Assembly: GCA_017454815.1 (NCBI GenBank) | Contig: JAFTCG010000073.1 | Coordinates: 1-63,241 of the forward strand | Reading direction: 5' to 3' | DNA length: 63,241 nucleotides | From: Clostridia bacterium | Lineage (GTDB): Bacteria > Bacillota > Clostridia > Oscillospirales > Acutalibacteraceae | Shown here: one piece after another, positions 1 to 63,241 of the stretch | Layout of the letters: each line of letters opens with the position of its first letter | Position numbering within the stretch: the stretch's first letter is position 1 | Notes under the pieces: model-generated | The model's input: the letters and a program-made list of their open reading frames with translations, nothing else | Told to the model about the DNA's origin: nothing | The model's database searches: none | Position numbers and translations under genes: made by a program

Positions 1-16
1 CATGCCAAAACTCCAA

Positions 17-44
17 TGAAAAACGGCTTTAAAAATCGCCGTTC
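17..44 (-). terminator. Putative terminator of the secreted muramidase-like gene
   Basis: On the minus strand AACGGC and GCCGTT pair around a 10-nt loop and are followed by a run of five T. It lies about 100 nt past the stop codon of the gene ending at 146. The rest of 1-145 shows no gene. Confidence 0.5.
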
Positions 45-145
45 AGTGATAACGGGAAACTGTCCCCGAAAAGGCACAGTCTCCCGCAGTTGTCTTATCC
101 TTTGCAGGAACAGACCTCGCGCCGTCAAGGGCACCGTGGGATGCC

Positions 146-1336
146 TCAGAAGCGTTTGAGCCACACCAGAAGCTTGTTCTTGATGATGGTCAGCAGCTTG
201 ATGAATCTCGCGAGGCTCGACTGAGAATCTGTTCCTTCAAGACTATTTTCTTTGACCGTTACCGTGAAAGCCGCGGTCACGGTTTTGCCCGATTCGGTGT
301 AGGAAACGGTCACCTTTTTTTGCCCGGCGGAGGTTGAGCTGAAGCCGGACAAGGTGCATTTTGAGGTGACGTCCGCCACAGCGCCGTTGTCGTATTCGGC
401 GTTGACTTTAATGCCCGTTTTGTCAAACTTGTCGCCGACGTTGTAGGACGTCTTCGAGGGCATTTTGGCGATAACGATCGATTTTATGACGGATTTCTTC
501 TCCGCAGTGACGGTGACGTTGCATTTCGCGGTGTATGAGCCGGAGCTCGTTTTGACTGTTATCACTGCTTTGCCGACGCCCTTCGCCGTCACATAACCGT
601 CGGACGAGACAGTTGCGACGGAGGTTTTGTCCGACGACCAGCTCACAGCCCTCTGGCTCGCGTCAACGGGCGAGAACACAGCCTTCAGCGGAGCCGTTTC
701 ACCGACGCCGAGCGAAAGCGAAGTCCGGTCGAGGCTCACCCCCGTGGCGGGGACGGTGATCGTGATCCCGAGCGACTTGGAAACGTAAAAGCCGCCGAGA
801 TTTTTCAGCGAATTGACCGCCGAATAGCCGTTTGCGTCGCTCACGGCTTTGCCGCTCTCGAGCATCTCATGCAGCCCGCCCACGCCGACGTGGTGACCTG
901 CCGCGATCATGCCGGAGATGGTGATCTTTGTGTCCCACATGGTTTTGCCGATATATTTCTCGTCGCCGTAATGGAGGATATATCCCCAGATCTTCTTATG
1001 CAACGCCTGGACGCAATAATCCTGCGCGGCGGGGTTGTTGAGGAAATCGCTGTCGCTGTAGACCCCGTAGCTCGCCGCAAGGGTCGAATAGTGGGTGCTG
1101 TCGATCATGAAACCGATGTCCTTGAGCGCCATATGACCGATCTGCCATCGTCCGAGATAGCCGTAGCTGTTCACGACGGTGTAGTCGTTCCTCGACTCCT
1201 GATAGCCGAGCTTTTCGAGGAACGCGCCGTATTCGTCCTCAAAATCCGGCAACGCAAAAGCCGCCGCCGAAAAAACGGAAACGACCGTCGCTACCGTCAA
1301 AACGATACACAAAATCTTTGCGATAATTTTTTTCAT
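146..1336 (-). CDS. Secreted lysozyme/transglycosylase-like protein with Big_2 and Big_3-type Ig-like domains
   Basis: A 396-aa exported protein. Residues 1-28 form a signal peptide ending in SAAAFA. Residues about 40-190 resemble a lysozyme/SLT-type fold: QES at 46-48 followed by the GYLGRWQIG stretch is the usual layout of the catalytic Glu and the following Gly-Gln segment, so Glu47 is the likely acid. Residues about 196-280 match a Big_2 Ig-like domain (SWSSD, GVGKAVITV), and about 285-365 resemble a Big_3-type domain (YNVGDKFDKTGIKV). The last 20 residues are hydrophobic and Lys/Arg-rich, without LPXTG. A likely role is cutting or binding cell-wall glycan outside the membrane. The start is supported by GGAGG 7 nt upstream and a promoter at 1396-1424. 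The enzymatic class is inferred from short motifs and is less sure than the Ig domains. Confidence 0.72.
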   Translation of the reverse strand: MKKIIAKILCIVLTVATVVSVFSAAAFALPDFEDEYGAFLEKLGYQESRNDYTVVNSYGYLGRWQIGHMALKDIGFMIDSTHYSTLAASYGVYSDSDFLNNPAAQDYCVQALHKKIWGYILHYGDEKYIGKTMWDTKITISGMIAAGHHVGVGGLHEMLESGKAVSDANGYSAVNSLKNLGGFYVSKSLGITITVPATGVSLDRTSLSLGVGETAPLKAVFSPVDASQRAVSWSSDKTSVATVSSDGYVTAKGVGKAVITVKTSSGSYTAKCNVTVTAEKKSVIKSIVIAKMPSKTSYNVGDKFDKTGIKVNAEYDNGAVADVTSKCTLSGFSSTSAGQKKVTVSYTESGKTVTAAFTVTVKENSLEGTDSQSSLARFIKLLTIIKNKLLVWLKRF

Positions 1337-1395
1337 ACCGTTACCTCCGTTTTAAAAAGCAGAAATTAACCCTGTCCTAAAACAATAACGCAAAG

Positions 1396-1424
1396 ATTAT
1401 AACACATTTGATTAAAAAATGCAA
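1396..1424 (-). promoter_or_regulatory. Sigma-A promoter of the secreted muramidase-like gene
   Basis: TTGCAT, a 17-bp spacer, then TATAAT on the minus strand, about 60 nt upstream of the start codon. Confidence 0.75.
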
Positions 1425-1491
1425 CCTTTTTGTAACTTTTATGTAACTATTCGGGCATTTTTTTAACGGTTTTCGTGAAAAAAACAGGTTT

Positions 1492-1836
1492 TCAGTCCCA
1501 ATTTTTCCAAATTTCGGGGCAAAAACCGATTGTCGCCTGTTTTCCGTTCCTGACAACAGGGGTGATCAAGAGCGTCTGGTTCTCAAAAAGCTTGTCCTCG
1601 ACCGCCTCGTCGTCGGCGAGGTAAGCGATGAAAGAGCGCTCGTAGTCCTTGCTTTTCGTGTTTACGAGCTCGCGCACGGGGGTTTTCAGGGCTTTGAGGA
1701 CGTTGCCGAATTCGCCCGGGCTCATGGGGTATTTTGAGATGTCGACGAACTGGAATTTTATCCCGCGTTCTTTGAAAAACCTCTGCGCCTTCTTCGTCTC
1801 GAAGCATTTGTTTGTGCCGAAAATCTGAATGTTCAT
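1492..1836 (-). CDS. ArsC/Spx family thioredoxin-fold protein
   Basis: A 114-aa protein of the ArsC/Spx/YffB family. The N-terminus has the beta strand plus active-site loop IFGTNKCFETKKA, followed by FFKERGI and FVDI, and the C-terminus has the family's RNGKQATIGF and WKNW blocks. Only Cys11 is present where Spx carries CxxC, so a disulfide switch of the Spx kind is not available in this loop. The frame is open far upstream, but the ATG at 1836 is the right start: GGAGG lies 9 nt before it, and the longer reading would cover the divergent promoters and part of cca. It could be a reductase or an RNA-polymerase-binding regulator; the sequence does not decide. Confidence 0.82.
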   Translation of the reverse strand: MNIQIFGTNKCFETKKAQRFFKERGIKFQFVDISKYPMSPGEFGNVLKALKTPVRELVNTKSKDYERSFIAYLADDEAVEDKLFENQTLLITPVVRNGKQATIGFCPEIWKNWD

Positions 1837-1855
1837 TTTTATTTCGCCTCCGTTG

Positions 1856-1884
1856 TTGTATATTATAGAATATTGTGGTAGAAT
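1856..1884 (+). promoter_or_regulatory. Promoter of cca, interleaved with the opposing promoter
   Basis: TTGTAT, 17 bp, TAGAAT on the plus strand. It occupies almost the same DNA as the minus-strand promoter at 1862-1890. Confidence 0.6.
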
Positions 1885-1890
1885 TGTAAA
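1862..1890 (-). promoter_or_regulatory. Promoter of the ArsC/Spx-like gene
   Basis: TTTACA, 17 bp, TATAAT on the minus strand, with transcription expected to begin near 1855, about 20 nt before the start codon. Confidence 0.75.
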
Positions 1891-1923
1891 CAAGGAAATT
1901 TGCTCAAAGGAAGTGAAAACAAA

Positions 1924-3246
1924 TTGATCGGGATCCCCCGCGAGGTCGAAGAGATCATCGAAGCCCTGGCACGGGGCGGACACAGCGCATACGCAGTCGG
2001 CGGATGCGTGCGCGACAGCTTGATGAAAAAAGAGCCAAACGACTGGGACGTCGCGACCTCCGCACTGCCGCAGGAGACCTCGGAGATATTTTCTTCCCGC
2101 GATCAGGTGCTCAACGGGCTGAAGCACGGCACAGTCGGGGTGATAATCAACCATAACAATTACGAGATCACTTCTTTTCGCACTGAGGGCGAATATTCCG
2201 ACAACAGACACCCCGACAGCGTCACCTTCGTCAAAAATATCGAGGACGACCTCGCAAGGCGGGATTTCACCGTCAACGCGATCGCCTATTCGCCGACAGG
2301 CGGGATAATTGACCCGTTTGGCGGATTTCGGGACATCGAAAACAAAGTCATACGCTGTGTCGGCGACGCAGGGAAAAGGTTTGACGAGGACGCTCTCAGG
2401 ATCCTTCGAGCGATCCGCTTTTCATCCGTCCTGGGGTTTGGGATCGAAGAAAAAACTTCCGCCATGATCCACGAAAAAAAGCACCTGCTCAAAAACATTG
2501 CCACCGAGAGGATCAGAGTTGAGCTCGAAAAAACTATCATTGGCAAAAACGTCGGGGACGTTCTGGAAAAATACGAAGATGTTTTTTTTGCCGTAATCCC
2601 CGAGCTGGAAAAGACGAAGGACGTCGCCCAAAACTGCCCCTACCACAGCTACGACGTCTGGGAGCATGTCCGCCGCAGCGTCGTCGGCGCGAAGAACGAC
2701 AGGATCGTTCGCCTGACGATGCTTCTGCACGACATCGGAAAACCGCTCGTCAGAACGACCGACGAAAACGGAGTCGACCATTTCAAAACCCACGCCCCCG
2801 TCGGAAGCCTCATTGCGCAAGACGTCCTCAGGCGGCTGAAATTCGACAACAAAACCGTCGAGACCGTGACGAAACTCGTTTTGCACCACGACGACAGGCT
2901 CTACATGAACACGGACAAGCTGCCCCGATACATCGGCCGCTACGGCTACGAATTCCTGCGGCTGCTCGACGAGGTATCGCGCGCCGACATCAGGGCGCAG
3001 AACGTGAAATATCTCGACAGACTTTCGCTTTGCGACAGATTCATCGAAAAGCTTGACGAATGCGAAAAGAGTGACCTTTGCGTCACGCTCAGACAGCTCG
3101 CCGTTGACGGCAACGACCTGAGATCTCTCGGCTTTGAGGGCAAACAGATCGGCGATATGCTCGAAAACCTGCTCGACAAGGTGATCTCCTGCGAGCTGAA
3201 AAACGAGAAAAGCATCCTCCTTGAATATGCCGAGAACGCAAAATGA
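1924..3246 (+). CDS. cca: CCA tRNA nucleotidyltransferase with HD domain
   Basis: A 440-aa enzyme that adds or repairs the 3' CCA of tRNA. The N-terminal polymerase domain shows GGCVRDSL and DWDVAT (the catalytic DxD), RDFTVNAIA, and DALRILRAIRF. The C-terminal half carries an HD phosphohydrolase domain (HSYDVWEHV, LLHDIGKP). I choose the TTG at 1924 because AAAGGAAGTG at 1906-1915 sits 8 nt upstream; the frame also offers a TTG at 1900, but no ribosome site precedes it. The gene is divergent from the ArsC/Spx-like gene and ends in a hairpin terminator at 3305-3335. The family assignment is secure; the exact start is less so. Confidence 0.93.
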   Translation: MIGIPREVEEIIEALARGGHSAYAVGGCVRDSLMKKEPNDWDVATSALPQETSEIFSSRDQVLNGLKHGTVGVIINHNNYEITSFRTEGEYSDNRHPDSVTFVKNIEDDLARRDFTVNAIAYSPTGGIIDPFGGFRDIENKVIRCVGDAGKRFDEDALRILRAIRFSSVLGFGIEEKTSAMIHEKKHLLKNIATERIRVELEKTIIGKNVGDVLEKYEDVFFAVIPELEKTKDVAQNCPYHSYDVWEHVRRSVVGAKNDRIVRLTMLLHDIGKPLVRTTDENGVDHFKTHAPVGSLIAQDVLRRLKFDNKTVETVTKLVLHHDDRLYMNTDKLPRYIGRYGYEFLRLLDEVSRADIRAQNVKYLDRLSLCDRFIEKLDECEKSDLCVTLRQLAVDGNDLRSLGFEGKQIGDMLENLLDKVISCELKNEKSILLEYAENAK

Positions 3247-3304
3247 GATCCGAACAAATCGGGATCATTCTCAACGGCTTTGCAATAATTCCGAAAAAGA
3301 AAAA

Positions 3305-3335
3305 GCTTCCGTTTTCCCGACGGAAGTCTTTTTTT
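3305..3335 (+). terminator. Rho-independent terminator of cca
   Basis: GCTTCCGT and ACGGAAG arms around a 7-nt loop, followed by CTTTTTTT. Confidence 0.85.
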
Positions 3336-3422
3336 GCATTTATTCCCTCAACGGAGGCGTTACGTTATGTTATGTTATGTTGTTTTCTTTTGCTCTCGCA
3401 ACGTTTTTCGACGCACAGACCG

Positions 3423-3450
3423 TGTAGGGGCGGATATCATCCGCCCGCCA
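3423..3450. repeat. Short palindromic intergenic repeat
   Basis: GGGCGGAT and ATCCGCCC flank a 3-bp centre just after GTAG. A related GGGGCGGATACTATCC segment occurs near 35855. It is part of the gene-free interval 3336-3815. Confidence 0.55.
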
Positions 3451-3484
3451 AAGTCAGATGTATTTTACGTCTGTGTTTTCTTGC

Positions 3485-3624
3485 CTCCCCTGTGTAAGGG
3501 GAGGTGCCGAGGGACGAGGCGGAGGGGTTGTACGTTTCAATGTTTAAGCAAAACTTTAATTATTTTGACAATCCCTCAGTCTGCTCACTGCGTTCGCATC
3601 CAGCTCCCTTTACACAAGGGAGCC
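3485..3624. repeat. MITE-like intergenic element with hairpin ends
   Basis: About 140 bp bounded by CTCCCCTGTGTAAGGGGAG and the inverted counterpart CTCCCTTTACACAAGGGAG. Each end is itself a small hairpin, and the two ends are inverted copies of each other. No reading frame inside is credible. This class of non-coding repeat is familiar from gut Clostridia. It fills most of the 480-bp space between cca and recG. Confidence 0.7.
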
Positions 3625-3692
3625 AAGATTTGTCTCGCCTGCCGGCTCGGTCGGTGCTTCTGCCTGCGGCAGAGGTGTCCACCGGACACCCG

Positions 3693-3713
3693 CACCCTTT
3701 ACACAAGGGAGCC
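3693..3713. repeat. Solo end of the MITE-like element
   Basis: CCCTTTACACAAGGGAG repeats the right end of the element at 3485-3624 without a partner. It is preceded by the palindrome GGTGTCCACCGGACACC. Confidence 0.6.
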
Positions 3714-3815
3714 GAGGTACAGTGCACCGACATGGCACTGGAAATCAGTTGCTGTTACGCAATACAATTGTGCGTTATCCGCACCTACAAAACCACGCCG
3801 CCGGAGCTTTCCCGC

Positions 3816-5879
3816 TTATCCCTTTATTGTCGATTTCAGCCCAAGCTCTTGTGCACCGGCTTTGGAGAAAAGCTTCAGCGCAAGTTTGCGAAGCCGCTCG
3901 TTCTTTTTCATCTCCAGCGTGGGGTCTTCGGCGAGGATCTCTTTTGCGGTTTTTTGTGCTTCGCGCATGATATTCGTGTCGCTCATCAGCCCTGCAATCT
4001 TCAGCTCCGGCAAACCGTGCTGACGTGAGCCGAAAAAGTCTCCCGGTCCTCGAAGTTTCAGGTCTTCGTCCGCGATCTCAAAGCCGTCCGTTGTGCGGCA
4101 CATCGTCCTGAGCCTTGTTTTTGTCTCGTCGTTCTTTGCGTCGGAGATCAGGATGCAGGTCGACTTGACCTTTCCCCTGCCGACTCTGCCCCGGATCTGG
4201 TGAAGCTGTGAAAGCCCGAACCTCTCGGCATTTTCGATCACTATTATCACGGCTTCGGGCACATCCACCCCGACTTCGATGACGGTCGTCGAAACGAGGA
4301 TACTGATCTCGCCGTCGGCAAACCTTTTCATCACATTTTCCTTCTCTGACGGTTTCATCTTCCCGTGGAGCAGACCGACGCTGTAGTTTTTGAACACGCC
4401 GTTTTGCAGCTCATCGGCATACTGTTTCGCCGCTTTCATGCTGCTTTCGTTGTCCTCGTCGTCAACGAGCGGACAGACGACGTATCCCCGGTACCCTTCG
4501 TCGACGTGCTTTTTGACGTAATTCATCGCCCGCAAGCGAAGCTCGGAGCCGACGCTGAAGGTTTCGGTCTGCTGCCTGCCCGCCGGCAGCTCGTCGAGCA
4601 CGCTGACGTCAAGCTCGCCGTAGATTATCAGCGCGAGCGTCCTGGGAATCGGGGTCGCAGACATGACGAGGATGTGGGGATCGCTGCCCTTTTGGGAAAG
4701 GCTTCCCCTCTGCGCCACTCCGAAACGGTGCTGTTCGTCCGTGATGACGAGCCCGAGGTTTTTGAACTCCACGTCCTTTTGAATGAGCGCATGAGTTCCG
4801 ACGGCAAGCGTCGCTTCGCCGCTTTTTAATCTGTTTTTTATCTCACGCTTTTGCGCCGCTGTGTTTGAGCCTGTCAGCAAAACAACCTCCACGCCCGAAT
4901 CCTTCATCAGATTCTTCAGCGTATTGTAGTGCTGGAAAGCGAGTATCTCGGTCGGCGCCATGAGCGCGCTCTGGATATTGTTCTTCGCACAGTTGTAGAT
5001 CAGCGCCGCCGCGACGACGGTCTTGCCCGATCCGACATCGCCCTGGAGCAGGCGGTTCATCGGGCTTCCCGCCCTCATGTCCTCCATTGCTTCGGCGATC
5101 GCCCTTTTTTGAGCGTTCGTCGCTTCAAATGGCAGAAGCGAAAGGAATTCTTCGGTGCAATCTTCCCGGAGAACGCAGCCGGATTTTTTCACGTTTTTCC
5201 CGCGCATGAGCATCATGCCGAGCTGTAACGTCAGCAGTTCTTCAAAAATCAGCCTGCGCCTTGCGCAGTAGAGGTTATAGTCCGACTTCGGGAAATGGAT
5301 GTTTTCGAGCGAAAACGCGAGGGAGCTGAGCTTGTATTTTTTCCGAATATCGTCCGGCAGAGATTCCGCAAGCTCATCCTTCACGCTGTCGAGAGCCTGA
5401 CGAACGTTTTTTTCGATCGTTTTGGTCGAGAGATCCTTCGTCTGGGAATAGATCGGTCTTATCCTTTCGCCGCCCTCGACCTCGGCAACGGCGGGATTGG
5501 TCATCTCGCGGGTGGTATAGTTCCCGTCGACTTTCCCGAAGAACAGGTATTCCTTGCCTTCTTCGAGCTTCTCGGCGCTGTAACGGTTGTTGAAGATCGT
5601 GATCTTCATCACGTCTATGCCGTCAGTGACCGCAGTTCTGTATACCGTCATCCCTTTTCGGACGACGGCTTTTTCGGGTTTGAAGCACACCATCGCCTTT
5701 ACGCAGGCGTTCTCGCCCACATAAGTTTCAGCGATCTCCTTCGTTTTGCTCCAATCCTCGTAGGCTCTGGGGAAATAATCGATCAGATCGCCTACTGTTT
5801 CGACACCTACCTTGCGATAGAGCGCCGCACGCTTTTCCCCAACGCCTTTGAGATATCGAACGTCTGAATCAAGGCGCAT
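3816..5879 (-). CDS. recG: ATP-dependent DNA helicase RecG
   Basis: A 687-aa superfamily-2 helicase that remodels stalled forks and branch-migrates Holliday junctions. Order: N-terminal wedge/OB region (about 1-180), Walker A GDVGSGKT at 280-287, the DEQH box at 381-384 followed by [12 protein letters not shown], and the C-terminal helicase lobe with QIRGRVGRG. Length is normal for the family. The start has GGGGGA 5 nt upstream and follows the peptide-binding lipoprotein gene by 14 nt, so the two are probably co-transcribed with ymdB. The 3' end abuts repeat-rich intergenic DNA. Confidence 0.97.
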
Positions 5880-5893
5880 ATTATCCCCCTAAA

Positions 5894-7450
5894 TCAGTAT
5901 TTCCAGGTGTAAATTCCGGCATAAACGTCGCAGTGAGTTCCCTCGTCGTTGTATGAGATCTCGTTGGTATAAGCGGCTATACCCTTCCTGTAGCATAGCG
6001 GAACAAACGGCAGATAGACGTTGAAAAGGTCCGCAAACCTCTGCAAAGAGATCTTTCCCGCCCGGAAGTTGTAGTATTCCTCGACTATATCCGCGTCACG
6101 GTTGATCCCATAGGTTGCGCCGCCGTCCTCGCCGAAGAAAACTTCAAGGCTCATGTCGTCGGGCAATCTCACCTCGCCGATATACAGGTCGTAGTTCACG
6201 TTCGCGAGGTCGCTCTTGTAAGTTTCAAAATCGACTTTGTTGACTTTAACGCTAAGCCCGATGCTCTTGAGATCGTTCGCGATCTCGTCCGCCGCCGCCG
6301 ATTTGTATGGGTTGTCGGAGTTGACCAGTAGCGTCAGCGAGGCGTCCTCGGAAGACCTCATCCCAAGGCTGTCCGTTTCGCTGTAACCCGCGGTGTCGAG
6401 CAGATGGTTCGCTTCAAGCAAATCTTCTTTCTCGTCCGTCGAATCAAAATACAGCTCCGAGAGATTTTTCCAATTGGGGTAAAAGGGCGTTTTTGCGACC
6501 TGCGCATATCCGAGGAAAGATTTTTCAACGATATTCTGCTTGTTGACAACAAGCGAGATCGCCTGCCTGACTTCCGGTTTTGCGAGACACTTGCTGAACG
6601 CATTCACGCCCAGGAATACAAGGTTTGTCATCAGTATCTCGGAAGTCTGCGCGTTGACGCGGTTGTAAACCCCCGACGAAAGATCCTGAAACAGGAACGA
6701 GATGTTGCCCGTTTCCATGCTCTCGACCGCCGCGCCGGAGTCGATGAGGTTGATGAGCTTAATCCTCCTGATTTTCGGCAAATCTTCGCCGTACCAATAT
6801 TCGTTGAGCGTCAGAGTGTCGGCGGCAGTGCTGTCGAATTTATATCTGCCGCTGCCGATTGGGTTGCCGCTTTCGTCCATTACTGCTTCGATATTTTCGC
6901 TTTCGGATTCATCGCCGTCTTTCAGAGCTTTGCCGTATTTCACGATTGGGAAATCAAGGCAGTTCACGCAATAAACGTCCTCCCTGACTGTCTTGAAGAC
7001 AACGACACGATCGCCCGAGGCAGTAGCGGATTCAAAGTTTTCAAGCATCGCGCTATAGCGATCGGACTCTTTCGCTTCGTCGAACGACTCCACGACGTCC
7101 CTTGCGCTGACTTTCGAGCCGTCGCTGAAATATGCATCGTCCCTGACGGTGACGGTGATCTCGTCTTTGCCGACGTTGATCCCCGCCGCAAGAGCGTTTT
7201 CATAAGTCAGGTCGTCCACGACTTTGACAAGCCCGTCATACAAAAGCAGCGTGACCTGCGCGTTGAAATCAGTTTCGCAGACGTACGGATCGAGCGAATC
7301 GACGAGCGAAACAGGGAGCTTTATTGAAACGGAGTCGTCGATATTGCTCGATTCGGGATCATCCGCGCTGTTTTTGCAAGCGGACAGCCCCGTGAGCAAA
7401 ACCGTGAGAACAAGTAAAATGGAAACTGTTTTTTTCAAATTCAACTTCAC
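5894..7450 (-). CDS. Peptide/nickel-type ABC transporter substrate-binding lipoprotein (SBP_bac_5)
   Basis: A 518-aa lipoprotein. The signal peptide ends in the lipobox LSAC with lipidated Cys25. The mature part follows the family-5 solute-binding layout: an N-terminal LDPYVCET segment, DDAYFSDGSKVSARDVVESF near residues 105-130, and the central FLGVNAFSKCLAKPEVRQAISL block. It should capture oligopeptides or similar ligands outside the membrane. No permease or ATPase gene lies nearby, so it is an orphan that must borrow a transporter encoded elsewhere or act as a sensor. The GTG at 7450 has GGCGG immediately beside it; the in-frame TTG codons at 7444 and 7438 are alternatives. It sits between ymdB and recG with gaps of 9 and 14 nt. 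Confidence 0.88.
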   Translation of the reverse strand: MKLNLKKTVSILLVLTVLLTGLSACKNSADDPESSNIDDSVSIKLPVSLVDSLDPYVCETDFNAQVTLLLYDGLVKVVDDLTYENALAAGINVGKDEITVTVRDDAYFSDGSKVSARDVVESFDEAKESDRYSAMLENFESATASGDRVVVFKTVREDVYCVNCLDFPIVKYGKALKDGDESESENIEAVMDESGNPIGSGRYKFDSTAADTLTLNEYWYGEDLPKIRRIKLINLIDSGAAVESMETGNISFLFQDLSSGVYNRVNAQTSEILMTNLVFLGVNAFSKCLAKPEVRQAISLVVNKQNIVEKSFLGYAQVAKTPFYPNWKNLSELYFDSTDEKEDLLEANHLLDTAGYSETDSLGMRSSEDASLTLLVNSDNPYKSAAADEIANDLKSIGLSVKVNKVDFETYKSDLANVNYDLYIGEVRLPDDMSLEVFFGEDGGATYGINRDADIVEEYYNFRAGKISLQRFADLFNVYLPFVPLCYRKGIAAYTNEISYNDEGTHCDVYAGIYTWKY

Positions 7451-7459
7451 CGCCGTTAA

Positions 7460-8227
7460 TTATTTCACGATCAGTCTTTCGACCGACAGGCATTTGCCCG
7501 TTTTTTCATCAATTTCAAAGATACACCCGTTTATCATGCATTCGCCGTCAGCCGCGTCGAACCTGGCGGGCATATTGTCGAGCATTTTTTTGACAATGAT
7601 CTCCTTTTTCACCCCGAGGACAGAGTCGATCACTCCGCACATTCCGACGTCGGTTATATAGCCCGTGCCGTTCGGGAGCACCTGCTCGTCGGCCGTCTGG
7701 ACGTGGGTGTGAGTTCCGAAAACAGCCGAAACCCTGCCGTCGAGGAAAAACCCCATCGCCCTTTTTTCGGACGTCGCTTCGGCGTGAAAATCGACGATGA
7801 TTATCTTTTCGCGAACGTCCTTCAAAATCCTCTCCACGCAACGAAAAGCGTTGTCCGCAACGTCGAGCCCGTAGTTGCCCGCAAGGTTTATCACGCAGAC
7901 GCGGCACCTTCCCATGTCGACTGTGCAGACGCCTTTCCCCGGGTTCGAGGGGGCGTAGTTCGCCGGGCGGACGAGCCTGTCGCATTCGTCGAGGAGAGAA
8001 TAGATCTCCCTTCTCCTGAAAACGTGATTGCCCGTCGTTATCACGTCGACGCCGCAATCAAAAAGGCTCTGCGCACTGCCGGGAAGGATCCCGTTGCCGA
8101 CGGCGGAATTTTCGCCGTTGGCGATGCACAGGTCGACGCTTTTCAATTTTTTCAGCGGCGGCAGACGTTTCATCAGAAAATCACAGCCGTGATCGCTTAC
8201 AACGTCGCCCAAAACGAGAATGTTCAT
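7460..8227 (-). CDS. ymdB: YmdB-family metallophosphoesterase
   Basis: A 255-aa member of the TIGR00282/YmdB family of cyclic-nucleotide phosphodiesterases. Metal-binding motifs appear in order: LGDVVSD near the N-terminus, NGENSAVGNG, TTGNHVF, DFHAEATSEK and GTHTHVQTAD. In Bacillus the enzyme affects a developmental switch and is encoded beside rny, as here. I use the ATG at 8227, preceded by GGGTGGGA; an in-frame GTG at 8236 is a less likely start. A hairpin terminator separates it from rny, so full co-transcription is not assured. Confidence 0.92.
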   Translation of the reverse strand: MNILVLGDVVSDHGCDFLMKRLPPLKKLKSVDLCIANGENSAVGNGILPGSAQSLFDCGVDVITTGNHVFRRREIYSLLDECDRLVRPANYAPSNPGKGVCTVDMGRCRVCVINLAGNYGLDVADNAFRCVERILKDVREKIIIVDFHAEATSEKRAMGFFLDGRVSAVFGTHTHVQTADEQVLPNGTGYITDVGMCGVIDSVLGVKKEIIVKKMLDNMPARFDAADGECMINGCIFEIDEKTGKCLSVERLIVK

Positions 8228-8243
8228 AAATCCCACCCTGTCC

Positions 8244-8281
8244 CAAAAAAGACATAATGGACCGCAAAAAGCAGTCCATTA
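8244..8281 (-). terminator. Terminator between rny and ymdB
   Basis: Arms TAATGGAC and GTCCATTA extended by GC pairs around a TTTTT loop, followed on the minus strand by TGTCTTTTTT. Confidence 0.75.
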
Positions 8282-8307
8282 CATCGTAAATTCAAAAACT
8301 TCTATTA

Positions 8308-9864
8308 TTATTTAGCGTAATCGACAGCACGGTTTTCTCTTATGATGTTAACCTTGATCTGTCCGGGATAATCGAGCTCCTCTTCTATCTTCTTGACTAC
8401 GTCGCGGGCGATAAGCACCATCTTGTCGTCGGAAACCTTTTCGGGGTTGACCATGATGCGCACTTCGCGTCCCGCCTGGATCGCGAAGGATTTTTCAACT
8501 CCGTCGAAGGACGTTGCGATCTCCTCAAGCTGTTCAAGACGCTTGATATAGTTCTGGACGTTTTCGCGTCTTGCGCCGGGTCTGGAAGCGGAAACAGCGT
8601 CGGCGGCCTGGACAAGGCATGCAACGACAGTCTTTGCCTCGATATCTCCGTGGTGAGCGGCGATGGCGTGAACGACCGCTTCGCTCTCCTTGTACTTCTT
8701 GGCGTATTCAACGCCCAGCTGGATGTGAGTTCCCTCCATCTCGTGGTCAAGGGCTTTGCCTATGTCGTGGAGAAGTCCCGCCCTCTTGGCAAGCTTGACG
8801 TCGGCGCCGATCTCGGCGGCCATGAGTCCCGCAAGGTAGGAGACCTCAAGAGAATGGTTCAGCACGTTCTGGCCGAAGCTCGTTCTGTAGCGCAGCCTTC
8901 CCAGGAGCTTGACAAGCTCGGGATGGATTCCGTTAACACCTGCGTCGATGACGGCTCTTTCGCCCGTCTGCTTGATGGTGGCTTCAACCTCTCGCTTGGA
9001 TTTTTCGTACATCTCCTCGATGCGCGCCGGGTGGATACGGCCGTCGCTGATGAGTTTTTCAAGAGTGAGCCTTGCGACTTCCCTCCTGACGGGTTCAAAG
9101 CATGAGACGGTGATCGTTTCGGGAGTGTCGTCGATGATGAGGTCGACGCCCGTGATGGTCTCAAGCGTTCTGATGTTTCTGCCTTCGCGTCCGATGATCC
9201 TGCCCTTCATTTCGTCGCTCGGGAGAGCAACTACGCTGACAGTCGCCTCGGAAGTCTGATCTGCGGCGCAACGCTGGATCGCTGTCGAAACGACCTCGCG
9301 CGCCATAGCATCCTGTTCGTCTTTGAGCTTCTGCTCAAACTCGATGATCTTGAGGGCTTTCTCGCGGTCGAGATCGCCTTCGAGCAATTTGAGCAAATAA
9401 TCTCTCGCCTGTTCTTTCGTGTAGTTAGAAATTCTCTCCAACATTTCAAACTGGCTTCTTTTGATGCTTTCTACTTCGGTCAGCTTTGCATCGACTTCTT
9501 TGAGTTTTTTGTTGAGCTGTTCGTCTTTTTTCTCAAGATTGTCGGTCTTTTTGTCAAGAGTTTCCTCTTTCTGGTTGAGACGACGTTCCTGCCTCTGGAT
9601 CTCCGAGCGTCTTTCGCGAAGATCTTTTTCGGTCTCGGAACGCTGTTTGTGGATCTCATCCTTGGCTTCAAGGATCTTTTCCTTCTTTATGGATTCCGCC
9701 TTTGAAACGGCTTCGTTGACGATTCTCGTCGCCTCTTTCTGGGCGGAACCGATGGTTGACTCCGCAACCCTCTTTCTATGTAAACCGCCGGCCACAAACC
9801 CCGCAACGCCTGCGACGATCGCGGCAACAACGGCGATAATAACAGTTACCCAAGTACTTACCAA
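8308..9864 (-). CDS. rny: Ribonuclease Y
   Basis: A 518-aa membrane-anchored endoribonuclease that starts mRNA decay. Order: an N-terminal membrane helix (about 5-28), a long charged coiled coil (about 30-200), a KH domain with [13 protein letters not shown], and an HD domain with [12 protein letters not shown]. Length matches the family. The strong AAAGGAGG at 9876-9883 is too close to the GTG at 9876 to serve it, so I choose the TTG at 9864 (spacing 11 nt). The ATT at 9867 would be better spaced but is a rare start. A promoter lies at 9995-10023. ricT, a known RNase Y partner in Bacillus, is about 1 kb away. Confidence 0.95.
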
Positions 9865-9994
9865 AATAGAATGCACCTCCTTTGCTGAATAGTTCTGAAA
9901 TCATGGTTTTTACCAAATAGTGTTCATCAAAAGAATCTCAGTTGGAATATACAAGATGATGTGTGTTCGTAAAAAGCAGGACACCATCTGTAAT

Positions 9995-10023
9995 ATTCTA
10001 TACTTTTTTCCCCGTAAAGTCAA
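9995..10023 (-). promoter_or_regulatory. Sigma-A promoter of rny
   Basis: TTGACT, 17 bp, TAGAAT on the minus strand, giving a leader of about 120 nt. Confidence 0.75.
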
Positions 10024-10042
10024 GGGGTAAAAGGAAAAAATG

Positions 10043-10076
10043 TTCGCTCCTGCGGTAAAAATATTCGCTCCCGCGG
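10043..10076 (-). promoter_or_regulatory. Direct repeat upstream of the rny promoter
   Basis: TTCGCTCCTGCGG and TTCGCTCCCGCGG (12 of 13 identical) start 21 bp apart, two helical turns, beginning 20 bp upstream of the -35 box. This looks like a regulator-binding site. No protein is known for it. Confidence 0.4.
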
Positions 10077-10158
10077 GAACAAACGCATATTTTTTCATCC
10101 GTATTTTCGTATATGTCAAAAAGCCCAACAGCGCGAGCAAGCGTGACGCTTGACCCAA

Positions 10159-10208
10159 GCCGTGTTGGTGTTTATCAGATTTTTTAATTGAGTGCGCGAG
10201 CAGGAAGT
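10159..10208. repeat. Dispersed intergenic repeat R2, copy 1
   Basis: Begins GCCGTGTTGGTGTTTATC and ends GCGCGAGCAGGAAGT. A diverged copy in the same orientation lies at 35798-35848. No gene is visible from about 10077 to 10536. Confidence 0.6.
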
Positions 10209-10238
10209 AAAATAATATATCATATTATCGGCTCGCCC

Positions 10239-10277
10239 TCAATGCCGCAAGTTATCAACCTGTTCACACGGCATTGA
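10239..10277. repeat. Inverted repeat of unknown role
   Basis: Perfect 9-bp arms TCAATGCCG and CGGCATTGA with a 21-bp centre. A second small palindrome (ATAATAT, ATC, ATATTAT) lies just left of it. Confidence 0.4.
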
Positions 10278-10320
10278 TCAAACGGTACGTTTGTACGAGC
10301 CGGTAAAGTAAATGAAAAGC

Positions 10321-10365
10321 AAAAAGGGTGATCGTACGAGATTTTCGACTTCGATCACCCTTTTT
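10321..10365. terminator. Strong bidirectional terminator
   Basis: AAAAAGGGTGATCG and CGATCACCCTTTTT form a perfect stem with a 17-nt loop and U-tracts on both strands. It would end the ferredoxin transcript arriving from the right. Confidence 0.85.
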
Positions 10366-10370
10366 ATTCT

Positions 10371-10490
10371 GATTTGAAAAGAAAATTGCTCTTTCAAACG
10401 CTTTAATTCGACGTTTTTTCTCTCTCGGCGTACCATTGTACAGCCTTCAATAGAAGAAAACGTCGTTTTCATCTGAATGCAACAGCCCCA
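10371..10490 (-). repeat. Diverged partial copy of the 210-bp element R1
   Basis: Read on the minus strand it starts GGGGCTGTTGCATTCAG, then ATGAAAACGACG and GAAGGCTGTAC, matching the elements at 50767-51185. A 64-codon frame (10472 to 10278) is open in this copy, but the same frame stops after 12 codons in the other copies, so I treat it as non-coding. Confidence 0.65.
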
Positions 10491-10536
10491 CCCGTCTTGT
10501 TAAAAAGCGTAGAACGATTCTGCTTTCTCAGGGCGG

Positions 10537-10707
10537 TTATGCCTGTTTCGGGGCTTCGACAGGGCAAACAGATTCGCAAGATCCGCAATCGATGCAAGTA
10601 TCAGCGTCGATGACGTACTTGTCGTCGCCTTCAGCAATAGCGCCTGTAGGGCATTCTGCCTGGCATGCTCCGCAGGAGATGCAGTCGTCTGAAATTTGAT
10701 AAGCCAT
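10537..10707 (-). CDS. 2[4Fe-4S] ferredoxin
   Basis: A 56-aa clostridial-type ferredoxin. Two CxxCxxCxxxCP cluster motifs are visible: CISCGACQAECP near residues 9-20 and CIDCGSCESVCP near 38-49, giving eight cysteines for two [4Fe-4S] clusters. It is a soluble low-potential electron carrier. The start has GGGAGG 7 nt upstream and the gene has its own extended -10 promoter at 10765-10792. It lies between ricT and rny on the same strand. Whether it serves the Fe-S clusters known on the Bacillus Ric complex is only a thought from position; a general redox role is the default. Confidence 0.95.
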   Translation of the reverse strand: MAYQISDDCISCGACQAECPTGAIAEGDDKYVIDADTCIDCGSCESVCPVEAPKQA

Positions 10708-10764
10708 AATCTTAACCTCCCTTTAGTATTTCCGAAAGACACGTCGCCTTTCAGTTGTGAAACT

Positions 10765-10792
10765 ATTGTAGCACATATTCTGAAAAAATCAA
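10765..10792 (-). promoter_or_regulatory. Promoter of the ferredoxin gene
   Basis: TTGATT, 16 bp, TACAAT on the minus strand, with TG one base before the -10 (extended -10). Confidence 0.7.
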
Positions 10793-10815
10793 TAGTTTTT
10801 TGTCAAAAGTTTTTG

Positions 10816-11682
10816 TCAGTTTTCGATGTCCTTCATGGCGTCGATCTCCTCGCGGCTGAGTTTGATCTGGCCGTCGCGGATAAGTTTGACTTCCCTGCGG
10901 GTGAAAGCCTTCGGCGCGGCGTCGGGGTTTTTGTCGAGCCTGACCTTGAGCGTGCCTTTGAGCATATTTACTTCCGTGACCGTGCCCTTGCCGTCGGAAG
11001 TTTTCACAACGGCGCCGACCTTCGGCGTGACTTTCAGAAGATGCTCATAGACGTCCTGCTCGTTTTTCAGGCAGCACATGAGCCTGCCGCAGGTTCCGCT
11101 GATCTTCGCCGGGTTGAGGGAAAGTCCCTGCTCCTTCGCCATCTTGATGGAAACCGGTCTGAAACCGTCGAGATATGCACTGCAGCAGATCTCCCTGCCG
11201 CACATTCCGAGCCCGCCGATCATCTTCGCTTCGTCCCTTACGCCGATCTGGCGAAGCTCGGTTCTCGTCCTGAAAACGGACGCGAGGTCTTTTACGATCT
11301 CTCTGAAGTCGACCCTGCCGTCGGAGGTGAAGTAGAAGGTGATCTTGCTCGAATCGAAGGTGTATTCGACGTTCACCAGGTCCATTTCGAGCTTGTGCTC
11401 AACGATCTTCTTCTTGCATATGTCGAAAGCTTTTTTCTCTTTTATTTTGTTTTCTTCGATCTTCTTCAAATCGTCATTCGTCGCGACGCGGATAACCTTT
11501 TTCAGCGGAGGCACGATATCCTCGTCCTTGACCATCTTATTTGAGACGACGACGTCGCCGCATTCGATTCCCCTCGCGGTCTCGACGATAACCTTTGTGT
11601 TTTTTTCGATCTTCATCTTGTCGGGGTCAAAATAGTAGACCTTGCCGACTTCTCTGAATTTTACTCCGACTACTTCCGTCAT
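10816..11682 (-). CDS. ricT: PSP1-domain protein RicT (YaaT)
   Basis: A 288-aa PSP1-domain protein. It shows the family Cys-rich blocks GMCGREICCSAYL and GTCGRLMCCLKNE, about 25 residues apart, and the N-terminal VGVKFREVGKVYYF strand pair. In Bacillus, RicT with RicA and RicF forms an Fe-S complex that directs RNase Y cleavage and affects sporulation and competence. It follows holB by about 40 nt, the conserved Firmicute order. Only AAAGAAG precedes the start codon, so translation may be modest. ricA and ricF are not in the window. Confidence 0.92.
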   Translation of the reverse strand: MTEVVGVKFREVGKVYYFDPDKMKIEKNTKVIVETARGIECGDVVVSNKMVKDEDIVPPLKKVIRVATNDDLKKIEENKIKEKKAFDICKKKIVEHKLEMDLVNVEYTFDSSKITFYFTSDGRVDFREIVKDLASVFRTRTELRQIGVRDEAKMIGGLGMCGREICCSAYLDGFRPVSIKMAKEQGLSLNPAKISGTCGRLMCCLKNEQDVYEHLLKVTPKVGAVVKTSDGKGTVTEVNMLKGTLKVRLDKNPDAAPKAFTRREVKLIRDGQIKLSREEIDAMKDIEN

Positions 11683-11721
11683 ATTCTTCTTTGCGCAGCT
11701 GCCTGCGTTCCTTTCTTAAAT

Positions 11722-12597
11722 TTATCTTCCTGCGTCCCTCCTGAGCAGGTAGCACATTCGGCTCAGGAGCAGACTGTTGTTTGCGTTCTTGTCTATATCT
11801 TCGTTGATCCCGTTGAGCGTTGAGATCATTTTTATGATTCTTGAAACGTCGAGGCTTTCGCAGAGGATTTTCGCCGCTTCGTCATGGTTCTCGCCGGCTC
11901 CCTGCGAGCAGACTGCGGCGTCCCGAAGGATCTCCACAAGGCTGCTGATGCAAAGCCTGAGCATTTCCCTGTCCTTTTCAAAGCTCCCGAGCAGCGCCAT
12001 GAGCTCCGCTTCGGTGGGACTTACGATAGATTTTGCGATTTTTTCGGAGATCTCCCTCGATTGTTCGAGCTTTTTTTGGGAGACTTCCGCATTTTTTACC
12101 TCGCCGACTCTGAACGAAGCGCAGCGCGAGCGCACCGTTTCGAGCAGCTGGGAACGTTCCTCGCATTCGAGGATGATCACGGCGTATTCCGGCGGTTCCT
12201 CCAGCACCTTGAGCAGGGCGTTCTGGGCGTAATCGTTCATTTTGTGGGCGTTGCAGACAAGGTAGACCTTCCTGTCGGCTTCGTTTGGGGCAATGAACAC
12301 GTCCGAGCGAAGCTCCCTCACGTCGTCGATGGCGACCGCGCCTGTCTTCCCCCTGCCCTCAAAGATCTTGTAGTCGAGGTGGCTTTTTGAATCGATCTTC
12401 CTGCAAGCCGTGCAGGTGCGGCACGGTTTTTCGTCGCTTTTGCAGACGAACGCCTTTGCCAGGAAATCGGCGAGTGCGCGCCGTTCTTCCTCTTTTGCAC
12501 CCTCGATGATGAAGGCGTGCGGTATCCTGCCGGAGGAAAAGCAGTTTTCGATTTGATTTTTCAGATTTTCATCCATCAAAAGGCCGGAAAAATTCAT
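11722..12597 (-). CDS. holB: DNA polymerase III subunit delta'
   Basis: A 291-aa clamp-loader subunit. The AAA+ core lacks a proper Walker A (EGAKEEERR in its place), as is usual for delta'. A four-Cys zinc module (CKSDEKPCRTCTAC) follows near residue 55, then NALLKVLEEPPEY and the SRC motif in VRSRCASFRV. The C-terminal helical collar region follows. The start has GGTGAG upstream. It sits between the QueG-like gene (5 nt) and ricT, probably within the operon that begins with citrate synthase. Confidence 0.93.
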   Translation of the reverse strand: MNFSGLLMDENLKNQIENCFSSGRIPHAFIIEGAKEEERRALADFLAKAFVCKSDEKPCRTCTACRKIDSKSHLDYKIFEGRGKTGAVAIDDVRELRSDVFIAPNEADRKVYLVCNAHKMNDYAQNALLKVLEEPPEYAVIILECEERSQLLETVRSRCASFRVGEVKNAEVSQKKLEQSREISEKIAKSIVSPTEAELMALLGSFEKDREMLRLCISSLVEILRDAAVCSQGAGENHDEAAKILCESLDVSRIIKMISTLNGINEDIDKNANNSLLLSRMCYLLRRDAGR

Positions 12598-12601
12598 TTT
12601 C

Positions 12602-13405
12602 TCACCGCTTGTTGTTAACTATATCAAGGTTTCTTTTTATCACTTTTTCGCCGCGCCAGGCGAAAGCTCTGCCCTCGATGTCAACGTCCTCGTCGACGTG
12701 GGATACAAAGCCGCTGATGAATTCGGCGATGGCTGTCTTCTTCTTGCCCTCGTTCAGGGGGCAGACCTGCTGGCAGATGTCGCAGCCCCAGGCGCAGCCG
12801 TATTTTTGCATAAGCAGCATATATTTTTCGGGGATCTCTCCCTTTTTCTGGCTGACGTTCGACAGGCAGATGTCCTTGCCGAAGTTTTCCTCGCTCAGCG
12901 CGCCGACGGGGCATTCCCTGACGCATTTGCCGCAGTCGGGACACCGTTTTATCCCGCCCGATTTTGCGCCGAGGTCGAGCGACGTGACGATCTCGCCGAT
13001 AAAGACCCACGAGCCGTATTTTTCGTTTATCAAAAGCCCGTTCCTGCCGATCACTCCAAGCCCTGAAGCGCACGCGGTCGAGACTTCGCTGATGGGAGAA
13101 TTGTCCGTGAAATACACAAACGCTTCGCCCTCAAATTCTTTTTGCAGCTCCTCGGCGATCATGGCAAGATATTTCCCCGCAACGAGATGGTAGTCCGGCA
13201 CGGCGGCATACCTTGAAACGTTGAGGTCTTCGTACATTTCCTCGTCAAGACAATAGGGAAAAATCACCGTGATGACCGTCTTTGCGTTCTCGGGGATCTT
13301 TCGCTTGTTCGCGCATTCGATCAGATGAGGTCTGACGGATTCAAAGTCGCACAAGCCGAAATCGGGCGTAAAGCGCGAGATGATTTCTTCAACTTTTTCT
13401 TTCAT
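12602..13405 (-). CDS. QueG-like 4Fe-4S protein (short epoxyqueuosine-reductase family member)
   Basis: A 267-aa protein with a DUF1730-like N-terminal half and two ferredoxin-type cluster motifs, CPDCGKCVRECP near residue 150 and CDICQQVCP near 205. The motif spacing matches the cobalamin-dependent epoxyqueuosine reductase QueG, but the protein is about 100 residues shorter and lacks the C-terminal HEAT region that helps bind tRNA. It may therefore be a QueG paralogue with another substrate rather than QueG itself. It begins 4 nt after the AEC gene without a clear ribosome site, suggesting translational coupling. Confidence 0.75.
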   Translation of the reverse strand: MKEKVEEIISRFTPDFGLCDFESVRPHLIECANKRKIPENAKTVITVIFPYCLDEEMYEDLNVSRYAAVPDYHLVAGKYLAMIAEELQKEFEGEAFVYFTDNSPISEVSTACASGLGVIGRNGLLINEKYGSWVFIGEIVTSLDLGAKSGGIKRCPDCGKCVRECPVGALSEENFGKDICLSNVSQKKGEIPEKYMLLMQKYGCAWGCDICQQVCPLNEGKKKTAIAEFISGFVSHVDEDVDIEGRAFAWRGEKVIKRNLDIVNNKR

Positions 13406-13409
13406 ATTT

Positions 13410-14342
13410 TTAATTAAAAAACATCGAGCCGAACGCTATCATAACGGGCATCGTAATTATTGAAATGAAGCTGCACAGCGCGACAAGCTTTGAGGCAAGC
13501 CCGACGTCTTTGCCGTATTTTGCGCTGAACATGACGGTCATGTTTGCGCTCGGAGCGGACGATGAAATCAAAATTGCGCTCGCCATCTCTTTTCCGACGC
13601 CGACGAGCTTCATGAAAGCCAGCATTATCAGCGGAGTCGCGATCAGCTTCAGGAAAGTTGCCCTGTATATTTTCAGGTTGCTGAACATCGTTTTGAGATC
13701 GGTGTTCGCAAGATAGGTTCCAAAGAAAATCATCGCCAAAGGAGTCTGCAAAGACGCAACGTAATCCATCGGCTTTGCGACGATCTCCGGCACGGGGATG
13801 CGGAAAATCAAAAACGGAAGCCCGATCAGCACGGCGATCGTTCCGGGATTCAGGATCAGCTTTTTGAGCTCAAATTTTTCGCCGCCCGACACGATCTGGA
13901 TCCCGTGGGTGAAGTTGAAGACGTTGAACACCATCACAACGCCGGAGCAGAAGAAAACTCCCTGCGCTCCGAACATCGCCTGAGCGAGCGGAAGCGCCAT
14001 ATAGCCGACGTTGCCGTAGGCTGTGGCGAGCTTGTAGACGCAGTTGTCCGGGTCATTTTTATCCCTGAAAAACACCTGCGCCAGAACTGCGCCGAGCGTC
14101 TGGAGCAACGCCCCCAGCCCCGCCGCAACGAGAAGATTCTTTATGTTCTCCCTCGACCCGTCGACTTCCATGAACGCCCGTATCATCACGGCAGGCGTTA
14201 TGATGTAGAACAAAAGATCGTTGGAGAGCCTGGCGGTCTTTTCTTTGAATATCCCAAGCCGGTCGACGACAAAGCCGAGAGCTACAAGGATATAGAGGAT
14301 CGCAACCTGTTTGGAGACGATCAGCAAATTGTTTAAAAACAT
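13410..14342 (-). CDS. AEC family transporter
   Basis: A 310-aa integral membrane protein of the auxin efflux carrier family. Two five-helix halves are visible, each with the family's inner-helix break (LFYIITPAVM in the first, SAPSANMTVMF in the second, which resembles the conserved Asn/Pro region). Bacterial members carry small organic acids such as malate. Standing in an operon downstream of citrate synthase, a carboxylate substrate is plausible but unproven. AGAGG precedes the ATG. Confidence 0.85.
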   Translation of the reverse strand: MFLNNLLIVSKQVAILYILVALGFVVDRLGIFKEKTARLSNDLLFYIITPAVMIRAFMEVDGSRENIKNLLVAAGLGALLQTLGAVLAQVFFRDKNDPDNCVYKLATAYGNVGYMALPLAQAMFGAQGVFFCSGVVMVFNVFNFTHGIQIVSGGEKFELKKLILNPGTIAVLIGLPFLIFRIPVPEIVAKPMDYVASLQTPLAMIFFGTYLANTDLKTMFSNLKIYRATFLKLIATPLIMLAFMKLVGVGKEMASAILISSSAPSANMTVMFSAKYGKDVGLASKLVALCSFISIITMPVMIAFGSMFFN

Positions 14343-14362
14343 TTTAACCTCTTGATTTCAGC

Positions 14363-15316
14363 TCAGTTTTCCTGTGTTTCCTCGTCGTGTTCTTTACGAA
14401 GCTTTTCGACCTGCCTGAGCGTGATATTGTCTTCCCTTGGCATTTTGAGCATCACGAAGCAGAACACTGCCGCAAAGATTGCAAACCCGAGGTCGCACAC
14501 TTCGAGCGGATCGTTCACGACCGCCAAAGATGAGTCGACCGCGAGGACAACTATCCTCGCCACCGAGACAGTCACGGCGATCATTGCGCCGATGAGACCA
14601 TAGGCGTAGACTTTGTTGACGACGTGACGCGAGTTGACGTTCGACGCAAGCTGTGCGAACGAAAGGAAAAACATCATCATGAACGCTATCATGAACAGCT
14701 CGAGCAAAAGGTCGGAGACAAAAATGATGCTTATCGTCCTCGTAAAGCGCTGGATCATCCTCATCGTTGCCCAGAAAACAGGCATGACAGCGAGGATCTT
14801 CCTGTTTTCAACGGTAGCTGAAGCGCCGAAATATTTGACGGCAAAGTTGATGAAATATATTGCCGAAAGGACGGCAAACAGGGCTTCGAGCCCTTTTGGA
14901 GCTATCCCGGATTTGATCAGATAGGACGCCATCCCGCCTGGGACGACGGACATGTTTTCAGCGATCACATCCGAAAAAGAGATGCACGTTGCCGCCTGCA
15001 TCAATGCGTCCGCGAAGAACGTTACGCCGAACACGACACTCGCGATCGCAAGGGGGATATTTTTGCCCTGCGGCAAAGTCGAGATCGGCACTTTTTTCGC
15101 AACGTAGCTCACAAGGAACATCCCAACGCCCGCAACGGCGAGCGCGATATATAGAAATGCTATCGTAAAGTTGCTTTTGCTGTAAAACCCCGTATCGGGC
15201 TCGATGATACTAAGGCACTGATAAGTCCTGATTGCCGCAGACAATACGGTGAAAATCAGAAAAATCGGAAAAACAGTTTCAATTTTGATTTTTTCGCAAC
15301 TGCCTTTAATGCTCAA
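14363..15316 (-). CDS. Multi-pass membrane protein of unknown function
   Basis: A 317-aa protein with about eight hydrophobic segments and a short charged C-terminal tail (REDNITLRQVEKLRKEHDEE). I do not recognise a named family. The longest frame starts with GTG at 15325 inside the citrate synthase gene, but the GAGGAG there is only 1-2 nt away; the TTG at 15316, just past the citrate synthase stop, is better spaced and I prefer it. Position between citrate synthase and the AEC transporter suggests co-expression. No catalytic motif is visible. Confidence 0.7.
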   Translation of the reverse strand: MSIKGSCEKIKIETVFPIFLIFTVLSAAIRTYQCLSIIEPDTGFYSKSNFTIAFLYIALAVAGVGMFLVSYVAKKVPISTLPQGKNIPLAIASVVFGVTFFADALMQAATCISFSDVIAENMSVVPGGMASYLIKSGIAPKGLEALFAVLSAIYFINFAVKYFGASATVENRKILAVMPVFWATMRMIQRFTRTISIIFVSDLLLELFMIAFMMMFFLSFAQLASNVNSRHVVNKVYAYGLIGAMIAVTVSVARIVVLAVDSSLAVVNDPLEVCDLGFAIFAAVFCFVMLKMPREDNITLRQVEKLRKEHDEETQEN

Positions 15317-15317
15317 T

Positions 15318-16730
15318 TTAAACACGCTCCTCGGTAGGTATATATTCTTTCGGCGAGACCGGCTCTTTCCTCTCGTCGATCGGGACGTAGACGTTGGAGA
15401 GCGAGACGCTCTTGTAAGCCGGACGGATGATCTTTTTGGAAGTAATTATCTCTTCAATTCTGTGCGCGCACCAGCCGGGCATCCTCGCGATCGCGAAGAG
15501 CGGAGTGAACAGGTCGCACGGGATCTTCAGGAAATCGTAAACAAGTCCCGAATACAGGTCGACGTTGGCGCACATGATTTTTGAGTGCTTCTTCTGCTGC
15601 TTGAAGACGACGGGAGTCATCTTTTCGATGTTTTTGAGCAGGGCGAACCGCTTCGAGAGCTCTTCGCCGAGGTCGCATTTTTCAAGCTGCTGCTTCAAAA
15701 CCTCAGCCCTCGGGTCGGAGAGGGTGTAAACAGCGTGGCCCATTCCATATACGAGCCCCGTTCCGTCGCCCGCCTGACGGTTGATTATCTTTGCGATATA
15801 GTCGGCGACCTGATTTTCGTTCGTCACGTCGGCGATATTCTTTTCCATCTCCTCGACCATCTCGTGAACTTTGATGTTCGCGCCGCCGTGCTTGGGGCCT
15901 TTGAGCGAGCCGATGCCCGCGGAGATCGCGGCGTAAGTATCCGTTCCGCTGGAGGAGAGGACTCTCGTCGCAAAGCTGGAGTTGTTGCCGCCGCTGTGCT
16001 CGGCGTGGATCATCAGGCATTTGTCGAGGAGCTTTGCCTCCTCGTCGGTGAACTTCCGATCGTTTCTGATCGTCCGGAGGATCGACTGCGCCGTCGACTG
16101 AGTGAGATCGAGCGGATGGATGTACATGCTCTTGTTGTAATATTTTTTCCTCTTGACCTGATAGGCGTACGACATGATCGTCGGGAGCTGAGAGATAAGC
16201 CTGAGCGACTGGCGGATCAGGTTTTCAACCTCGATGTTGTCCGGGTCGGGATCGTAGGAATAGAGCGAAAGGACACTCCTGGAAAGCTTGTTCATGATGT
16301 TGGGCGAGGGAGCCTTCATTATCATGTCCTCGACGAAATCCTCCGGCAACTCTCTGGCGTTGCGGATGGACGAGCTGAACATTTCAAGCTGCGCCCTCGT
16401 CGGAAGGCTGCCGAAAAGCAAAAGCCAGCAGACTTCCTCGTAGCCGAACCTGTTTTCTTTTTCGCAGTTTTCGATGATGTCCTTGATGTCGTATCCGCGG
16501 TAGGAGAGTTTTCCCGGCTTGGGGATGCGCTCGCCGTCGCTTATATAGTAACCTTCAACGCTGCAAATCTTCGTGATGCCCGCCATAACGCCCGTTCCGT
16601 CGGCGTTGCGCAGACCTCTTTTGACGTTGAACCTGTCATAGTCCTCAAAGTCAATGCGGTAATTTTTTTCAATTTCACTGCATAGTGTTAAAAGAGCATC
16701 GTGATCGATCTTCAAAACTTCGGACGACAC
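15318..16730 (-). CDS. gltA: Citrate synthase
   Basis: A 470-aa citrate synthase condensing oxaloacetate and acetyl-CoA. Active-site residues are visible: His245 in HAEHSGGNNS, His332 in GMGHAVY, Asp391 in NVDLYSG, and Arg416 in RMPGW. The HGGAN block lies at 281-285. It is longer than typical 370-430-aa forms because of an N-terminal extension of about 45 residues. In anaerobic Clostridia it usually serves glutamate synthesis through a partial cycle; aconitase and isocitrate dehydrogenase are not in this window. The GTG start has GAGGTGG 6 nt upstream. It leads a six-gene minus-strand run down to ricT. Confidence 0.95.
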   Translation of the reverse strand: MSSEVLKIDHDALLTLCSEIEKNYRIDFEDYDRFNVKRGLRNADGTGVMAGITKICSVEGYYISDGERIPKPGKLSYRGYDIKDIIENCEKENRFGYEEVCWLLLFGSLPTRAQLEMFSSSIRNARELPEDFVEDMIMKAPSPNIMNKLSRSVLSLYSYDPDPDNIEVENLIRQSLRLISQLPTIMSYAYQVKRKKYYNKSMYIHPLDLTQSTAQSILRTIRNDRKFTDEEAKLLDKCLMIHAEHSGGNNSSFATRVLSSSGTDTYAAISAGIGSLKGPKHGGANIKVHEMVEEMEKNIADVTNENQVADYIAKIINRQAGDGTGLVYGMGHAVYTLSDPRAEVLKQQLEKCDLGEELSKRFALLKNIEKMTPVVFKQQKKHSKIMCANVDLYSGLVYDFLKIPCDLFTPLFAIARMPGWCAHRIEEIITSKKIIRPAYKSVSLSNVYVPIDERKEPVSPKEYIPTEERV

Positions 16731-16779
16731 ACTTAACCACCTCTTTCAAAAGCCATTTATACATTTTTACTGAGTTTAT

Positions 16780-16809
16780 ATTATATAATATTTTTCACCG
16801 AAAAGTCAA
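16780..16809 (-). promoter_or_regulatory. Promoter of the citrate synthase operon
   Basis: TTGACT, 18 bp, TATAAT on the minus strand. A plus-strand TATAAT at 16784-16789 overlaps this -10 and probably serves the divergent SpoIID-domain gene, though its -35 is weak. Confidence 0.65.
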
Positions 16810-16828
16810 GCAAAGGACGGTAGATAAT

Positions 16829-17797
16829 ATGAAGTTTATCGGCATTCTATGCGTTTTTCTTGCTCTGGCGATGATTTTTACTCCGCTGTTGTCCCTCAAA
16901 GATGAAAAACCGTCTCCCATCGAGGAAAAGACAGAGTCCGTTTTTTTGCAAAGCGGCGAAAAGGCGCCGCAGAACATCAGCGTATATTTGACAAAAAAGG
17001 GCAAGACGGAAAAAATGAGCCTCTCGGATTACGTAACGCTGAGCGTTTGCGCCGAGATCTCCCCGAATTATGAGCCGCAGGCGATCATGGCTCAGGCCGT
17101 TGCCTGCAGGACTTATGCGCTCTACATGTTAAAAAACGGCTCATACGACAAAGCGGATATTTCCGACGACTATACCGTTCATCAGGGGTTTATTCCCAAA
17201 AGCGAATTAAAGGAAAAATGGGGCGACAAATTTGATGTTTACTTTGAAAAAATCTCCTCGTGCGTCAAGGCGGTCGAAGACAAAGCCATCGCCTGCGACG
17301 GGCGGATCATTCAGCCCGCATTTTTCGCGCTCTGCTGCGGGCAAACCGAAAACGCCTCCGACGTCTGGGGCGGAGAGGTAAAATACCTCAAAAGCGTCGT
17401 CAGCCCGGGAGACGAGCTATCGGAAAACCTGACGAGCGTTGTGGACATGACAGAGAGCGAATTTGAAAGCTGCTGCAAAAAGCTCAAAAACTGCACTTTG
17501 CCCGACGACAAGACGAAATGGATCGGAAAAGCCGAAAGAACGCAGGCGGGCGCGGTAAAACAAATCGCCGTCGGCAACGGAACCTACGGCGGAGCAGAGA
17601 TGCAAAAAGCATTTGAACTCAAGTCGAACAATTTTACGCTTGAACACAACGGAGATAGTTTTGTCTTCACCGTCGTCGGAAGCGGTCACGGGGTCGGTAT
17701 GAGCCAATACGGCGCAGACTTCATGGCGCGCCGTGGAAGCAACTATGAGGAGATACTCAAGCACTACTACACAGGCGTTGAGATCGTCGATTTCTGA
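16829..17797 (+). CDS. SpoIID/LytB-domain protein
   Basis: A 322-aa protein with an N-terminal membrane/signal segment (about 4-22) and a SpoIID domain: LSDYVTLSVCAEI, then EPQAIMAQAVACRTYAL, CGQTENASDVWGGEVKYL, and the closing GSGHGVGMSQYGA with HYYTGVEI. SpoIID is a lytic transglycosylase of engulfment in endospore formers. Other members are LytB-like, and some key engulfment features cannot be judged here, so it may be a paralogue. The longer upstream frame is rejected because AAAGGACGG lies 8 nt before the ATG at 16829. Its stop codon directly touches that of the convergent phosphoesterase. Confidence 0.9.
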   Translation: MKFIGILCVFLALAMIFTPLLSLKDEKPSPIEEKTESVFLQSGEKAPQNISVYLTKKGKTEKMSLSDYVTLSVCAEISPNYEPQAIMAQAVACRTYALYMLKNGSYDKADISDDYTVHQGFIPKSELKEKWGDKFDVYFEKISSCVKAVEDKAIACDGRIIQPAFFALCCGQTENASDVWGGEVKYLKSVVSPGDELSENLTSVVDMTESEFESCCKKLKNCTLPDDKTKWIGKAERTQAGAVKQIAVGNGTYGGAEMQKAFELKSNNFTLEHNGDSFVFTVVGSGHGVGMSQYGADFMARRGSNYEEILKHYYTGVEIVDF

Positions 17798-18268
17798 CTA
17801 CCTGAAATCTTTCAGATTGAGCTGAACGCAGTTGACACCGTCGCCGACGATGTCGATATAGCCGAAGTTGCCGTCGAGCAGGCTGCCGGGGTTGAAGTAG
17901 TATCTGCCGCTCTTGAATTTTGTAACAGGGGTGTGGGTGTGGCCGTATAATGTAATGTCGGCGTTGTATTTTTCGGCTTCCTCCATGATCATCGCGTCAC
18001 CGAATTTGACGTGAAAAAGATGACCGTGGGTGCACAACAACCTCTTTCCTCCGACGTCGAGCAGCTCCACGGCAGGGAGATCGGAGCCGAAGTCGCAGTT
18101 GCCCCTGACCTGCACCACCTTTACGCCGGCGGGCAGATCGTCCAGGGCAGCCATATCCCTTTCGCCGTCGCCGAGGTGGATTATCATCGAAACGTCTTCG
18201 ATGAGTTCGTAGGCTTCCCTGACTCTTTGCGAAATCCGGTGCGAGTCGGACAAAATAAGTATTCTCAT
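17798..18268 (-). CDS. YfcE/MJ0936-type metallophosphoesterase
   Basis: A 156-aa single-domain calcineurin-like phosphodiesterase. All metal ligands are in place: SDSHR at the N-terminus, HLGDGERD, GNCD, THGHLF and YGHTHTP. Substrate unknown; relatives hydrolyse phosphodiesters. GGAGG lies 7 nt before the ATG at 18268 (an adjacent ATG at 18271 is too close). The start is only 25 bp from that of the divergent small-protein operon. Confidence 0.9.
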   Translation of the reverse strand: MRILILSDSHRISQRVREAYELIEDVSMIIHLGDGERDMAALDDLPAGVKVVQVRGNCDFGSDLPAVELLDVGGKRLLCTHGHLFHVKFGDAMIMEEAEKYNADITLYGHTHTPVTKFKSGRYYFNPGSLLDGNFGYIDIVGDGVNCVQLNLKDFR

Positions 18269-18293
18269 CATATAACCTCCGGGAGTGAATTTT

Positions 18294-18500
18294 ATGGATA
18301 AAGAACAGATAAACGAGCTGATCAAAAACAAAAACAACAAGGAAAAAGTCGGCGAATTCATTTCAAACAACCTGTCGGACAATCAGAAAAACAAGCTCAG
18401 CGAGATCCTTTCCGACAAGGAAAAGCTTTCAAGCCTGCTCAACTCGCAGAGGGCGAAGGAGCTCATCGACAAACTGAAAAAAGGTCAGAGCTATGACTAA
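18294..18500 (+). CDS. Small charged protein, first of a three-gene operon
   Basis: A 68-aa protein, about a third Lys/Glu/Asp, with no membrane segment or Cys. It looks wholly helical, with repeated hydrophobic spacing (INELIKN, VGEFISNNL, LSEILSDKEKL). I do not recognise it. GGGAG lies 8 nt upstream of the ATG. Its last 8 nt overlap the next gene, so the two are translationally coupled. Confidence 0.75.
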   Translation: MDKEQINELIKNKNNKEKVGEFISNNLSDNQKNKLSEILSDKEKLSSLLNSQRAKELIDKLKKGQSYD

Positions 18501-18816
18501 CGACCTGGGCGACATAATTTCCTCGCTGAGCGCGCAGGATATCGAAAACCTCAAAGAGGTTGCGCAATCGGTTTTCGGCGGCGAAGAGCGAAAAGGCGAA
18601 AGCGATTCCCCACTGCCCGATCTTTCGTCCGTCGACCCGAAAATGCTCGGGAAGATCACGAGCGTGATGTCGATGCTCAACAAGAAGGATTCGCGGGTCG
18701 AGCTCATCAGCGCGCTCAAACCGTTCCTTTCCTCAAGCCGTCAGGTCAAGGCCGACGAAGCGATGAAGATAATCAGGCTGATCGAACTGATCCCGATCCT
18801 GAAAGAGCAAGGGTGA
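18493..18816 (+). CDS. Small protein of unknown function, second of the operon
   Basis: A 107-aa soluble helical protein. The second half (KITSVMSMLNKKDSRVELI, LKPFLSSSRQVKADEA, MKIIRLIELIPIL) reads as amphipathic helices suited to protein contacts. No catalytic motif is visible. The start overlaps the end of the 68-aa gene, and it is followed after 4 nt by the 97-aa gene. I cannot name it; the pattern resembles short conserved unknown proteins of Clostridia. Confidence 0.75.
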   Translation: MTNDLGDIISSLSAQDIENLKEVAQSVFGGEERKGESDSPLPDLSSVDPKMLGKITSVMSMLNKKDSRVELISALKPFLSSSRQVKADEAMKIIRLIELIPILKEQG

Positions 18817-18820
18817 GAAG

Positions 18821-19114
18821 ATGAAGGATTATTCCTACGGCGAGATCGCCGGAATGCAGATGAAAGCGCTCGAGGAAGCCAGAGAGATGAGCAGCCGTTC
18901 AGGGTTCCCAAAGGAAGAAAAGCAACAGGTCAATCGTCCTGACTGCGAAAACTGTAAAAACTTCGATTGTAACAAAAACCCGTCAAAGCGAAAGGGCGGT
19001 CTGCTCTCCGGGATCGACGACGAAAAGCTGCTGCTGATTGCGCTGCTTCTCATTTTGTCGAAAGATCAAAGCGACAAAAGTATGCTCATCGCTTTGGCGT
19101 ATATCCTGATGTAG
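18821..19114 (+). CDS. Small Cys-containing protein with hydrophobic C-terminus, third of the operon
   Basis: A 97-aa protein. The middle has CENCKNFDCNK, three Cys that could bind a metal. The C-terminal third is two short hydrophobic stretches (LLLIALLLILSK and LIALAYILM) interrupted by a charged SKDQSDKS turn, suggesting a membrane hairpin. Function unknown. Its TAG stop touches the TGA stop of the convergent ybaK. Confidence 0.75.
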   Translation: MKDYSYGEIAGMQMKALEEAREMSSRSGFPKEEKQQVNRPDCENCKNFDCNKNPSKRKGGLLSGIDDEKLLLIALLLILSKDQSDKSMLIALAYILM

Positions 19115-19588
19115 TCACCTTGTGACGCTTTCAAATTTCCCGCCGGTGACCTTCCTGAGATCTTCGGGAGAAACCCGGAACTGGCATCCGATCTTCCCGG
19201 CGCTGACGAAGATTTTTTCCTTCTCCTTGGCGGAAGAGTCGAAAACGGTCGTATACTGCTTTTTCATGCCGACGGGGCTGCAGCCGCCGCGGATATAGCC
19301 GGTGACTTTGTTAATATCCTTGACGGCGATCATCTCGACGCTCTTTTCGCCGACGCAGGCGGCAGCTTTTTTCAGATCAAGCTCCTTTGCCGCCGGGACG
19401 ACAAAAACGTAAAAATTCCGACTTTTCCCCTCGGTGACGAGCGTTTTGAAAACTTCGTCGACCGGGGCAGAGAGCTTTTCGGCGACCGTTACGCCGTCGA
19501 TCGCCTCCTTGCATGGATAAGAAAAGACAGTGTACTCCACGCCGCTCCTGTCGAGTATCCTCATTGCGTTAGTTTTATCGTTTGACAT
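19115..19588 (-). CDS. ybaK: Cys-tRNA(Pro) deacylase, YbaK/EbsC family
   Basis: A 157-aa trans-editing protein that clears mischarged Cys from tRNA-Pro. Family hallmarks: FKTLVTEG, VVPAAKELDLKKAA, GYIRGGCSPVGMKK and FVSAGKIGCQ. I start it at the ATG at 19588, which has AGAGG 7 nt upstream; an earlier in-frame codon adds nine residues without support. It stands alone, convergent with the three-gene small-protein operon. Confidence 0.92.
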   Translation of the reverse strand: MSNDKTNAMRILDRSGVEYTVFSYPCKEAIDGVTVAEKLSAPVDEVFKTLVTEGKSRNFYVFVVPAAKELDLKKAAACVGEKSVEMIAVKDINKVTGYIRGGCSPVGMKKQYTTVFDSSAKEKEKIFVSAGKIGCQFRVSPEDLRKVTGGKFESVTR

Positions 19589-19657
19589 AATTTCGACCTC
19601 TAAAGCACAGCGCAAAATCTATCCGCTGGTAGCGGGTTGGCAGATGTGCGCTGCGCC

Positions 19658-19694
19658 TAAACAAAACCGGACTGCCGTCAGCGACAACAGTCCG
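19658..19694 (-). terminator. Terminator of pnp
   Basis: CGGACTG and CAGTCCG arms, followed on the minus strand by GTTTTGTTT, starting 8 nt past the pnp stop. Confidence 0.75.
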
Positions 19695-19702
19695 CGAAAA
19701 AA

Positions 19703-21886
19703 TCAGTTTTTGTGGTGGGGTTTGCCCCTGCCGTTCCTGCGGGGTCTGTCGCCCCTGGGAGCGTCGGAGATCTCGTTTTCGGGAACAAGCCCTTCGACCT
19801 CGATGAGAGCCTCGCGGCGGGAGAGGTTGAGCCTGCCCTGGTCGTCGATCTCGCGCACCTTTACGATCACTTCATCGCCCACGTTGACAACGTCCTCGAC
19901 CTTGTTGACGCGTTTTACGTCAAGGTGGCTGATGTGGACGAGTCCCTCTTTGCCGGGAGCGATCTCAACGAATGCGCCGAAGTCCATGAGCCTTGTGACA
20001 ACGCCCTTATAGATGGCGCCGATCTCGGGATCGTTGGCGATGGTTTCGATGATATTGAGCGCGCGGTTTGCGTCGTCGATGTCAAGGGCGGAGATGAAGA
20101 TCGAGCCGTCTTCCTCAACGTCGACTTTACAGTTGCATTCGGCGCAGATCTTCTGGATGACCTTGCCCTGTTTTCCGATGACCTCGCTGATCTTGTCAAC
20201 GGGGATCTTCGTGGTGAGCATCTTGGGAGCATATTTTGAAAGCTCTTCTCTGGGCTTGTCGATGACTTTGAGCATGACTTCGTCGAGGATATAAACTCTC
20301 GCCTTATGAGTCTTTTCAAGGGCTTCCTTGATGATCGCCGGCGTAAGTCCGTGAACTTTGAGGTCCATCTGGATCGCGGTGATGCCCTTGTGGGTGCCGG
20401 CGACCTTGAAGTCCATGTCGCCGAAGAAATCTTCAAGTCCCTGGATATCGACCATGGTCATGAATCTGTCGCCCTCGGTGATAAGACCACAGGAGATGCC
20501 CGCAACGGGAGCTTTGATCGGAACGCCCGCCGCCATGAGGGAAAGCGTTGAGCCGCAGATCGAGCCCTGCGAAGTGGAGCCGTTGGAGGAGAGAACTTCG
20601 GAGACAACTCTGATCGGGTAGGGGAATTCTTCAACGGAGGGGATGACCGGCACAAGAGCTTTTTCGGCGAGAGCGCCGTGCCCGATCTCACGTCTGCCGG
20701 GGCCTCTGGAAGGTCTTGTTTCGCCGACGGAATACGACGGGAAATTGTAGTGGTGCATATATCTCTTGGAAGTCTCGTTGTCGATGCCGTCAAGAAGCTG
20801 GGCGTCGCTGACGGGGCCGAGAGTTGTCACGGAGAGCACCTGAGTCTGTCCCCTTGTGAACATACCGGAGCCGTGAACTCTGTCGAGCAGATCGATCTCG
20901 GCGGCAAGAGGTCTGATCTCGTCGATGCCTCTGCCGTCAACGCGCTTGCCTTCGTCAAGAAGCCAGCGGCGGACGATGAATTTCTGGAGCTTATACATGC
21001 AGTCGTCGATCTTTTCGACCATATCTTCATATTCTTCGTCGAACTGCTCGTGAACTTTTTCATAGATGGGTTTAAGCCTTTCGTCGCGGACAAGCTTGTC
21101 GTCCGTGTCGAGGGCGGCTTTGACGTCGTCGATGGCGAAAGCCTTGATCTTTTCAAACATTTCCTCGGGCGGATCGTTCGAGGGGAAATCAACCTTTGCT
21201 TTGCCGACTTCGGCTTTGATGCCGTTGATGAATTCAACGATCCTCTGGTTTTCTTTATGGGCGAACATGATGCCATCGAACATCGTCTCGTCGCTGACTT
21301 CGTTCGCAGCGGCTTCGATCATGGCAACAAGCTCGGAGGTGGAAGCGACGGTGACGTACATTTCGCTCTTTTCTTTTTCCTCGGCGGTGGGGTTGATGAC
21401 GAATTTGCCGTCAACAAGTCCAACAACTACGCCGCTGATGGGGCCGTCCCACGGGATCTCGGAAATTGAAATCGCGATTGAAACGCCGAGCATGGCGGTG
21501 ATTTCGGGAGAACAGTCGGGGTCAACGGACATGACCGTTGCAACAACGCCGACGTCGTTTCTCATGTCCTTCGGGAAAAGCGGTCTGATCGGGCGGTCGA
21601 TAACGCGGGAAGCGAGAGTCGCTTTTTCGCTCGCCTTGCCCTCACGCCTGTGGAATGATCCGGGGATCCTGCCGACGGAATAGAGCTTTTCTTCAAAGTC
21701 TACTGAAAGCGGGAAGAAGTCAACGCCTTCCCTGGGCTTTGCCGCCATGGTCGCAGTACAAAGCACGTTCGTCTCGCCATAGCGCACCATTACCGCGCCG
21801 GAGGCAAGGCCTGCCATTTTGCCGACTTCCGCGACGAACGGTCTGCCGGCGATCTCGGTTTCGAATTTTTTGAAGTTTTCAAACAT
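19703..21886 (-). CDS. pnp: Polyribonucleotide nucleotidyltransferase (PNPase)
   Basis: A 727-aa phosphorolytic 3'-5' exoribonuclease. Order: first RNase PH domain, helical linker, second RNase PH domain (KRVDGRGIDEIRPL, GSGMFTRGQTQVLS, SRGPGRREIGHGALAE), KH domain (KISEVIGKQGKVIQ) and S1 domain (DFGAFVEIAPGKEGLVHIS). The tail is Arg/Gly-rich. AAAGGAAAG precedes the ATG at 21886; a longer GTG start at 21925 would begin upstream of this site and is rejected. It follows rpsO, the classic rpsO-pnp order. Confidence 0.97.
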   Translation of the reverse strand: MFENFKKFETEIAGRPFVAEVGKMAGLASGAVMVRYGETNVLCTATMAAKPREGVDFFPLSVDFEEKLYSVGRIPGSFHRREGKASEKATLASRVIDRPIRPLFPKDMRNDVGVVATVMSVDPDCSPEITAMLGVSIAISISEIPWDGPISGVVVGLVDGKFVINPTAEEKEKSEMYVTVASTSELVAMIEAAANEVSDETMFDGIMFAHKENQRIVEFINGIKAEVGKAKVDFPSNDPPEEMFEKIKAFAIDDVKAALDTDDKLVRDERLKPIYEKVHEQFDEEYEDMVEKIDDCMYKLQKFIVRRWLLDEGKRVDGRGIDEIRPLAAEIDLLDRVHGSGMFTRGQTQVLSVTTLGPVSDAQLLDGIDNETSKRYMHHYNFPSYSVGETRPSRGPGRREIGHGALAEKALVPVIPSVEEFPYPIRVVSEVLSSNGSTSQGSICGSTLSLMAAGVPIKAPVAGISCGLITEGDRFMTMVDIQGLEDFFGDMDFKVAGTHKGITAIQMDLKVHGLTPAIIKEALEKTHKARVYILDEVMLKVIDKPREELSKYAPKMLTTKIPVDKISEVIGKQGKVIQKICAECNCKVDVEEDGSIFISALDIDDANRALNIIETIANDPEIGAIYKGVVTRLMDFGAFVEIAPGKEGLVHISHLDVKRVNKVEDVVNVGDEVIVKVREIDDQGRLNLSRREALIEVEGLVPENEISDAPRGDRPRRNGRGKPHHKN

Positions 21887-22070
21887 TTCTTTCTTTCCTT
21901 TCGTTATTTTTGGTTTTATTTTCACGAAAGGCGGGCTTTAGCAATAAACCCAACGCCTCAAAACAGGGACGCTCGATTTACCGCTAAACGCCGATTTCGC
22001 CTTCCGTAATTTCCTTGTTAATAAACGACACAAAGGCAGACAAGTTGCCCTGCCTGCCCCGTATTTCCGA

Positions 22071-22334
22071 TTATTTACGGATGCCGAGTTTCTGGATTAT
22101 CGCACGGTAACGCTCGATATCCACCTTCTGGAGATATGCAAGAAGGTTTCTTCTGTGACCGACGAGCTTAAGAAGACCGCGTCTGGAATGGTGGTCCTTC
22201 TTGTGAACTTTGAAGTGCTCGTTGAGGTCGTTGATCCTCTTTGTGAGGACAGCGATCTGAACCTCGGGTGAACCCGTGTCGCCTTCGTGCATGGCGTACT
22301 CTTTGATGATAGCCTGTTTTTCTGCCTGTGTCAT
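22071..22334 (-). CDS. rpsO: 30S ribosomal protein S15
   Basis: An 87-aa S15 with the family core [29 protein letters not shown] and [11 protein letters not shown]. It binds the three-way junction of the 16S central domain. The ATG at 22334 has GAGGTG 7 nt upstream; the GTG inside that site (22343) is rejected. A structured leader and a TTTACA-17-TATAGT promoter lie upstream, and pnp follows about 185 nt downstream. Confidence 0.97.
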
Positions 22335-22439
22335 GATTTTCACCTCGTTTAAAAAATTTTTCTGTCGTTACAAATCCCAGCAATAGGTAGGTGAAACGCC
22401 CTTTGGGCTTGCTCCCATTTCCGAGAAAAGAACTCAGCA
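22335..22439 (-). promoter_or_regulatory. rpsO 5' leader, candidate autoregulatory RNA
   Basis: About 105 nt between the inferred transcription start and the start codon. It contains GGGAGCAAGCCCAAAGGGCG and neighbouring complementary segments able to form stacked hairpins, as in the varied S15 leaders through which S15 represses its own synthesis. Assignment rests on position and apparent structure only. Confidence 0.45.
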
Positions 22440-22445
22440 CCGAAT

Positions 22446-22474
22446 ACTATAACACACTTTTTCGGATTTGTAAA
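22446..22474 (-). promoter_or_regulatory. Promoter of rpsO-pnp
   Basis: TTTACA, 17 bp, TATAGT on the minus strand. Confidence 0.75.
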
Positions 22475-22532
22475 GGGTTTTTTTGTTTTTTGTTCGTTCA
22501 AAATAGTCCGATGTCCAAAGCGGCGTTACTGC

Positions 22533-22561
22533 TTGACAAGAGGCGCTCGTTTCATTATAAT
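22533..22561 (+). promoter_or_regulatory. Perfect-consensus sigma-A promoter
   Basis: TTGACA, exactly 17 bp, TATAAT: full consensus. It drives the 35-aa ORF at 22601 and probably rlmD. Confidence 0.85.
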
Positions 22562-22600
22562 TTTCTTTGAAGAAATTCCATAATATGAGAGGTATTTGTT

Positions 22601-22708
22601 ATGTCGGAAAAATTATCGGGATCGAAGTTTGACAGCGTTTACTGCGTAACCGATTTCAGAGCGATAGGCGACGGCGTTGTTGAAGAAGGTTTCAACGTCA
22701 CTTTATAA
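22601..22708 (+). CDS. 35-aa ORF, possible gene remnant or leader peptide
   Basis: ATG preceded by AGAGG at good spacing and by a perfect promoter 40 nt upstream. The core VTDFRAIGDGVVEEG resembles the N-terminal block of pectate-lyase-3/GH28-type beta-helix proteins (usual form DFGAIGDGVTDD), so it may be a remnant of such a gene captured in front of rlmD. It could equally be a leader peptide or chance. No other domain is present. Confidence 0.4.
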   Translation: MSEKLSGSKFDSVYCVTDFRAIGDGVVEEGFNVTL

Positions 22709-22753
22709 TTCAAATCCGGCTCCGTTTCAACCGGGGCTTTTCGGTGGTTTTCA

Positions 22754-24109
22754 ATGGAGAAAAACGAGATTTACAACGTCAAAATCGAATCTATCAGCAG
22801 TTCCGGGTTCGGCGTATGCAGGATCGACGGATTGGTCGTCTTTGTCGCCGATGGCGTTACGGGCGACGAAGCCCGCATTAAAATAATAAAGAAAAATAAA
22901 AACTACGCCGTCGCAAGAGTTGAGGAGATAATCGAAAGATCCTCGATCAGGATCGACAGCGACTGCGCCGTTTTTAAAAGGTGCGGCGGCTGCGCCTACA
23001 GAAACATCTCCTACGAAGCGGAGACCGAAATCAAAAAAACTCTCGTCGCGGACGCTTTCGAGAGGATCGGCGGGATAAAAATCACGCTTGACGAATATAT
23101 CTCCGCCCCAAGCCGCTGCCGCTACAGGAACAAGGGCCAGTTTCCCGTTTCGACGGAAAACGGCAGGCTGAACATCGGCTTTTTTGCCTCACGCACCCAC
23201 AAGGTGGTCGATTGCAGGGATTGCCTTTTGCAGCCCGAAATCTTCGGGGAGATCATCGGCGAGATCGCCCGTTTTATCGAGAGCGAAAACGTCTCCGTTT
23301 ACAACGAAGTCAGCGGCAAAGGGTTGCTGCGCCACGTCTACCTTCGCATTGCCGAAGCGACCGACGAGATCGCCCTGTGCCTTGTGATCAACGGAAAATC
23401 ATTCCCGAAGATCGAAAAGCTGACGAAGGCTTTGACCGAAAAATTTCCGCAGATCAAAAGCTTTTCCCTTAACTTCAACCGCGAAAAAACGAACGTCATC
23501 CTCGGCGAAAAAACCGTCACAGTTTGGGGGCAAAACCATATCTCCGATATCCTCTGCGGACTTAAATTCAGAATTTCGCCGCAATCATTTTACCAGGTCA
23601 ACCGCACCCAGGCGCAAAAGCTCTACGCAAAAGCGATCGAATATGCAAAGCTGACCGGCAGGGAAAACGTGATCGACCTTTACTGCGGAGCCGGCACGAT
23701 CGGGCTCTGCCTTGCCGACAGGGCTAAAAAAGTCATCGGCGTAGAGGTCGTGCCACAGGCGATCGAAAACGCAAAAGAAAACGCCGCCGTCAACAACGTC
23801 GAAAACGCAGAGTTCATCTGCGCCGACGCAGAAGAAGCTGCTCAGATTTTGTTCGACAGAGGCGAAAAAGCGGACGTTATCATCGTCGATCCACCGAGAA
23901 AAGGGCTGACCGAACCGCTGATCAAAACGGTCGCGGGAATGTCGCCCGAGAGGATCGTCTACGTCTCCTGCGACACAGCGACGCAGGCAAGGGATTGCAG
24001 GATATTTTTGTCGCTGGGCTATGCGGTCAAAAAAGTCTCCGCAGTTGATATGTTCCCCGGAACAACGCACGTGGAGAGCGTGGCTGTGTTGACCAAAACA
24101 AATGGCTGA
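22754..24109 (+). CDS. rlmD: 23S rRNA (uracil-C5)-methyltransferase, RlmD/RumA type
   Basis: A 451-aa SAM-dependent methyltransferase. Order: TRAM domain (about 1-60), Fe-S motif CAVFKRCGGC with a further Cys in VVDCRDCLL, then the Rossmann fold with DLYCGAGTIGL, DPPRKGL and VSCDTATQARD, which holds the catalytic Cys. Four Cys in this layout match the [4Fe-4S] site of RumA. Only GGTGG precedes the ATG. The exact uracil modified (1939 or 747 in E. coli numbering) cannot be told from sequence; several paralogues are common in Firmicutes. Confidence 0.92.
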   Translation: MEKNEIYNVKIESISSSGFGVCRIDGLVVFVADGVTGDEARIKIIKKNKNYAVARVEEIIERSSIRIDSDCAVFKRCGGCAYRNISYEAETEIKKTLVADAFERIGGIKITLDEYISAPSRCRYRNKGQFPVSTENGRLNIGFFASRTHKVVDCRDCLLQPEIFGEIIGEIARFIESENVSVYNEVSGKGLLRHVYLRIAEATDEIALCLVINGKSFPKIEKLTKALTEKFPQIKSFSLNFNREKTNVILGEKTVTVWGQNHISDILCGLKFRISPQSFYQVNRTQAQKLYAKAIEYAKLTGRENVIDLYCGAGTIGLCLADRAKKVIGVEVVPQAIENAKENAAVNNVENAEFICADAEEAAQILFDRGEKADVIIVDPPRKGLTEPLIKTVAGMSPERIVYVSCDTATQARDCRIFLSLGYAVKKVSAVDMFPGTTHVESVAVLTKTNG

Positions 24110-24133
24110 AACAACGATCGGAGAAGCAGGATC

Positions 24134-24643
24134 ATGGCAAATTTCATAACGTGCGTCAGAATCGTTTGCAGCATAGCGTTGCTGTTTTTTCCGCCTCTCT
24201 CAATTCCTTTTTACGTTTTATATATAACCGCAGGGTTCACGGATATGGTCGACGGAACCGTAGCCAGAAAAACAGATACCGTCAGCGAGCTCGGCTCCAA
24301 ACTGGATACGTTCGCCGATTTTATATTGGCCGCAGCGTGTCTTATCAAGCTGATGCCTGTGTCGGATGTTGAAAATTGGATGTATGTCTGAATCGGGATC
24401 ATCGCAACGATCAAGGCGATAAACGTTGTGTCCGGGTATGTAATGCAAAAAAGATTTGTGTCGGTACATTCTTTGATGAACAAGGTCACGGGCGGTTTGC
24501 TGTTCGCGTTGCCCCTGACGTTGAGGTTTATTGATTTACGGTACACCGGAGCGGTCGTATGCGCAGTTGCGACCTTTGCCGCAATTCAGGAAGGGCATTA
24601 TATCAGGACAGGAAAGTTTGAAAAAGACTGCAACGCGCCCTGA
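24134..24643 (+). pseudogene. CDP-alcohol phosphatidyltransferase, interrupted by one nonsense codon
   Basis: Read through, 169 codons encode a small CDP-alcohol phosphatidyltransferase. The signature is clear: the first residues of the D(x2)DG(x2)AR motif in DMVDGTVARK, continued by GSKLDTFADF. A TGA at 24389-24391 splits the frame after WMYV; the same frame resumes at once (IGIIATIKAINVVSGYVM) and runs to a TAA-ended C-terminus with two more membrane helices. A TGG-to-TGA change (Trp to stop) explains it fully. Elsewhere in the window TGA clearly ends genes, so recoding is unlikely. The 85-aa fragment lacks the later helices and should be inactive. Sequencing error is the other explanation. 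Confidence 0.82.
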
Positions 24644-24704
24644 CGTTGCCGGCATCATGAGCTTTGCGAAAGCGGTCGTGTTTTGCAAGGGAAAGGAGAT
24701 ACGA

Positions 24705-25145
24705 ATGAAAAAAGTTAATTTGGCGGCAGTGTTTTTTGCCGCGCTGATCATTTTTTGCGGATGCAAAGCAAAGGAGCAGAACAATATGGAAATAAAAAGC
24801 GACAAAACCATCACTTTTATCAACGGGGCGACCGAGGCGGACGTCTGGATCATGCCGGAAACGGAAGAAAACCTCAAAACCTCGCTCTGGGGTACGCCAC
24901 TGATCCCGAAGATCAAAACGGGCGAAAACCGTCAGGCTCCGCTTTGCGAGCCGGGCGATGATTCCCACTACATCGTCAGGCTGATCGACACCGACGGGTT
25001 TTACTATTCTGCAAAAGGGATCACGCTTGAAGACGGCTGGGCTTTGAAAATCACGGGAGAAAAAACGGACTCCGTTGTCATCGAAGTCACGGACGAGGAC
25101 GTTTGCTTAAAGGGCACATACAACGTATTTTGCGCCAGACTTTGA
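24705..25145 (+). CDS. Small lipoprotein of unknown function
   Basis: A 146-aa protein with a type-II signal peptide ending IIFCGC, lipidated Cys22. The mature part is about 120 residues, probably beta-rich (KTITFINGATEADVWIM, GYYYSAKGITLEDGWALKI-like alternation) and carries no motif I know. AAAGGAGA precedes the ATG at 24705; the frame is open further upstream across the end of the previous pseudogene, but without support. It begins an accessory plus-strand run of short genes. Confidence 0.75.
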   Translation: MKKVNLAAVFFAALIIFCGCKAKEQNNMEIKSDKTITFINGATEADVWIMPETEENLKTSLWGTPLIPKIKTGENRQAPLCEPGDDSHYIVRLIDTDGFYYSAKGITLEDGWALKITGEKTDSVVIEVTDEDVCLKGTYNVFCARL

Positions 25146-25182
25146 CGCGCAAACAATTCTCATATCTCAGAGGGTGAAAAAA

Positions 25183-25497
25183 ATGAAAAAAGTCAGCATA
25201 ACCGTCAAGCGCATCGCTTGCTACGAAGACCTTATCGAAGAATATGAAAACCCGATCGAACACGCCTGCGGCATGAAGCTCGGGCAGGTTTTCATCGCAA
25301 ACGGGTGGCAAAAGCCGGCAGGATTCTGCGACAGCGCGTGGGACACTGTTTCGCCCTTTGTCATGGCTCTTTCCCACGGCGCGAAGGATTTTTACGACGG
25401 CTGGATGAAGAACGAAAAGTCGGCGATGATCTCCTGCAACGACGGTTTTCGCCCGGTAAGCTTTCTCCTCGAAACGCTGGACGAAGACGCAGACTGA
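25183..25497 (+). CDS. TIGR04076 family protein
   Basis: A 104-aa soluble protein of the TIGR04076 family: the HACGMKLGQVF segment, then the FCDSAWDTVSPFVMALSHGA block and the terminal ISCNDGFRPVSF are the conserved parts. Three Cys (in HACG, GFCDSAW and ISCND) recur in the family and could bind metal or redox partners. Function is unknown. The ATG at 25183 has AGAGGGTG upstream; the GTG at 25174 lies within that site. Confidence 0.85.
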   Translation: MKKVSITVKRIACYEDLIEEYENPIEHACGMKLGQVFIANGWQKPAGFCDSAWDTVSPFVMALSHGAKDFYDGWMKNEKSAMISCNDGFRPVSFLLETLDEDAD

Positions 25498-25510
25498 CGG
25501 AGGTTTAAAA

Positions 25511-25813
25511 ATGGAACACGCTTATTCGATCCTGATGGGGATATTTTCGGCGGCGATACTGCTTTATGCAGGTCTGATGGCGCTGACGAAGGATTACAAG
25601 ATCCTGCCGTACCGTTCAAGGCAATCGGTAAAACCGAACAACCCGAAGCTATACACGTTTCAGCTTTCAAAGGCCGTTGCGCTCGTTGCACTGTCGCCTG
25701 CCCTTAGCGCATTGGTAGGGCTTTGGAGCAAAGCCGCCGCAGTCATCGTCCTGATCGCTTCGGGGATCCTGTTCGTTTGGCTCGGAGCCAAGCTGATGAA
25801 AAACGTTGAATGA
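25511..25813 (+). CDS. Small membrane protein
   Basis: A 100-aa protein with three hydrophobic helices (about 7-26, 52-70 and 73-92) and a basic loop (DYKILPYRSRQSVKPNN) after the first. No family recognised. CGGAGG lies 7 nt before the ATG. It overlaps the alternative upstream start of the next gene by 4 nt. Confidence 0.7.
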   Translation: MEHAYSILMGIFSAAILLYAGLMALTKDYKILPYRSRQSVKPNNPKLYTFQLSKAVALVALSPALSALVGLWSKAAAVIVLIASGILFVWLGAKLMKNVE

Positions 25814-25863
25814 AAAGCGCTGATCTCGACAACATTTATGCATCTCAAGGGAGGAGTTTGAAA

Positions 25864-26619
25864 ATGGAAAGCTATATGTATGATATGATTTTCAAAAGAA
25901 AATCTTTTCATCTTTTCCGCAACGTGGGTTCCGAAACAATTTCGGACAAAGAAACGGAAATGATCAGAAAAGCTTATAAATCTTTCAATCCCCTGCATCC
26001 TGAAATTAAAACGGATATACGCATCGTTCCCGCCGAAAGCACGAACTGCAGACGAGGCGAGGAATACTGCATTCTCCTCTACAGCGAGAAAAAGGACGGC
26101 TATCTGCAAAACATCGGCTACCTCGGCGAACAGCTTGATCTTTTCCTTGTTTCCGAAAACATCGGGACTCTGTGGTTCGGTATCGGCAAACCGGACGAAA
26201 AATCTATCGGAGACCTTGAATTCGTCATTATGATCGCAATCAAAAAAATCTCCGAAATATCCAAATACAGAAAAGATATGTTCAAAAGCAAACGAAAACC
26301 CGTTTCGGAAATCTGGGAAGGCGATCCGATAGACGGAGTTACGAATATCGTCCGTTTTGCGCCCAGCGCCTGCAACTCTCAGCCTTGGTTTGTCAGAAAT
26401 GGCGGAAAGCTATCCGTTTTCAGATACAAAAAACCGGGGAAGCGCGGCATAATGCCCGCAAACATGGTTGCTTTCTATAACAGGATCGACATCGGGATAT
26501 TCCTTTGTTTTTTGGAAATATGTCTTTCCCGTCAAGGCATTGAATTTGACAGGGAATTGTTCACGGACAACGGCAATGATGACTTGCTGAATCTCAACGC
26601 AGTGTACAAATTGAAATAA
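25864..26619 (+). CDS. Nitroreductase-like flavoprotein
   Basis: A 251-aa protein. The N-terminal MIFKRKSFHLF and the SACNSQPWFV segment near residue 185 match the FMN-contacting elements of nitroreductase-fold proteins of the putative TM-nitroreductase subgroup. It would bind FMN and reduce quinone- or nitro-type substrates with NAD(P)H. GGGAGGAG lies 7 nt before the ATG at 25864, favouring it over an ATG at 25810 that overlaps the previous gene. The substrate is unknown. Confidence 0.75.
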   Translation: MESYMYDMIFKRKSFHLFRNVGSETISDKETEMIRKAYKSFNPLHPEIKTDIRIVPAESTNCRRGEEYCILLYSEKKDGYLQNIGYLGEQLDLFLVSENIGTLWFGIGKPDEKSIGDLEFVIMIAIKKISEISKYRKDMFKSKRKPVSEIWEGDPIDGVTNIVRFAPSACNSQPWFVRNGGKLSVFRYKKPGKRGIMPANMVAFYNRIDIGIFLCFLEICLSRQGIEFDRELFTDNGNDDLLNLNAVYKLK

Positions 26620-26638
26620 CTTTTATGGTGAAAAGCAA

Positions 26639-27241
26639 ATGAAAAGCACGGTCATATACGTTCGCGGGAAAAACGGCAGTGCAGACGAGGCGGAGCACTA
26701 TAAACCCCTGTTTGAAGGTTGCAAAGTTATCGGTTTTGACTACAAATCCACAACGCCGTGGGAAGCGAAAGAGGAATTCCCTCCGTTTTTCGAAAAAATC
26801 TGCGGCGACAGCGACTCGGTCATACTTATCGCCAACAGCATCGGCGCATATTTTTCCCTCTGCGCGCTGTCGGAAATGCAAATCAAAAAAGCCTTTCTCA
26901 TCTCGCCCGTAGTCGACATGGAAAAGCTGATAACAAACATGATGAATTTTTCCGGAGTTACGGAAAACGAACTTGAGCAAAAAAGGGAGATCCCGACGGA
27001 TTTCGGCGAAACGCTCTCGTGGGAATACCTTCAATTCGCGAGGAAAAATCCGATAACGTGGAGCGTTCCGACTTGCATTTTGTTCGGCAAAAACGATGAA
27101 CTGACTTCCTACGATACTGTCTCTGATTTTGCCGGCAGGATCGGGGGTCAGCTTACCGTCATGAAAAACGGCGAGCATTGGTTTCACACGGATGAGCAGA
27201 TGAAATTCCTCGACGAATGGATAAAAAAATCAAAAGAATAA
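26639..27241 (+). CDS. Small alpha/beta hydrolase
   Basis: A 200-aa single-domain alpha/beta hydrolase. The nucleophile elbow is ANSIGAYF with Ser67 (NSIGA replaces the more usual GxSxG), the acid is probably Asp in FGKNDELTSY, and the His lies in NGEHWFH near the end. No signal peptide. It resembles short cytoplasmic esterase-like proteins. The substrate is not evident. Co-directional with the nitroreductase-like gene upstream and the TfoX-N gene downstream with 15-20 nt gaps. Confidence 0.8.
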   Translation: MKSTVIYVRGKNGSADEAEHYKPLFEGCKVIGFDYKSTTPWEAKEEFPPFFEKICGDSDSVILIANSIGAYFSLCALSEMQIKKAFLISPVVDMEKLITNMMNFSGVTENELEQKREIPTDFGETLSWEYLQFARKNPITWSVPTCILFGKNDELTSYDTVSDFAGRIGGQLTVMKNGEHWFHTDEQMKFLDEWIKKSKE

Positions 27242-27256
27242 AGCAGGAGGCAAGCT

Positions 27257-27574
27257 ATGGCTTCAAGCAAAGAATATCTGAACTTTATCCTCGAACAGTT
27301 TTCGGAGACGGAAGAAATAACCTACCGCGCGATGATGGGCGAATATTTGCTCTATTATCGCGGCAAGGTTTTCGGCGGTATATATGACGACAGGTTTCTC
27401 GTGAAAATCACAAATTCGTCGGAGAAAATGATGCCCGACGCAAGGCGGGAGCTACCATATGCGGGCGCAAAGGAAATGATACTGTGCGACAACGTGGACG
27501 ATCGGGATTTCCTGCGGAAACTTGTCGAAGCCATGTTCGACGAGCTCTCCGCGCCGAAGAAAAAGAAGAAATAA
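27257..27574 (+). CDS. TfoX N-terminal domain protein
   Basis: A 105-aa stand-alone TfoX-N domain: EYLNFILEQF, then YRAMMGEYLLYYRGKVFGGIYDDRFLVK and the closing LPYAGAKEMI. In gamma-proteobacteria TfoX has an extra C-terminal domain and governs competence; single-domain forms in Firmicutes have no proven role. AGGAGG lies 7 nt before the ATG. It ends with a Lys run and is followed by a hairpin terminator. Confidence 0.88.
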   Translation: MASSKEYLNFILEQFSETEEITYRAMMGEYLLYYRGKVFGGIYDDRFLVKITNSSEKMMPDARRELPYAGAKEMILCDNVDDRDFLRKLVEAMFDELSAPKKKKK

Positions 27575-27580
27575 GACAGT

Positions 27581-27611
27581 CTCCCCATCTGATGATCAGG
27601 TGGGGATTCTT
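27581..27611 (+). terminator. Terminator of the accessory run
   Basis: CCCCATCTGA and TCAGGTGGGG form a ten-pair stem with one G-U pair, followed by a short T-rich tail. Confidence 0.6.
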
Positions 27612-27638
27612 GCTGAAAAATGCTGTTTTCCAAAGCAC

Positions 27639-27667
27639 TTGATTAAATTTTGGAAATGATGTATAAT
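27639..27667 (+). promoter_or_regulatory. Promoter of the lipid kinase gene
   Basis: TTGATT, 17 bp, TATAAT, with transcription expected near 27674, about 30 nt before the ATG. Confidence 0.8.
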
Positions 27668-27702
27668 GACTACATACTTATTTTTCTAAAGGGGGACTGG
27701 TG

Positions 27703-28620
27703 ATGGACGACAAAATGTTTGAAAACAGGAACAAGACCCTTGTCATTATCAATCCGAAAGCAGGAAAAATGAAAACAAAAGGTCAGCTGCTCAACATCAC
27801 CGACGAGCTGAGCGTTGGCGGAAACGAAGTCACTTTTTACACGACAAAAGGCCGCGGCGACGGGACTTCCCTCGCCGAAAACCTCGGACGTGAATTCGAC
27901 ACGGTCATCTGCCGCGGCGGCGACGGTACGCTCAACGAGGTCGTCAACGGTCTGATGAAGATAGAAAAAGAAAAACGTCCCCCCCTCGGGTACGTCCCGT
28001 CGGGCTCCACGAACGATTTTGCAAGGAGCCTCAACATCTCATCCAACCCGAAAAAATGCGTCAACCATCTTTTGAGGGGCAGGCAGATCCCGCACGACAT
28101 CGGATTTTTCAACGGGGAAAGATATTTCACCTACGCCGCGTGCTTCGGGGCTTTCACCGACCTGTCCTACAACACCTCGCAGAAGTTCAAAAATCTGTTC
28201 GGACACCTTGCCTACACTTCGCAGATACTCGACGCGCTGCGCAGGCTGCAGCGGATCAAGGCGAAAGTTACGATCGACGGCGACGAAGTTATCGAAGACG
28301 AGTTCGCATACGGCGGCGTATCGAGCACGCTCTCGCTTTCAAATATTATAAAAATGGACAGGAACGTTGTCTCCTTCGACGACGGAAAATTTGAAGTTAT
28401 TCTCGTAAAATTCCCGAAGGACATCAACGTGTTCAACAAGACGAGCAAATGTATGCTCACCCGCAACTACGACCCGAAGTACATATACTTCCGTCAGGCG
28501 AAAAAAGTTGAGTTTGAGTTTGTTCAGGACATAGCCTGGACACTTGACGGCGAATACGGCGGAACGGGAACGACAGCGCAAATCGATGTCATCGAAAAAG
28601 CGATAGATATTATCCGATGA
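27703..28620 (+). CDS. Diacylglycerol kinase-family lipid kinase (YegS/BmrU type)
   Basis: A 305-aa kinase of the DagK/YegS family. The glycine-rich catalytic motif GGDGTLNEVV lies near residue 75 and PSGSTNDFAR near 105; the N-terminal VIINPKAGK is the family opening. It probably phosphorylates diacylglycerol or a similar lipid at the membrane inner face to recycle it into phospholipid. GGGGG lies 7 nt before the ATG at 27703, better placed than for the adjoining GTG. It is monocistronic, ending at a bidirectional terminator shared with the first large surface protein. Confidence 0.92.
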   Translation: MDDKMFENRNKTLVIINPKAGKMKTKGQLLNITDELSVGGNEVTFYTTKGRGDGTSLAENLGREFDTVICRGGDGTLNEVVNGLMKIEKEKRPPLGYVPSGSTNDFARSLNISSNPKKCVNHLLRGRQIPHDIGFFNGERYFTYAACFGAFTDLSYNTSQKFKNLFGHLAYTSQILDALRRLQRIKAKVTIDGDEVIEDEFAYGGVSSTLSLSNIIKMDRNVVSFDDGKFEVILVKFPKDINVFNKTSKCMLTRNYDPKYIYFRQAKKVEFEFVQDIAWTLDGEYGGTGTTAQIDVIEKAIDIIR

Positions 28621-28687
28621 TTTCATAACAAATAAAGAGCTGTCGAATTCAGAATAAAACACATTAAAATTTCATCGCCAAAAAAAT

Positions 28688-28732
28688 AACCCTTCGTGAG
28701 GATCGACCTTCACGAAGGGTTTAAAGTTTTTT
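28688..28732. terminator. Bidirectional terminator between convergent genes
   Basis: Perfect 12-bp arms AACCCTTCGTGA and TCACGAAGGGTT with a 10-nt loop; A-run on the left and T-run on the right make it work in both directions. Confidence 0.88.
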
Positions 28733-28733
28733 A

Positions 28734-31439
28734 TCAGAACGAGAAAACCACGTTATATGTTACGCCGTCGATAGTCACTTTTGCAGTGGCATTGCCCTTG
28801 GCGTAGAGCGTGCCGCTCTTGGAGATCGCCGCCACGCCGCTGACGTTCGAGAACGTGATCGCAGTGCCGTCCCAGAGAGCCGGATAGAAGTTGACCTGGG
28901 TTGCGGTTGCGTTGAACGTGATGGTTTTGCCGCTGACGGAAGCCGTCGCTCCGTTGTATTTCAGGAGATCGACGAGCGGGGTCTCGGCGGGAGTGAACGC
29001 GAAGACAACGGTGTAATTTGTGCCCTTGATGTTCGCCGTTGCGGAAGCGTTGGAGTAAGCATACAGTGATCCGCTCTTGGAGATCGAAGCGTTTTCAAGG
29101 CTGTTTGTGTCGAACGTAATCGCAGTTCCGTCGAGGAGTCTTGCGACCAACGAAGCCGACTTGGTGTTGTCGACCGGAGTGAGCGTGATCGTCGTGCCGC
29201 TGACAGCCGCAGTTGCGTTGGAAACTTTAAGGTTCTCGGCAAGCGGGATCTCCTGCTGCGGGAAATTCAGCACAACGGTGTATGCCGTGCCGTTGATCGT
29301 CACGGTAGCGGTCGAATATTTTGATGAATAGAGCGAGCCGCTCTTGGAGATTCTTGCGTCCTCGGAGAGGTTGGAGAAGGAGATCGCAGTTCCGTCAAGA
29401 AGTCTCGGGACAAGCGAAACAGACGTGGTTTCGTTGACGGGAGTGAGCGTAATCATTTTGTTGTTGACAGCGACCGTCGCATTGGTGAACTTGAGGTTGT
29501 CCTTGAGCTCAACGACCTGCTGCGGGAAATTCAAAACTATCGTGTAAACCGTTGAGCGAATTGTTGTCCTCGCTGTGGCATATTTTGTCGAATAGAGCGA
29601 GCCGCTCTTGGAGACCTTCGCATTTTCGGAAAGGTTTGTGAAGGAGATCGCTGTTCCGTCAAGAAGCCTCGGAACCATGGAGATCGCAGAAGATTCGCTG
29701 ACGGGGTTGAGCGTGATAGTTGTGCCGTTGACGGAAGCCGTTGCGTTCGTGATCCTGAGGTTGTCGAGGAGCACAAAATCCTCCTCCGGGAAGTCGAAAA
29801 TGACGTTGAAAGTTCCGGAGTTGGGTACGGTAACGCTGGCGGTGCCGTCGGATTTGGAGTAGAGAGTGCCGCTCTTGGAGACGCGCGCGCCGCCGGCGAC
29901 GGAATTAACCGTTATGAGCGTGCCGGCGAGAGTTCTCGCCGCAACAGTGACCGCCTGAGTTTCGTCAACGGGAGCGAGAGTGACGTTCATGCCGTTGACA
30001 ACGGGGTACTGGGAGTTGGTCATGCTGAGCAGTTCTGTGACGTCGAATTCGCCGAAGCTGACTTTGAGGACATAAGTTTTTGAGCCGATCGTCATGTTGA
30101 CCTGGCCGCCGGATCTCGCATACATCTGGCCGCTGTCGGTGACAACAACGCCGCCCTGGGGGTCGGAGAAGGCGATAACTTCGCCGTTCGTGGAATACTT
30201 ATAAACTTCAACCTTGACGGAATCTTCGTCAGCCTGAAGAGTGACCTTGTTTGTCGAGGGGTTATATGTTGCAAAACCGCCGGCAAAGTTAATGAGCGTG
30301 AAGACATCGGGGTTGACCCAATACTGCGCGGGGACTTCTTTTTCAAACAAGCCTCTGTAGACAAAAGCAGTGCTGTCGAAAGGATTGTTGCCGTATCTGT
30401 AAACGCCGAGGCAGCCGCCGTTCCTGGAATAGAATGTGCCGTCGTAGATCGCAAGAGTGGGTTGGCCGCCGTTACCGCCGCAGGACTCGATCACGACAGT
30501 GTCGCCGGTCTGCCTGTATTTGCTGTCATCGTGATTGAAGGACGCAAGCGCGCCGACAGCGCGGAAGGTTCCGCCGTTGATGGTTGTGTCGCCGCCCTTG
30601 AGATAGAGCGCATCGCCGCCCTGGAAAGTTCCGCCGTTAATGGTGAGCGTACCCGCCTGGGGCTGGAAGATCGCAACGCCCGTTTTGCTGACGGTTCTGA
30701 AAGTTCCGTCGTTGATCGTGACGGAGGTGCCGCCGAGGTTTTCGCCCGCATCGCCGGCGATGCAGGTATAGTTTGCGGTAAAAGTACCGCTGTTTATGGT
30801 GAGGCTTGTTCCGTTATCTCTGACGTAGATTTCGCCGGTTATGGTTGAATTTTCGATGACAGCCGCGCCGCCGTCAGTGACGGAAAGAGCTCTGTCGGAT
30901 GTGGCGATGGTAGTATTTTTTATGTTCGCATAGGCAATGCCCTGAACCTGGACAATGCCGCCGATAGTTCCGCTCTGGAGATAGAGCTTTGCGTTCGTGC
31001 CATCGTTGTAGCCGTCGACGGTTATACCGCCGTCGATATCGACGTAGCTTGTAACGGTTGAATTGGCGTTGACCCAAACGGCCTTCTTATCGGAGCCGGA
31101 GATCCTTCCGCCGCCGGCAGTGTCGCGCAAGGTCGCATAGCCGTAGAGGTCGAGCACCTGACCGGGAGCAGAGATCTCATAACCGTTGAGGTCGATCGTG
31201 ATGCCCTCGCCCCTGATGGTGACATAGGTCGAAAGAGAAATGTTGTAAAGCAGCTGAAGCGTTTCACCGTCCTGGATCGCCTTTGCGGCTTTATTGATGG
31301 TGGCGTATTCAACACCCGTTGTGACGTTTTTGACAAGATTGCCTGTGTATTCTTCCTCACCTTCGGCGAAAGCCGTAGCCGAAAAGACGCTCAAGCCGAT
31401 CACAAGAGCAAGGAGAACACTGATAATTTTCCTGCACAT
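28734..31439 (-). CDS. Secreted beta-helix protein with six C-terminal SKSG-type repeats (surface protein A)
   Basis: A 901-aa exported protein. Residues 1-25 are a signal peptide. Residues about 50-360 form a right-handed parallel beta-helix, seen as rungs of the TINGGTF / TVNDGTF type and ending with VIESCGGNGGQPTL. From 374 to the end run six repeats of 82-91 residues (374, 465, 555, 643, 731, 820). The repeat reads NAT-x-V-x-G-xx-ITLTPV, then RLLDGTAISFSN, then the hallmark ISKSGSLY, and closes with YTVVxNF. No LPXTG, SLH, dockerin or transmembrane anchor is present; the protein ends at the last strand of a repeat. GGAGG precedes the ATG. I do not recognise the repeat as a named domain. 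It shares design with the next two genes. Confidence 0.85.
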   Translation of the reverse strand: MCRKIISVLLALVIGLSVFSATAFAEGEEEYTGNLVKNVTTGVEYATINKAAKAIQDGETLQLLYNISLSTYVTIRGEGITIDLNGYEISAPGQVLDLYGYATLRDTAGGGRISGSDKKAVWVNANSTVTSYVDIDGGITVDGYNDGTNAKLYLQSGTIGGIVQVQGIAYANIKNTTIATSDRALSVTDGGAAVIENSTITGEIYVRDNGTSLTINSGTFTANYTCIAGDAGENLGGTSVTINDGTFRTVSKTGVAIFQPQAGTLTINGGTFQGGDALYLKGGDTTINGGTFRAVGALASFNHDDSKYRQTGDTVVIESCGGNGGQPTLAIYDGTFYSRNGGCLGVYRYGNNPFDSTAFVYRGLFEKEVPAQYWVNPDVFTLINFAGGFATYNPSTNKVTLQADEDSVKVEVYKYSTNGEVIAFSDPQGGVVVTDSGQMYARSGGQVNMTIGSKTYVLKVSFGEFDVTELLSMTNSQYPVVNGMNVTLAPVDETQAVTVAARTLAGTLITVNSVAGGARVSKSGTLYSKSDGTASVTVPNSGTFNVIFDFPEEDFVLLDNLRITNATASVNGTTITLNPVSESSAISMVPRLLDGTAISFTNLSENAKVSKSGSLYSTKYATARTTIRSTVYTIVLNFPQQVVELKDNLKFTNATVAVNNKMITLTPVNETTSVSLVPRLLDGTAISFSNLSEDARISKSGSLYSSKYSTATVTINGTAYTVVLNFPQQEIPLAENLKVSNATAAVSGTTITLTPVDNTKSASLVARLLDGTAITFDTNSLENASISKSGSLYAYSNASATANIKGTNYTVVFAFTPAETPLVDLLKYNGATASVSGKTITFNATATQVNFYPALWDGTAITFSNVSGVAAISKSGTLYAKGNATAKVTIDGVTYNVVFSF

Positions 31440-31606
31440 GACTTTTTACCTCCTGAAAATTTCTTTCTGAAAACTTCTGTTTGATAATTTCAATTCTATA
31501 TTCAAAATTGCAAAAGCAACTTGGTTTCGATCCTGATAAGAAACAAACGAATATTCGAGCGCGCTGAATTTTAAACACAATGCTCGAAGATAAATTCAGT
31601 ATTGAC

Positions 31607-31615
31607 ATTATAACA
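31607..31615 (-). promoter_or_regulatory. Extended -10 promoter of surface protein A
   Basis: TGTTATAAT on the minus strand; no good -35. It leaves a leader of about 160 nt (31440-31600) with no visible gene. Confidence 0.55.
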
Positions 31616-31708
31616 TAAGGATAATTTTCTTTTTTCTTTTTTAGCAATTTATTATTAATTTTGATTAACGCCGGGAGTGGCAAAACGAGGTCGCTGGGAT
31701 TTTTGGGC

Positions 31709-31744
31709 AAAAAGAAAACGGGAAGCAGGTTTCCCTGCCCCCCA
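31709..31744 (-). terminator. Terminator of surface protein B
   Basis: On the minus strand GGGGGGCAGG, GAAA loop, CCTGCTTCCC, then GTTTTCTTTTT. Confidence 0.7.
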
Positions 31745-31794
31745 TTTTTGTTTAGTTTACACTAACGATATTTTAGTCGATCGGGACAGATCAA

Positions 31795-34700
31795 TTAAAA
31801 TACGAAGTTAACTGTGTAGTCAACACCACCGATTGTTGCGACAGCTGTTGCGTTGCCCTTAGCATAGAGAGTACCGCTCTTAGTTGTCTTAGCAAGGCCG
31901 GAGATATCGCTGAATACTACAGCGGAGCCGTCCTTGAGTGTCGGATAGAAGTTAACCTGTGCTCCAGTTGCTGTCAAAGTAATTGTTGTGCCTTCAACTA
32001 CTACTGTTGCGCCTGTTGTCTTAAGGAGATCTGCTACCGGTGTCGGAGCTGCGGGCGTGAACGCAAATTCAACGTCATATGCAACGCCGCCGATTGTTGC
32101 TACTGCAGAAGCTACGCCCTTAGCATAGAGTGTGCCAGCTGCTGTTGTCTTAGCAAGACCAGCAATTTCGGAGAACTCTACTGCAGAGCCGTCCTTAAGT
32201 GAGGGATAGAAGTTAACCTGTTTGGACTCATCGAGAGGAGTAACAGTGATCTTCTGTCCGTCAACTGCTACGTCAGCGTTTGTAACCTTAAGAAGCTCAT
32301 CAAGAGGAGTAACAACTACTTCATAGTCGAATACTACTGTGTAGACATCGCCGTCGATTGTTGCTGTTGCTGTAGCGGGAGCATTAGCATAGAGGGAGTT
32401 ACCGCCGGAGATCTTGGCGTTGTTAAGGTTGGAGAATTCGATTACTGTTCCGTCTGTAAGTTTGTAAACGAGAGCAGCGGACTTAGTAGCGTCAACAGGA
32501 GTAAGGGTGATAACACCGTTTTCAACTGTTGCTGTAGCGTTCTGAACTCTGAGAGTTGATGCGTCAACAACTACGGGAGCTTCTTCGAAGTCAAATACTA
32601 CTGTGTATTCGCCTGAGTTGGGAACTAAGATTTCAGCAGTAGCATCAGCTACAGCATAGAGAGTAGAACCGCTCTTGGAAACTTTACAGCTACCTGATGC
32701 ATTCATGAATTCGATTGCTGTACCGGCTGTAGTAGCCTTGGAAATCTGAACCTGTTCAGCACTGTCGATAGCTGTAAGAGTAACAACATCGCCTTCAACT
32801 TCGATCGTTGCGTTTGTAACCTGAAGGAGGTCTTCAACGTCAAAGTGCGGGAATACGATTGTTACATTGTAGGTTTCGCCGTTGATTGTAGCAACGAAGG
32901 AACCGTTTGTTCTTGCATAAACCTGGTTACCTGTGGAGAGCTTTGCGCCGCCTTCAAGGTCAGAGAAAACTACAGTTGCGCCTTCTTCTGCAGAATAAAG
33001 ATATACTTCAACTTTTTCTGCGCCTTCGTTAGCTGTGATAGTAACGTTGTTTGTGCCTTCTTCGATAGCAGCTACGCCGCCGTTGATGTTAAGGAGAGCA
33101 AATGCATCAGCGTTTGCCCAGAATTTTGCAGGAACTGCTTTTTCGAACTGACCGCCATATACGAATGCTGTGCTTTCGAGTTCGTTACCTTCTGTGTAGT
33201 AGTAGCTGATGATATCGCTGTTTCTGGAGTAGAACTTACCGCCAGTGATCTTGAGAGACGGAGCTCCGCCCGGATATGCGCAGGATTCGATTACGAGAGT
33301 TTCACCAGTCTGGTTGTAACCGTTGCCTGTGTGTTCGAAATCAGCGTATGCGCCGACACCATAGAATTCGCCGCCGTTGATTTCAACGTAACCGGATTTC
33401 TGATAGATTGCGTTACCGCCGGTGATCTTACCACCGTTGATGGTGAGAGTACCAGACTGAGGATGGAAGATACCTACAGCGCCCTTGGGAGCTACGATTT
33501 CGCCGCCGTTGATGACGATTGTTGTGCCGCAGTCTGCTGCATTACCAACACCGGAAATCGGATAGGCAGGACCTGTGAGGTAACCGCCGTTAACTTCAAG
33601 GCTGGAACCGTTGCCTCTTACAACAACTGCACCGTCGCTTGTACCGCCGTTGATGACTGCGGATGCGCCTGCGCCGACTCTGATAGACTGAACGTCTGCG
33701 CTGTTGCGAGCGTCGCCGTTTGCATCAACGCGAGGAGCGATAACATCGCCGTCGTTGAGTTCGAAGGAAGAACCAGCGCCATAAGCCCAAACGTCACCGT
33801 TTACAAGGCCGCCGTCCATTGTAGCTGATCCGCCGTAAACGAGGACTGTACCGTTGATTGTACCGGCTTTGATTGTGAATTCGCCGCCAGTCTGAACATG
33901 AGCTGCATAACCGCTGCCTGCAGTAAGTGTAGCGCCGTCGAGAACGATTTCGCTGCCTTCATAAACAAGAGCCATACCGTTGACTTCGCCGGATTTAAGT
34001 GTAAGTGTTCCGCCGTTTTCAGCGTCTACTGCATAAGCTGCGTTAACAGAACCGCCACCGACAGAGTCGATGATTGTTACGTCAGCGCCTACTGCGCAGA
34101 GACCCCAGTTGCCTGTTGCAGTGTAGGATTTACCTGCAAGGTCAACAGTAACGTCAGTCTTGAATTCAACATAGTCAGCGTCAATGTCGTTCATGAAAAC
34201 GAGTGTGTCGCCATCTGCAGCTGCTGCACCTGCTTCTTCAAGTGTGTCATAGTAAGCACCTGTTGTTGTGTTTGCTACGAGGGGAGCGCCGAAGCCTTCA
34301 GCTGAATCGTCGCTGAATGTTCCGCCGTATACGAAAACTGTTGCGGGTGTGCTTTCACCATAAGTGTAAACACCGATTGCTTTTGCTTCGCTTGATTCGA
34401 ATTCGCCGTCATAGATCTTAACCATCGGGGGCTGTCCGTTCGGATAACCGCAGGAATCGATTACGATAGCGTCGCCTGTTGAGTTGAAGCCGTTGCCATA
34501 GTAGCTGTATTCTTTAGCTTCGCCTGTACCTACGAATGTACCGCCGTTGATCGTTGTAACGCCGGACTTGATGTAGAGAGCGTCAGAACCCTCGAAATAA
34601 CCGCCGTTGATGGTGAGAGTACCACCCTGGGGATGATAGATAGCTGCGCCTGTTTCGGATGTGGCTGTGAATGTACCGTCGTTGATGGTGATTTCAGTAT

Positions 34701-35331
34701 TTTTCTTAGTACCATTGCCTACGATACAGTAAGAATCGGATGTGAATTCACCGCCGTTGACTGTAAGAACACAGTTTGCTACGGTAAATACGTCGCCGTT
34801 GATTTCGCCGCCGTTGACCGTGCAAGAGGGTTTCCTGCTGGAATAGCTTGAGTTAAGATAGAGAGCGCCTTCTGCACCTGTGTTAACTACGCCGTCGTTA
34901 ACAACAACTGTACCAGCAGATGAGAAGTTAGCAACAGCTCTGACACCTGCTATTGTACCGCCGTCAATTACTACTGTAGCGCCGGTCTGTGCCTGAAGAG
35001 CAGCATAGTCGGAATCGATCTTACCGCCGCCGACAGAGTCAGTGATTGTGAGATTACCGGTTTTGCTTGTAGCAATGAGACCGGCAACTCCTGTAGCCGT
35101 ACATGTGATTGTGTGACCTGCAAGGTCAACTGTGATGTCCTTGGATGTCTGTTTGTTACCATAGATTTCAACATCTTCGGTAAGAACGATGACATCGCCG
35201 TTCGCCGCTGTTTTGTAATCATTTTCAAATGATTCAGCAGTGGCTTCGATTTCTGCAGCCGAAGCTGCTACCGTAAATACGCTGAGTGCAAGAGTGAGCG
35301 CAAGTACGATACTGAGAATTTTCTTCGCCAT
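31795..35331 (-). CDS. Secreted double beta-helix protein with five C-terminal SKSG-type repeats (surface protein B)
   Basis: A 1178-aa exported protein, paralogous to its downstream neighbour. Signal peptide 1-25. Two successive beta-helix blocks follow (about 30-365 and 365-735), each opening with DITVDLAGHTITC- or VTVDLAGKSYTA-type strands and carrying rungs such as TLTINGGYFEG. Both contain a SCGYPNGQP or SCAYPGGAP turn like that of protein A. Five beta repeats occupy 738-1178 (starts 738, 830, 922, 1008, 1097). No wall anchor is visible. Codons favour GCT, GTT, ACT and CTT far more than neighbouring genes, as in strongly expressed proteins. The ATG at 35331 has AGGAGG 7 nt upstream; a start 12 codons earlier is rejected. 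Confidence 0.86.
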   Translation of the reverse strand: MAKKILSIVLALTLALSVFTVAASAAEIEATAESFENDYKTAANGDVIVLTEDVEIYGNKQTSKDITVDLAGHTITCTATGVAGLIATSKTGNLTITDSVGGGKIDSDYAALQAQTGATVVIDGGTIAGVRAVANFSSAGTVVVNDGVVNTGAEGALYLNSSYSSRKPSCTVNGGEINGDVFTVANCVLTVNGGEFTSDSYCIVGNGTKKNTEITINDGTFTATSETGAAIYHPQGGTLTINGGYFEGSDALYIKSGVTTINGGTFVGTGEAKEYSYYGNGFNSTGDAIVIDSCGYPNGQPPMVKIYDGEFESSEAKAIGVYTYGESTPATVFVYGGTFSDDSAEGFGAPLVANTTTGAYYDTLEEAGAAAADGDTLVFMNDIDADYVEFKTDVTVDLAGKSYTATGNWGLCAVGADVTIIDSVGGGSVNAAYAVDAENGGTLTLKSGEVNGMALVYEGSEIVLDGATLTAGSGYAAHVQTGGEFTIKAGTINGTVLVYGGSATMDGGLVNGDVWAYGAGSSFELNDGDVIAPRVDANGDARNSADVQSIRVGAGASAVINGGTSDGAVVVRGNGSSLEVNGGYLTGPAYPISGVGNAADCGTTIVINGGEIVAPKGAVGIFHPQSGTLTINGGKITGGNAIYQKSGYVEINGGEFYGVGAYADFEHTGNGYNQTGETLVIESCAYPGGAPSLKITGGKFYSRNSDIISYYYTEGNELESTAFVYGGQFEKAVPAKFWANADAFALLNINGGVAAIEEGTNNVTITANEGAEKVEVYLYSAEEGATVVFSDLEGGAKLSTGNQVYARTNGSFVATINGETYNVTIVFPHFDVEDLLQVTNATIEVEGDVVTLTAIDSAEQVQISKATTAGTAIEFMNASGSCKVSKSGSTLYAVADATAEILVPNSGEYTVVFDFEEAPVVVDASTLRVQNATATVENGVITLTPVDATKSAALVYKLTDGTVIEFSNLNNAKISGGNSLYANAPATATATIDGDVYTVVFDYEVVVTPLDELLKVTNADVAVDGQKITVTPLDESKQVNFYPSLKDGSAVEFSEIAGLAKTTAAGTLYAKGVASAVATIGGVAYDVEFAFTPAAPTPVADLLKTTGATVVVEGTTITLTATGAQVNFYPTLKDGSAVVFSDISGLAKTTKSGTLYAKGNATAVATIGGVDYTVNFVF

Positions 35332-35513
35332 TTTTTGTCCTCCTAAACAAAAATTTTTTATAGTCAAAATTGCCTACGGCAATAATGCCTCGACAATAAT
35401 GCCCGAAAATAAAATTAAAAAAATTGTTTAAGCTGCCCGCACAAGCAGGCAACCTGAAAAAGTTTAGCTTAGTTCAAATAAATTCGACGCGAAACACAGA
35501 TTAACTTTTCAAG

Positions 35514-35547
35514 GTACACTAAAGCGGCAGACTAAGTCCGCTTGTAC
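35514..35547 (-). promoter_or_regulatory. Stem-loop at the 5' end of the surface protein B transcript
   Basis: GTAC and AAGCGG pair with CCGCTT and GTAC around a small loop. The inferred transcription start (near 35545) would place this hairpin as the first nucleotides of the mRNA, ahead of a leader of about 210 nt. Such 5'-terminal hairpins are known to stabilise abundant mRNAs. Confidence 0.5.
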
Positions 35548-35551
35548 TTGT

Positions 35552-35560
35552 ATTATATCA
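35552..35560 (-). promoter_or_regulatory. Extended -10 promoter of surface protein B
   Basis: TGATATAAT on the minus strand without a clear -35 box. Confidence 0.6.
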
Positions 35561-35797
35561 CATTGAATGTTGTTTTATTTCTTTTTCAGAAAAATAGACA
35601 CTTTTTTCAAAGAAAAATCAGGTTTTTTCCCGCATTTTTTGATACGTTTGCACAAAACCGGAGTGCAACACAATATATAGCGATAAGCGCACCACATATT
35701 GTATCGCTTTGATGAAAAAGCTTTGCATGATCTTTACCCGCAAATATACGAAAACTACCCGTAAAACACACGCGGCAGGGAAGCCCGGTACTGCTAT

Positions 35798-35848
35798 GCC
35801 GCGTTGGTGTTTATCGAATATTTTACCAAAGCGCGCGAGCCGGAAGTG
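35798..35848. repeat. Dispersed intergenic repeat R2, copy 2
   Basis: Begins GCCGCGTTGGTGTTTATC and ends GCGCGAGCCGGAAGT, a diverged copy of 10159-10208. The interval 35561-36032 otherwise holds only the terminator below and GGGGCGGATACTATCC; no gene is seen. Confidence 0.6.
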
Positions 35849-35875
35849 TGATTGTTGGGGCGGATACTATCCTCA

Positions 35876-35914
35876 AACGAAAAGGAACAGGGCGACAAAA
35901 GCCCTGCTCCTTTG
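35876..35914 (-). terminator. Terminator of surface protein C
   Basis: On the minus strand AAGGAGCAGGGC and GCCCTGTTCCTT pair with one mismatch, then TTCGTTT. It lies about 120 nt past the stop codon. Confidence 0.7.
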
Positions 35915-36032
35915 GATTAGTTGTTTAGTTGTTTGGTTGTTTCGTTTTACTTTCGCAGGCTTTGACCAAGCGACGACAAATATCATCATTCATCGTCGGA
36001 TCGGCGAAGCGAAAACTGCGATCCGGTTTTTA

Positions 36033-39000
36033 TCAGGTTGTGGGATTTACAACAACGAAGTTGATCACGTAGTCGTTTCCGTCGAAGTTGAGCGAGATGT
36101 CAGCGCCGGCAGCCTGATAACGAAGTACATACTGGTTGGTCTGGCTCTGGACATACGCGCTGTCGCTCGTAACCGTAACGGTCTCGCCCTCAACTGTCTT
36201 CGGAATCGTGACGAAGGTCTTCGCGATCACGTTCCTGTCAAGAGTTACGGTGATGACGTCTCCGTCAAGCGACAAATCGGTTGCGTTGGTGAACGGAATT
36301 ACCTTGATGACGCTTCTTGTTGCAATGTTTGTGAAGCGGATGATGAAGGTTACGTCTGTTCCGTCGTCAGCGTTGACCACGAACGATGCTACGCCGCGCG
36401 CCGAGTACGGAAGATTTGCAGAGTTGATCTGATAGTACTGGCTGGTTTCGGTGATGAAGCTGTAATCGCCCGTATTGATGCTCAGGTTGGAGGACCTTGC
36501 ATCCTTGTAGACCCTTGCGATAGTGCTCGAAGTGCTCGTTGTGAAGATCTGCTTTTCGGCATCATAGGAGTATGCGCCGTCAACCAGACGAAGAGTTACG
36601 AACTCAGGTCTGAATTCCTTGACGAATTCTGTCGAATAGATGACGTTGTAGGTTCTGTCGCCGCTGATCGTGATCTTGGAAGTTCCGCCGACCTTGGTAT
36701 AATACTTCGTGCCGGTCTTGTAGAGCTGCAAGCCTTCGACGTCGAAGATTTCGATGGGCTCATTGTTCGTCAAAGTTTTGTAGATACTTACGAGAGTGTT
36801 TCCGGGGATGATCTTGACTGTGATCGTATCGCCATCCTTGGAAGCGTATGCGTTCTGGAGCTTAAGCAGGCTTACGATCGTCTGGAGAGCGTCGATCTCA
36901 TCGTTGACCGCCATGATGTAGTAGTTGATGAGGTTGGCGTCGTCTTCCTCGTCGAGGTCTTTGTCGATATCGTTGAGGACTGCCGTTACTCCGCTGAAGT
37001 CATAGTAATCGTCTGCCACAAGGTTGTTGGCTTTCGCAACTACGGTTTCAAGGGCATCCAAGCCTGTTGCTTCAAGCGGCGTTACAACGAAGAGTACGTT
37101 GAATTCTTTGCCGTTCGCAAGGCGGATCTTGGCGGATGTGTTCTGTTTTACGGAGAACCTGATGTTATCGCTGACGGGGATGAGTTTTCCTGTCCTGAGA
37201 TAGGTGATCGGGTCGCCGTTGATCATCCTCTTGTATACGGTCATGTAGTTCTGAGTCGAAGTCGGGCTCATGGTGAAGGTGATCGTATCGCCGTCCTTAG
37301 TTACGATCGCGTTACCCGAACGCTGGATCGTATCCTGGATGATGACGATGTTCTTGAGAGCGTTGTTGATCGCTGTTGCGAAAGCGTCAACCCTCTTCTG
37401 ATCTTTTTCATGGAGGCCTGTTTCAACCGCGTTGACCGCAGTCATGAGAGCTGTGTAAGTTGCGTCGTCGTAGACGTCGTCGCCCTTGATGGCGGCCGCT
37501 TTTGCAAGAGCTGCGTTGACAGCCGTGTAATCGGCAACGTCCAAAGCAGGATCTTTCATCGCGAAGACGACTGTGAACTGCCTTTCATCGGCAAGAGTGA
37601 TCATTACGGTACCGTTGACCTTGGAATAGCAGGATCCGCTCTTGGAGATGCTGGGGCCGTCGTTGTTGCTGAACGTTACTCTGTCGCCGCAGACGAGAGT
37701 CGGATACATGGTGATCTGAGTCTGATCCTGGGCGGGAGTCAAGGTGATGGTGGTACCTTCGATCGAAGCTGTGCCGCCGACAAGCCTGATCTGAGACGCA
37801 ACGGTAAGACCGTTCATGTAGCCGTTGATCGTGGAAGTATAGGCGTCAACCTGATCCTGATGCGCAGAGCTGAGAGTCAGGTCAACAGTCTCGATATAAT
37901 CCATAAGGGTTGCATAAGTCGTTGTGTTGTAAACCGTTACGGGGTCGATGGCCTCCGCAGCCGCGATCGCAGCGTTGAGTTCGGTATAATCGGCAAGTCC
38001 GAGATCGGTCGCGGAGATGATCTCGCCGCAGACTGTACATCTTACTACGGATTTATCAACGCCGTCGATATTTTCAACAGCAGCGTCGCCGGGAGTATGC
38101 GCGACCGTTGCTATGTCATCTGTATAAGTTTCGCCGCAGGTGGAGCAGGTGTAAGTCATAACGCCTGTCTGGGTACAGGTTGCGGGAGTTGTTACAGTGC
38201 CTTCGTCCCAAGAGTGACCGAGAGCTTCTGTTTCATCAGCAACGTAGCTGTCTCCGCATCCGGAGCAGGTATAAGTTGTATATCCGCCTTCAGTACATGT
38301 CGGGTTGGTTACAACCGCTTCGTAGTTATGACCTGTTGCTTCGACAGTTTCGGTCGTTGTTGCGCCGCAGACTGTACATGTATAAGTTTTAACGCCTGTT
38401 TCCGTGCAGGAAGGAGGAGTTGTGATCTCGCCGTCGTCCCAAGCGTGGTCGGTCGTCGCGATCGTTTCGCTCTCTATAATCTCGCCGCAGATTGTACAAT
38501 AGATGGCTTTAAGACCTTCCGCGCTGCATGTTGCGGGAGTTACTACCGTCCATTCTGCCGCAGGAGTATGACCGAGAGCTTCGGTCTCGTCAGCAACGTA
38601 GCTGTCGCCGCATCCGGAGCAAGTATAAGTTGTATAACCGCCTTCGGTACATGTCGGGTTGGTTACAACCGCTTCGTAGTTATGGCCTGTCGCTTCGGTC
38701 TCGTCGCCTGTGTAGGTGTCGCCGCAGCGAGAGCAGGTATAAGTTGTATACCCGCCTTCAGTACATGTAGGATTGGTTACAACCGCTTCGTAGTTATGGC
38801 CGAGAGCCGCTACTGTTTCCTGAGCGGTGAGAACGGCATCACATACCGAGCAGTGAGAGCCTTCCGTAAGACCAGTTGTGGTACAAGTTGCCGCTACAGC
38901 AGCGTCGATCTCGACCGTATGGTTAACGGAAAGGGTAAGCTGAGCCGCGCTCAAATTAAGAGTCTGGCCGGTTGCGATACAGGTGGAAGTCGGGCCCATC

Positions 39001-39809
39001 TTCTGGCCTACGCTTCTTGCGGCGTAGTTAAGACCGCCGGCGAAGGAAGAAGTCTTGTTGAAGTCGGAGCTCATGAAGATTCCGCCCTGAGTTCCGAACT
39101 GAGCATCGTTGAGGACTCTGAAAGTCATCGTTGCAACTGTACCGTTGGCAACAACGGGATCGGAAACCTTTGAATTAAGGGCAAAGCCGACGTTGAGGGC
39201 TGTGTACTGAGCCTTCATTTCGTTCGTGTTCCAATACGAGGTGTTGCTGTTCCTCTGGGCAAAGATCTTTGCAGTGTTGGTCACGCTGCCTGTCATATTG
39301 TAGGCGCTGAGAACGCCCGTTGCGTGGTTGACAACGGTGTCGTTGATCGTTGTACCGCCGACAAGCTCAAACATCGTTGAGTCGAATATGATAACGGCAC
39401 CGGCAGAGATAACGCCGTAGTTTGTTGTAAGCCCAAACGTTACGGTCACTGTGTCGCCCGGATGAAGCGGATCAGACGTGCCGGTCAGCGAAAACTGGGC
39501 TACAGCCTGGCTCTCATCGGCAACAAGGTCTGCAACAGCAGACTGGAGCTCGCTGAGATAACCGTCAACCGTGGACTGCTGCGCCGCCGGAAGATCGTAA
39601 TCAATAGCGTCAAGGACTGCCGCTACCGGGGCATAGCTTTCAGATGAATAAATCCCTGCATTGTTATCGATGGGGACATATTTTTCGATATAGTCAGTCA
39701 GCGAGGAATAATCCGCAAGATCACCCTCCGCAAACGCTACAACGGAAAAGATGTTGAGCACCATCAACAGTGTCAATGCCAAACTGATGAGTTTTTTAGT
39801 TTTTGACAT
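36033..39809 (-). CDS. Secreted modular protein: cohesin-like domain, CxxCG repeats, FIVAR-like spacers and SKSG-type repeats (surface protein C)
   Basis: A 1258-aa exported protein. Signal peptide 1-28. A helical FIVAR-like segment spans 30-97. Residues 103-295 look like a cohesin-type beta-sandwich (PGDTVTVTFGLTTNYGVISAG, then IIFDSTMFELV). Residues 300-600 hold seven to eight Cys repeats of about 38 residues of the form PTCTEGGYTTYTCSxCG, ending in GH. The remainder alternates FIVAR-like helices (605-670, 756-822, 912-980) with beta repeats (674-752, 825-910, 980-1062) and ends in two diverged beta repeats. SISKSGSCYSK at 720-730 links it to proteins A and B. No wall anchor is seen. AAAGGAGGAG precedes the ATG. 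A consensus promoter with a perfect inverted repeat lies upstream. Confidence 0.85.
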   Translation of the reverse strand: MSKTKKLISLALTLLMVLNIFSVVAFAEGDLADYSSLTDYIEKYVPIDNNAGIYSSESYAPVAAVLDAIDYDLPAAQQSTVDGYLSELQSAVADLVADESQAVAQFSLTGTSDPLHPGDTVTVTFGLTTNYGVISAGAVIIFDSTMFELVGGTTINDTVVNHATGVLSAYNMTGSVTNTAKIFAQRNSNTSYWNTNEMKAQYTALNVGFALNSKVSDPVVANGTVATMTFRVLNDAQFGTQGGIFMSSDFNKTSSFAGGLNYAARSVGQKMGPTSTCIATGQTLNLSAAQLTLSVNHTVEIDAAVAATCTTTGLTEGSHCSVCDAVLTAQETVAALGHNYEAVVTNPTCTEGGYTTYTCSRCGDTYTGDETEATGHNYEAVVTNPTCTEGGYTTYTCSGCGDSYVADETEALGHTPAAEWTVVTPATCSAEGLKAIYCTICGEIIESETIATTDHAWDDGEITTPPSCTETGVKTYTCTVCGATTTETVEATGHNYEAVVTNPTCTEGGYTTYTCSGCGDSYVADETEALGHSWDEGTVTTPATCTQTGVMTYTCSTCGETYTDDIATVAHTPGDAAVENIDGVDKSVVRCTVCGEIISATDLGLADYTELNAAIAAAEAIDPVTVYNTTTYATLMDYIETVDLTLSSAHQDQVDAYTSTINGYMNGLTVASQIRLVGGTASIEGTTITLTPAQDQTQITMYPTLVCGDRVTFSNNDGPSISKSGSCYSKVNGTVMITLADERQFTVVFAMKDPALDVADYTAVNAALAKAAAIKGDDVYDDATYTALMTAVNAVETGLHEKDQKRVDAFATAINNALKNIVIIQDTIQRSGNAIVTKDGDTITFTMSPTSTQNYMTVYKRMINGDPITYLRTGKLIPVSDNIRFSVKQNTSAKIRLANGKEFNVLFVVTPLEATGLDALETVVAKANNLVADDYYDFSGVTAVLNDIDKDLDEEDDANLINYYIMAVNDEIDALQTIVSLLKLQNAYASKDGDTITVKIIPGNTLVSIYKTLTNNEPIEIFDVEGLQLYKTGTKYYTKVGGTSKITISGDRTYNVIYSTEFVKEFRPEFVTLRLVDGAYSYDAEKQIFTTSTSSTIARVYKDARSSNLSINTGDYSFITETSQYYQINSANLPYSARGVASFVVNADDGTDVTFIIRFTNIATRSVIKVIPFTNATDLSLDGDVITVTLDRNVIAKTFVTIPKTVEGETVTVTSDSAYVQSQTNQYVLRYQAAGADISLNFDGNDYVINFVVVNPTT

Positions 39810-39875
39810 TTCTACTCCTCCTTTGAAAAACGGCTCGTTAGAAGCCTATTGGGATTATAAGAATACATAGAGATA

Positions 39876-39907
39876 CTCCTACTATTGTAATAATACCATA
39901 GTAGGAG
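39876..39907. promoter_or_regulatory. Perfect inverted-repeat operator
   Basis: CTCCTACTAT and ATAGTAGGAG, 10-bp perfect arms with a 12-bp centre, bracket the -10 box of the surface protein C promoter. The shape is that of a dimeric repressor site. I found no second copy in the window. Confidence 0.7.
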
Positions 39908-39918
39908 CAAGATGTCAA
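39890..39918 (-). promoter_or_regulatory. Promoter of surface protein C
   Basis: TTGACA, 17 bp, TATTAT on the minus strand; leader of about 70 nt. Confidence 0.8.
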
Positions 39919-39993
39919 TTATTTTTTCATAAACATCAACAATATTTTTCTGAAATTTTGCTTTTTTTATACACAATGCTCTTTTTCGGAGCG

Positions 39994-41607
39994 TTATTGC
40001 TCCTGATCCTCCGATTCGGAGTCACCCGAGGCGGCAACAGCCTTCTTTTTTTTCTTCGTCACAAGATCTTTTATGAAATCCACGAACTCCGCCCTCTGGT
40101 CTCCGACGATCAGGAAGGTGCCCGCGGCAAAGATTACGAGCTTATAAGCAAAGTTGACAAAGAACATCGTCGAGAACAGGGCGATCTGCTCACCGGTCGT
40201 CGCGATAACGTACCAGTTGATCGGCAGAATGCCCGCCGCGCAAGCGACGCCGCATACGAGCACGCACATAATCATTTCTCTGAGCGGATACATAAGCAGC
40301 TTATGCCTGCGGCAGATTATGATCGAGAGCGCCGCTGTCAGGATCCTCGAGAGCAGAAAAGAGATCGCCGAGCCCCAGATCCCAAGGTCGAACACCCACC
40401 AGACGAGTATTCCCGTCACAATAAAGTTGAAAAGAGTGCCCGAGCCGGAGCAGATGAACATTTTCTTGTTTGTCCTCACGTCGTACATGATCGCAAGGGA
40501 GTGGTTGTAGTAAACGGCTTTCACGGCGTGAGTCATCGCAAAAAACGGGATGATCTTCCACGCTTCATAGTACGCAGGGCTCCTCGCGACGACGAGCACA
40601 AGCTCCTGCGAAAAAAGCCCGACGCCCAGACATACGATGACGATCAGCCTCATCGCGATCATGGTGAAATCGATTATTTCGCGCTTGCCTTCATCGCCGT
40701 GCTTCATTTTTTCGTTGAACCAAGGTCTCTGCGCATTGTTTATCGCAGACTGGCAAACGTCGATCGCAGAGCTGAACTGCATCGCCACCGAGTGAATGGC
40801 AGTAAAGATCGTAAGATTCCCGGAGGCAAAGTCAACTTTGTTGAGAAAAAGCTTCGGGATGTACGACGCCATGTTGTTCGCCATCGAATGAGGAACGAGG
40901 GGAATGGAGTAGCGCAAGGATATTTTTAGCATTTCCCTGTCTATGCAGATCTTCATTTCGTTTCGCTTGATAAGCTCAAAAACGCCGATGATCGAAAAAG
41001 TCGCATAAGAAGCAACAAGCGAGATCATCATTCCGTTGAGACCGCCGAGGGAAAAGTTTCCGATTCTGACATCTTTGCAGAAAACGAGAAAAACAATGTT
41101 CAGAAATACATGGAGCAGTGCAAATCCCATGCCGTTCCTTGCAAACCTTGTACCCTCCTGCATCGACTGCAGAAAGCCCTGGTACATCGTATAGATCGCA
41201 TAAAACACCAGCGCCGCAAGCGTCATCGCAACGTTCGGGAGAAACGGGATCCCGTCGAACAGCAACCCGCAAAGCGGAACGCGGAACAAGGTGAAAACGA
41301 CCACGACAATTCCTCCGAGGAGGACGACAAAAGTCATTATCGTTCCAAAGAAGCGTTTTACTTTTTCAACGTCGTCTTTGAAATCGCTGTAAAATCTTAT
41401 GGCGGCATTGTTCAGCGATAGGCTGATAAAAAACACCGCGAGAAATATAAATTGTGAAAGCACGCCGTAATGGCCGTATTCCGTGCCCGAAATATACTTG
41501 ATGTTCGTATAAAGCGGGAGCATAATCATTCCGAGAGCTTTCGTCAGAAAACTTATCACAGAATAGATCACGGAGTTTTTCGCGACCTTTTTTCTGCCGT
41601 CATTCAT
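39994..41607 (-). CDS. wzx: Wzx-type polysaccharide flippase
   Basis: A 537-aa membrane protein of the MOP/PST exporter superfamily. About 12-14 hydrophobic helices follow the typical N-terminus (KNSVIYSVISFLTKALGMIMLPLYT). The last 25 residues are charged (KKKKKAVAASGDSESEDQEQ). It would move lipid-linked repeat units across the membrane for the locus. Its start overlaps the stop of the glycosyltransferase gene by 4 nt. It is the last gene of the polysaccharide operon; no clean terminator follows. Confidence 0.9.
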   Translation of the reverse strand: MNDGRKKVAKNSVIYSVISFLTKALGMIMLPLYTNIKYISGTEYGHYGVLSQFIFLAVFFISLSLNNAAIRFYSDFKDDVEKVKRFFGTIMTFVVLLGGIVVVVFTLFRVPLCGLLFDGIPFLPNVAMTLAALVFYAIYTMYQGFLQSMQEGTRFARNGMGFALLHVFLNIVFLVFCKDVRIGNFSLGGLNGMMISLVASYATFSIIGVFELIKRNEMKICIDREMLKISLRYSIPLVPHSMANNMASYIPKLFLNKVDFASGNLTIFTAIHSVAMQFSSAIDVCQSAINNAQRPWFNEKMKHGDEGKREIIDFTMIAMRLIVIVCLGVGLFSQELVLVVARSPAYYEAWKIIPFFAMTHAVKAVYYNHSLAIMYDVRTNKKMFICSGSGTLFNFIVTGILVWWVFDLGIWGSAISFLLSRILTAALSIIICRRHKLLMYPLREMIMCVLVCGVACAAGILPINWYVIATTGEQIALFSTMFFVNFAYKLVIFAAGTFLIVGDQRAEFVDFIKDLVTKKKKKAVAASGDSESEDQEQ

Positions 41608-42878
41608 CTTGCTTTTACCTCATCGTTTTGGGAAATGATTTTTTCGTAAACTCCAAAAAGACAGTTTTTGCTTTTTTCGGGAGAGTTTCTTTCAAAGGCT
41701 TCGGCGCGAGCGTTTTCCGAAAGCCTCAGCGCCAGCTCATCGTCGTCAAAAATCTTCTTTATCATGAAAGCCAGCGTCTGCATCTCGCCTTTTTCGTACA
41801 TCAACCCCGAACGGTCGTGGTGGAGGTAAGTTGAAGTGCCCCCGACGAACGACGCAACGCAAGGCACGCCGAGCATCATCGCTTCGCCCAGAGAATTTGG
41901 CGAATTTTCGCAAAGCGAATACTGGCAGAAAATGTGGCTCGTTTTCATGTAATCCGCCATCTCCGCCGCGCTCAATGAGCCGACAAATTTCACGTTTTGC
42001 TCAAGGGAATATTTGGAGATAAGACCTCTGATATATTTTTCATATGCAGTGATCTTTTTCTTTGAAGAGTTGTATTTATAGTCGCCCGGCACGATCAGCT
42101 CGACGTCGGGGTATGAACCTTTAAGCAGCGCAAGCGCTTCGAGAGCCACGTGGAGACCTTTCGCGGAATCTCTGCCCTGGATGCCGAAGATCCTGTGACG
42201 TTTTACGTCTTCAAGCTTCCACTTGTTTTCTTCCTTATAGAAATCGTCCCTGAACGCTCTGGGGACGTAGAAATACTCTGCGCCCGGGTTGACGTACCAG
42301 GAGTTTGCGTGATCCCAATCCGTTCTTCCGATGACGTAATCTGCCTTTTTAAGTATTTCGTGAGACGATCTGCCCCTCATCCTCATGAGGCGCTGTTTCT
42401 CGGCAAGCCCCTTGAAGTGGGTGAGGTCGTAGAACGATCTCCTATGCCTGAAGCCCTTGGGCATGGCGCAAAAATACACCTTTGACAGTTCCGCAGGGAT
42501 GCCCTGGAGCGTGGCGATGACCTTTGCGTCGTGCCTGCACATCAGCAGATCTCTGCCGACGGTGAATTCTATTCCCTGTATGTCGATTATATCCGGTTTG
42601 AACTCGTCGAGGATCTCCTGAAACCGAGCGATAAGCTGCTTTTGCGGACGCCAAGTTACGATACGCGATTTTATGCTGAAGCTTTTTACGTTCCCGACTT
42701 CGTCAACGCTGCCGTCGTTTGCAGGGTTTACGCTCACGATGGCGGCTTTATCGACCTTGTCCGATTTCTGGATGTTGTTCACGAGCATTCCTATCCAGCC
42801 GCCGGACGATTTCGACTTGTTGAAATACCCCTCGGAATCGAGCTTGACGGGCATCGTTGTCAAAACAAGAATTTTCAT
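41604..42878 (-). CDS. Glycosyltransferase, GT4 type
   Basis: A 424-aa GT-B fold enzyme. The C-terminal half has the GT4 signature: FGIQGRDSAKGLHVALEAL, then the donor-binding CQYSLCENSPNSLGEAMMLGVPCVAS with the paired acidic residues, and later NARAEAFERNSPEK. The N-terminal half starts KILVLTTMP and carries the acceptor side. It is the only glycosyltransferase in the locus. Sugar donor and linkage cannot be inferred. AAAGGAG precedes the ATG; the start overlaps the wzy stop. Confidence 0.9.
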   Translation of the reverse strand: MKILVLTTMPVKLDSEGYFNKSKSSGGWIGMLVNNIQKSDKVDKAAIVSVNPANDGSVDEVGNVKSFSIKSRIVTWRPQKQLIARFQEILDEFKPDIIDIQGIEFTVGRDLLMCRHDAKVIATLQGIPAELSKVYFCAMPKGFRHRRSFYDLTHFKGLAEKQRLMRMRGRSSHEILKKADYVIGRTDWDHANSWYVNPGAEYFYVPRAFRDDFYKEENKWKLEDVKRHRIFGIQGRDSAKGLHVALEALALLKGSYPDVELIVPGDYKYNSSKKKITAYEKYIRGLISKYSLEQNVKFVGSLSAAEMADYMKTSHIFCQYSLCENSPNSLGEAMMLGVPCVASFVGGTSTYLHHDRSGLMYEKGEMQTLAFMIKKIFDDDELALRLSENARAEAFERNSPEKSKNCLFGVYEKIISQNDEVKAR

Positions 42879-44338
42879 TATTGTTCTCCTTTGACTTCAG
42901 AGCGGTTCGGAGCCCTCTGATAAGTTCTTTGGCGGGGGTTCAGCGGTTTGACTTTCACGCCGCGTTTTTTGTCGAGGTGGTTTTCAAAATAATACATCGA
43001 ACAAACGCCGATGAAGAATTCATTCGTCGGCATGGCTCCCAGGATCGTGTGGGACGACATTCCTCCGACGAAGCAAAGCACGAACGGAAGCGCGCCCAAA
43101 ATCGAAAAAGTAAAGCCAAGCCTTTTGAAGCTCTCTGCGATCTTCTTAAAAAAGATGACGTATATCACGCAGACCATGGCGAGCCCGACCAATCCGTTTC
43201 CGTAAAGAACTTCGATAAACATATTGTGCGCAACAACGCCGCCTCCGGGCGACGGGAGCGAGTTGTCGGAGCCGAAGAATAAATATTTAAGGCTGCCGAA
43301 TATCGTCGTAAGGTACGCCTTCGCCAACTCTGTTCTTCCGCCGGTAACGTCGTCGTGGCGGGGGTTGATGAATCGGTCGATGATTGTATAAAACAAGTCG
43401 TAGAGATTGGTCTTCCTGCCGAAAATCAGGAACAGCACGACCGCTACAGAAGCAATGATGAAAAACAGACCTGTGTTCGTCCGCGTTTGGGTGTTGGTGA
43501 ATCCCAGAAACGCGGCCCACAAAATGATGATGATGGAAAGAATCACGAACGTCCTCGACTGGGTCAGCAGTCCGACGTAAGCCATCGGGACGATCATGAT
43601 CGCCATAACACGTTTCAAAAGAACCGTGTTCTCCGACAGAATTATCAGGACTGATGCGGCAATAGACGACGCAACGTAAATTCCGAGAACGTTTGCGCCG
43701 CTGTCGATGCTGATCGAAAACCTTCCGAGCGAATTCCCCGTGAAAGAAAAGATGAGCGAGATCAAAACCGTCAGGGTTATTCCCATGGACATATAAAAGA
43801 CAATTTGGTTGAATTTTATCCTCGCCTCGTCCTTTGTCTGACAGACTTTGAAAACGTCCATCAGCATGATGAAGGAAAAGAAGAGCTTCACCGAGGTCGA
43901 AAACAAGATAAAGTTGACCGTACTGAAATTTACAAAAAAGAACCTCAGGCTGTAAATGGTGAACAAAGTCAGGATGCTGAGCATCTGGGTGTCCATTCTG
44001 ACTTTTTTATACCTCTTTTGCAAAAAATAAACTCTCGCAATGTATACGATGGTTATAACGGGCAAAAGCGGGATGTTATTGCCGACGTTCAGCAGTCGGT
44101 TTGAAGCGGCAAGAACGATGTAGACGATCGCGATCTGGTCGGTTTCGATAACAAGCGAACCGACAAGCATTACGCCGATGGCGATATATGCAAAAACAGA
44201 CGACACGTTTTCGCCCATCTGGAACAGCGTAACGGTCAACGCGATAAAGACGAACGTTTTGAGGTTGAGTGAACCGAACGTTTCGTCGTTTTTAAACCCG
44301 GTCGAAAGCCGACCTTTTGATTTAGCGATAGTTGCCAT
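42878..44338 (-). CDS. wzy: O-antigen ligase/Wzy-type polymerase
   Basis: A 486-aa protein with about 11 membrane helices and a large extracellular loop after the eighth (FINPRHDDVTGGRTELAKAYL), where Wzy_C family members carry their conserved Arg/Gly. It should polymerise exported repeat units. A GGGVVAHNMFIEVLYGNG segment follows, in the position of the family's conserved H-N residues. GCAGGTAACGG precedes the ATG. Located between the epimerase (105 nt) and the glycosyltransferase. Confidence 0.88.
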   Translation of the reverse strand: MATIAKSKGRLSTGFKNDETFGSLNLKTFVFIALTVTLFQMGENVSSVFAYIAIGVMLVGSLVIETDQIAIVYIVLAASNRLLNVGNNIPLLPVITIVYIARVYFLQKRYKKVRMDTQMLSILTLFTIYSLRFFFVNFSTVNFILFSTSVKLFFSFIMLMDVFKVCQTKDEARIKFNQIVFYMSMGITLTVLISLIFSFTGNSLGRFSISIDSGANVLGIYVASSIAASVLIILSENTVLLKRVMAIMIVPMAYVGLLTQSRTFVILSIIIILWAAFLGFTNTQTRTNTGLFFIIASVAVVLFLIFGRKTNLYDLFYTIIDRFINPRHDDVTGGRTELAKAYLTTIFGSLKYLFFGSDNSLPSPGGGVVAHNMFIEVLYGNGLVGLAMVCVIYVIFFKKIAESFKRLGFTFSILGALPFVLCFVGGMSSHTILGAMPTNEFFIGVCSMYYFENHLDKKRGVKVKPLNPRQRTYQRAPNRSEVKGEQ

Positions 44339-44443
44339 ACCGTTACCTGCATTCTTCAGCCGCTGAGCGTTCGTGGCTGAGCGTTAAATAATTTCAGACA
44401 ATCCGACAGCCCGACAGACGGAACATCGGGCATGGGATCGGGA

Positions 44444-45427
44444 TCATTTTAAGTTTTCCTTATACCATTCGACCGCGTCGACAATACCCTGACTAAACGA
44501 CCAGTCGGGATCGTAACCGAGGTTTTCTCTGGCGTCGGAGATGTCAGCCTTTGAATGCTTCAGATCGCCGGGGCGGTCGGGGCCGTAGTTTGGCTTTATG
44601 TCCTTGCCGAGCAGATCGCAAAGGATGTTGTAAACGTCGATGAGCGGCACCTGTCCGCCGAAGGCAATGTTGTAAGCTCTGCCGGTCGCTTCCTTGGGAG
44701 CCAGCATAGCCTTGAGGTTTGCTTCGATCACGTTTTCGATGTAAGTGAAATCCCTCGACTGCAAGCCGTCGCCGTTGATCGTCGGAGCTTCATCGTTGAT
44801 GAGCGCCTTGACGAATTTCGGAATAACCGCGGCATAGTAGCCGTGGGGATCCTGCCTCCTGCCGAACACGTTGAAATATCTGAAGCCTATCGTTTCAAGC
44901 CCGTAAATGAGCGAATAAAGCTCTGCATAAAACTCGCAGACGTATTTTGTCAGGGCATAAGGGGAAATCCTTGTGCCGTCTTTTTCTTTCCCCTCTTTTG
45001 CGGGGAGAGTAATACCTTTTCCGTAGACCGAAGAGCTCGAGGCATAGACAAACCTCCTGACGCCTTTCTGCCTTGCGGCTTCGAGCATATTGAGCGTTCC
45101 CCGGATATTTATCTCCTCATAAAGCAACGGCATTTCGATGCTCCTCGGGACGCTTCCCCACGCCGCTTGGTGAGAAACGTAGTCGACTCCTTCGCAAGCT
45201 TTTTCGCAGGTTTCGTAGTCGCGGATGTCGCCTTCGATGAGCTCAAAATCCGGGTTGGAGAGAAACGGCTCCACGTTCTCTCTCTTGCCGGTCGAAAAGT
45301 TGTCGAGGCAACGCACCTTGAAGCCCATTTTCAATATCGCTTCGCAGATGTTTGAGCCGATAAACCCTGCGCCGCCTGTTACAAGGAAAACGCTTCCCTG
45401 CGGAAACACAATATCTTTATATCCCAT
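44444..45427 (-). CDS. UDP-N-acetylhexosamine/hexuronate C4-epimerase (WbpP/TviC-like SDR)
   Basis: A 327-aa extended SDR. NAD-binding TGGAGFIGS lies at 17-25 and the catalytic Tyr-Lys in SPYALTKYV near residue 152; SSSSVYG supplies the Ser. The pattern FSTGKRENVEPF after the first fold resembles WbpP/TviC rather than GalE. Next to a UDP-sugar dehydrogenase it would give UDP-GalNAcA- or UDP-GlcNAc-derived acids by C4 inversion. Exact specificity is inferred. AGAGGAAG lies upstream of the ATG. Confidence 0.85.
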   Translation of the reverse strand: MGYKDIVFPQGSVFLVTGGAGFIGSNICEAILKMGFKVRCLDNFSTGKRENVEPFLSNPDFELIEGDIRDYETCEKACEGVDYVSHQAAWGSVPRSIEMPLLYEEINIRGTLNMLEAARQKGVRRFVYASSSSVYGKGITLPAKEGKEKDGTRISPYALTKYVCEFYAELYSLIYGLETIGFRYFNVFGRRQDPHGYYAAVIPKFVKALINDEAPTINGDGLQSRDFTYIENVIEANLKAMLAPKEATGRAYNIAFGGQVPLIDVYNILCDLLGKDIKPNYGPDRPGDLKHSKADISDARENLGYDPDWSFSQGIVDAVEWYKENLK

Positions 45428-45451
45428 TTTAAATTGTTCTTCCTCTCAGAA

Positions 45452-46771
45452 TTATAATCTCCAGTAGCTGTAGTCTGCCTGCTCATACTCTTTCCTGTTG
45501 AGCAAGCCCTTGAGGTCGAGTAAAACTTTCTGCTTGCCTGATTTAAAGAAAGCGTCGATATCTTCCATCGACAGCGACGAAAATTCGTCGTGGGCAACCG
45601 CAAGGATGACTGCGTCCATATCCCTGATGTCTTTCATGTCGACAAACTCAACGCCGTAGAGCCTCTTCGCCTCGTCCGCGTCAGCCGACGGATCGGCTAT
45701 CGACGGCGTTATGCCGTATTCTTTGAGCTCGTTGACGATGTCGATGATCTTCGTGTTCCTCGTGTCGGGACAGTTTTCCTTGAAGGTGAAGCCGAGGATC
45801 GCGACCTTCGCGTTCTTGACGAATTTGTCCGCGGCAATCAGCCTTTTGACAGCGTTCTCGGCGACGTATTTGCCCATGTCGTCGTTTATTCTTCTTCCGG
45901 AGAGGATTATCTGGCTGTGGTAGCCGAGCTCCTCTGCCTTATATGTCAGGTAATAGGGGTCAACGCCGATGCAGTGTCCTCCGACAAGCCCCGGATAGAA
46001 GTTGAGGAAGTTCCACTTTGTTCCCGCAGCTTTAAGTACGGACTGAGTGTCGATGCCCATTTTGTTAAAAATGATCGACAGCTCGTTCATGAAGGCGATG
46101 TTGATGTCCCTCTGGCTGTTTTCGATAACTTTTGCCGCCTCGGCAACTTTGATGCTTTCTGCGCGATGCACACCCGCGTCGACAACGATCTCATAAACCT
46201 TTGCGACGACGTCGAGCGTTTCCTCGTCCATGCCGGAGACGATCTTTGTGATGGTGGAAAGCCTGTGGACTTTGTCGCCGGGGTTGATCCTTTCGGGAGA
46301 ATAGCCGATCTTGAAATCTGCTCCGCATTTGAGGCCCGATTCTTTTTCAAGTATCGGAACGCAGATATCCTCCGTAACTCCGGGATAAACGGTCGATTCA
46401 AAAACGACGACGCTGCCCTCTGTGAGGTTTCTTCCGAGGATCCTGCTTGCGCCCTCAACGGGTGAAAGGTCGGGCGTGTGGTCGTCGTTGACGGGAGTCG
46501 GGACGGCGACGATGTGGAATTTTGCCCTTTGGAGATCCTTCTCGTCCGCCGTAAACTCAACGGTGGAATTCCTGATGACCTCGTCGCCCACTTCTTTGGT
46601 GGGGTCGACGCCTTTTTTGTAAGTTGCGATTTTTTCGGCGTTGAGATCGAATCCTATAACGCTCACGCCTCTTTTTGCAAACTCAACGGCAATGGGCATT
46701 CCGACGTATCCAAGTCCCACGAGCGAGATGCTTTCCTGCTTTGATTTTATTTTTTCAAACAAATTGTTCAT
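45452..46771 (-). CDS. UDP-N-acetylsugar 6-dehydrogenase (WbpA/TviB-like)
   Basis: A 439-aa nucleotide-sugar dehydrogenase oxidising C6 to a uronic acid with two NAD+. Order: GLGYVGMPIA, the AVPTPV clamp, STVYPGVTE, GYSPERINPGD, and the catalytic Cys in GGHCIGVDPYYL; then the cap domain. With the epimerase it forms the classic tviB-tviC pair for acetylhexosaminuronic acid donors. The ATG at 46771 has AAGGAG 7 nt upstream; ten extra codons upstream are rejected. Confidence 0.92.
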   Translation of the reverse strand: MNNLFEKIKSKQESISLVGLGYVGMPIAVEFAKRGVSVIGFDLNAEKIATYKKGVDPTKEVGDEVIRNSTVEFTADEKDLQRAKFHIVAVPTPVNDDHTPDLSPVEGASRILGRNLTEGSVVVFESTVYPGVTEDICVPILEKESGLKCGADFKIGYSPERINPGDKVHRLSTITKIVSGMDEETLDVVAKVYEIVVDAGVHRAESIKVAEAAKVIENSQRDINIAFMNELSIIFNKMGIDTQSVLKAAGTKWNFLNFYPGLVGGHCIGVDPYYLTYKAEELGYHSQIILSGRRINDDMGKYVAENAVKRLIAADKFVKNAKVAILGFTFKENCPDTRNTKIIDIVNELKEYGITPSIADPSADADEAKRLYGVEFVDMKDIRDMDAVILAVAHDEFSSLSMEDIDAFFKSGKQKVLLDLKGLLNRKEYEQADYSYWRL

Positions 46772-46807
46772 TTTCGAGCTCCTTAAAATATGTGGCTGCA
46801 CAAGTTC

Positions 46808-47488
46808 TTACAGGGACGAATACTCGTCGGATCTTCCGGCGTTGAAAAAGCGAGGATCGCTGATTTTTTTCACTATCTCGCCGAACGCCAGATAGTCGCT
46901 CTCGCTGTGCGCGTCGGAGGCGACGTAAGAGATCATTCCGCTTTCCAGAAGCTTCTTGGCGCATTTCCTCGTCTTGTTCATAAAGCCGGGCTCTTCAAGG
47001 CTCAGCCCGTCGAGCTGAAGCCTGCACCCGAGCTCAACGCTTCGGACGATCCTTTCTATGTTCGTCTGAACCTGGGGGTATCTTTCGGGATGCGCGATGA
47101 TGATCTGCGCTCCCTCGCGCTGAAGATTCATGACAATGCTCTCCCAATTCGCGGGGAAACCGACAGTGCTCTTGAATTCGAGCAGGATAGTGTTCGTCCC
47201 CTCGGTGCAAAACTTCAGAGCGCCTTCTATGCCGTCGTCGTTGAGAGCGTAGCAGTTGTATTCATACCCCTGAAAAAGCTCTATGCCGATTTTTTTTGCC
47301 TCTGCGCTGACAGCGGAAAAAGCGTCCTTCAGCTTGTCCTTGTCGTACCCCGCCCGCATAACGTGCGGCGTCGCTATAATCTTGTCAAAACCTATCTCTT
47401 TTGCGGCGCGAAGCATTTTGACGGACTCCTCAATGCTTTGAGAGCCGTCGTCCACGCCGCAGAGAACATGGCTGTGGATATCTATCAT
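46808..47488 (-). CDS. cpsB: Tyrosine-protein phosphatase of the CpsB/YwqE PHP family
   Basis: A 226-aa metal-dependent phosphatase that dephosphorylates the CpsD kinase. PHP metal motifs: DIHSHVLCGVDDGS at the start, TPHV, LLEFK, IIAHPERYP and the closing SDAHSES. Together with CpsC and CpsD it sets capsule chain length and export. Gap to the kinase gene is 27 nt. It uses Mn-type PHP chemistry, unrelated to low-molecular-weight Cys phosphatases. Confidence 0.93.
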   Translation of the reverse strand: MIDIHSHVLCGVDDGSQSIEESVKMLRAAKEIGFDKIIATPHVMRAGYDKDKLKDAFSAVSAEAKKIGIELFQGYEYNCYALNDDGIEGALKFCTEGTNTILLEFKSTVGFPANWESIVMNLQREGAQIIIAHPERYPQVQTNIERIVRSVELGCRLQLDGLSLEEPGFMNKTRKCAKKLLESGMISYVASDAHSESDYLAFGEIVKKISDPRFFNAGRSDEYSSL

Positions 47489-47515
47489 ATCTTTCTCCGA
47501 AGGCGATCCGGCCGG

Positions 47516-48418
47516 TTAGTCTTTTTTGCCGTTTTCTGCCGGCTTGCCTTCGCCCTTTGCTTTGGGTTTGGGTTGCTTTTCGGCATCTTTTTTGGCGTCG
47601 CCTTTGCTGTTGCCGTAGCCGTAACCGTAGCCGTAGCCGTAACCGTAGCTGTTTTTGTACTTGCCGTATCTGCTCTTGTAGTAATAGTATTTTCCGAGAC
47701 CTTTTTCGGGGTCGGCGTCGTTGAAGACCGTTCCAATGATGTTGGCGTTGGCTTTCTGGAGCTGTTCGATCGATTTTTCGATGTTCTTGATATCGGACTT
47801 GCCTTTCCTGATAACGAGCACGGTCGCATCAACCTGCGCGGCGATGATAGCGGAGTCGATGAACATGGAGATGGGAAGGGTGTCGTAAATGACGACGTCA
47901 AACTTTTCCCTCATCTCATCCATTGCGTTTGAAAACCTCTTGGAGTCCAGGAGCTCGACGGGGTTCACAACTCTTGCGTCAACGTCGAGGAAGTAGAGGT
48001 TTTCCGTCTGGGTCGGGGCAGCCGCCTCCTCAAGGGTGCAGTCGCCGGCGAGGTATGATGTCATACCTTTCTTGGGCCTGAACTTGAACATGTTACCCTG
48101 GGTGGGACGCCTCATATCGCTTTCAACGATGAGCGTTTTTTTGCCTGCTTTCGCCATCTCGATCGCAAGGAAGTGGGAGATCGTGCTCTTGCCTTCGCCG
48201 GGGATCGAGCTTGTTACGCAAATTGTCTTTATCGGATTGTCTATGCCGGAGAACTGTATGTTCGTCCTGAGCGTTTTGATGGACTCCTGGAAGTTTCCGT
48301 TGTCGTAGCCGTAACCGCCGTAGCCATAGCCGTAACCGTAGCCATAGCCGTAACCGTAGCCGTTATAGCCGTATCCGTAACCGTAGCCGTAATTATCTTT
48401 TTTCTTAAAAAGTGCCAT
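47516..48418 (-). CDS. cpsD: CpsD/CapB-type bacterial tyrosine kinase with Gly-Tyr tracts at both ends
   Basis: A 300-aa BY-kinase. Walker A is SSIPGEGKS near residue 70, Walker A' LIVESDMRRP near 95, and Walker B VVIYDTLPIS near 180. The C-terminus has the expected Tyr cluster (KYYYYKSRYGKYKNSY), prolonged into a YG run, then a Lys/Pro-rich tail. Unusually, the N-terminus has a second tract: residues 10-39 are almost only Gly and Tyr. The DNA underneath is a 6-bp repeat with GTAGCC/GTAACC units on the plus strand. The tract precedes the ESIKTLRTNI helix that normally begins the family, so it is an added segment. GGACGGGAG lies upstream of the ATG. Confidence 0.92.
   Translation of the reverse strand: MALFKKKDNYGYGYGYGYNGYGYGYGYGYGYGYGGYGYDNGNFQESIKTLRTNIQFSGIDNPIKTICVTSSIPGEGKSTISHFLAIEMAKAGKKTLIVESDMRRPTQGNMFKFRPKKGMTSYLAGDCTLEEAAAPTQTENLYFLDVDARVVNPVELLDSKRFSNAMDEMREKFDVVIYDTLPISMFIDSAIIAAQVDATVLVIRKGKSDIKNIEKSIEQLQKANANIIGTVFNDADPEKGLGKYYYYKSRYGKYKNSYGYGYGYGYGYGNSKGDAKKDAEKQPKPKAKGEGKPAENGKKD
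47612..47650. repeat. Hexanucleotide tandem repeat coding the C-terminal Tyr-Gly run of cpsD
   Basis: GCCGTA/ACCGTA units in tandem on the plus strand. Unit length is a multiple of three, so copy-number changes would keep the frame. Confidence 0.8.
48304..48391. repeat. Hexanucleotide tandem repeat coding the N-terminal Gly-Tyr tract of cpsD
   Basis: About 14 units of GCCGTA with ACCGTA and GCCATA variants. Slippage would lengthen or shorten the tract in frame. Confidence 0.8.
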
Positions 48419-48438
48419 CTGTTCTCCCGTCCTTTCAG

Positions 48439-49185
48439 TTATTTTTTCTCGGTTCCCTTTTTGCCTTTGTCTCCCGAGCCGCTTTCCTTGTATGAATCGT
48501 AGCTGTCATACTTGCCGCCGGAAGTGCCCCTCAACCTGCCGATGTTTGCAAGGATGGGAAGTTCAAACAGTTCTTCGACTTCCTCGGGAGATTTTACCGT
48601 GTTGTCAAGCAGTTCAAGAAGGATTACAACGCCGGTGGACACCGCAAATCCTACCGCCAGGCAGAAAATAGTGTTTTTCAGCTTCGCGGGAGAGGACGGG
48701 TTTTTGGGAACTTCCGCATAGTCAACGACGTTGACGTTTTCAACGTTCATGATGTCGATAACGGTTTCTTTGAAAACCGAAACCATTTCGTTCGCGATCC
48801 TCGCGGTCATCTCTCTGTCTTCACCGATGACCGTCATCTTCATAACGCGGGTATCGTCGCTGCTGGAGATGCTGACCTTGTAGCCGGCAAGGCTGTTGAT
48901 GCCGATGTTTGCGGCGACCTTGTCCTTAACTCTTTTGCTCGTGGCGAGGACGTTGTAGTCCGCGACAAGCAAATCGCTGATCCTCAGGTCGGAATAGGTC
49001 GTGGAGCTGTCGCCCTCGGTCTGCTGGTTCTTGGTGTCAAGAACGTAGAACGTGGAATAAGCCGTGTACTTGGGATGAATCACGCTGTAGTTGATATATC
49101 CTCCGATAATGCCGAACACAAGCGATACAACAACTATGATGATCAGATTCGACAAAACTGCGGAAATCAATTTCTTTATGGTCAT
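48439..49185 (-). CDS. cpsC: CpsC/Wzz-type chain-length regulator and kinase activator
   Basis: A 248-aa membrane protein. Two membrane helices (about 10-32 and 176-196) flank an extracellular alpha/beta domain; the Pro-rich EVPKNPSSPAKLKN precedes the second helix, as in the Wzz family. The short cytoplasmic tail is Lys/Ser/Gly-rich with two Tyr and would meet the separate CpsD kinase. First gene of the locus. AAGGAGAAG precedes the ATG at 49185; a start 23 codons earlier is rejected because it would overlap the promoter. Confidence 0.92.
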   Translation of the reverse strand: MTIKKLISAVLSNLIIIVVVSLVFGIIGGYINYSVIHPKYTAYSTFYVLDTKNQQTEGDSSTTYSDLRISDLLVADYNVLATSKRVKDKVAANIGINSLAGYKVSISSSDDTRVMKMTVIGEDREMTARIANEMVSVFKETVIDIMNVENVNVVDYAEVPKNPSSPAKLKNTIFCLAVGFAVSTGVVILLELLDNTVKSPEEVEELFELPILANIGRLRGTSGGKYDSYDSYKESGSGDKGKKGTEKK

Positions 49186-49225
49186 AGGTCTTCTCCTTTT
49201 TTGAAAATACTGGTATAACAGACAT

Positions 49226-49254
49226 ATTTTAGCACATTGCCCCCCAAAAAGCAA
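49226..49254 (-). promoter_or_regulatory. Promoter of the exopolysaccharide operon
   Basis: TTGCTT, 17 bp, TAAAAT on the minus strand with TG one base before the -10 (extended -10). Confidence 0.7.
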
Positions 49255-49307
49255 CCATTATTTTCCGATCGGTCGCCCGATTTAGTCCGAACCGTTTTCC
49301 CAAAAAC

Positions 49308-49673
49308 TCAAAAAATGTTCTCAAGCCTGAAAAGCCGGCTTTCCGCCGTTTTTTTGACGCAATCCGCAGCTTTCTCGCACCTTTCCCTGAAATCGTCCGG
49401 CGAGGAAGAATATTTCAGCTCGCCGACCTGCCTGTCCGCTTCCTCGAATTCATCTTCGTTTGCAAAATACAACATGATCTCCCTCTTGTCCGCCCAGAGC
49501 GATTCCAACTTTTCTGCGTAAAACCCAAAATCCTCTCCGCTTTCCGCTTTCGCACAGTATTCGTCCAAAGCTTCGCAAAACTGCGCGGCGGATCTTTTCG
49601 CATTCTGCTGCGAAAAAACGCACAGCGCCGCCGTGAGCACCAACGCGCTGATTGCAAAAACAAGTCTTTTCAT
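49308..49673 (-). CDS. DUF4363 family protein
   Basis: A 121-aa protein with an N-terminal signal anchor (about 4-22) and a helical, acidic extracytoplasmic part. The size, the ALDEYCAKAESGEDFGFYAEKLESLW helices and the location right after a DUF421 gene fit DUF4363. The start overlaps the DUF421 stop by 4 nt, so the two proteins are translationally coupled and probably act together at the membrane. Function unknown. Confidence 0.8.
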   Translation of the reverse strand: MKRLVFAISALVLTAALCVFSQQNAKRSAAQFCEALDEYCAKAESGEDFGFYAEKLESLWADKREIMLYFANEDEFEEADRQVGELKYSSSPDDFRERCEKAADCVKKTAESRLFRLENIF

Positions 49674-50347
49674 CTCCCCTCCTCCTTTTCAACAATATAA
49701 TAATTTCCGCCCTTGTCGCAGGTCATGATCATGATCTCATCGGCGGTCTTTTTTTCGTTCATGAGAATGTTTGCGAGCTTTCTCCTGTTCATGCCGCAGT
49801 AAGAAAAATTTGATTCGACGATCTCGCCGTTGCTGATCACTACGCATGGGATTCCGTCGTCCTTTTTACGGATTTTCAGGTCTTCACGGTTTGGCGGCGT
49901 TCTGCCCGCTTTTGTCAGAACGCTGAGGGTGCCGTTCGTCTCCACAATGGCGTACTCAATATCCGTCAGGTCAAAGATGTCCTTTTGGCGCACCGCCTCC
50001 ATCAGATCCTCAACGGTAAACCTCAGCCTTTTCATCTGTCTGAGGTCCACCTTACCCTCTTTGATGATAAACAGCGCGTTGCCCTGCGTTATCCTGCGGA
50101 TGAAAGAATTCGACAGCGACAGATACGACAGGAGGATCTCCAGAGACACGAGCACGCACACGCATACTATCGGAACGATCAGCGGTATGCCCTGATCCTC
50201 CAGCGGTAGCGAGGCGATCTCCGAGAGCAAAAAAGTGATCACAAGCTCCGACGGCTGCAGCTGACCGATCTGCCTTTTGCCCATCAGCCTGACAAAAAGT
50301 ATTACAAAAAAGTAGAGTATCACCGTTCTGATCACAGCAGTAGTCAT
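49670..50347 (-). CDS. DUF421 (YetF-like) membrane protein
   Basis: A 225-aa protein with three membrane helices in the first 85 residues, opening with the family's VRLMGKRQIGQLQPSELVI block, and a cytoplasmic alpha/beta tail with the EGKVDLRQMKRLRFT and DLTDIEYAIVETNGTLSVL segments. YetF-type proteins are linked to spore membranes in Bacillus but have no defined activity. GGAGG precedes the ATG and overlaps the arm of an inverted repeat at 50356-50389. Confidence 0.88.
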   Translation of the reverse strand: MTTAVIRTVILYFFVILFVRLMGKRQIGQLQPSELVITFLLSEIASLPLEDQGIPLIVPIVCVCVLVSLEILLSYLSLSNSFIRRITQGNALFIIKEGKVDLRQMKRLRFTVEDLMEAVRQKDIFDLTDIEYAIVETNGTLSVLTKAGRTPPNREDLKIRKKDDGIPCVVISNGEIVESNFSYCGMNRRKLANILMNEKKTADEIMIMTCDKGGNYYIVEKEEGR

Positions 50348-50355
50348 TATTACCT

Positions 50356-50389
50356 CCGATCGTGCTCCGCCGGGTTTTGCCTCGATCGG
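50356..50389. promoter_or_regulatory. Inverted repeat over the DUF421 ribosome site
   Basis: CCGATCG and CGATCGG arms with a 20-bp centre. In the minus-strand RNA the 3' arm ends within the GGAGG site, so pairing could limit translation. On the plus strand it is followed by TTTTTT and could act as a terminator. Confidence 0.4.
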
Positions 50390-50420
50390 TTTTTTGAAAT
50401 AAATTTTTTAAAAAAACCTC

Positions 50421-50449
50421 TTGACAACACCGATAAAATGATTTATTAT
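50421..50449 (+). promoter_or_regulatory. Promoter of tRNA-Lys
   Basis: TTGACA, 17 bp, TATTAT, about 30 bp upstream of the tRNA. Confidence 0.8.
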
Positions 50450-50477
50450 ATCATAGTACCGCATGAACGGGACAGAT

Positions 50478-50553
50478 GATTCATTAGCTCAGTCGGTAGA
50501 GCACTTGACTTTTAATCAAGGTGTCCGGGGTTCGAATCCCCGATGGATCACCA
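50478..50553 (+). tRNA. tRNA-Lys (anticodon TTT)
   Basis: 76 nt with encoded CCA. Acceptor GATTCAT pairs with ATGGATC (one G-T wobble); D-arm GCTCAGTCGGTAGAGC; anticodon stem CTTGA/TCAAG around CTTTTAA; T-arm CGGGGTTCGAATCCCCG. It reads AAA and AAG. Confidence 0.97.
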
Positions 50554-50559
50554 GGAATT

Positions 50560-50590
50560 CCGCACAATGAAAATTGTGCGGTTTTTTCTT
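50560..50590 (+). terminator. Terminator of tRNA-Lys
   Basis: CCGCACAAT, GAAA loop, ATTGTGCGG, then TTTTTT: a perfect intrinsic terminator 7 nt past the tRNA. Confidence 0.92.
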
Positions 50591-50611
50591 TTATTGTTTC
50601 CGCTGTGATCG

Positions 50612-50660
50612 CAAAAAAACATACCTGCAGATTTTTTTGAAAAGCTGCAGGTATTTCTTT
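50612..50660. terminator. Terminator of the dgt-dnaG-rpoD transcript
   Basis: ATACCTGCAG and CTGCAGGTAT, perfect 10-bp arms; on the minus strand GTTTTTTTG follows, on the plus strand TTCTTTT. It would end rpoD transcripts beyond the R1 elements. Confidence 0.7.
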
Positions 50661-50690
50661 TCGCTTTGTTGAATCTGAAAGAAAAAACGA

Positions 50691-50766
50691 GATGAAAGCA
50701 CTTTGGTACGATCGTCCCACAATTATATTGTATCGTTTTGACGGTTTTCGCTGAATACCTGCGGCA
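50691..50766 (+). repeat. Partial end of an R1 element
   Basis: Carries the GGTACGATCGTCCC and TTTGACGGTTTTCGCTGAATACC right-end sequence of the R1 element without its left part. Confidence 0.7.
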
Positions 50767-50975
50767 AGGGGCATGGGTATTCAGATGAAAACGGCGTTTT
50801 CTTCTCTTGAAGGCTGTACATAGGTACGCCGAAAGAGAAAAAACGGCGAGTCGAGACGGTTTGAAAAAAATTGAATTCGTAGAAAAAAGCAAAAAGGCGG
50901 AATGAAGGTACAAAGGTACGATCGTCCCGTTCTGCATTGTGTCGTTTTGACGGTTTTCGCTGAATGCCTACAGAA
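50767..50975 (+). repeat. R1 MITE-like element, copy 1 of a tandem pair
   Basis: About 210 bp starting AGGGGCATGGGTATTCAG, with GGTACGATCGTCCC near its right end. Strongly similar to the copy at 50976-51185. It has no credible gene. Confidence 0.75.
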
Positions 50976-51185
50976 AGGGGCAGGGGTATTCAGATGAAAA
51001 CGGCGTTTTCTTCTCTTGAAGGCTGTACATAGGTACGCCGAAATAGAAAAAACGGCGAGTCGAGACGGTTTGAAAAAAATTGAATTCGTAGAAAAAAGCA
51101 AAAAAACGGGATGAAGGTACAAAGGTACGATCGTCCCGTTTTGCATTGTGTCGTTTCGACGGTTTTCGCTGAATACCCTGCCCCT
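50976..51185 (+). repeat. R1 MITE-like element, copy 2 of a tandem pair
   Basis: 210 bp bounded by AGGGGCAGGGGTATTCAG and the inverted CTGAATACCCTGCCCCT, i.e. terminal inverted repeats of about 17 bp that extend with mismatches through GAAAACGGCG. It stops 2 bp short of the rpoD stop codon. Confidence 0.8.
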
Positions 51186-51187
51186 GA

Positions 51188-52351
51188 TCAGTCGATGAAG
51201 TCTCTGAGCTTCTTACTCCTGCTCGGGTGACGAAGCTTCCGCAGAGCTTTCGCCTCGATCTGACGGATTCTTTCTCTCGTGACGTCAAATTCTTTTCCGA
51301 CTTCTTCAAGCGTTCTCGGATGGCCGTCGATGAGTCCGAAACGAAGCCTGAGAACTTTCGCCTCTCTGGGTGTAAGAGTCTTGAGCACGCTTTCAAGCTG
51401 TTCTTTCAGAAGAAGCATTGAGGCCGAGTCCGGCGGCGACGGAGCTTCCTCGTCGGGGATAAAGTCGCCGAGATGGCTGTCTTCCTCTTCGCCGATCGGG
51501 GTTTCGAGCGAAACGGGCTCCTGGGCGACCCTGAGTATCTCCCTGACTTTTTCGACGGGAATGTTTATCCTTTCGGCGATTTCTTCAGCCGTGGGATCTC
51601 TTCCCGTTTCGTGGAGAAGCTGGCTGTTTGTCTTTTTGACTTTGTTGATCGTTTCAACCATGTGGACGGGGATCCTGATCGTCCTCGCCTGGTCTGCGAT
51701 AGCCCTTGTGATCGCCTGTCTGATCCACCATGTGGCATAAGTTGAAAACTTGAAACCTTTTGTGTAATCGAACTTGTCGACAGCCTTGATAAGTCCGAGG
51801 TTGCCTTCCTGGATCAGGTCAAGGAACTGCATTCCCCTGCCGACGTATCTTTTCGCGATGCTTACAACAAGTCGAAGGTTGGCTTCGGCAAGCCTTTTCT
51901 TCGCCGCCTCATCGTTTTCGGAGATGCGGATCGCAAGGTCGATCTCCTCCTCGGGCGTAAGAAGCGGAACTCTGCCGATTTCTTTGAGGTAGACTTTAAC
52001 GTGGTCTTCCATCGCGGAGTTTTTCGGATCGTTGCCGACAACGCCGAGGTCGGCGTTCTTCTGAATATCGTCTTCAAAATTGAGGCTTTCGAAAACGGCA
52101 TTGCTGATGTCGTCGATGACTTCGATGTTCTGGTTCTCGATCGTTTCGTAAAACTGTTCAAGCTCTTCAAGGCTGAGGTCGAGGTTGATGAGGACGTTGT
52201 CGATCTCCTGGGATGTCAGCCTGCCGGAGCTCTTTCCTTTTTCGAGGAGGGATTTGAGCGTCATCTTTGAGCCGCCCTGCCCGGAAGCCTTCACGCCTTT
52301 TCTGGCTTCCTCCTCCATTTTTTTGAGCTCTTCTTCAAATTTTGAATCCAA
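51188..52351 (-). CDS. rpoD: RNA polymerase housekeeping sigma factor RpoD (SigA)
   Basis: 387 codons from the first usable codon, a TTG at 52351. All conserved regions are intact: 1.2 ([15 protein letters not shown]), 2 ([49 protein letters not shown]), 3 ([42 protein letters not shown]) and 4 ([38 protein letters not shown]). A region 1.1-like segment ([21 protein letters not shown]) is also present. The true start is unclear: no ribosome site serves the TTG, an ATG at codon 30 has only GGGCGG before it, and the ATG near dnaG cannot reach this frame (see 52352-52561). The gene is surely functional, as the cell's main sigma factor. Confidence 0.93.
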
Positions 52352-52561
52352 TTCGTCGTCAAAATCGTCGTCGAATTCATCGTTAAAATCTTCGTCGTAA
52401 TCGTCGGAAAAATCTTCGGGAAATTCTTCGGAAAACTCCTTGTCAAGCTCGGCGTCAAAATCGAACTCTACGTCAGCGTCGTTTTAGATTTAGTTTTGGA
52501 GTTCTTTTTCGGCTTCCTGTTGCATGTTTTCCTGAGCGTCTTTTTTCTTCTTTTCTGCCAT
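52352..52561 (-). other. Disrupted 5' extension of rpoD
   Basis: An ATG at 52561 with GAGGAG 6 nt upstream, 11 nt past the dnaG stop, opens the frame of rpoD, but TAA codons at 52490-52492 and 52484-52486 close it after 23 residues. After them the rpoD frame stays open for 44 strongly Asp/Glu/Phe-rich codons up to 52351, with no start codon. Reading the middle part in the neighbouring frame gives a Lys/Thr-rich stretch ([10 protein letters not shown]) like the basic linkers of clostridial sigma factors. Two compensating single-base indels, one perhaps in the A6 run, could therefore explain it. Confidence 0.7.
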
Positions 52562-52572
52562 AGTCTTTCTCC

Positions 52573-54333
52573 TCATTTTTTAAATAAATCGTTAAACAGT
52601 TTTGCAAATTCTTCGTCGTTCATCTCTGAAACGTCTCCGGTTTGCTTTGCCTGTTCTTCTTTGAGCACTCTGATGCAGTCAAAACACTCTTGTTCGGTGT
52701 TGCTGACCATGTCTCCCCTGTTGAACAGCAGCGAGATGCGCCCCGCTTCCTCGAGAGAAAATTCCTCCCCGAACGACGAGACCTCGATCGCCGACCCGTT
52801 TTCGATCTTGGAGACAAGGCTTTTGAACACCCTTTTGTTGAAAGTCGTCTGAAAATCCTCGGCGCATATGCTGTCTTTTATCTTGCCCCAAAAATCCGGG
52901 TTGCGCAAAAGCAGCGTCAGCAGATTTTCTTCGGCTCTTGACGCGCGAAGATTCTTTTTCGTTTCGGTGTTTATCCTGTCGGTATATCCGAGACTTTTTC
53001 TTCTCTCGTCGTCGATCTTTTTGTCAAAGCGTTTTCGCGTGTTCTTCCTGACGTTTTGGTTTATGTAGGACATGATCGACGATTTTTCGGCTCCCGTTTC
53101 CTCGGCGAGCTTTGAAGCGTAGGTGTCGCGCTCGATCGGGTTTTGCAGCGTTGCAAGGAATGCGGAAGCTTCGGTAAGAAACGCCGCCTTGCCGTCGGAG
53201 GTCGAGACGTCATATTTTCCGCGGATGCCTATTAGCGAATACTCTATTTCGTTGCTTGCGCCTTCAAGGATCATGCGAAAACGTTCGGCCCCGTACTTTT
53301 TGATTATCTCATCCGGGTCTTTTCCGCCGCTGAGCTTTAAAACCCTGACTTTCAGCCCTGCGGAGGAGAATATCTGTATCGCCCTTTGCGTCGCCTTCTG
53401 CCCCGCTTCGTCGGAATCGTAGGATAGGACGACCTCGGGGACGTAGCGTTTTATGAGCTTCGCCTGTTCGACCGTCAGCGCAGTGCCGAGGCAGGCGACC
53501 GCATTGGTGAACCCCGCCTGATGCAGGGCGATGACGTCCATATATCCTTCACAGACGATGAGGTTTTCGGGGTTTGCATTTTTTGCAAAATTCAGCGCAA
53601 AGACCTCGTGACTTTTTTTGTAAACAAGCGTGTCCGAAGTGTTGACGTATTTCGGCTTTGAATCGTCGAGCACTCTGCCGCCGAATCCGACGACGTTCCC
53701 TCTCACGTCGATGATGGGCGTCATCATCCTGTTGCGGAAGTTGTCGTAAAAATTCACCTTTGAGTTTTTCTCGCTCTTTTTGACAAGATCGGCTTCGTAG
53801 ATCTCCTCGTTGCGAAAGCCGTGCTCGTTGAGGAACTGTTTTAGCTGCGTCCAATCGTTGGGAGCGTACCCAAGCCCGAAATGCTTTATCGTCGAGGGGG
53901 TGAATCCCCTTTTCAGATAGTACTCAAGGGCAAATTTATTCTCCTGCTCCAAAAGCTTGTCGTAGAAAAACTTCGCCGCGAATTTGTTGATCTCATATAT
54001 TCTCTTTTTTCTGTTGTGAAGCGAATTGTCGTACTGATCTTCCGGCATCTTCAAGCCCGCCCGCTGAGCAAGCTTTTTGACGGCGTCGAGATAGTCGAGG
54101 TTTTCGATGTTCCTGATAAACCCGATGACGTCGCCGCCGACGCCGCAGCCGAAGCAATAAAACGACTGCGTGTCCTCATAAACGGCGAAAGAGGGCGTTT
54201 TTTCGTTATGGAACGGGCAGAGCCCTTTCCTTATCCTGCCTTGCCGCTTCGAGAGAACAACGTACTCGGAGATAACGTCGGTAATGTCGTTCCTCTCCCT
54301 GAGTTCGCTTAAAAATCTTTCGTCAAAAGCCAC
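52573..54333 (-). CDS. dnaG: DNA primase
   Basis: A 586-aa primase. N-terminal zinc ribbon CPFHNEKTPSF with CFGCGVGGDVIGF (residues about 40-75), then the RNA polymerase core with the TOPRIM motifs EGYMDVIALHQAGF and SYDSDEAG, and a C-terminal helicase-binding domain. It makes primers for replication with DnaB. It lies 15 nt downstream of dgt and just before rpoD, the conserved Firmicute order, so the three are probably one transcript. Confidence 0.97.
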   Translation of the reverse strand: MAFDERFLSELRERNDITDVISEYVVLSKRQGRIRKGLCPFHNEKTPSFAVYEDTQSFYCFGCGVGGDVIGFIRNIENLDYLDAVKKLAQRAGLKMPEDQYDNSLHNRKKRIYEINKFAAKFFYDKLLEQENKFALEYYLKRGFTPSTIKHFGLGYAPNDWTQLKQFLNEHGFRNEEIYEADLVKKSEKNSKVNFYDNFRNRMMTPIIDVRGNVVGFGGRVLDDSKPKYVNTSDTLVYKKSHEVFALNFAKNANPENLIVCEGYMDVIALHQAGFTNAVACLGTALTVEQAKLIKRYVPEVVLSYDSDEAGQKATQRAIQIFSSAGLKVRVLKLSGGKDPDEIIKKYGAERFRMILEGASNEIEYSLIGIRGKYDVSTSDGKAAFLTEASAFLATLQNPIERDTYASKLAEETGAEKSSIMSYINQNVRKNTRKRFDKKIDDERRKSLGYTDRINTETKKNLRASRAEENLLTLLLRNPDFWGKIKDSICAEDFQTTFNKRVFKSLVSKIENGSAIEVSSFGEEFSLEEAGRISLLFNRGDMVSNTEQECFDCIRVLKEEQAKQTGDVSEMNDEEFAKLFNDLFKK

Positions 54334-54348
54334 CGCGCGTTCTCCTTA

Positions 54349-55350
54349 TCAATAGTACCACGACTTGGGAACAAAAAACTTTTCAAAAACGGAAATCGCA
54401 TACCTGTCGGTCATGCCGGCAATGTAATCCTTGACCGCAGTTTCAATTCCTTCTTCGGCGCGGATTTTTTCAAATTCGTCGGGAAGGATCTCCTCGTTTT
54501 CGATGATATAGGAAAACATCCTCCCGATCATATCGTAAACCTTGATCTCCTCGCCTTTGCAGACGGGATTCGTGTAGACGTTTTCGTACATGAAGGTGTT
54601 GAGCTTATCGAACGCCGCGTTCGTTCCTTCGTCGAGAACGACGTCGCCGCCGAAATTGTTTATCGCAGACACGACGAGCGTGTTGATCCTTTCGGACTTT
54701 GAAAAACCGAGAGCCTGCCTGATCTCCATGGGAATGTCGTCCTCCGAGATTATCCCCGCTCTTTCGGCATCGTCGATATCGTGGTTGAGATATGCTATCC
54801 TGTCGGAGAGCTTTACGATCCTGCCTTCAAAAGTGTCGGCGGGTTTCCCGACGGTGTGGCATTTTATGCCGTCCCTGACCTCGTACGTGAGGTTGAGACC
54901 TTTGCCGTCCTTTTCAAGCTTGTCCACAACTCTGACGCTCTGGAGATAGTGGTGAAAGCCGCCGGGCATGAGCTTGTTGAGCGCTCTTTCTCCCGCATGG
55001 CCAAACGGGGTATGCCCAAGGTCGTGCCCGAGGGCGATCGCTTCGGTCAGATCCTCGTTGAGTCGCAGAGCTCTTGCGATAGTCCTCGCGATCTGCGAAA
55101 CCTCGAGGGTATGCGTCAACCTTGTCCTGTAATGGTCGCCTTCGGGGGACAGGAACACCTGCGTCTTGTGTTTCAGCCTGCGAAAGGACGTGCAGTGGAT
55201 TATCCTATCGCGGTCGCGCTGATAGACTGTTCTGACGCTGCTCTCCCTCTCCGGAAGGACACGTCCGAGCGAGTTGTCGGCAAACGCAGCCTTTTCGCAC
55301 AAGATTTTATGTTCGATTTCGCATGATATTTCTCCGATGCTTTTGCCCAT
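54349..55350 (-). CDS. dgt: Deoxyguanosinetriphosphate triphosphohydrolase-like protein
   Basis: A 333-aa HD-domain phosphohydrolase. The motif series is TSFRRLKHKTQVF, RTRLTHTLEVSQIAR, LGHDLGHTPFGHAGE (metal-binding HD) and RIAYLNHDIDDA. The family cleaves dNTPs to nucleoside and triphosphate. The ATG has GGGGTGAG upstream. First gene of the dgt-dnaG-rpoD run. Confidence 0.92.
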   Translation of the reverse strand: MGKSIGEISCEIEHKILCEKAAFADNSLGRVLPERESSVRTVYQRDRDRIIHCTSFRRLKHKTQVFLSPEGDHYRTRLTHTLEVSQIARTIARALRLNEDLTEAIALGHDLGHTPFGHAGERALNKLMPGGFHHYLQSVRVVDKLEKDGKGLNLTYEVRDGIKCHTVGKPADTFEGRIVKLSDRIAYLNHDIDDAERAGIISEDDIPMEIRQALGFSKSERINTLVVSAINNFGGDVVLDEGTNAAFDKLNTFMYENVYTNPVCKGEEIKVYDMIGRMFSYIIENEEILPDEFEKIRAEEGIETAVKDYIAGMTDRYAISVFEKFFVPKSWYY

Positions 55351-55418
55351 AAACTCACCCCTTCTTTATTTATATACAATCTTCTATCCTTTTTCCCTTT
55401 AAAAAAACAAAAAAATTT

Positions 55419-56048
55419 TTATTTTTTCAAATCTGCATAAAATTCGCCCGTTTTCTCGCAGTCGAATCTCCCGTTCGATGAGTCGATGACGGCGGCCTTC
55501 AGCGCGGGGAAATCGGCCTTGCGTATTGAAAAAATGACCTTCACGTTGTCGGCAAACTGTGTGTCGGTTATCACGCCGCCCTGTTCGGGGACGAGCGACG
55601 TAAGCTTTCCGTAGAACGAATAGTCGCAGACTATCTCCCCGCTCTCGCAAAGGCTGACGACGGAAATCCCGCCGGCGTCAACGGCGATCTTCGCCGCATG
55701 GGAATAAGCCCGGACGAGCCCTCCCGCGCCGAGCATGGTGCCGCCGAAATATCTTGTAACAACGACAGCGCAATCGGTCAGGTCTTCCTTGTTCAGGACT
55801 TCGATGACGGGTATTCCCGCCGTGCCCTGGGGCTCGCCGTCGTCGGAAAATCGTTTTGTCATGTTCTCCCGCAAAACGTAGGCGTAGACGTTATGCGTTG
55901 CGTCCCAGTGCTTTTTTCGGATCGTTTCGATGAATTCAAGCGCCTCCTGCTGGGTTTTGACAGGTTTTATGTAGCCGATAAACCGCGACTTTTTTTCAAC
56001 GAATTCGTCCGAAGCCTCGCTCTTGACCGTGCGGTATTCGTCCGTCAT
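55419..56048 (-). CDS. YigZ/IMPACT family protein
   Basis: A 209-aa protein with an N-terminal UPF0029 (Impact) domain (EKKSRFIGYIKPV, HNVYAYVL, RFSDDGEPQGTAG, VVVTRYFGGTMLGAGGLVRAY) and a C-terminal DUF1949-type ferredoxin-like domain. Role unclear; relatives bind nucleic acids or act in translation control. GAGGTGAGA lies before the ATG. Confidence 0.92.
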   Translation of the reverse strand: MTDEYRTVKSEASDEFVEKKSRFIGYIKPVKTQQEALEFIETIRKKHWDATHNVYAYVLRENMTKRFSDDGEPQGTAGIPVIEVLNKEDLTDCAVVVTRYFGGTMLGAGGLVRAYSHAAKIAVDAGGISVVSLCESGEIVCDYSFYGKLTSLVPEQGGVITDTQFADNVKVIFSIRKADFPALKAAVIDSSNGRFDCEKTGEFYADLKK

Positions 56049-56071
56049 TCTCTCACCTCCCCGAAAAGCGG

Positions 56072-56106
56072 GAAAAAGGCAGACAACAAAGATTCGTTGT
56101 CTGCCG
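56072..56106 (-). terminator. Terminator of rpmE
   Basis: GGCAGACAAC and GTTGTCTGCC pair around an 8-nt loop; on the minus strand TTTTTCC follows. Confidence 0.8.
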
Positions 56107-56120
56107 GGAATTTCCTGAAA

Positions 56121-56321
56121 TCAACCAAGGTTGAAACGTTTGTTGAATCTGTCAACGCGTCCGCCTGTATCAACAAGCTTCTGCTTTCCTGTGAAGAACG
56201 GGTGACAGTTTGAGCAGATGTCAACTCTCATATCCTTCTTCGTGGATGCCGTCTTGATGACTGCGCCGCAAGCACATCTTACTTCAGTTTCTTCGTACTT
56301 GGGATGGATGTCTTTTTTCAT
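56121..56321 (-). CDS. rpmE: 50S ribosomal protein L31, zinc-binding type
   Basis: A 66-aa L31. Four Cys sit in EVRCACGAV and [15 protein letters not shown], so this is the zinc-containing (C+) form, which some bacteria swap for a zinc-free paralogue under zinc limitation. GAGGTGACAAAA precedes the ATG at 56321; the longer frame upstream runs through the promoter. Confidence 0.96.
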
Positions 56322-56361
56322 TTTTGTCACCTCTTTCGATATAGATATAGTCACGGGGAGT

Positions 56362-56390
56362 ATTTTAACACAAACAAATAGAAATTGCAA
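56362..56390 (-). promoter_or_regulatory. Promoter of rpmE
   Basis: TTGCAA, 17 bp, TAAAAT on the minus strand. Confidence 0.75.
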
Positions 56391-56499
56391 CCCCTATTTT
56401 TCAAAAATTTTGTTTTTCATCAATCAGTCGGCCTGAGCTTCAGATAAATGCGCTCGATCTCGTCCGCAGGCGCATCAAACCGACGTTCGGCCAAAAGGA

Positions 56500-57423
56500 T
56501 CATTTGACAGCTTCGGCGACAGCTTTTGCAACGCCGGTAAAGCTCTGTATCTCCGAAGGAATGATGATTTTTGTCGCCTGGCCGTCCGCCGCTTTTTCAA
56601 ACGCTTCCAGACCTTCTAAGCGAATATATGCTTCGCCCGGCGCTGCTGCGTTCACAAGCTCGATCGCTTTTGCTTTCGCTTCCTCAACCTTGAGAATTGC
56701 CAGCGCCTCGCCTTCGGACGCTCTTATCTTCGATTCCTTCACGGCTTCCGCGTGAAGTATTGCAGCCTGCTTATCCGCTTCCGCGGCAAGGATCTTCGAT
56801 TGTTTTTGACCTTCCGCAACAAGGACCTGGCTTTCCTTCTCGCCCTCTGCCCTGAGTATCGCTTCACGGCGCTGACGTTCGGCTTTCATCTGCTTTTCCA
56901 TCGCGTCCTGGATCTCTCTGGGCGGAAGAATGTTTTTCAGCTCAACTCTGTTGACTTTTATTCCCCACGGATCTGTCGCTTCGTCAAGTATCGTCCTGAT
57001 TTTTGCGTTGATGGTATCCCTCGACGTGAGAGTATGGTCAAGCTCAAGCTCGCCGATGATGTTTCTCAGCGTCGTTGCGGACAGGTTTTCGATTGCAGAC
57101 ATCGGTTTTTCAACGCCGTAACAGTAAAGCTTCGGATCCGTGATCTGAAAGAATACAACGGTGTCGATCTGCATGGTTACGTTGTCTTTCGTGATAACCG
57201 GCTGTGGGGGAAAATCGGCGACCTGTTCCTTGAGCGAAACCTGTTTTGCCACTCTTTCGATGATCGGCAGTTTGACGTGCAGACCTGTCTGCCACGTTTC
57301 TTTGTAGGCACCGAGCTTTTCAATAACGTATGCTTTCGACTGCGGGACGATCTTGATGTTCGCCACCACTATTGCAAAAATTATGACTGCTAAAACTATG
57401 AGTGTGTAAAAAATTCCCGGCAT
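56500..57423 (-). CDS. SPFH/band-7 (stomatin-like) membrane protein
   Basis: A 307-aa protein: one N-terminal helix (about 4-24), a band-7 domain (VPQSKAYVIEKLGAY; DNVTMQIDTVVFFQITDP; TSRDTINAKIRTILDEATDPWGIKV), then a long coiled coil rich in AEGEKES/AEADKQA repeats and a short hydrophobic C-terminus. Band-7 proteins form oligomers in membrane microdomains. Its ATG overlaps the NfeD stop, and NfeD proteins are standing partners of this family. Confidence 0.93.
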   Translation of the reverse strand: MPGIFYTLIVLAVIIFAIVVANIKIVPQSKAYVIEKLGAYKETWQTGLHVKLPIIERVAKQVSLKEQVADFPPQPVITKDNVTMQIDTVVFFQITDPKLYCYGVEKPMSAIENLSATTLRNIIGELELDHTLTSRDTINAKIRTILDEATDPWGIKVNRVELKNILPPREIQDAMEKQMKAERQRREAILRAEGEKESQVLVAEGQKQSKILAAEADKQAAILHAEAVKESKIRASEGEALAILKVEEAKAKAIELVNAAAPGEAYIRLEGLEAFEKAADGQATKIIIPSEIQSFTGVAKAVAEAVK

Positions 57424-57866
57424 TATTCTTCCTCCTTGATTTCTTTTACTATTGCTTTTACGCCCTCTATTCTTATGACCTCAACTATCTTTCCCACGGG
57501 AATGATTTTTGAGTTCTCGCTTTGCGCCGTCCACTCGCCGCCGCTGATTTTTATTTTTCCCGATCCTTTTATGTTGTCGATCTCAGCGGTGACTATTGCT
57601 TGCTTTCCGATCACCCGATCGTAGTTGGTCGGCGTTTTTTTGACTTTTGAAATTTTCCTGACAAACGGCCGTGTCGCAACAAGCGCCACAAGCGATACGC
57701 CGATAAAAATCAGGAATTGCACTGCATTGCCCAGATGCGCTGCATTTGCGATAAGCGCCGCAGCTGCACCGAGCGCAAACCAAACCGTTACAAGCTGGAC
57801 CGTAAGCGCCTCCGCGACAGCGAAAACCAATATTGCCGCGATCCAGAGAATCATCATACCGTTCAT
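57423..57866 (-). CDS. NfeD family membrane protein
   Basis: A 147-aa short NfeD: two to three membrane helices (about 5-75) and a C-terminal OB-fold (VIGKQAIVTAEIDNIKGSGKIKISGGEWTA region). The long protease domain of large NfeD forms is absent. Translationally coupled to the band-7 gene. I prefer the ATG at 57866 (GGACGG upstream) over the GTG at 57875. Confidence 0.88.
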   Translation of the reverse strand: MNGMMILWIAAILVFAVAEALTVQLVTVWFALGAAAALIANAAHLGNAVQFLIFIGVSLVALVATRPFVRKISKVKKTPTNYDRVIGKQAIVTAEIDNIKGSGKIKISGGEWTAQSENSKIIPVGKIVEVIRIEGVKAIVKEIKEEE

Positions 57867-57943
57867 ATAATTCACATCCGTCCTGATCTAACGCCCTGTC
57901 TCCGGCTTTCTCTTTCAAGAAAGTCCAAAGGCCTTGTTTTTTC

Positions 57944-59080
57944 TTATTTGTCCATCAATTCATATATAACGTCGGCTATGATCTGATGTCCTTCAACGCT
58001 CGGATGAGCCATGTCGCCCGTCATGTGATAGCAAACGTCGGTGCTTTCGATGTCCGCCATGGTGCAGCCGTATTTTTTGCAAAGCCTTTCAACGACTTCC
58101 CCGGCGATCCTGAACATATTGACCGCGCAGGATTCCATGCGCACGTACTGGATTTTGTAGAGGATCTTCTGGGTCGTCCTGAGGCTGGAGATGTCGAGCC
58201 CGCCGCACGAATCGAGCGATGTTCCGAAGAACGACTGGAATGCGACTTTTCCCGAAGCCTTTGTCTTTTCGACCGTTTCGTTTACGTTGCGGATCTTCTC
58301 GACAAGCTTGAAAACGGTGATCGGATTTGCAAGCTCAAGCAGCTGCGCTTTCAAGGTGGCAACGTCATCTTCAAAAACGTGCAGGCGGTCAACAAGGTAT
58401 CTGTAAGGATTGAAGACGTTGTTGACAATTATCTGCGCATTCGGGTTGAGAGCCTTAAGGTTTTTGATGTTTTCTTCCATGTAGTAGCTGTAGCTGTCCT
58501 CAAATCTCTCCTCGAACTCTTTGGCTTTCTTCGAGTTCCAGGTGTAGATCCACTCCACCTTGCCGTCCCTGATATCCTTCTCGAAGATGGCGTTGTTCCT
58601 GTCGCCGAAATAGAAGTTATAATAATTGTTATAGCCTCTCATCGCATAAAACTTCGCAAGGATATCGTTCTCGCCGACGTTGACGAGGATGGCGTTGGAG
58701 TTTTTTAGCTGGTTGATATATTCGTTGTAGGTGATGTCGGATCTGTAGTCGGGAGCATCAAGGAATTCGACAAAACGGCTGTTGTCTAGCGAAAAAGTTT
58801 CTTCGCTGAAATCGTACCAGATACTTCTCGAGCCGTACTTTGGAAGAGAGTAGTTTTTATAGGTCACGTCGTAGCCTTCGTCGGCAAGTTTTCTGCCGAT
58901 GACTTCGCCGTAGCGGTACTCTTTGTCAACGTATGAGCCGAACGAAACGCTGTCGCCAAGGACTGTGAGCGTAAAACTGCCCTTTGAAACAGCCGCAGCA
59001 TTCACCGGAACGACAACGCAACAAACTGCGATCGCCAAAGTCATGATCACACTGATAATTCTGAAAGTTGTTTTTTTCAT
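57944..59080 (-). CDS. Secreted SGNH/GDSL hydrolase, paralogue 1
   Basis: A 378-aa exported esterase-like protein. Signal peptide 1-26. Block I is LGDSVSFGS with the nucleophile Ser, block III VNVGENDIL supplies Gly and Asn, and block V is DMAHPSVEGH with Asp and His. It may deacylate polysaccharide or peptidoglycan outside the cell. It shares SLRTTQKILYKI and other segments with the next gene. AGGAGTGG precedes the ATG at 59080. Confidence 0.85.
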   Translation of the reverse strand: MKKTTFRIISVIMTLAIAVCCVVVPVNAAAVSKGSFTLTVLGDSVSFGSYVDKEYRYGEVIGRKLADEGYDVTYKNYSLPKYGSRSIWYDFSEETFSLDNSRFVEFLDAPDYRSDITYNEYINQLKNSNAILVNVGENDILAKFYAMRGYNNYYNFYFGDRNNAIFEKDIRDGKVEWIYTWNSKKAKEFEERFEDSYSYYMEENIKNLKALNPNAQIIVNNVFNPYRYLVDRLHVFEDDVATLKAQLLELANPITVFKLVEKIRNVNETVEKTKASGKVAFQSFFGTSLDSCGGLDISSLRTTQKILYKIQYVRMESCAVNMFRIAGEVVERLCKKYGCTMADIESTDVCYHMTGDMAHPSVEGHQIIADVIYELMDK

Positions 59081-59093
59081 TTCATCCACTCCT

Positions 59094-59123
59094 GAAAAAA
59101 GGCGACAACAGTGTGCCGCCTTG
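59094..59123 (-). terminator. Terminator between the two SGNH hydrolase genes
   Basis: AAGGCG and CGCCTT arms with a 12-nt loop followed by TTTT on the minus strand. Some read-through to the second gene is likely, since no clear promoter lies between. Confidence 0.6.
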
Positions 59124-59151
59124 AAAATGATTGTTGTGTCAGCTTTTGAAA

Positions 59152-60360
59152 TTAAGCTGCTTCAGGGGGTTCTGCGGCAGGCGTTGCTTCAGCATCCGGA
59201 AGCGCGAGCGCCTTGAGGAGCGCGTCCGCGATTACAATGTGTCCCGCTGCGTTGGGGTGGGATTTGTCTTGCGGGTCTCTGTTTTCCGCCTTGTAAAGAT
59301 CCGTCTTTGAAAGCTCGCAAAGAATCGCGTTGTTGGCTTTTACGACCTCGGGGATCGCCTTATTCGCGATGTCATACATTTCGACAGCCGCTTTTTCGCA
59401 CCTGAGGTAAGCGATCTTGTAGAGGATCTTCTGAGTTGTCCTCAGCTTGGAGAGGTCAAACTTGTCGCAATGATTAATGTCAGAACCTACCAGACCGGGG
59501 ATCATGACGTTAAGAAGGTCGTAGAGATCTTTTGCATCCTTGCGGAGCTTATTGGCTTTCGTTTCAAATTCCGGGGTGAAACCGGCGGTCTTGAAAAGAT
59601 CGATGAACTCAGTCGGAACGGTTTTCAGAAGTGTGAACATATAGTTCATATACGTTGCGGCTTCCTGATAAGGGTTAAACATATCGCAAACCACGATCTT
59701 GACGTTGGGGTTGAGCTCTTTGATGCGTTTGATGTCCTTGTCAAGGTATTCCCTGATCCTGGATTCAAACTCAGCCTTCACTTTTGCGATTTTGATCGAG
59801 TTGAGAGTGTAAATTCCGCTGACTTTGCCTTCGTCGATGTCTTTCTGGATCTTCGGGACATTGACTTCGTCGCCGTAGAACTCATAATAGTCGTCGTAGC
59901 CTCTGAGCTTGTAGAAAGCGGCTGCAAGGTCGTTTTCGCCGAGGTGGAGGACTACGATGTTTGCGGTTTTGACGTCGCCGATGAATTTTTCATAGTCAAC
60001 GCCTTCTCTGTAGTCCTTTGCGCCATGATCCTTTATGTATCTGTTGTGGTCGTAGGCGTAAGTTTCTTCATTAAGGTCATACCATACGCTTCTTGTGTCA
60101 TACTTCGGGACGGCGTAGTTGATATACTCAACGTCATAGCCTTTGTCTTCAAGCTTTATTGCAAGCTGGTTGCCGAAGCTTTCGTCGATGCCGTTTTCTC
60201 TGTCAACTTTAACATAACTACCTGCGGCAACGCTGTCGCCGAGAATGACGAGCTTAATGTTCTTGTCGACCGTTGCTGCGTTAACGGGAGCAACAAGGCA
60301 AACAAATGCAATTGCAACTGTGAGCACAAGGCTCATTACTTTAATGTTTTTCTTACTCAT
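59152..60360 (-). CDS. Secreted SGNH/GDSL hydrolase, paralogue 2
   Basis: A 402-aa exported SGNH hydrolase. Signal peptide 1-28. Block I ILGDSVAAGS, block III LHLGENDLAA, block V KSHPNAAGH with its acid in DPQDK. Ends in an Ala/Pro/Glu-rich tail absent from the neighbour. Both proteins carry a long middle region (YFGD/YGDEVN to LNPNVKIVVCDMFNPY) larger than in small GDSL lipases. AGGAGGAAG precedes the ATG, with a TTGCAA-17-TATAAT promoter upstream. Confidence 0.87.
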   Translation of the reverse strand: MSKKNIKVMSLVLTVAIAFVCLVAPVNAATVDKNIKLVILGDSVAAGSYVKVDRENGIDESFGNQLAIKLEDKGYDVEYINYAVPKYDTRSVWYDLNEETYAYDHNRYIKDHGAKDYREGVDYEKFIGDVKTANIVVLHLGENDLAAAFYKLRGYDDYYEFYGDEVNVPKIQKDIDEGKVSGIYTLNSIKIAKVKAEFESRIREYLDKDIKRIKELNPNVKIVVCDMFNPYQEAATYMNYMFTLLKTVPTEFIDLFKTAGFTPEFETKANKLRKDAKDLYDLLNVMIPGLVGSDINHCDKFDLSKLRTTQKILYKIAYLRCEKAAVEMYDIANKAIPEVVKANNAILCELSKTDLYKAENRDPQDKSHPNAAGHIVIADALLKALALPDAEATPAAEPPEAA

Positions 60361-60386
60361 AATATCTTCCTCCTAACTGTATGCCT

Positions 60387-60415
60387 ATTATACAATGATT
60401 TTTTATTAATTGCAA
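60387..60415 (-). promoter_or_regulatory. Promoter of SGNH paralogue 2
   Basis: TTGCAA, 17 bp, TATAAT on the minus strand; transcription expected about 20 nt before the start codon. Confidence 0.8.
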
Positions 60416-60500
60416 CAAGATTGTAAACAAATTATTATTAAAAATTATAATAAATCATTGCAAAAATTCATCATTCATTTTCATCGTCCGAATACATCCT

Positions 60501-60527
60501 GCGACCCCCGCATAAAACAGGGGTCGC
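60501..60527. terminator. Hairpin after rpoC
   Basis: GCGACCCC and GGGGTCGC arms with an 11-nt loop. The U-tract is weak on both strands. Confidence 0.5.
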
Positions 60528-60554
60528 ATTATTTGTTTTAGCTGTTGATTTTTA

Positions 60555-63241
60555 TCAATCGCCGAAATCCTGGTCGAGAAGCACTGCGAACGGATTGCCG
60601 TTGTTATCCGCAAGCGACGTCGGTTTTGCTCTGACCTCGCTGTAGCACTTCATGCCGGTGCCGGAGGGAAGGAGCTTGCCGATGATAACGTTTTCTTTAA
60701 GACCGAGGAGCGGATCTGTCTTGCCCTTGATGGCGGCGTCCGTAAGAACTCTCGTGGTTTCCTGGAACGACGCGGCGGAAAGGAACGAATCCGTCGAAAG
60801 CGAAGCCTTTGTGATACCCATGAGGACGTCGACAGCTTCGACGTAGCGGGGCTCTCTGCCCTCTGCTTCGGCTTTCTGCCTGATCTCTTCGTTGATGCCG
60901 AGGAGATCGTATTTTTCGATAAGGGTGTCGGGGAGCAACGAGCTTTCGCCCTCGTCGATAACTTTCATCTTTCTCATCATCTGGCGGACGATGACCTCGA
61001 TATGTTTGTCGTTGATGTCAACACCCTGCATACGGTAAGTTCTCTGAACTTCGCGTATAAGGTAATCGTGAACGGCATCAACGCCCAATACGTCAAGGAT
61101 GTCATGCGGGTTCTTGGAGCCTTCGGTGAGCTCTGTACCCTTTGTGATGATGTCGCCTTCCTCGACTTTGACTCTGAAGCCGTAGGGGATGAGGTAGCTT
61201 CTCTCGTCGGCAGTTTCCGCGTTGGTGACGACGACGTGCTTGGATTTCTTGATCTCGCGGATGGAGACAACGCCGTCGATCTCGCTCAAAATGGCAAGAG
61301 TCTTGGGCTTGCGGGCTTCAAAGAGTTCTTCGATCCTGGGAAGACCCTGAGTGATGTCGCCCGCATCCTTTGCGCCGCCGGTGTGGAACGTTCTCATCGT
61401 GAGCTGTGTACCGGGTTCTCCGATGGACTGAGCCGCGATGATACCGACCGCTTCGCCGATCGTAACGGGCATTCCCGTTGCAAGGTTGGAGCCGTAGCAC
61501 TTGATGCAAACGCCGTGCTGCGAGCCGCAGGTCAGAAGCGAGCGGATGCGGATCCTTGCGCCTTCTTTGTCGGCTTCCTCGGAGGAATGCTCTCTGTCAT
61601 ATTTTTCATAAACAAAGTTGGCAACCTTTTCGGCTGTGTCTTCGCTCATCATCTCGTCTTTGCTCATAATGAGCTCGCCTGTTGCTTCGTCGACAAGGTC
61701 TTCGAGGAGGTATCTTCCCGTAAGTCTTTCGGCAAGTCCGACGATCCTTCTGTTGCCGTCGTAGATGTCGTAAACTTCAAGACCTTCCGTGCAGTGGCAG
61801 TCTTCTTCATGGATGATGACTTCCTGGGAAACGTCGACAAGACGTCTGGTCAGGTAACCCGAGTCGGCAGTACGAAGAGCCGTATCAGCAAGGCCTTTAC
61901 GCGCACCACGGGAGGAGATGAAGTATTCGAGAATGTTCAGACCTTCGCGGTAGTTGGCTCTGATGGGAACTTCGATCGTCTTACCTGCAGTGTTCGCGAT
62001 AAGACCGCGCATTCCCGCAAGCTGACGCAGCTGGGAATCGTTACCACGGGCGCCGGAGTCAAGCATCATGAATATCGGGTTGTATCTGTCAAAGTTGTTT
62101 TTAAGCTCGGCGGCAACGTCCTGAGTACATTTTTCCCAAACGGCGACAACTCTTTCGGAACGTCCCTCCGCGCTGATGAGACCTCTCTGATAGTCGCGGT
62201 CGATCTTGTCGATCTTCTTGTCCGCTTCGGCGAGGAGCTCAGCCTTTTTCGGCGGGATAGTCGCGTCGCAGGAAGCAACGGTGATGCCACTTCGGGTCGA
62301 ATATCTGTAGCCCTGGCTCTTGATCTTGTCAAGAACTTCGGCGGTCACGGCAGTGCCGTGGACTTTGATGCATTTTGCAACGATCTTGCCGAGCATCTTT
62401 TTGTTGACAAGGAAATCAGCTTCGGGAACAAAGAGGTTTTCCTCTTTTGTTCTGTCGACAAATCCGAGATCCTGCGGGATCGCTTCGTTGAAGATAACTC
62501 GTCCGATCGTGGTTTCAACGATCTTGGTGACGGGCTTGCCTTCGAATTCCTTTGTCATCCTGATCTTTATCAATGCGTGAAGGCCGATAACGTCGTCTTC
62601 ATAAGCCATTTTTGCCTCATCAACGTCCCTGAACGCTTTGCCTTCGCCTGTTTCGCCCGGGCGGACAAGAGTAAGGTAGTAAGAACCGAGCACCATGTCC
62701 TGAGTCGGAACTGTAACAGGACGTCCGTCGGAGGGCTTGAGGAGGTTGTTCGTAGCAAGCATAAGGAATCTTGCTTCAGCCTGTGCTTCTGCGGAAAGCG
62801 GAACGTGAACAGGCATCTGGTCGCCGTCGAAGTCGGCGTTGAAAGCCGTACAAACGAGGGGATGAAGCTTTATCGCTTTGCCTTCGATCAATACGGGCTC
62901 GAAAGCCTGGATGCCGAGTCGGTGAAGCGTGGGAGCGCGGTTGAGAAGCACGGGGTGATCCTTGATAACGACTTCAAGGGCATCCCAAACGGCGTTGTTG
63001 ACGCGCTCAACCATCTTCCTTGCGCGCTTGATATTCTCTGCTGCGCCGGTCTCAACAAGGCGTTTCATGACGAAGGGCTTGAACAGCTCGAGAGCCATTT
63101 CTTTGGGAAGGCCGCACTGATAGAGCTTGAGTTCGGGGCCTACGACGATAACGGAACGTCCGGAATAGTCGACACGTTTACCAAGAAGGTTCTGACGGAA
63201 ACGTCCCTGCTTACCTTTAAGCATATCGGAGAGGGATTTGA
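60555..63241 (-). CDS. rpoC: RNA polymerase subunit beta' (5' part beyond the window)
   Basis: The frame is open to the window edge, so about 895 C-terminal codons are seen and the N-terminal zinc-binding quarter is missing. The catalytic NADFDGDQM with three Asp lies near the right end, preceded by [18 protein letters not shown] and [19 protein letters not shown]. Further on come the bridge helix/trigger loop ([23 protein letters not shown] as split blocks), the second zinc site ([27 protein letters not shown]) and [13 protein letters not shown]. Downstream lies an SGNH gene instead of the usual rpsL-rpsG. Confidence 0.97.

Follow-up and report, generated by a model that had tools for sequence, protein, structure and literature searches.

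Secreted proteins with many different heads carry SLH or CWB2 repeats at one end, in about three copies, as a review describes for CWB2 (PMC5817068). According to the same review, the CWB2 proteins of C. difficile are proposed to bind PSII, whose locus has been likened to a Wzx/Wzy capsule locus (PMC5065235). Anchoring scaffoldins, among them the SLH type of Acetivibrio and ScaE of Ruminococcus flavefaciens, are described as combining a signal peptide, a cohesin and a C-terminal attachment region (PMC4081043, PMC11557425, PMC12484212), and the scheme of one of these papers requires SLH, LPxTG, LysM, TM or Cu-amine-oxidase-like parts for a protein to be classed as one (PMC11557425). Tandem Ig-like domains in secreted proteins are also a feature of the Gram-positive Periscope Proteins, which are defined by highly identical tandem copies and whose listed stalk repeats include Rib and FIVAR (PMC9704523). 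Here we describe a clostridial locus that resembles each of these systems in part.

The locus lies in a stretch of 63,241 nucleotides (henceforth the window) from a genome of 1.7 Mb in 96 contigs that is 79.7% complete. Three consecutive genes, all on the minus strand, encode proteins A (28734..31439, 901 aa), B (31795..35331, 1178 aa from its ATG; the longest ORF starts at a TTG and has 1190 aa) and C (36033..39809, 1258 aa). Each protein has a signal-peptide-like start, and AGGAGG-type ribosome sites precede the ATGs of all three genes. A promoter-like site before C (39890..39918, minus strand; TTGACA-17-TATTAT with a TG before the second hexamer) is a consensus match only, the region holding 13 such sites versus 10.8 expected by chance. 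One repeat of about 84 residues occurs in 6, 5 and 5 copies in A, B and C, respectively. In A, a single beta-helix-like head is followed by a six-copy tail (28737..30314, minus strand) that reaches the last residue, with profile-defined copies at 30051-30314, 29787-30050, 29523-29780, 29259-29516, 28992-29252 and 28737-28985. B has two beta-helix-like heads homologous to that of A and a five-copy tail (31798..33114, minus strand; copies by profile at 32848-33114, 32584-32847, 32320-32574, 32056-32313 and 31798-32046). C is built from a FIVAR-like helix unit, a cohesin, a zinc-ribbon-like array and a FIVAR-like/Ig-like tail region (36048..37811, minus strand) with copies at 37554-37811, 37080-37337, 36627-36887, 36327-36602 (divergent) and 36048-36320, the first three being separated by FIVAR-like spacers. 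Neither the beta-helix heads of A and B nor the FIVAR-like spacers of C matched a Pfam model, and both are read from the sequence only. A and B are 38.8% identical over 856 columns, with head and tail both in common and the head doubled in B, and are by this alignment paralogues, homologous throughout. The front ends of A, B and C are thus of two kinds, not of three as the original prediction had it in speaking of three neighbours with different front ends. Elsewhere in the window (146-1336), a 396-aa protein contains Big_3 and Big_2 domains above the Pfam cut-off, so that ordinary Ig-like domains also occur in this genome.

The prediction that A, B and C carry 16 copies of one repeat was borne out: all 16 segments align, with a mean column identity of 38%, and a profile built from them recovers every one (E 5e-32 to 6e-17). 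Beyond the window, the same profile yields 28 further matches in this genome, spread over 12 more contigs (E <= 0.01; weakest 8e-4), for a total of 44; none of the 28 had gone into the profile, so they lie far beyond chance. The proposed modular surface domain is well supported, and with these matches and those in relatives of the genus it reaches far past three genes. Copy 4 of C has diverged strongly (21.8 bits), and another profile detects only four of the five copies in C. Within a protein, copies are 20-65% identical in A, 29-67% in B and 20-31% in C, and TRF (score >= 50) detects no tandem array at the DNA level in the repeats of A, B or C; the low identity together with the lack of such an array argues that the repeat arrays are not recent expansions. 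Repeat matches also stand at the very end of contigs C10, C11, C27, C18, C69 and C89 of this genome, as expected of a multi-copy sequence, and the end stretches of C10, C11 and C27 share 85-87% DNA identity in roughly the last 0.8-1.2 kb before the break. In four-copy tails taken from one protein each of four relatives (G001, G003, G004 and G006), copies at the same position are on average 80% identical (n=24, minimum 56) and copies at different positions 32% (n=72, maximum 39), and the copies of these tails are position-specific. At L114 (G001:C18) and L128 (G006:C1), a full tail protein is followed by a short frame, of 50 and 31 residues respectively, whose product is no more than the last part of a copy and which is perhaps a remnant of another one.

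Outside the source genome, the repeat is confined almost entirely to one genus among the genomes searched. A 60-copy profile, which included copies from five of the six relatives, matches all seven genomes of the genus, and G002, the relative left out of it, is matched at E 7.5e-19. At E <= 1e-4, four of 300 genomes match at the family level, all of them from the genus, and three of 394 at the order level, namely the source genome and two seemingly unrelated, chance-like cases. With the 16-copy profile at E <= 0.001, eight of 60 genomes match: six of the genus, the source genome included, and two that are again chance-like. A divergent copy appears in three records, which comprise MAGs from roe deer and water deer rectum and one Oscillospiraceae MAG. 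In profile-profile comparisons, the source genome's copies match both the divergent four-copy tails (probability 89-95%) and the single-copy group (99%), and these two groups match each other at only 11-12%. These profile searches mark the ~84-residue repeat as a genus-specific domain.

What kind of domain this is was addressed by structure prediction and by comparison with named families. Two AlphaFold models are compact and all-beta, with pLDDT values of 96 and 91 (96.1 for the AF2 model of copies 5 and 6 of A), in agreement with the compact recurring fold that had been anticipated. The closest structures found by Foldseek are mostly Ig-like, and no match gives a family name. For a single divergent copy the best match is the Rib domain 6s5w (E 5e-3, prob 0.99, TM 0.40), and S-layer domains (SbsC 4uj7, E 1.5e-3; Sap 8s80, E 3.1e-2) appear amid many unrelated Ig-like rows; at the sequence level, a PDB S-layer chain is matched weakly and not significantly (E 0.35). 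The models thus suggest that the repeat probably folds as an Ig-like beta-sandwich, a fold that looks ordinary and not new. No Pfam family fits the repeat, whether A, B and C are searched as whole proteins or the 16 or the 60 copies are used. Big_2 (PF02368) is nowhere above its curated cut-off: one of the 16 copies (E 0.0099) and one of the 60 (E 0.0095) match below it, and in A, B and C as whole proteins Big_2 is absent at E <= 1. The end of a repeat copy, A.ISKSGTLYAKGNATAKVTIDG..Y.V.F, nevertheless resembles the end of Big_2, and when the source genome's repeat profile was aligned with a Big_2 profile from the same genus by hhalign, it scored 25.0 over 59 columns in register (probability 42.7%), above all 300 column-shuffled decoys (maximum 17.0). 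Control profiles of the zinc ribbon (40 rows), cohesin (7) and FIVAR (3) score at most 13.2, and the divergent tails score 24.3 against Big_2 over 36 columns. By contrast, the pooled 60-copy profile reaches only 18.8 and the single-copy group 14.8, and the genus has ordinary Big_2 domains alongside the repeat. At the profile level, then, the repeat appears distantly similar to Big_2.

One Pfam family, LptD_N (PF03968), is formally above its cut-off at residues 700-754 of A (27.8 bits versus 20.4). The match runs across repeats 4 and 5, has no counterpart in any of the 15 other repeat proteins scanned and does not appear among the 25 of 50 families listed for the 60 copies; because it straddles repeats and does not recur, we treat it as spurious and reject this identity. 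A confident Pfam match, named in the original prediction as its refutation, therefore exists in form only, and at the Pfam level the claim that the repeat has no named family holds. The fold, however, does not look new, given the mostly Ig-like nearest structures and the distant profile similarity to Big_2. Overall the observation was right and its reading half right: the prediction saw a modular domain without a Pfam family, was wrong about the heads of A and B, and missed the cohesin of C at a conserved polysaccharide locus. A literature search, which could not name the repeat directly, found no description of the family.

The position of the repeat within proteins was read in 40 repeat-bearing frames from the seven genomes, 35 of which have a visible stop. 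In 27 of these 35, the last copy ends no more than four residues from the protein end. The 27 include nine short frames, namely two fragments (31 and 50 residues) and seven pieces at contig ends (35 to 161 residues); with these left out, the figure is 18 of 26, and these 18 include A, B, C and five other proteins of the source genome. Seven of the eight exceptions carry only one copy, next to other domains, and finish in an aromatic segment with 12 to 14 hydrophobic residues of 15, as if the tail and a hydrophobic end segment replaced each other; by eye these seven fall into about two architecture groups and so are not independent. The eighth (G000:C35) continues for 385 residues past its copies and ends in LRRs, and a further protein (G000:C26), whose stop is not seen, has three copies near its N-terminus. 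Single-copy proteins of the relatives (L113, L116, L120, L121, L124, L127 and L129) share an aromatic hydrophobic end (xQWI or WWQW), which is perhaps a separate membrane-attachment tail.

Other means of attachment were sought in the same proteins and genomes. The last 60 residues of the repeat frames contain no LPXTG-type signal ([LN]P.T[GAN]), and the 27 tail-terminal frames have at most 11 hydrophobic residues of 15 near their end and hence no strongly hydrophobic one. SLH (PF00395) and CWB2 (PF04122) match none of A, B and C; SLH has no match in the source genome, at its 79.7% completeness, and CWB2 none in the seven genomes of the genus. Sortase genes are present in all seven and SLH in four, so other anchoring routes exist in the genus. 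The heads found on tandem tails are varied: BspA-type LRR_5 in four proteins of the source genome, the beta-helices of A and B, an InlB-like head on C70 (again a reading of the sequence), Flg_new in L128 (by Pfam) and, in the 706-aa protein L126 of G006, a cohesin (E 2.9e-8) joined to four tail copies. We conclude that chains of three to six copies make up the C-terminal tail on which these secreted proteins carry interchangeable heads.

C is the member of greatest importance, owing to its cohesin head, its conserved Wzx/Wzy synteny and the dockerins in its genome. Its cohesin (38940..39518, minus strand; residues ~98-290) was assigned through homology to orthologues and to L126, and C itself has no Pfam cohesin match. 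Pfam Cohesin is above the cut-off in all five C orthologues (E 1.2e-7 to 1.8e-9), to which the head of C is 35-37% identical, and in a single comparison the head stretch of C is 28% identical to the cohesin head of L126 (E 1e-14); by homology, the head of C is a cohesin. It is followed by the zinc-ribbon-like array (38010..38924, minus strand; residues ~296-600), which has eight CxxC motifs in units of ~38 residues, matches no clean Pfam family and includes two units that are 87% identical in DNA (38578-38801). Two of the orthologues, L153 and L154, have a longer array, inside which their contigs stop; indeed, all five orthologues are cut by a contig end within the array, and their tails are not seen. 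An orthologue of the C-type tail was seen only in G005, on a separate contig (42% identical over 652 residues).

Potential partners of this cohesin are plentiful, Dockerin_1 being present in all seven genomes of the genus (19 matches in the source genome, 6 to 26 in the six relatives). Of the 19, 16 could be located as frames and 10 were scanned, giving seven BD-FAE esterases, two papain-type proteases with a lectin-like domain and one frame with FIVAR only. Five dockerin-bearing BD-FAE-type esterases stand in a row, followed by a sixth dockerin frame, at G000:C37:6659-19125 (L163); at the end of the same contig lies an LRR protein whose tail has four copies. On G000:C26 and G000:C12 (L133, L165), proteases of the papain family combine a lectin-like domain with a dockerin at the C-terminus. 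The cohesin of C is predicted to bind these dockerins. C thus resembles anchoring scaffoldins in its cohesin and in the dockerin proteins of the same genome; it differs in lacking SLH, LPXTG or a C-terminal hydrophobic end, and it has no known wall-attachment module. Under the scheme of PMC11557425, it would seem to be a single-cohesin protein of unknown function.

Upstream of C lies a polysaccharide cluster (39994..49254, minus strand) comprising a flippase (Polysacc_synt), a glycosyltransferase, a Wzy_C-like protein (below cut-off), a TviC-like epimerase, a TviB-like dehydrogenase, CpsB, a CpsD-like kinase and Wzz. The window flippase has one match in each of the seven genomes of the genus. 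In G001, G003, G004 and G006 the gene order is Wzz, CpsD, CpsB, dehydrogenase, epimerase, Wzy, glycosyltransferase, Wzx, two genes and the C orthologue, and the contig of G002 starts inside the dehydrogenase and then follows the same order. The C orthologue therefore stands two genes behind the flippase in all five informative relatives, the contig of G005 ending before this point; the window differs in that the two intervening genes are missing and C comes directly after the flippase. The epimerase and dehydrogenase genes adjoin each other (window 44444-46801), and the likeness to TviB and TviC of the Vi pathway amounts to 480 and 278 bits, below the equivalog cut-offs of 592 and 760. Such sugar genes suggest that the polymer made by this cluster may contain an amino-uronic acid.

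How might these proteins be attached? From the computed features (the repeat family, its compact all-beta fold, its genus spread and C-terminal position, the cohesin and dockerins, and the synteny of C with the polysaccharide cluster), we infer that the tail is a non-covalent surface anchor and that C is an anchoring scaffoldin without SLH or sortase signal, a reading that we hold tentatively, at slightly less than an even chance. After cleavage of the signal peptide no hydrophobic segment or sortase signal would follow, and the last residue would lie at or next to the end of the final strand; the tail would then hold the protein at the cell envelope in the role played elsewhere by SLH, CWB2 or a sortase signal, with an envelope polymer as its putative ligand. 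The cohesin of C, held out by the zinc-ribbon array and fixed by the tail, would display dockerin-bearing esterases and proteases, and A and B would display their beta-helix heads on the same type of tail. That one tail serves many secreted heads, one of them a cohesin, argues that tails probably hold proteins at the cell surface. The location of C near a surface-polysaccharide locus is a further likeness to SLH and CWB2 systems, from which the repeat differs in having no sequence match to them and a predicted all-beta fold. Points against an anchor are that the fold looks like the commonest spacer fold, with nothing in it to mark a ligand site, and that the proteins on G000:C35 and G000:C26 break the terminal rule. 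The whole tails are also acidic (pI 5.2, 4.1 and 4.4 for A, B and C), with conserved Lys/Arg positions in the repeat, and this acidity makes it less likely that they bind an acidic glycan simply by charge.

In the main rival reading, which we consider somewhat unlikely, the tail is a passive stalk: its Ig-like copies would keep the head at a distance from the cell as rigid spacers, in the manner of Rib or Big domains, and attachment would be by something else. The mostly Ig-like structural matches, the Rib domain as best, if weak, match of the single divergent copy and the presence of Rib and FIVAR among the listed Periscope stalk repeats all fit such a stalk. Against it, the stalk would have to sit at an unattached C-terminal end, beyond which nothing further is seen. 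Here the tail is protein-terminal, without an LPXTG-type match, and its copies are diverged (20-67% identical within A, B and C) and position-specific, not near-identical as in the copies that define Periscope Proteins (PMC9704523). A spacer with one end free would serve no evident purpose, so attachment is the likelier role of the tail, as it is of the triple SLH or CWB2 repeats. A tail of this kind might also bind a plant polysaccharide, a mucin glycan or released exopolysaccharide and so tether cells to substrate or matrix instead of proteins to the wall, a possibility that we regard as improbable. Least probable of all is that the tails associate with each other into an S-layer-like coat displaying the heads; a tail common to many proteins of one genome and the S-layer domains among the structural matches would agree with such a lattice, whereas those domains sit among many unrelated Ig-like rows. 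Returning to the anchor, its most specific form seems doubtful to us: the tail would be a new wall-attachment module that binds the glycan of the neighbouring Wzx/Wzy cluster, C the conserved anchoring scaffoldin of an esterase/protease cohesin-dockerin complex, and the whole a cellulosome-like surface system on Ig-like repeats, with A, B and the LRR proteins on the same socket.

If the tail is only a stalk, the locus represents a genus-specific expansion of a divergent Ig-like repeat. The attachment of simple cellulosomes is described as incompletely understood in a 2024 survey (PMC11557425), and, according to a 2025 review, identifying new anchoring mechanisms belongs to a key challenge (PMC12484212). 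The cohesin-bearing member and its conserved synteny make the system worth a test at the bench. With one tail module on many heads and a polysaccharide cluster nearby, the locus is a concrete candidate for the attachment of a cohesin complex without SLH or sortase.
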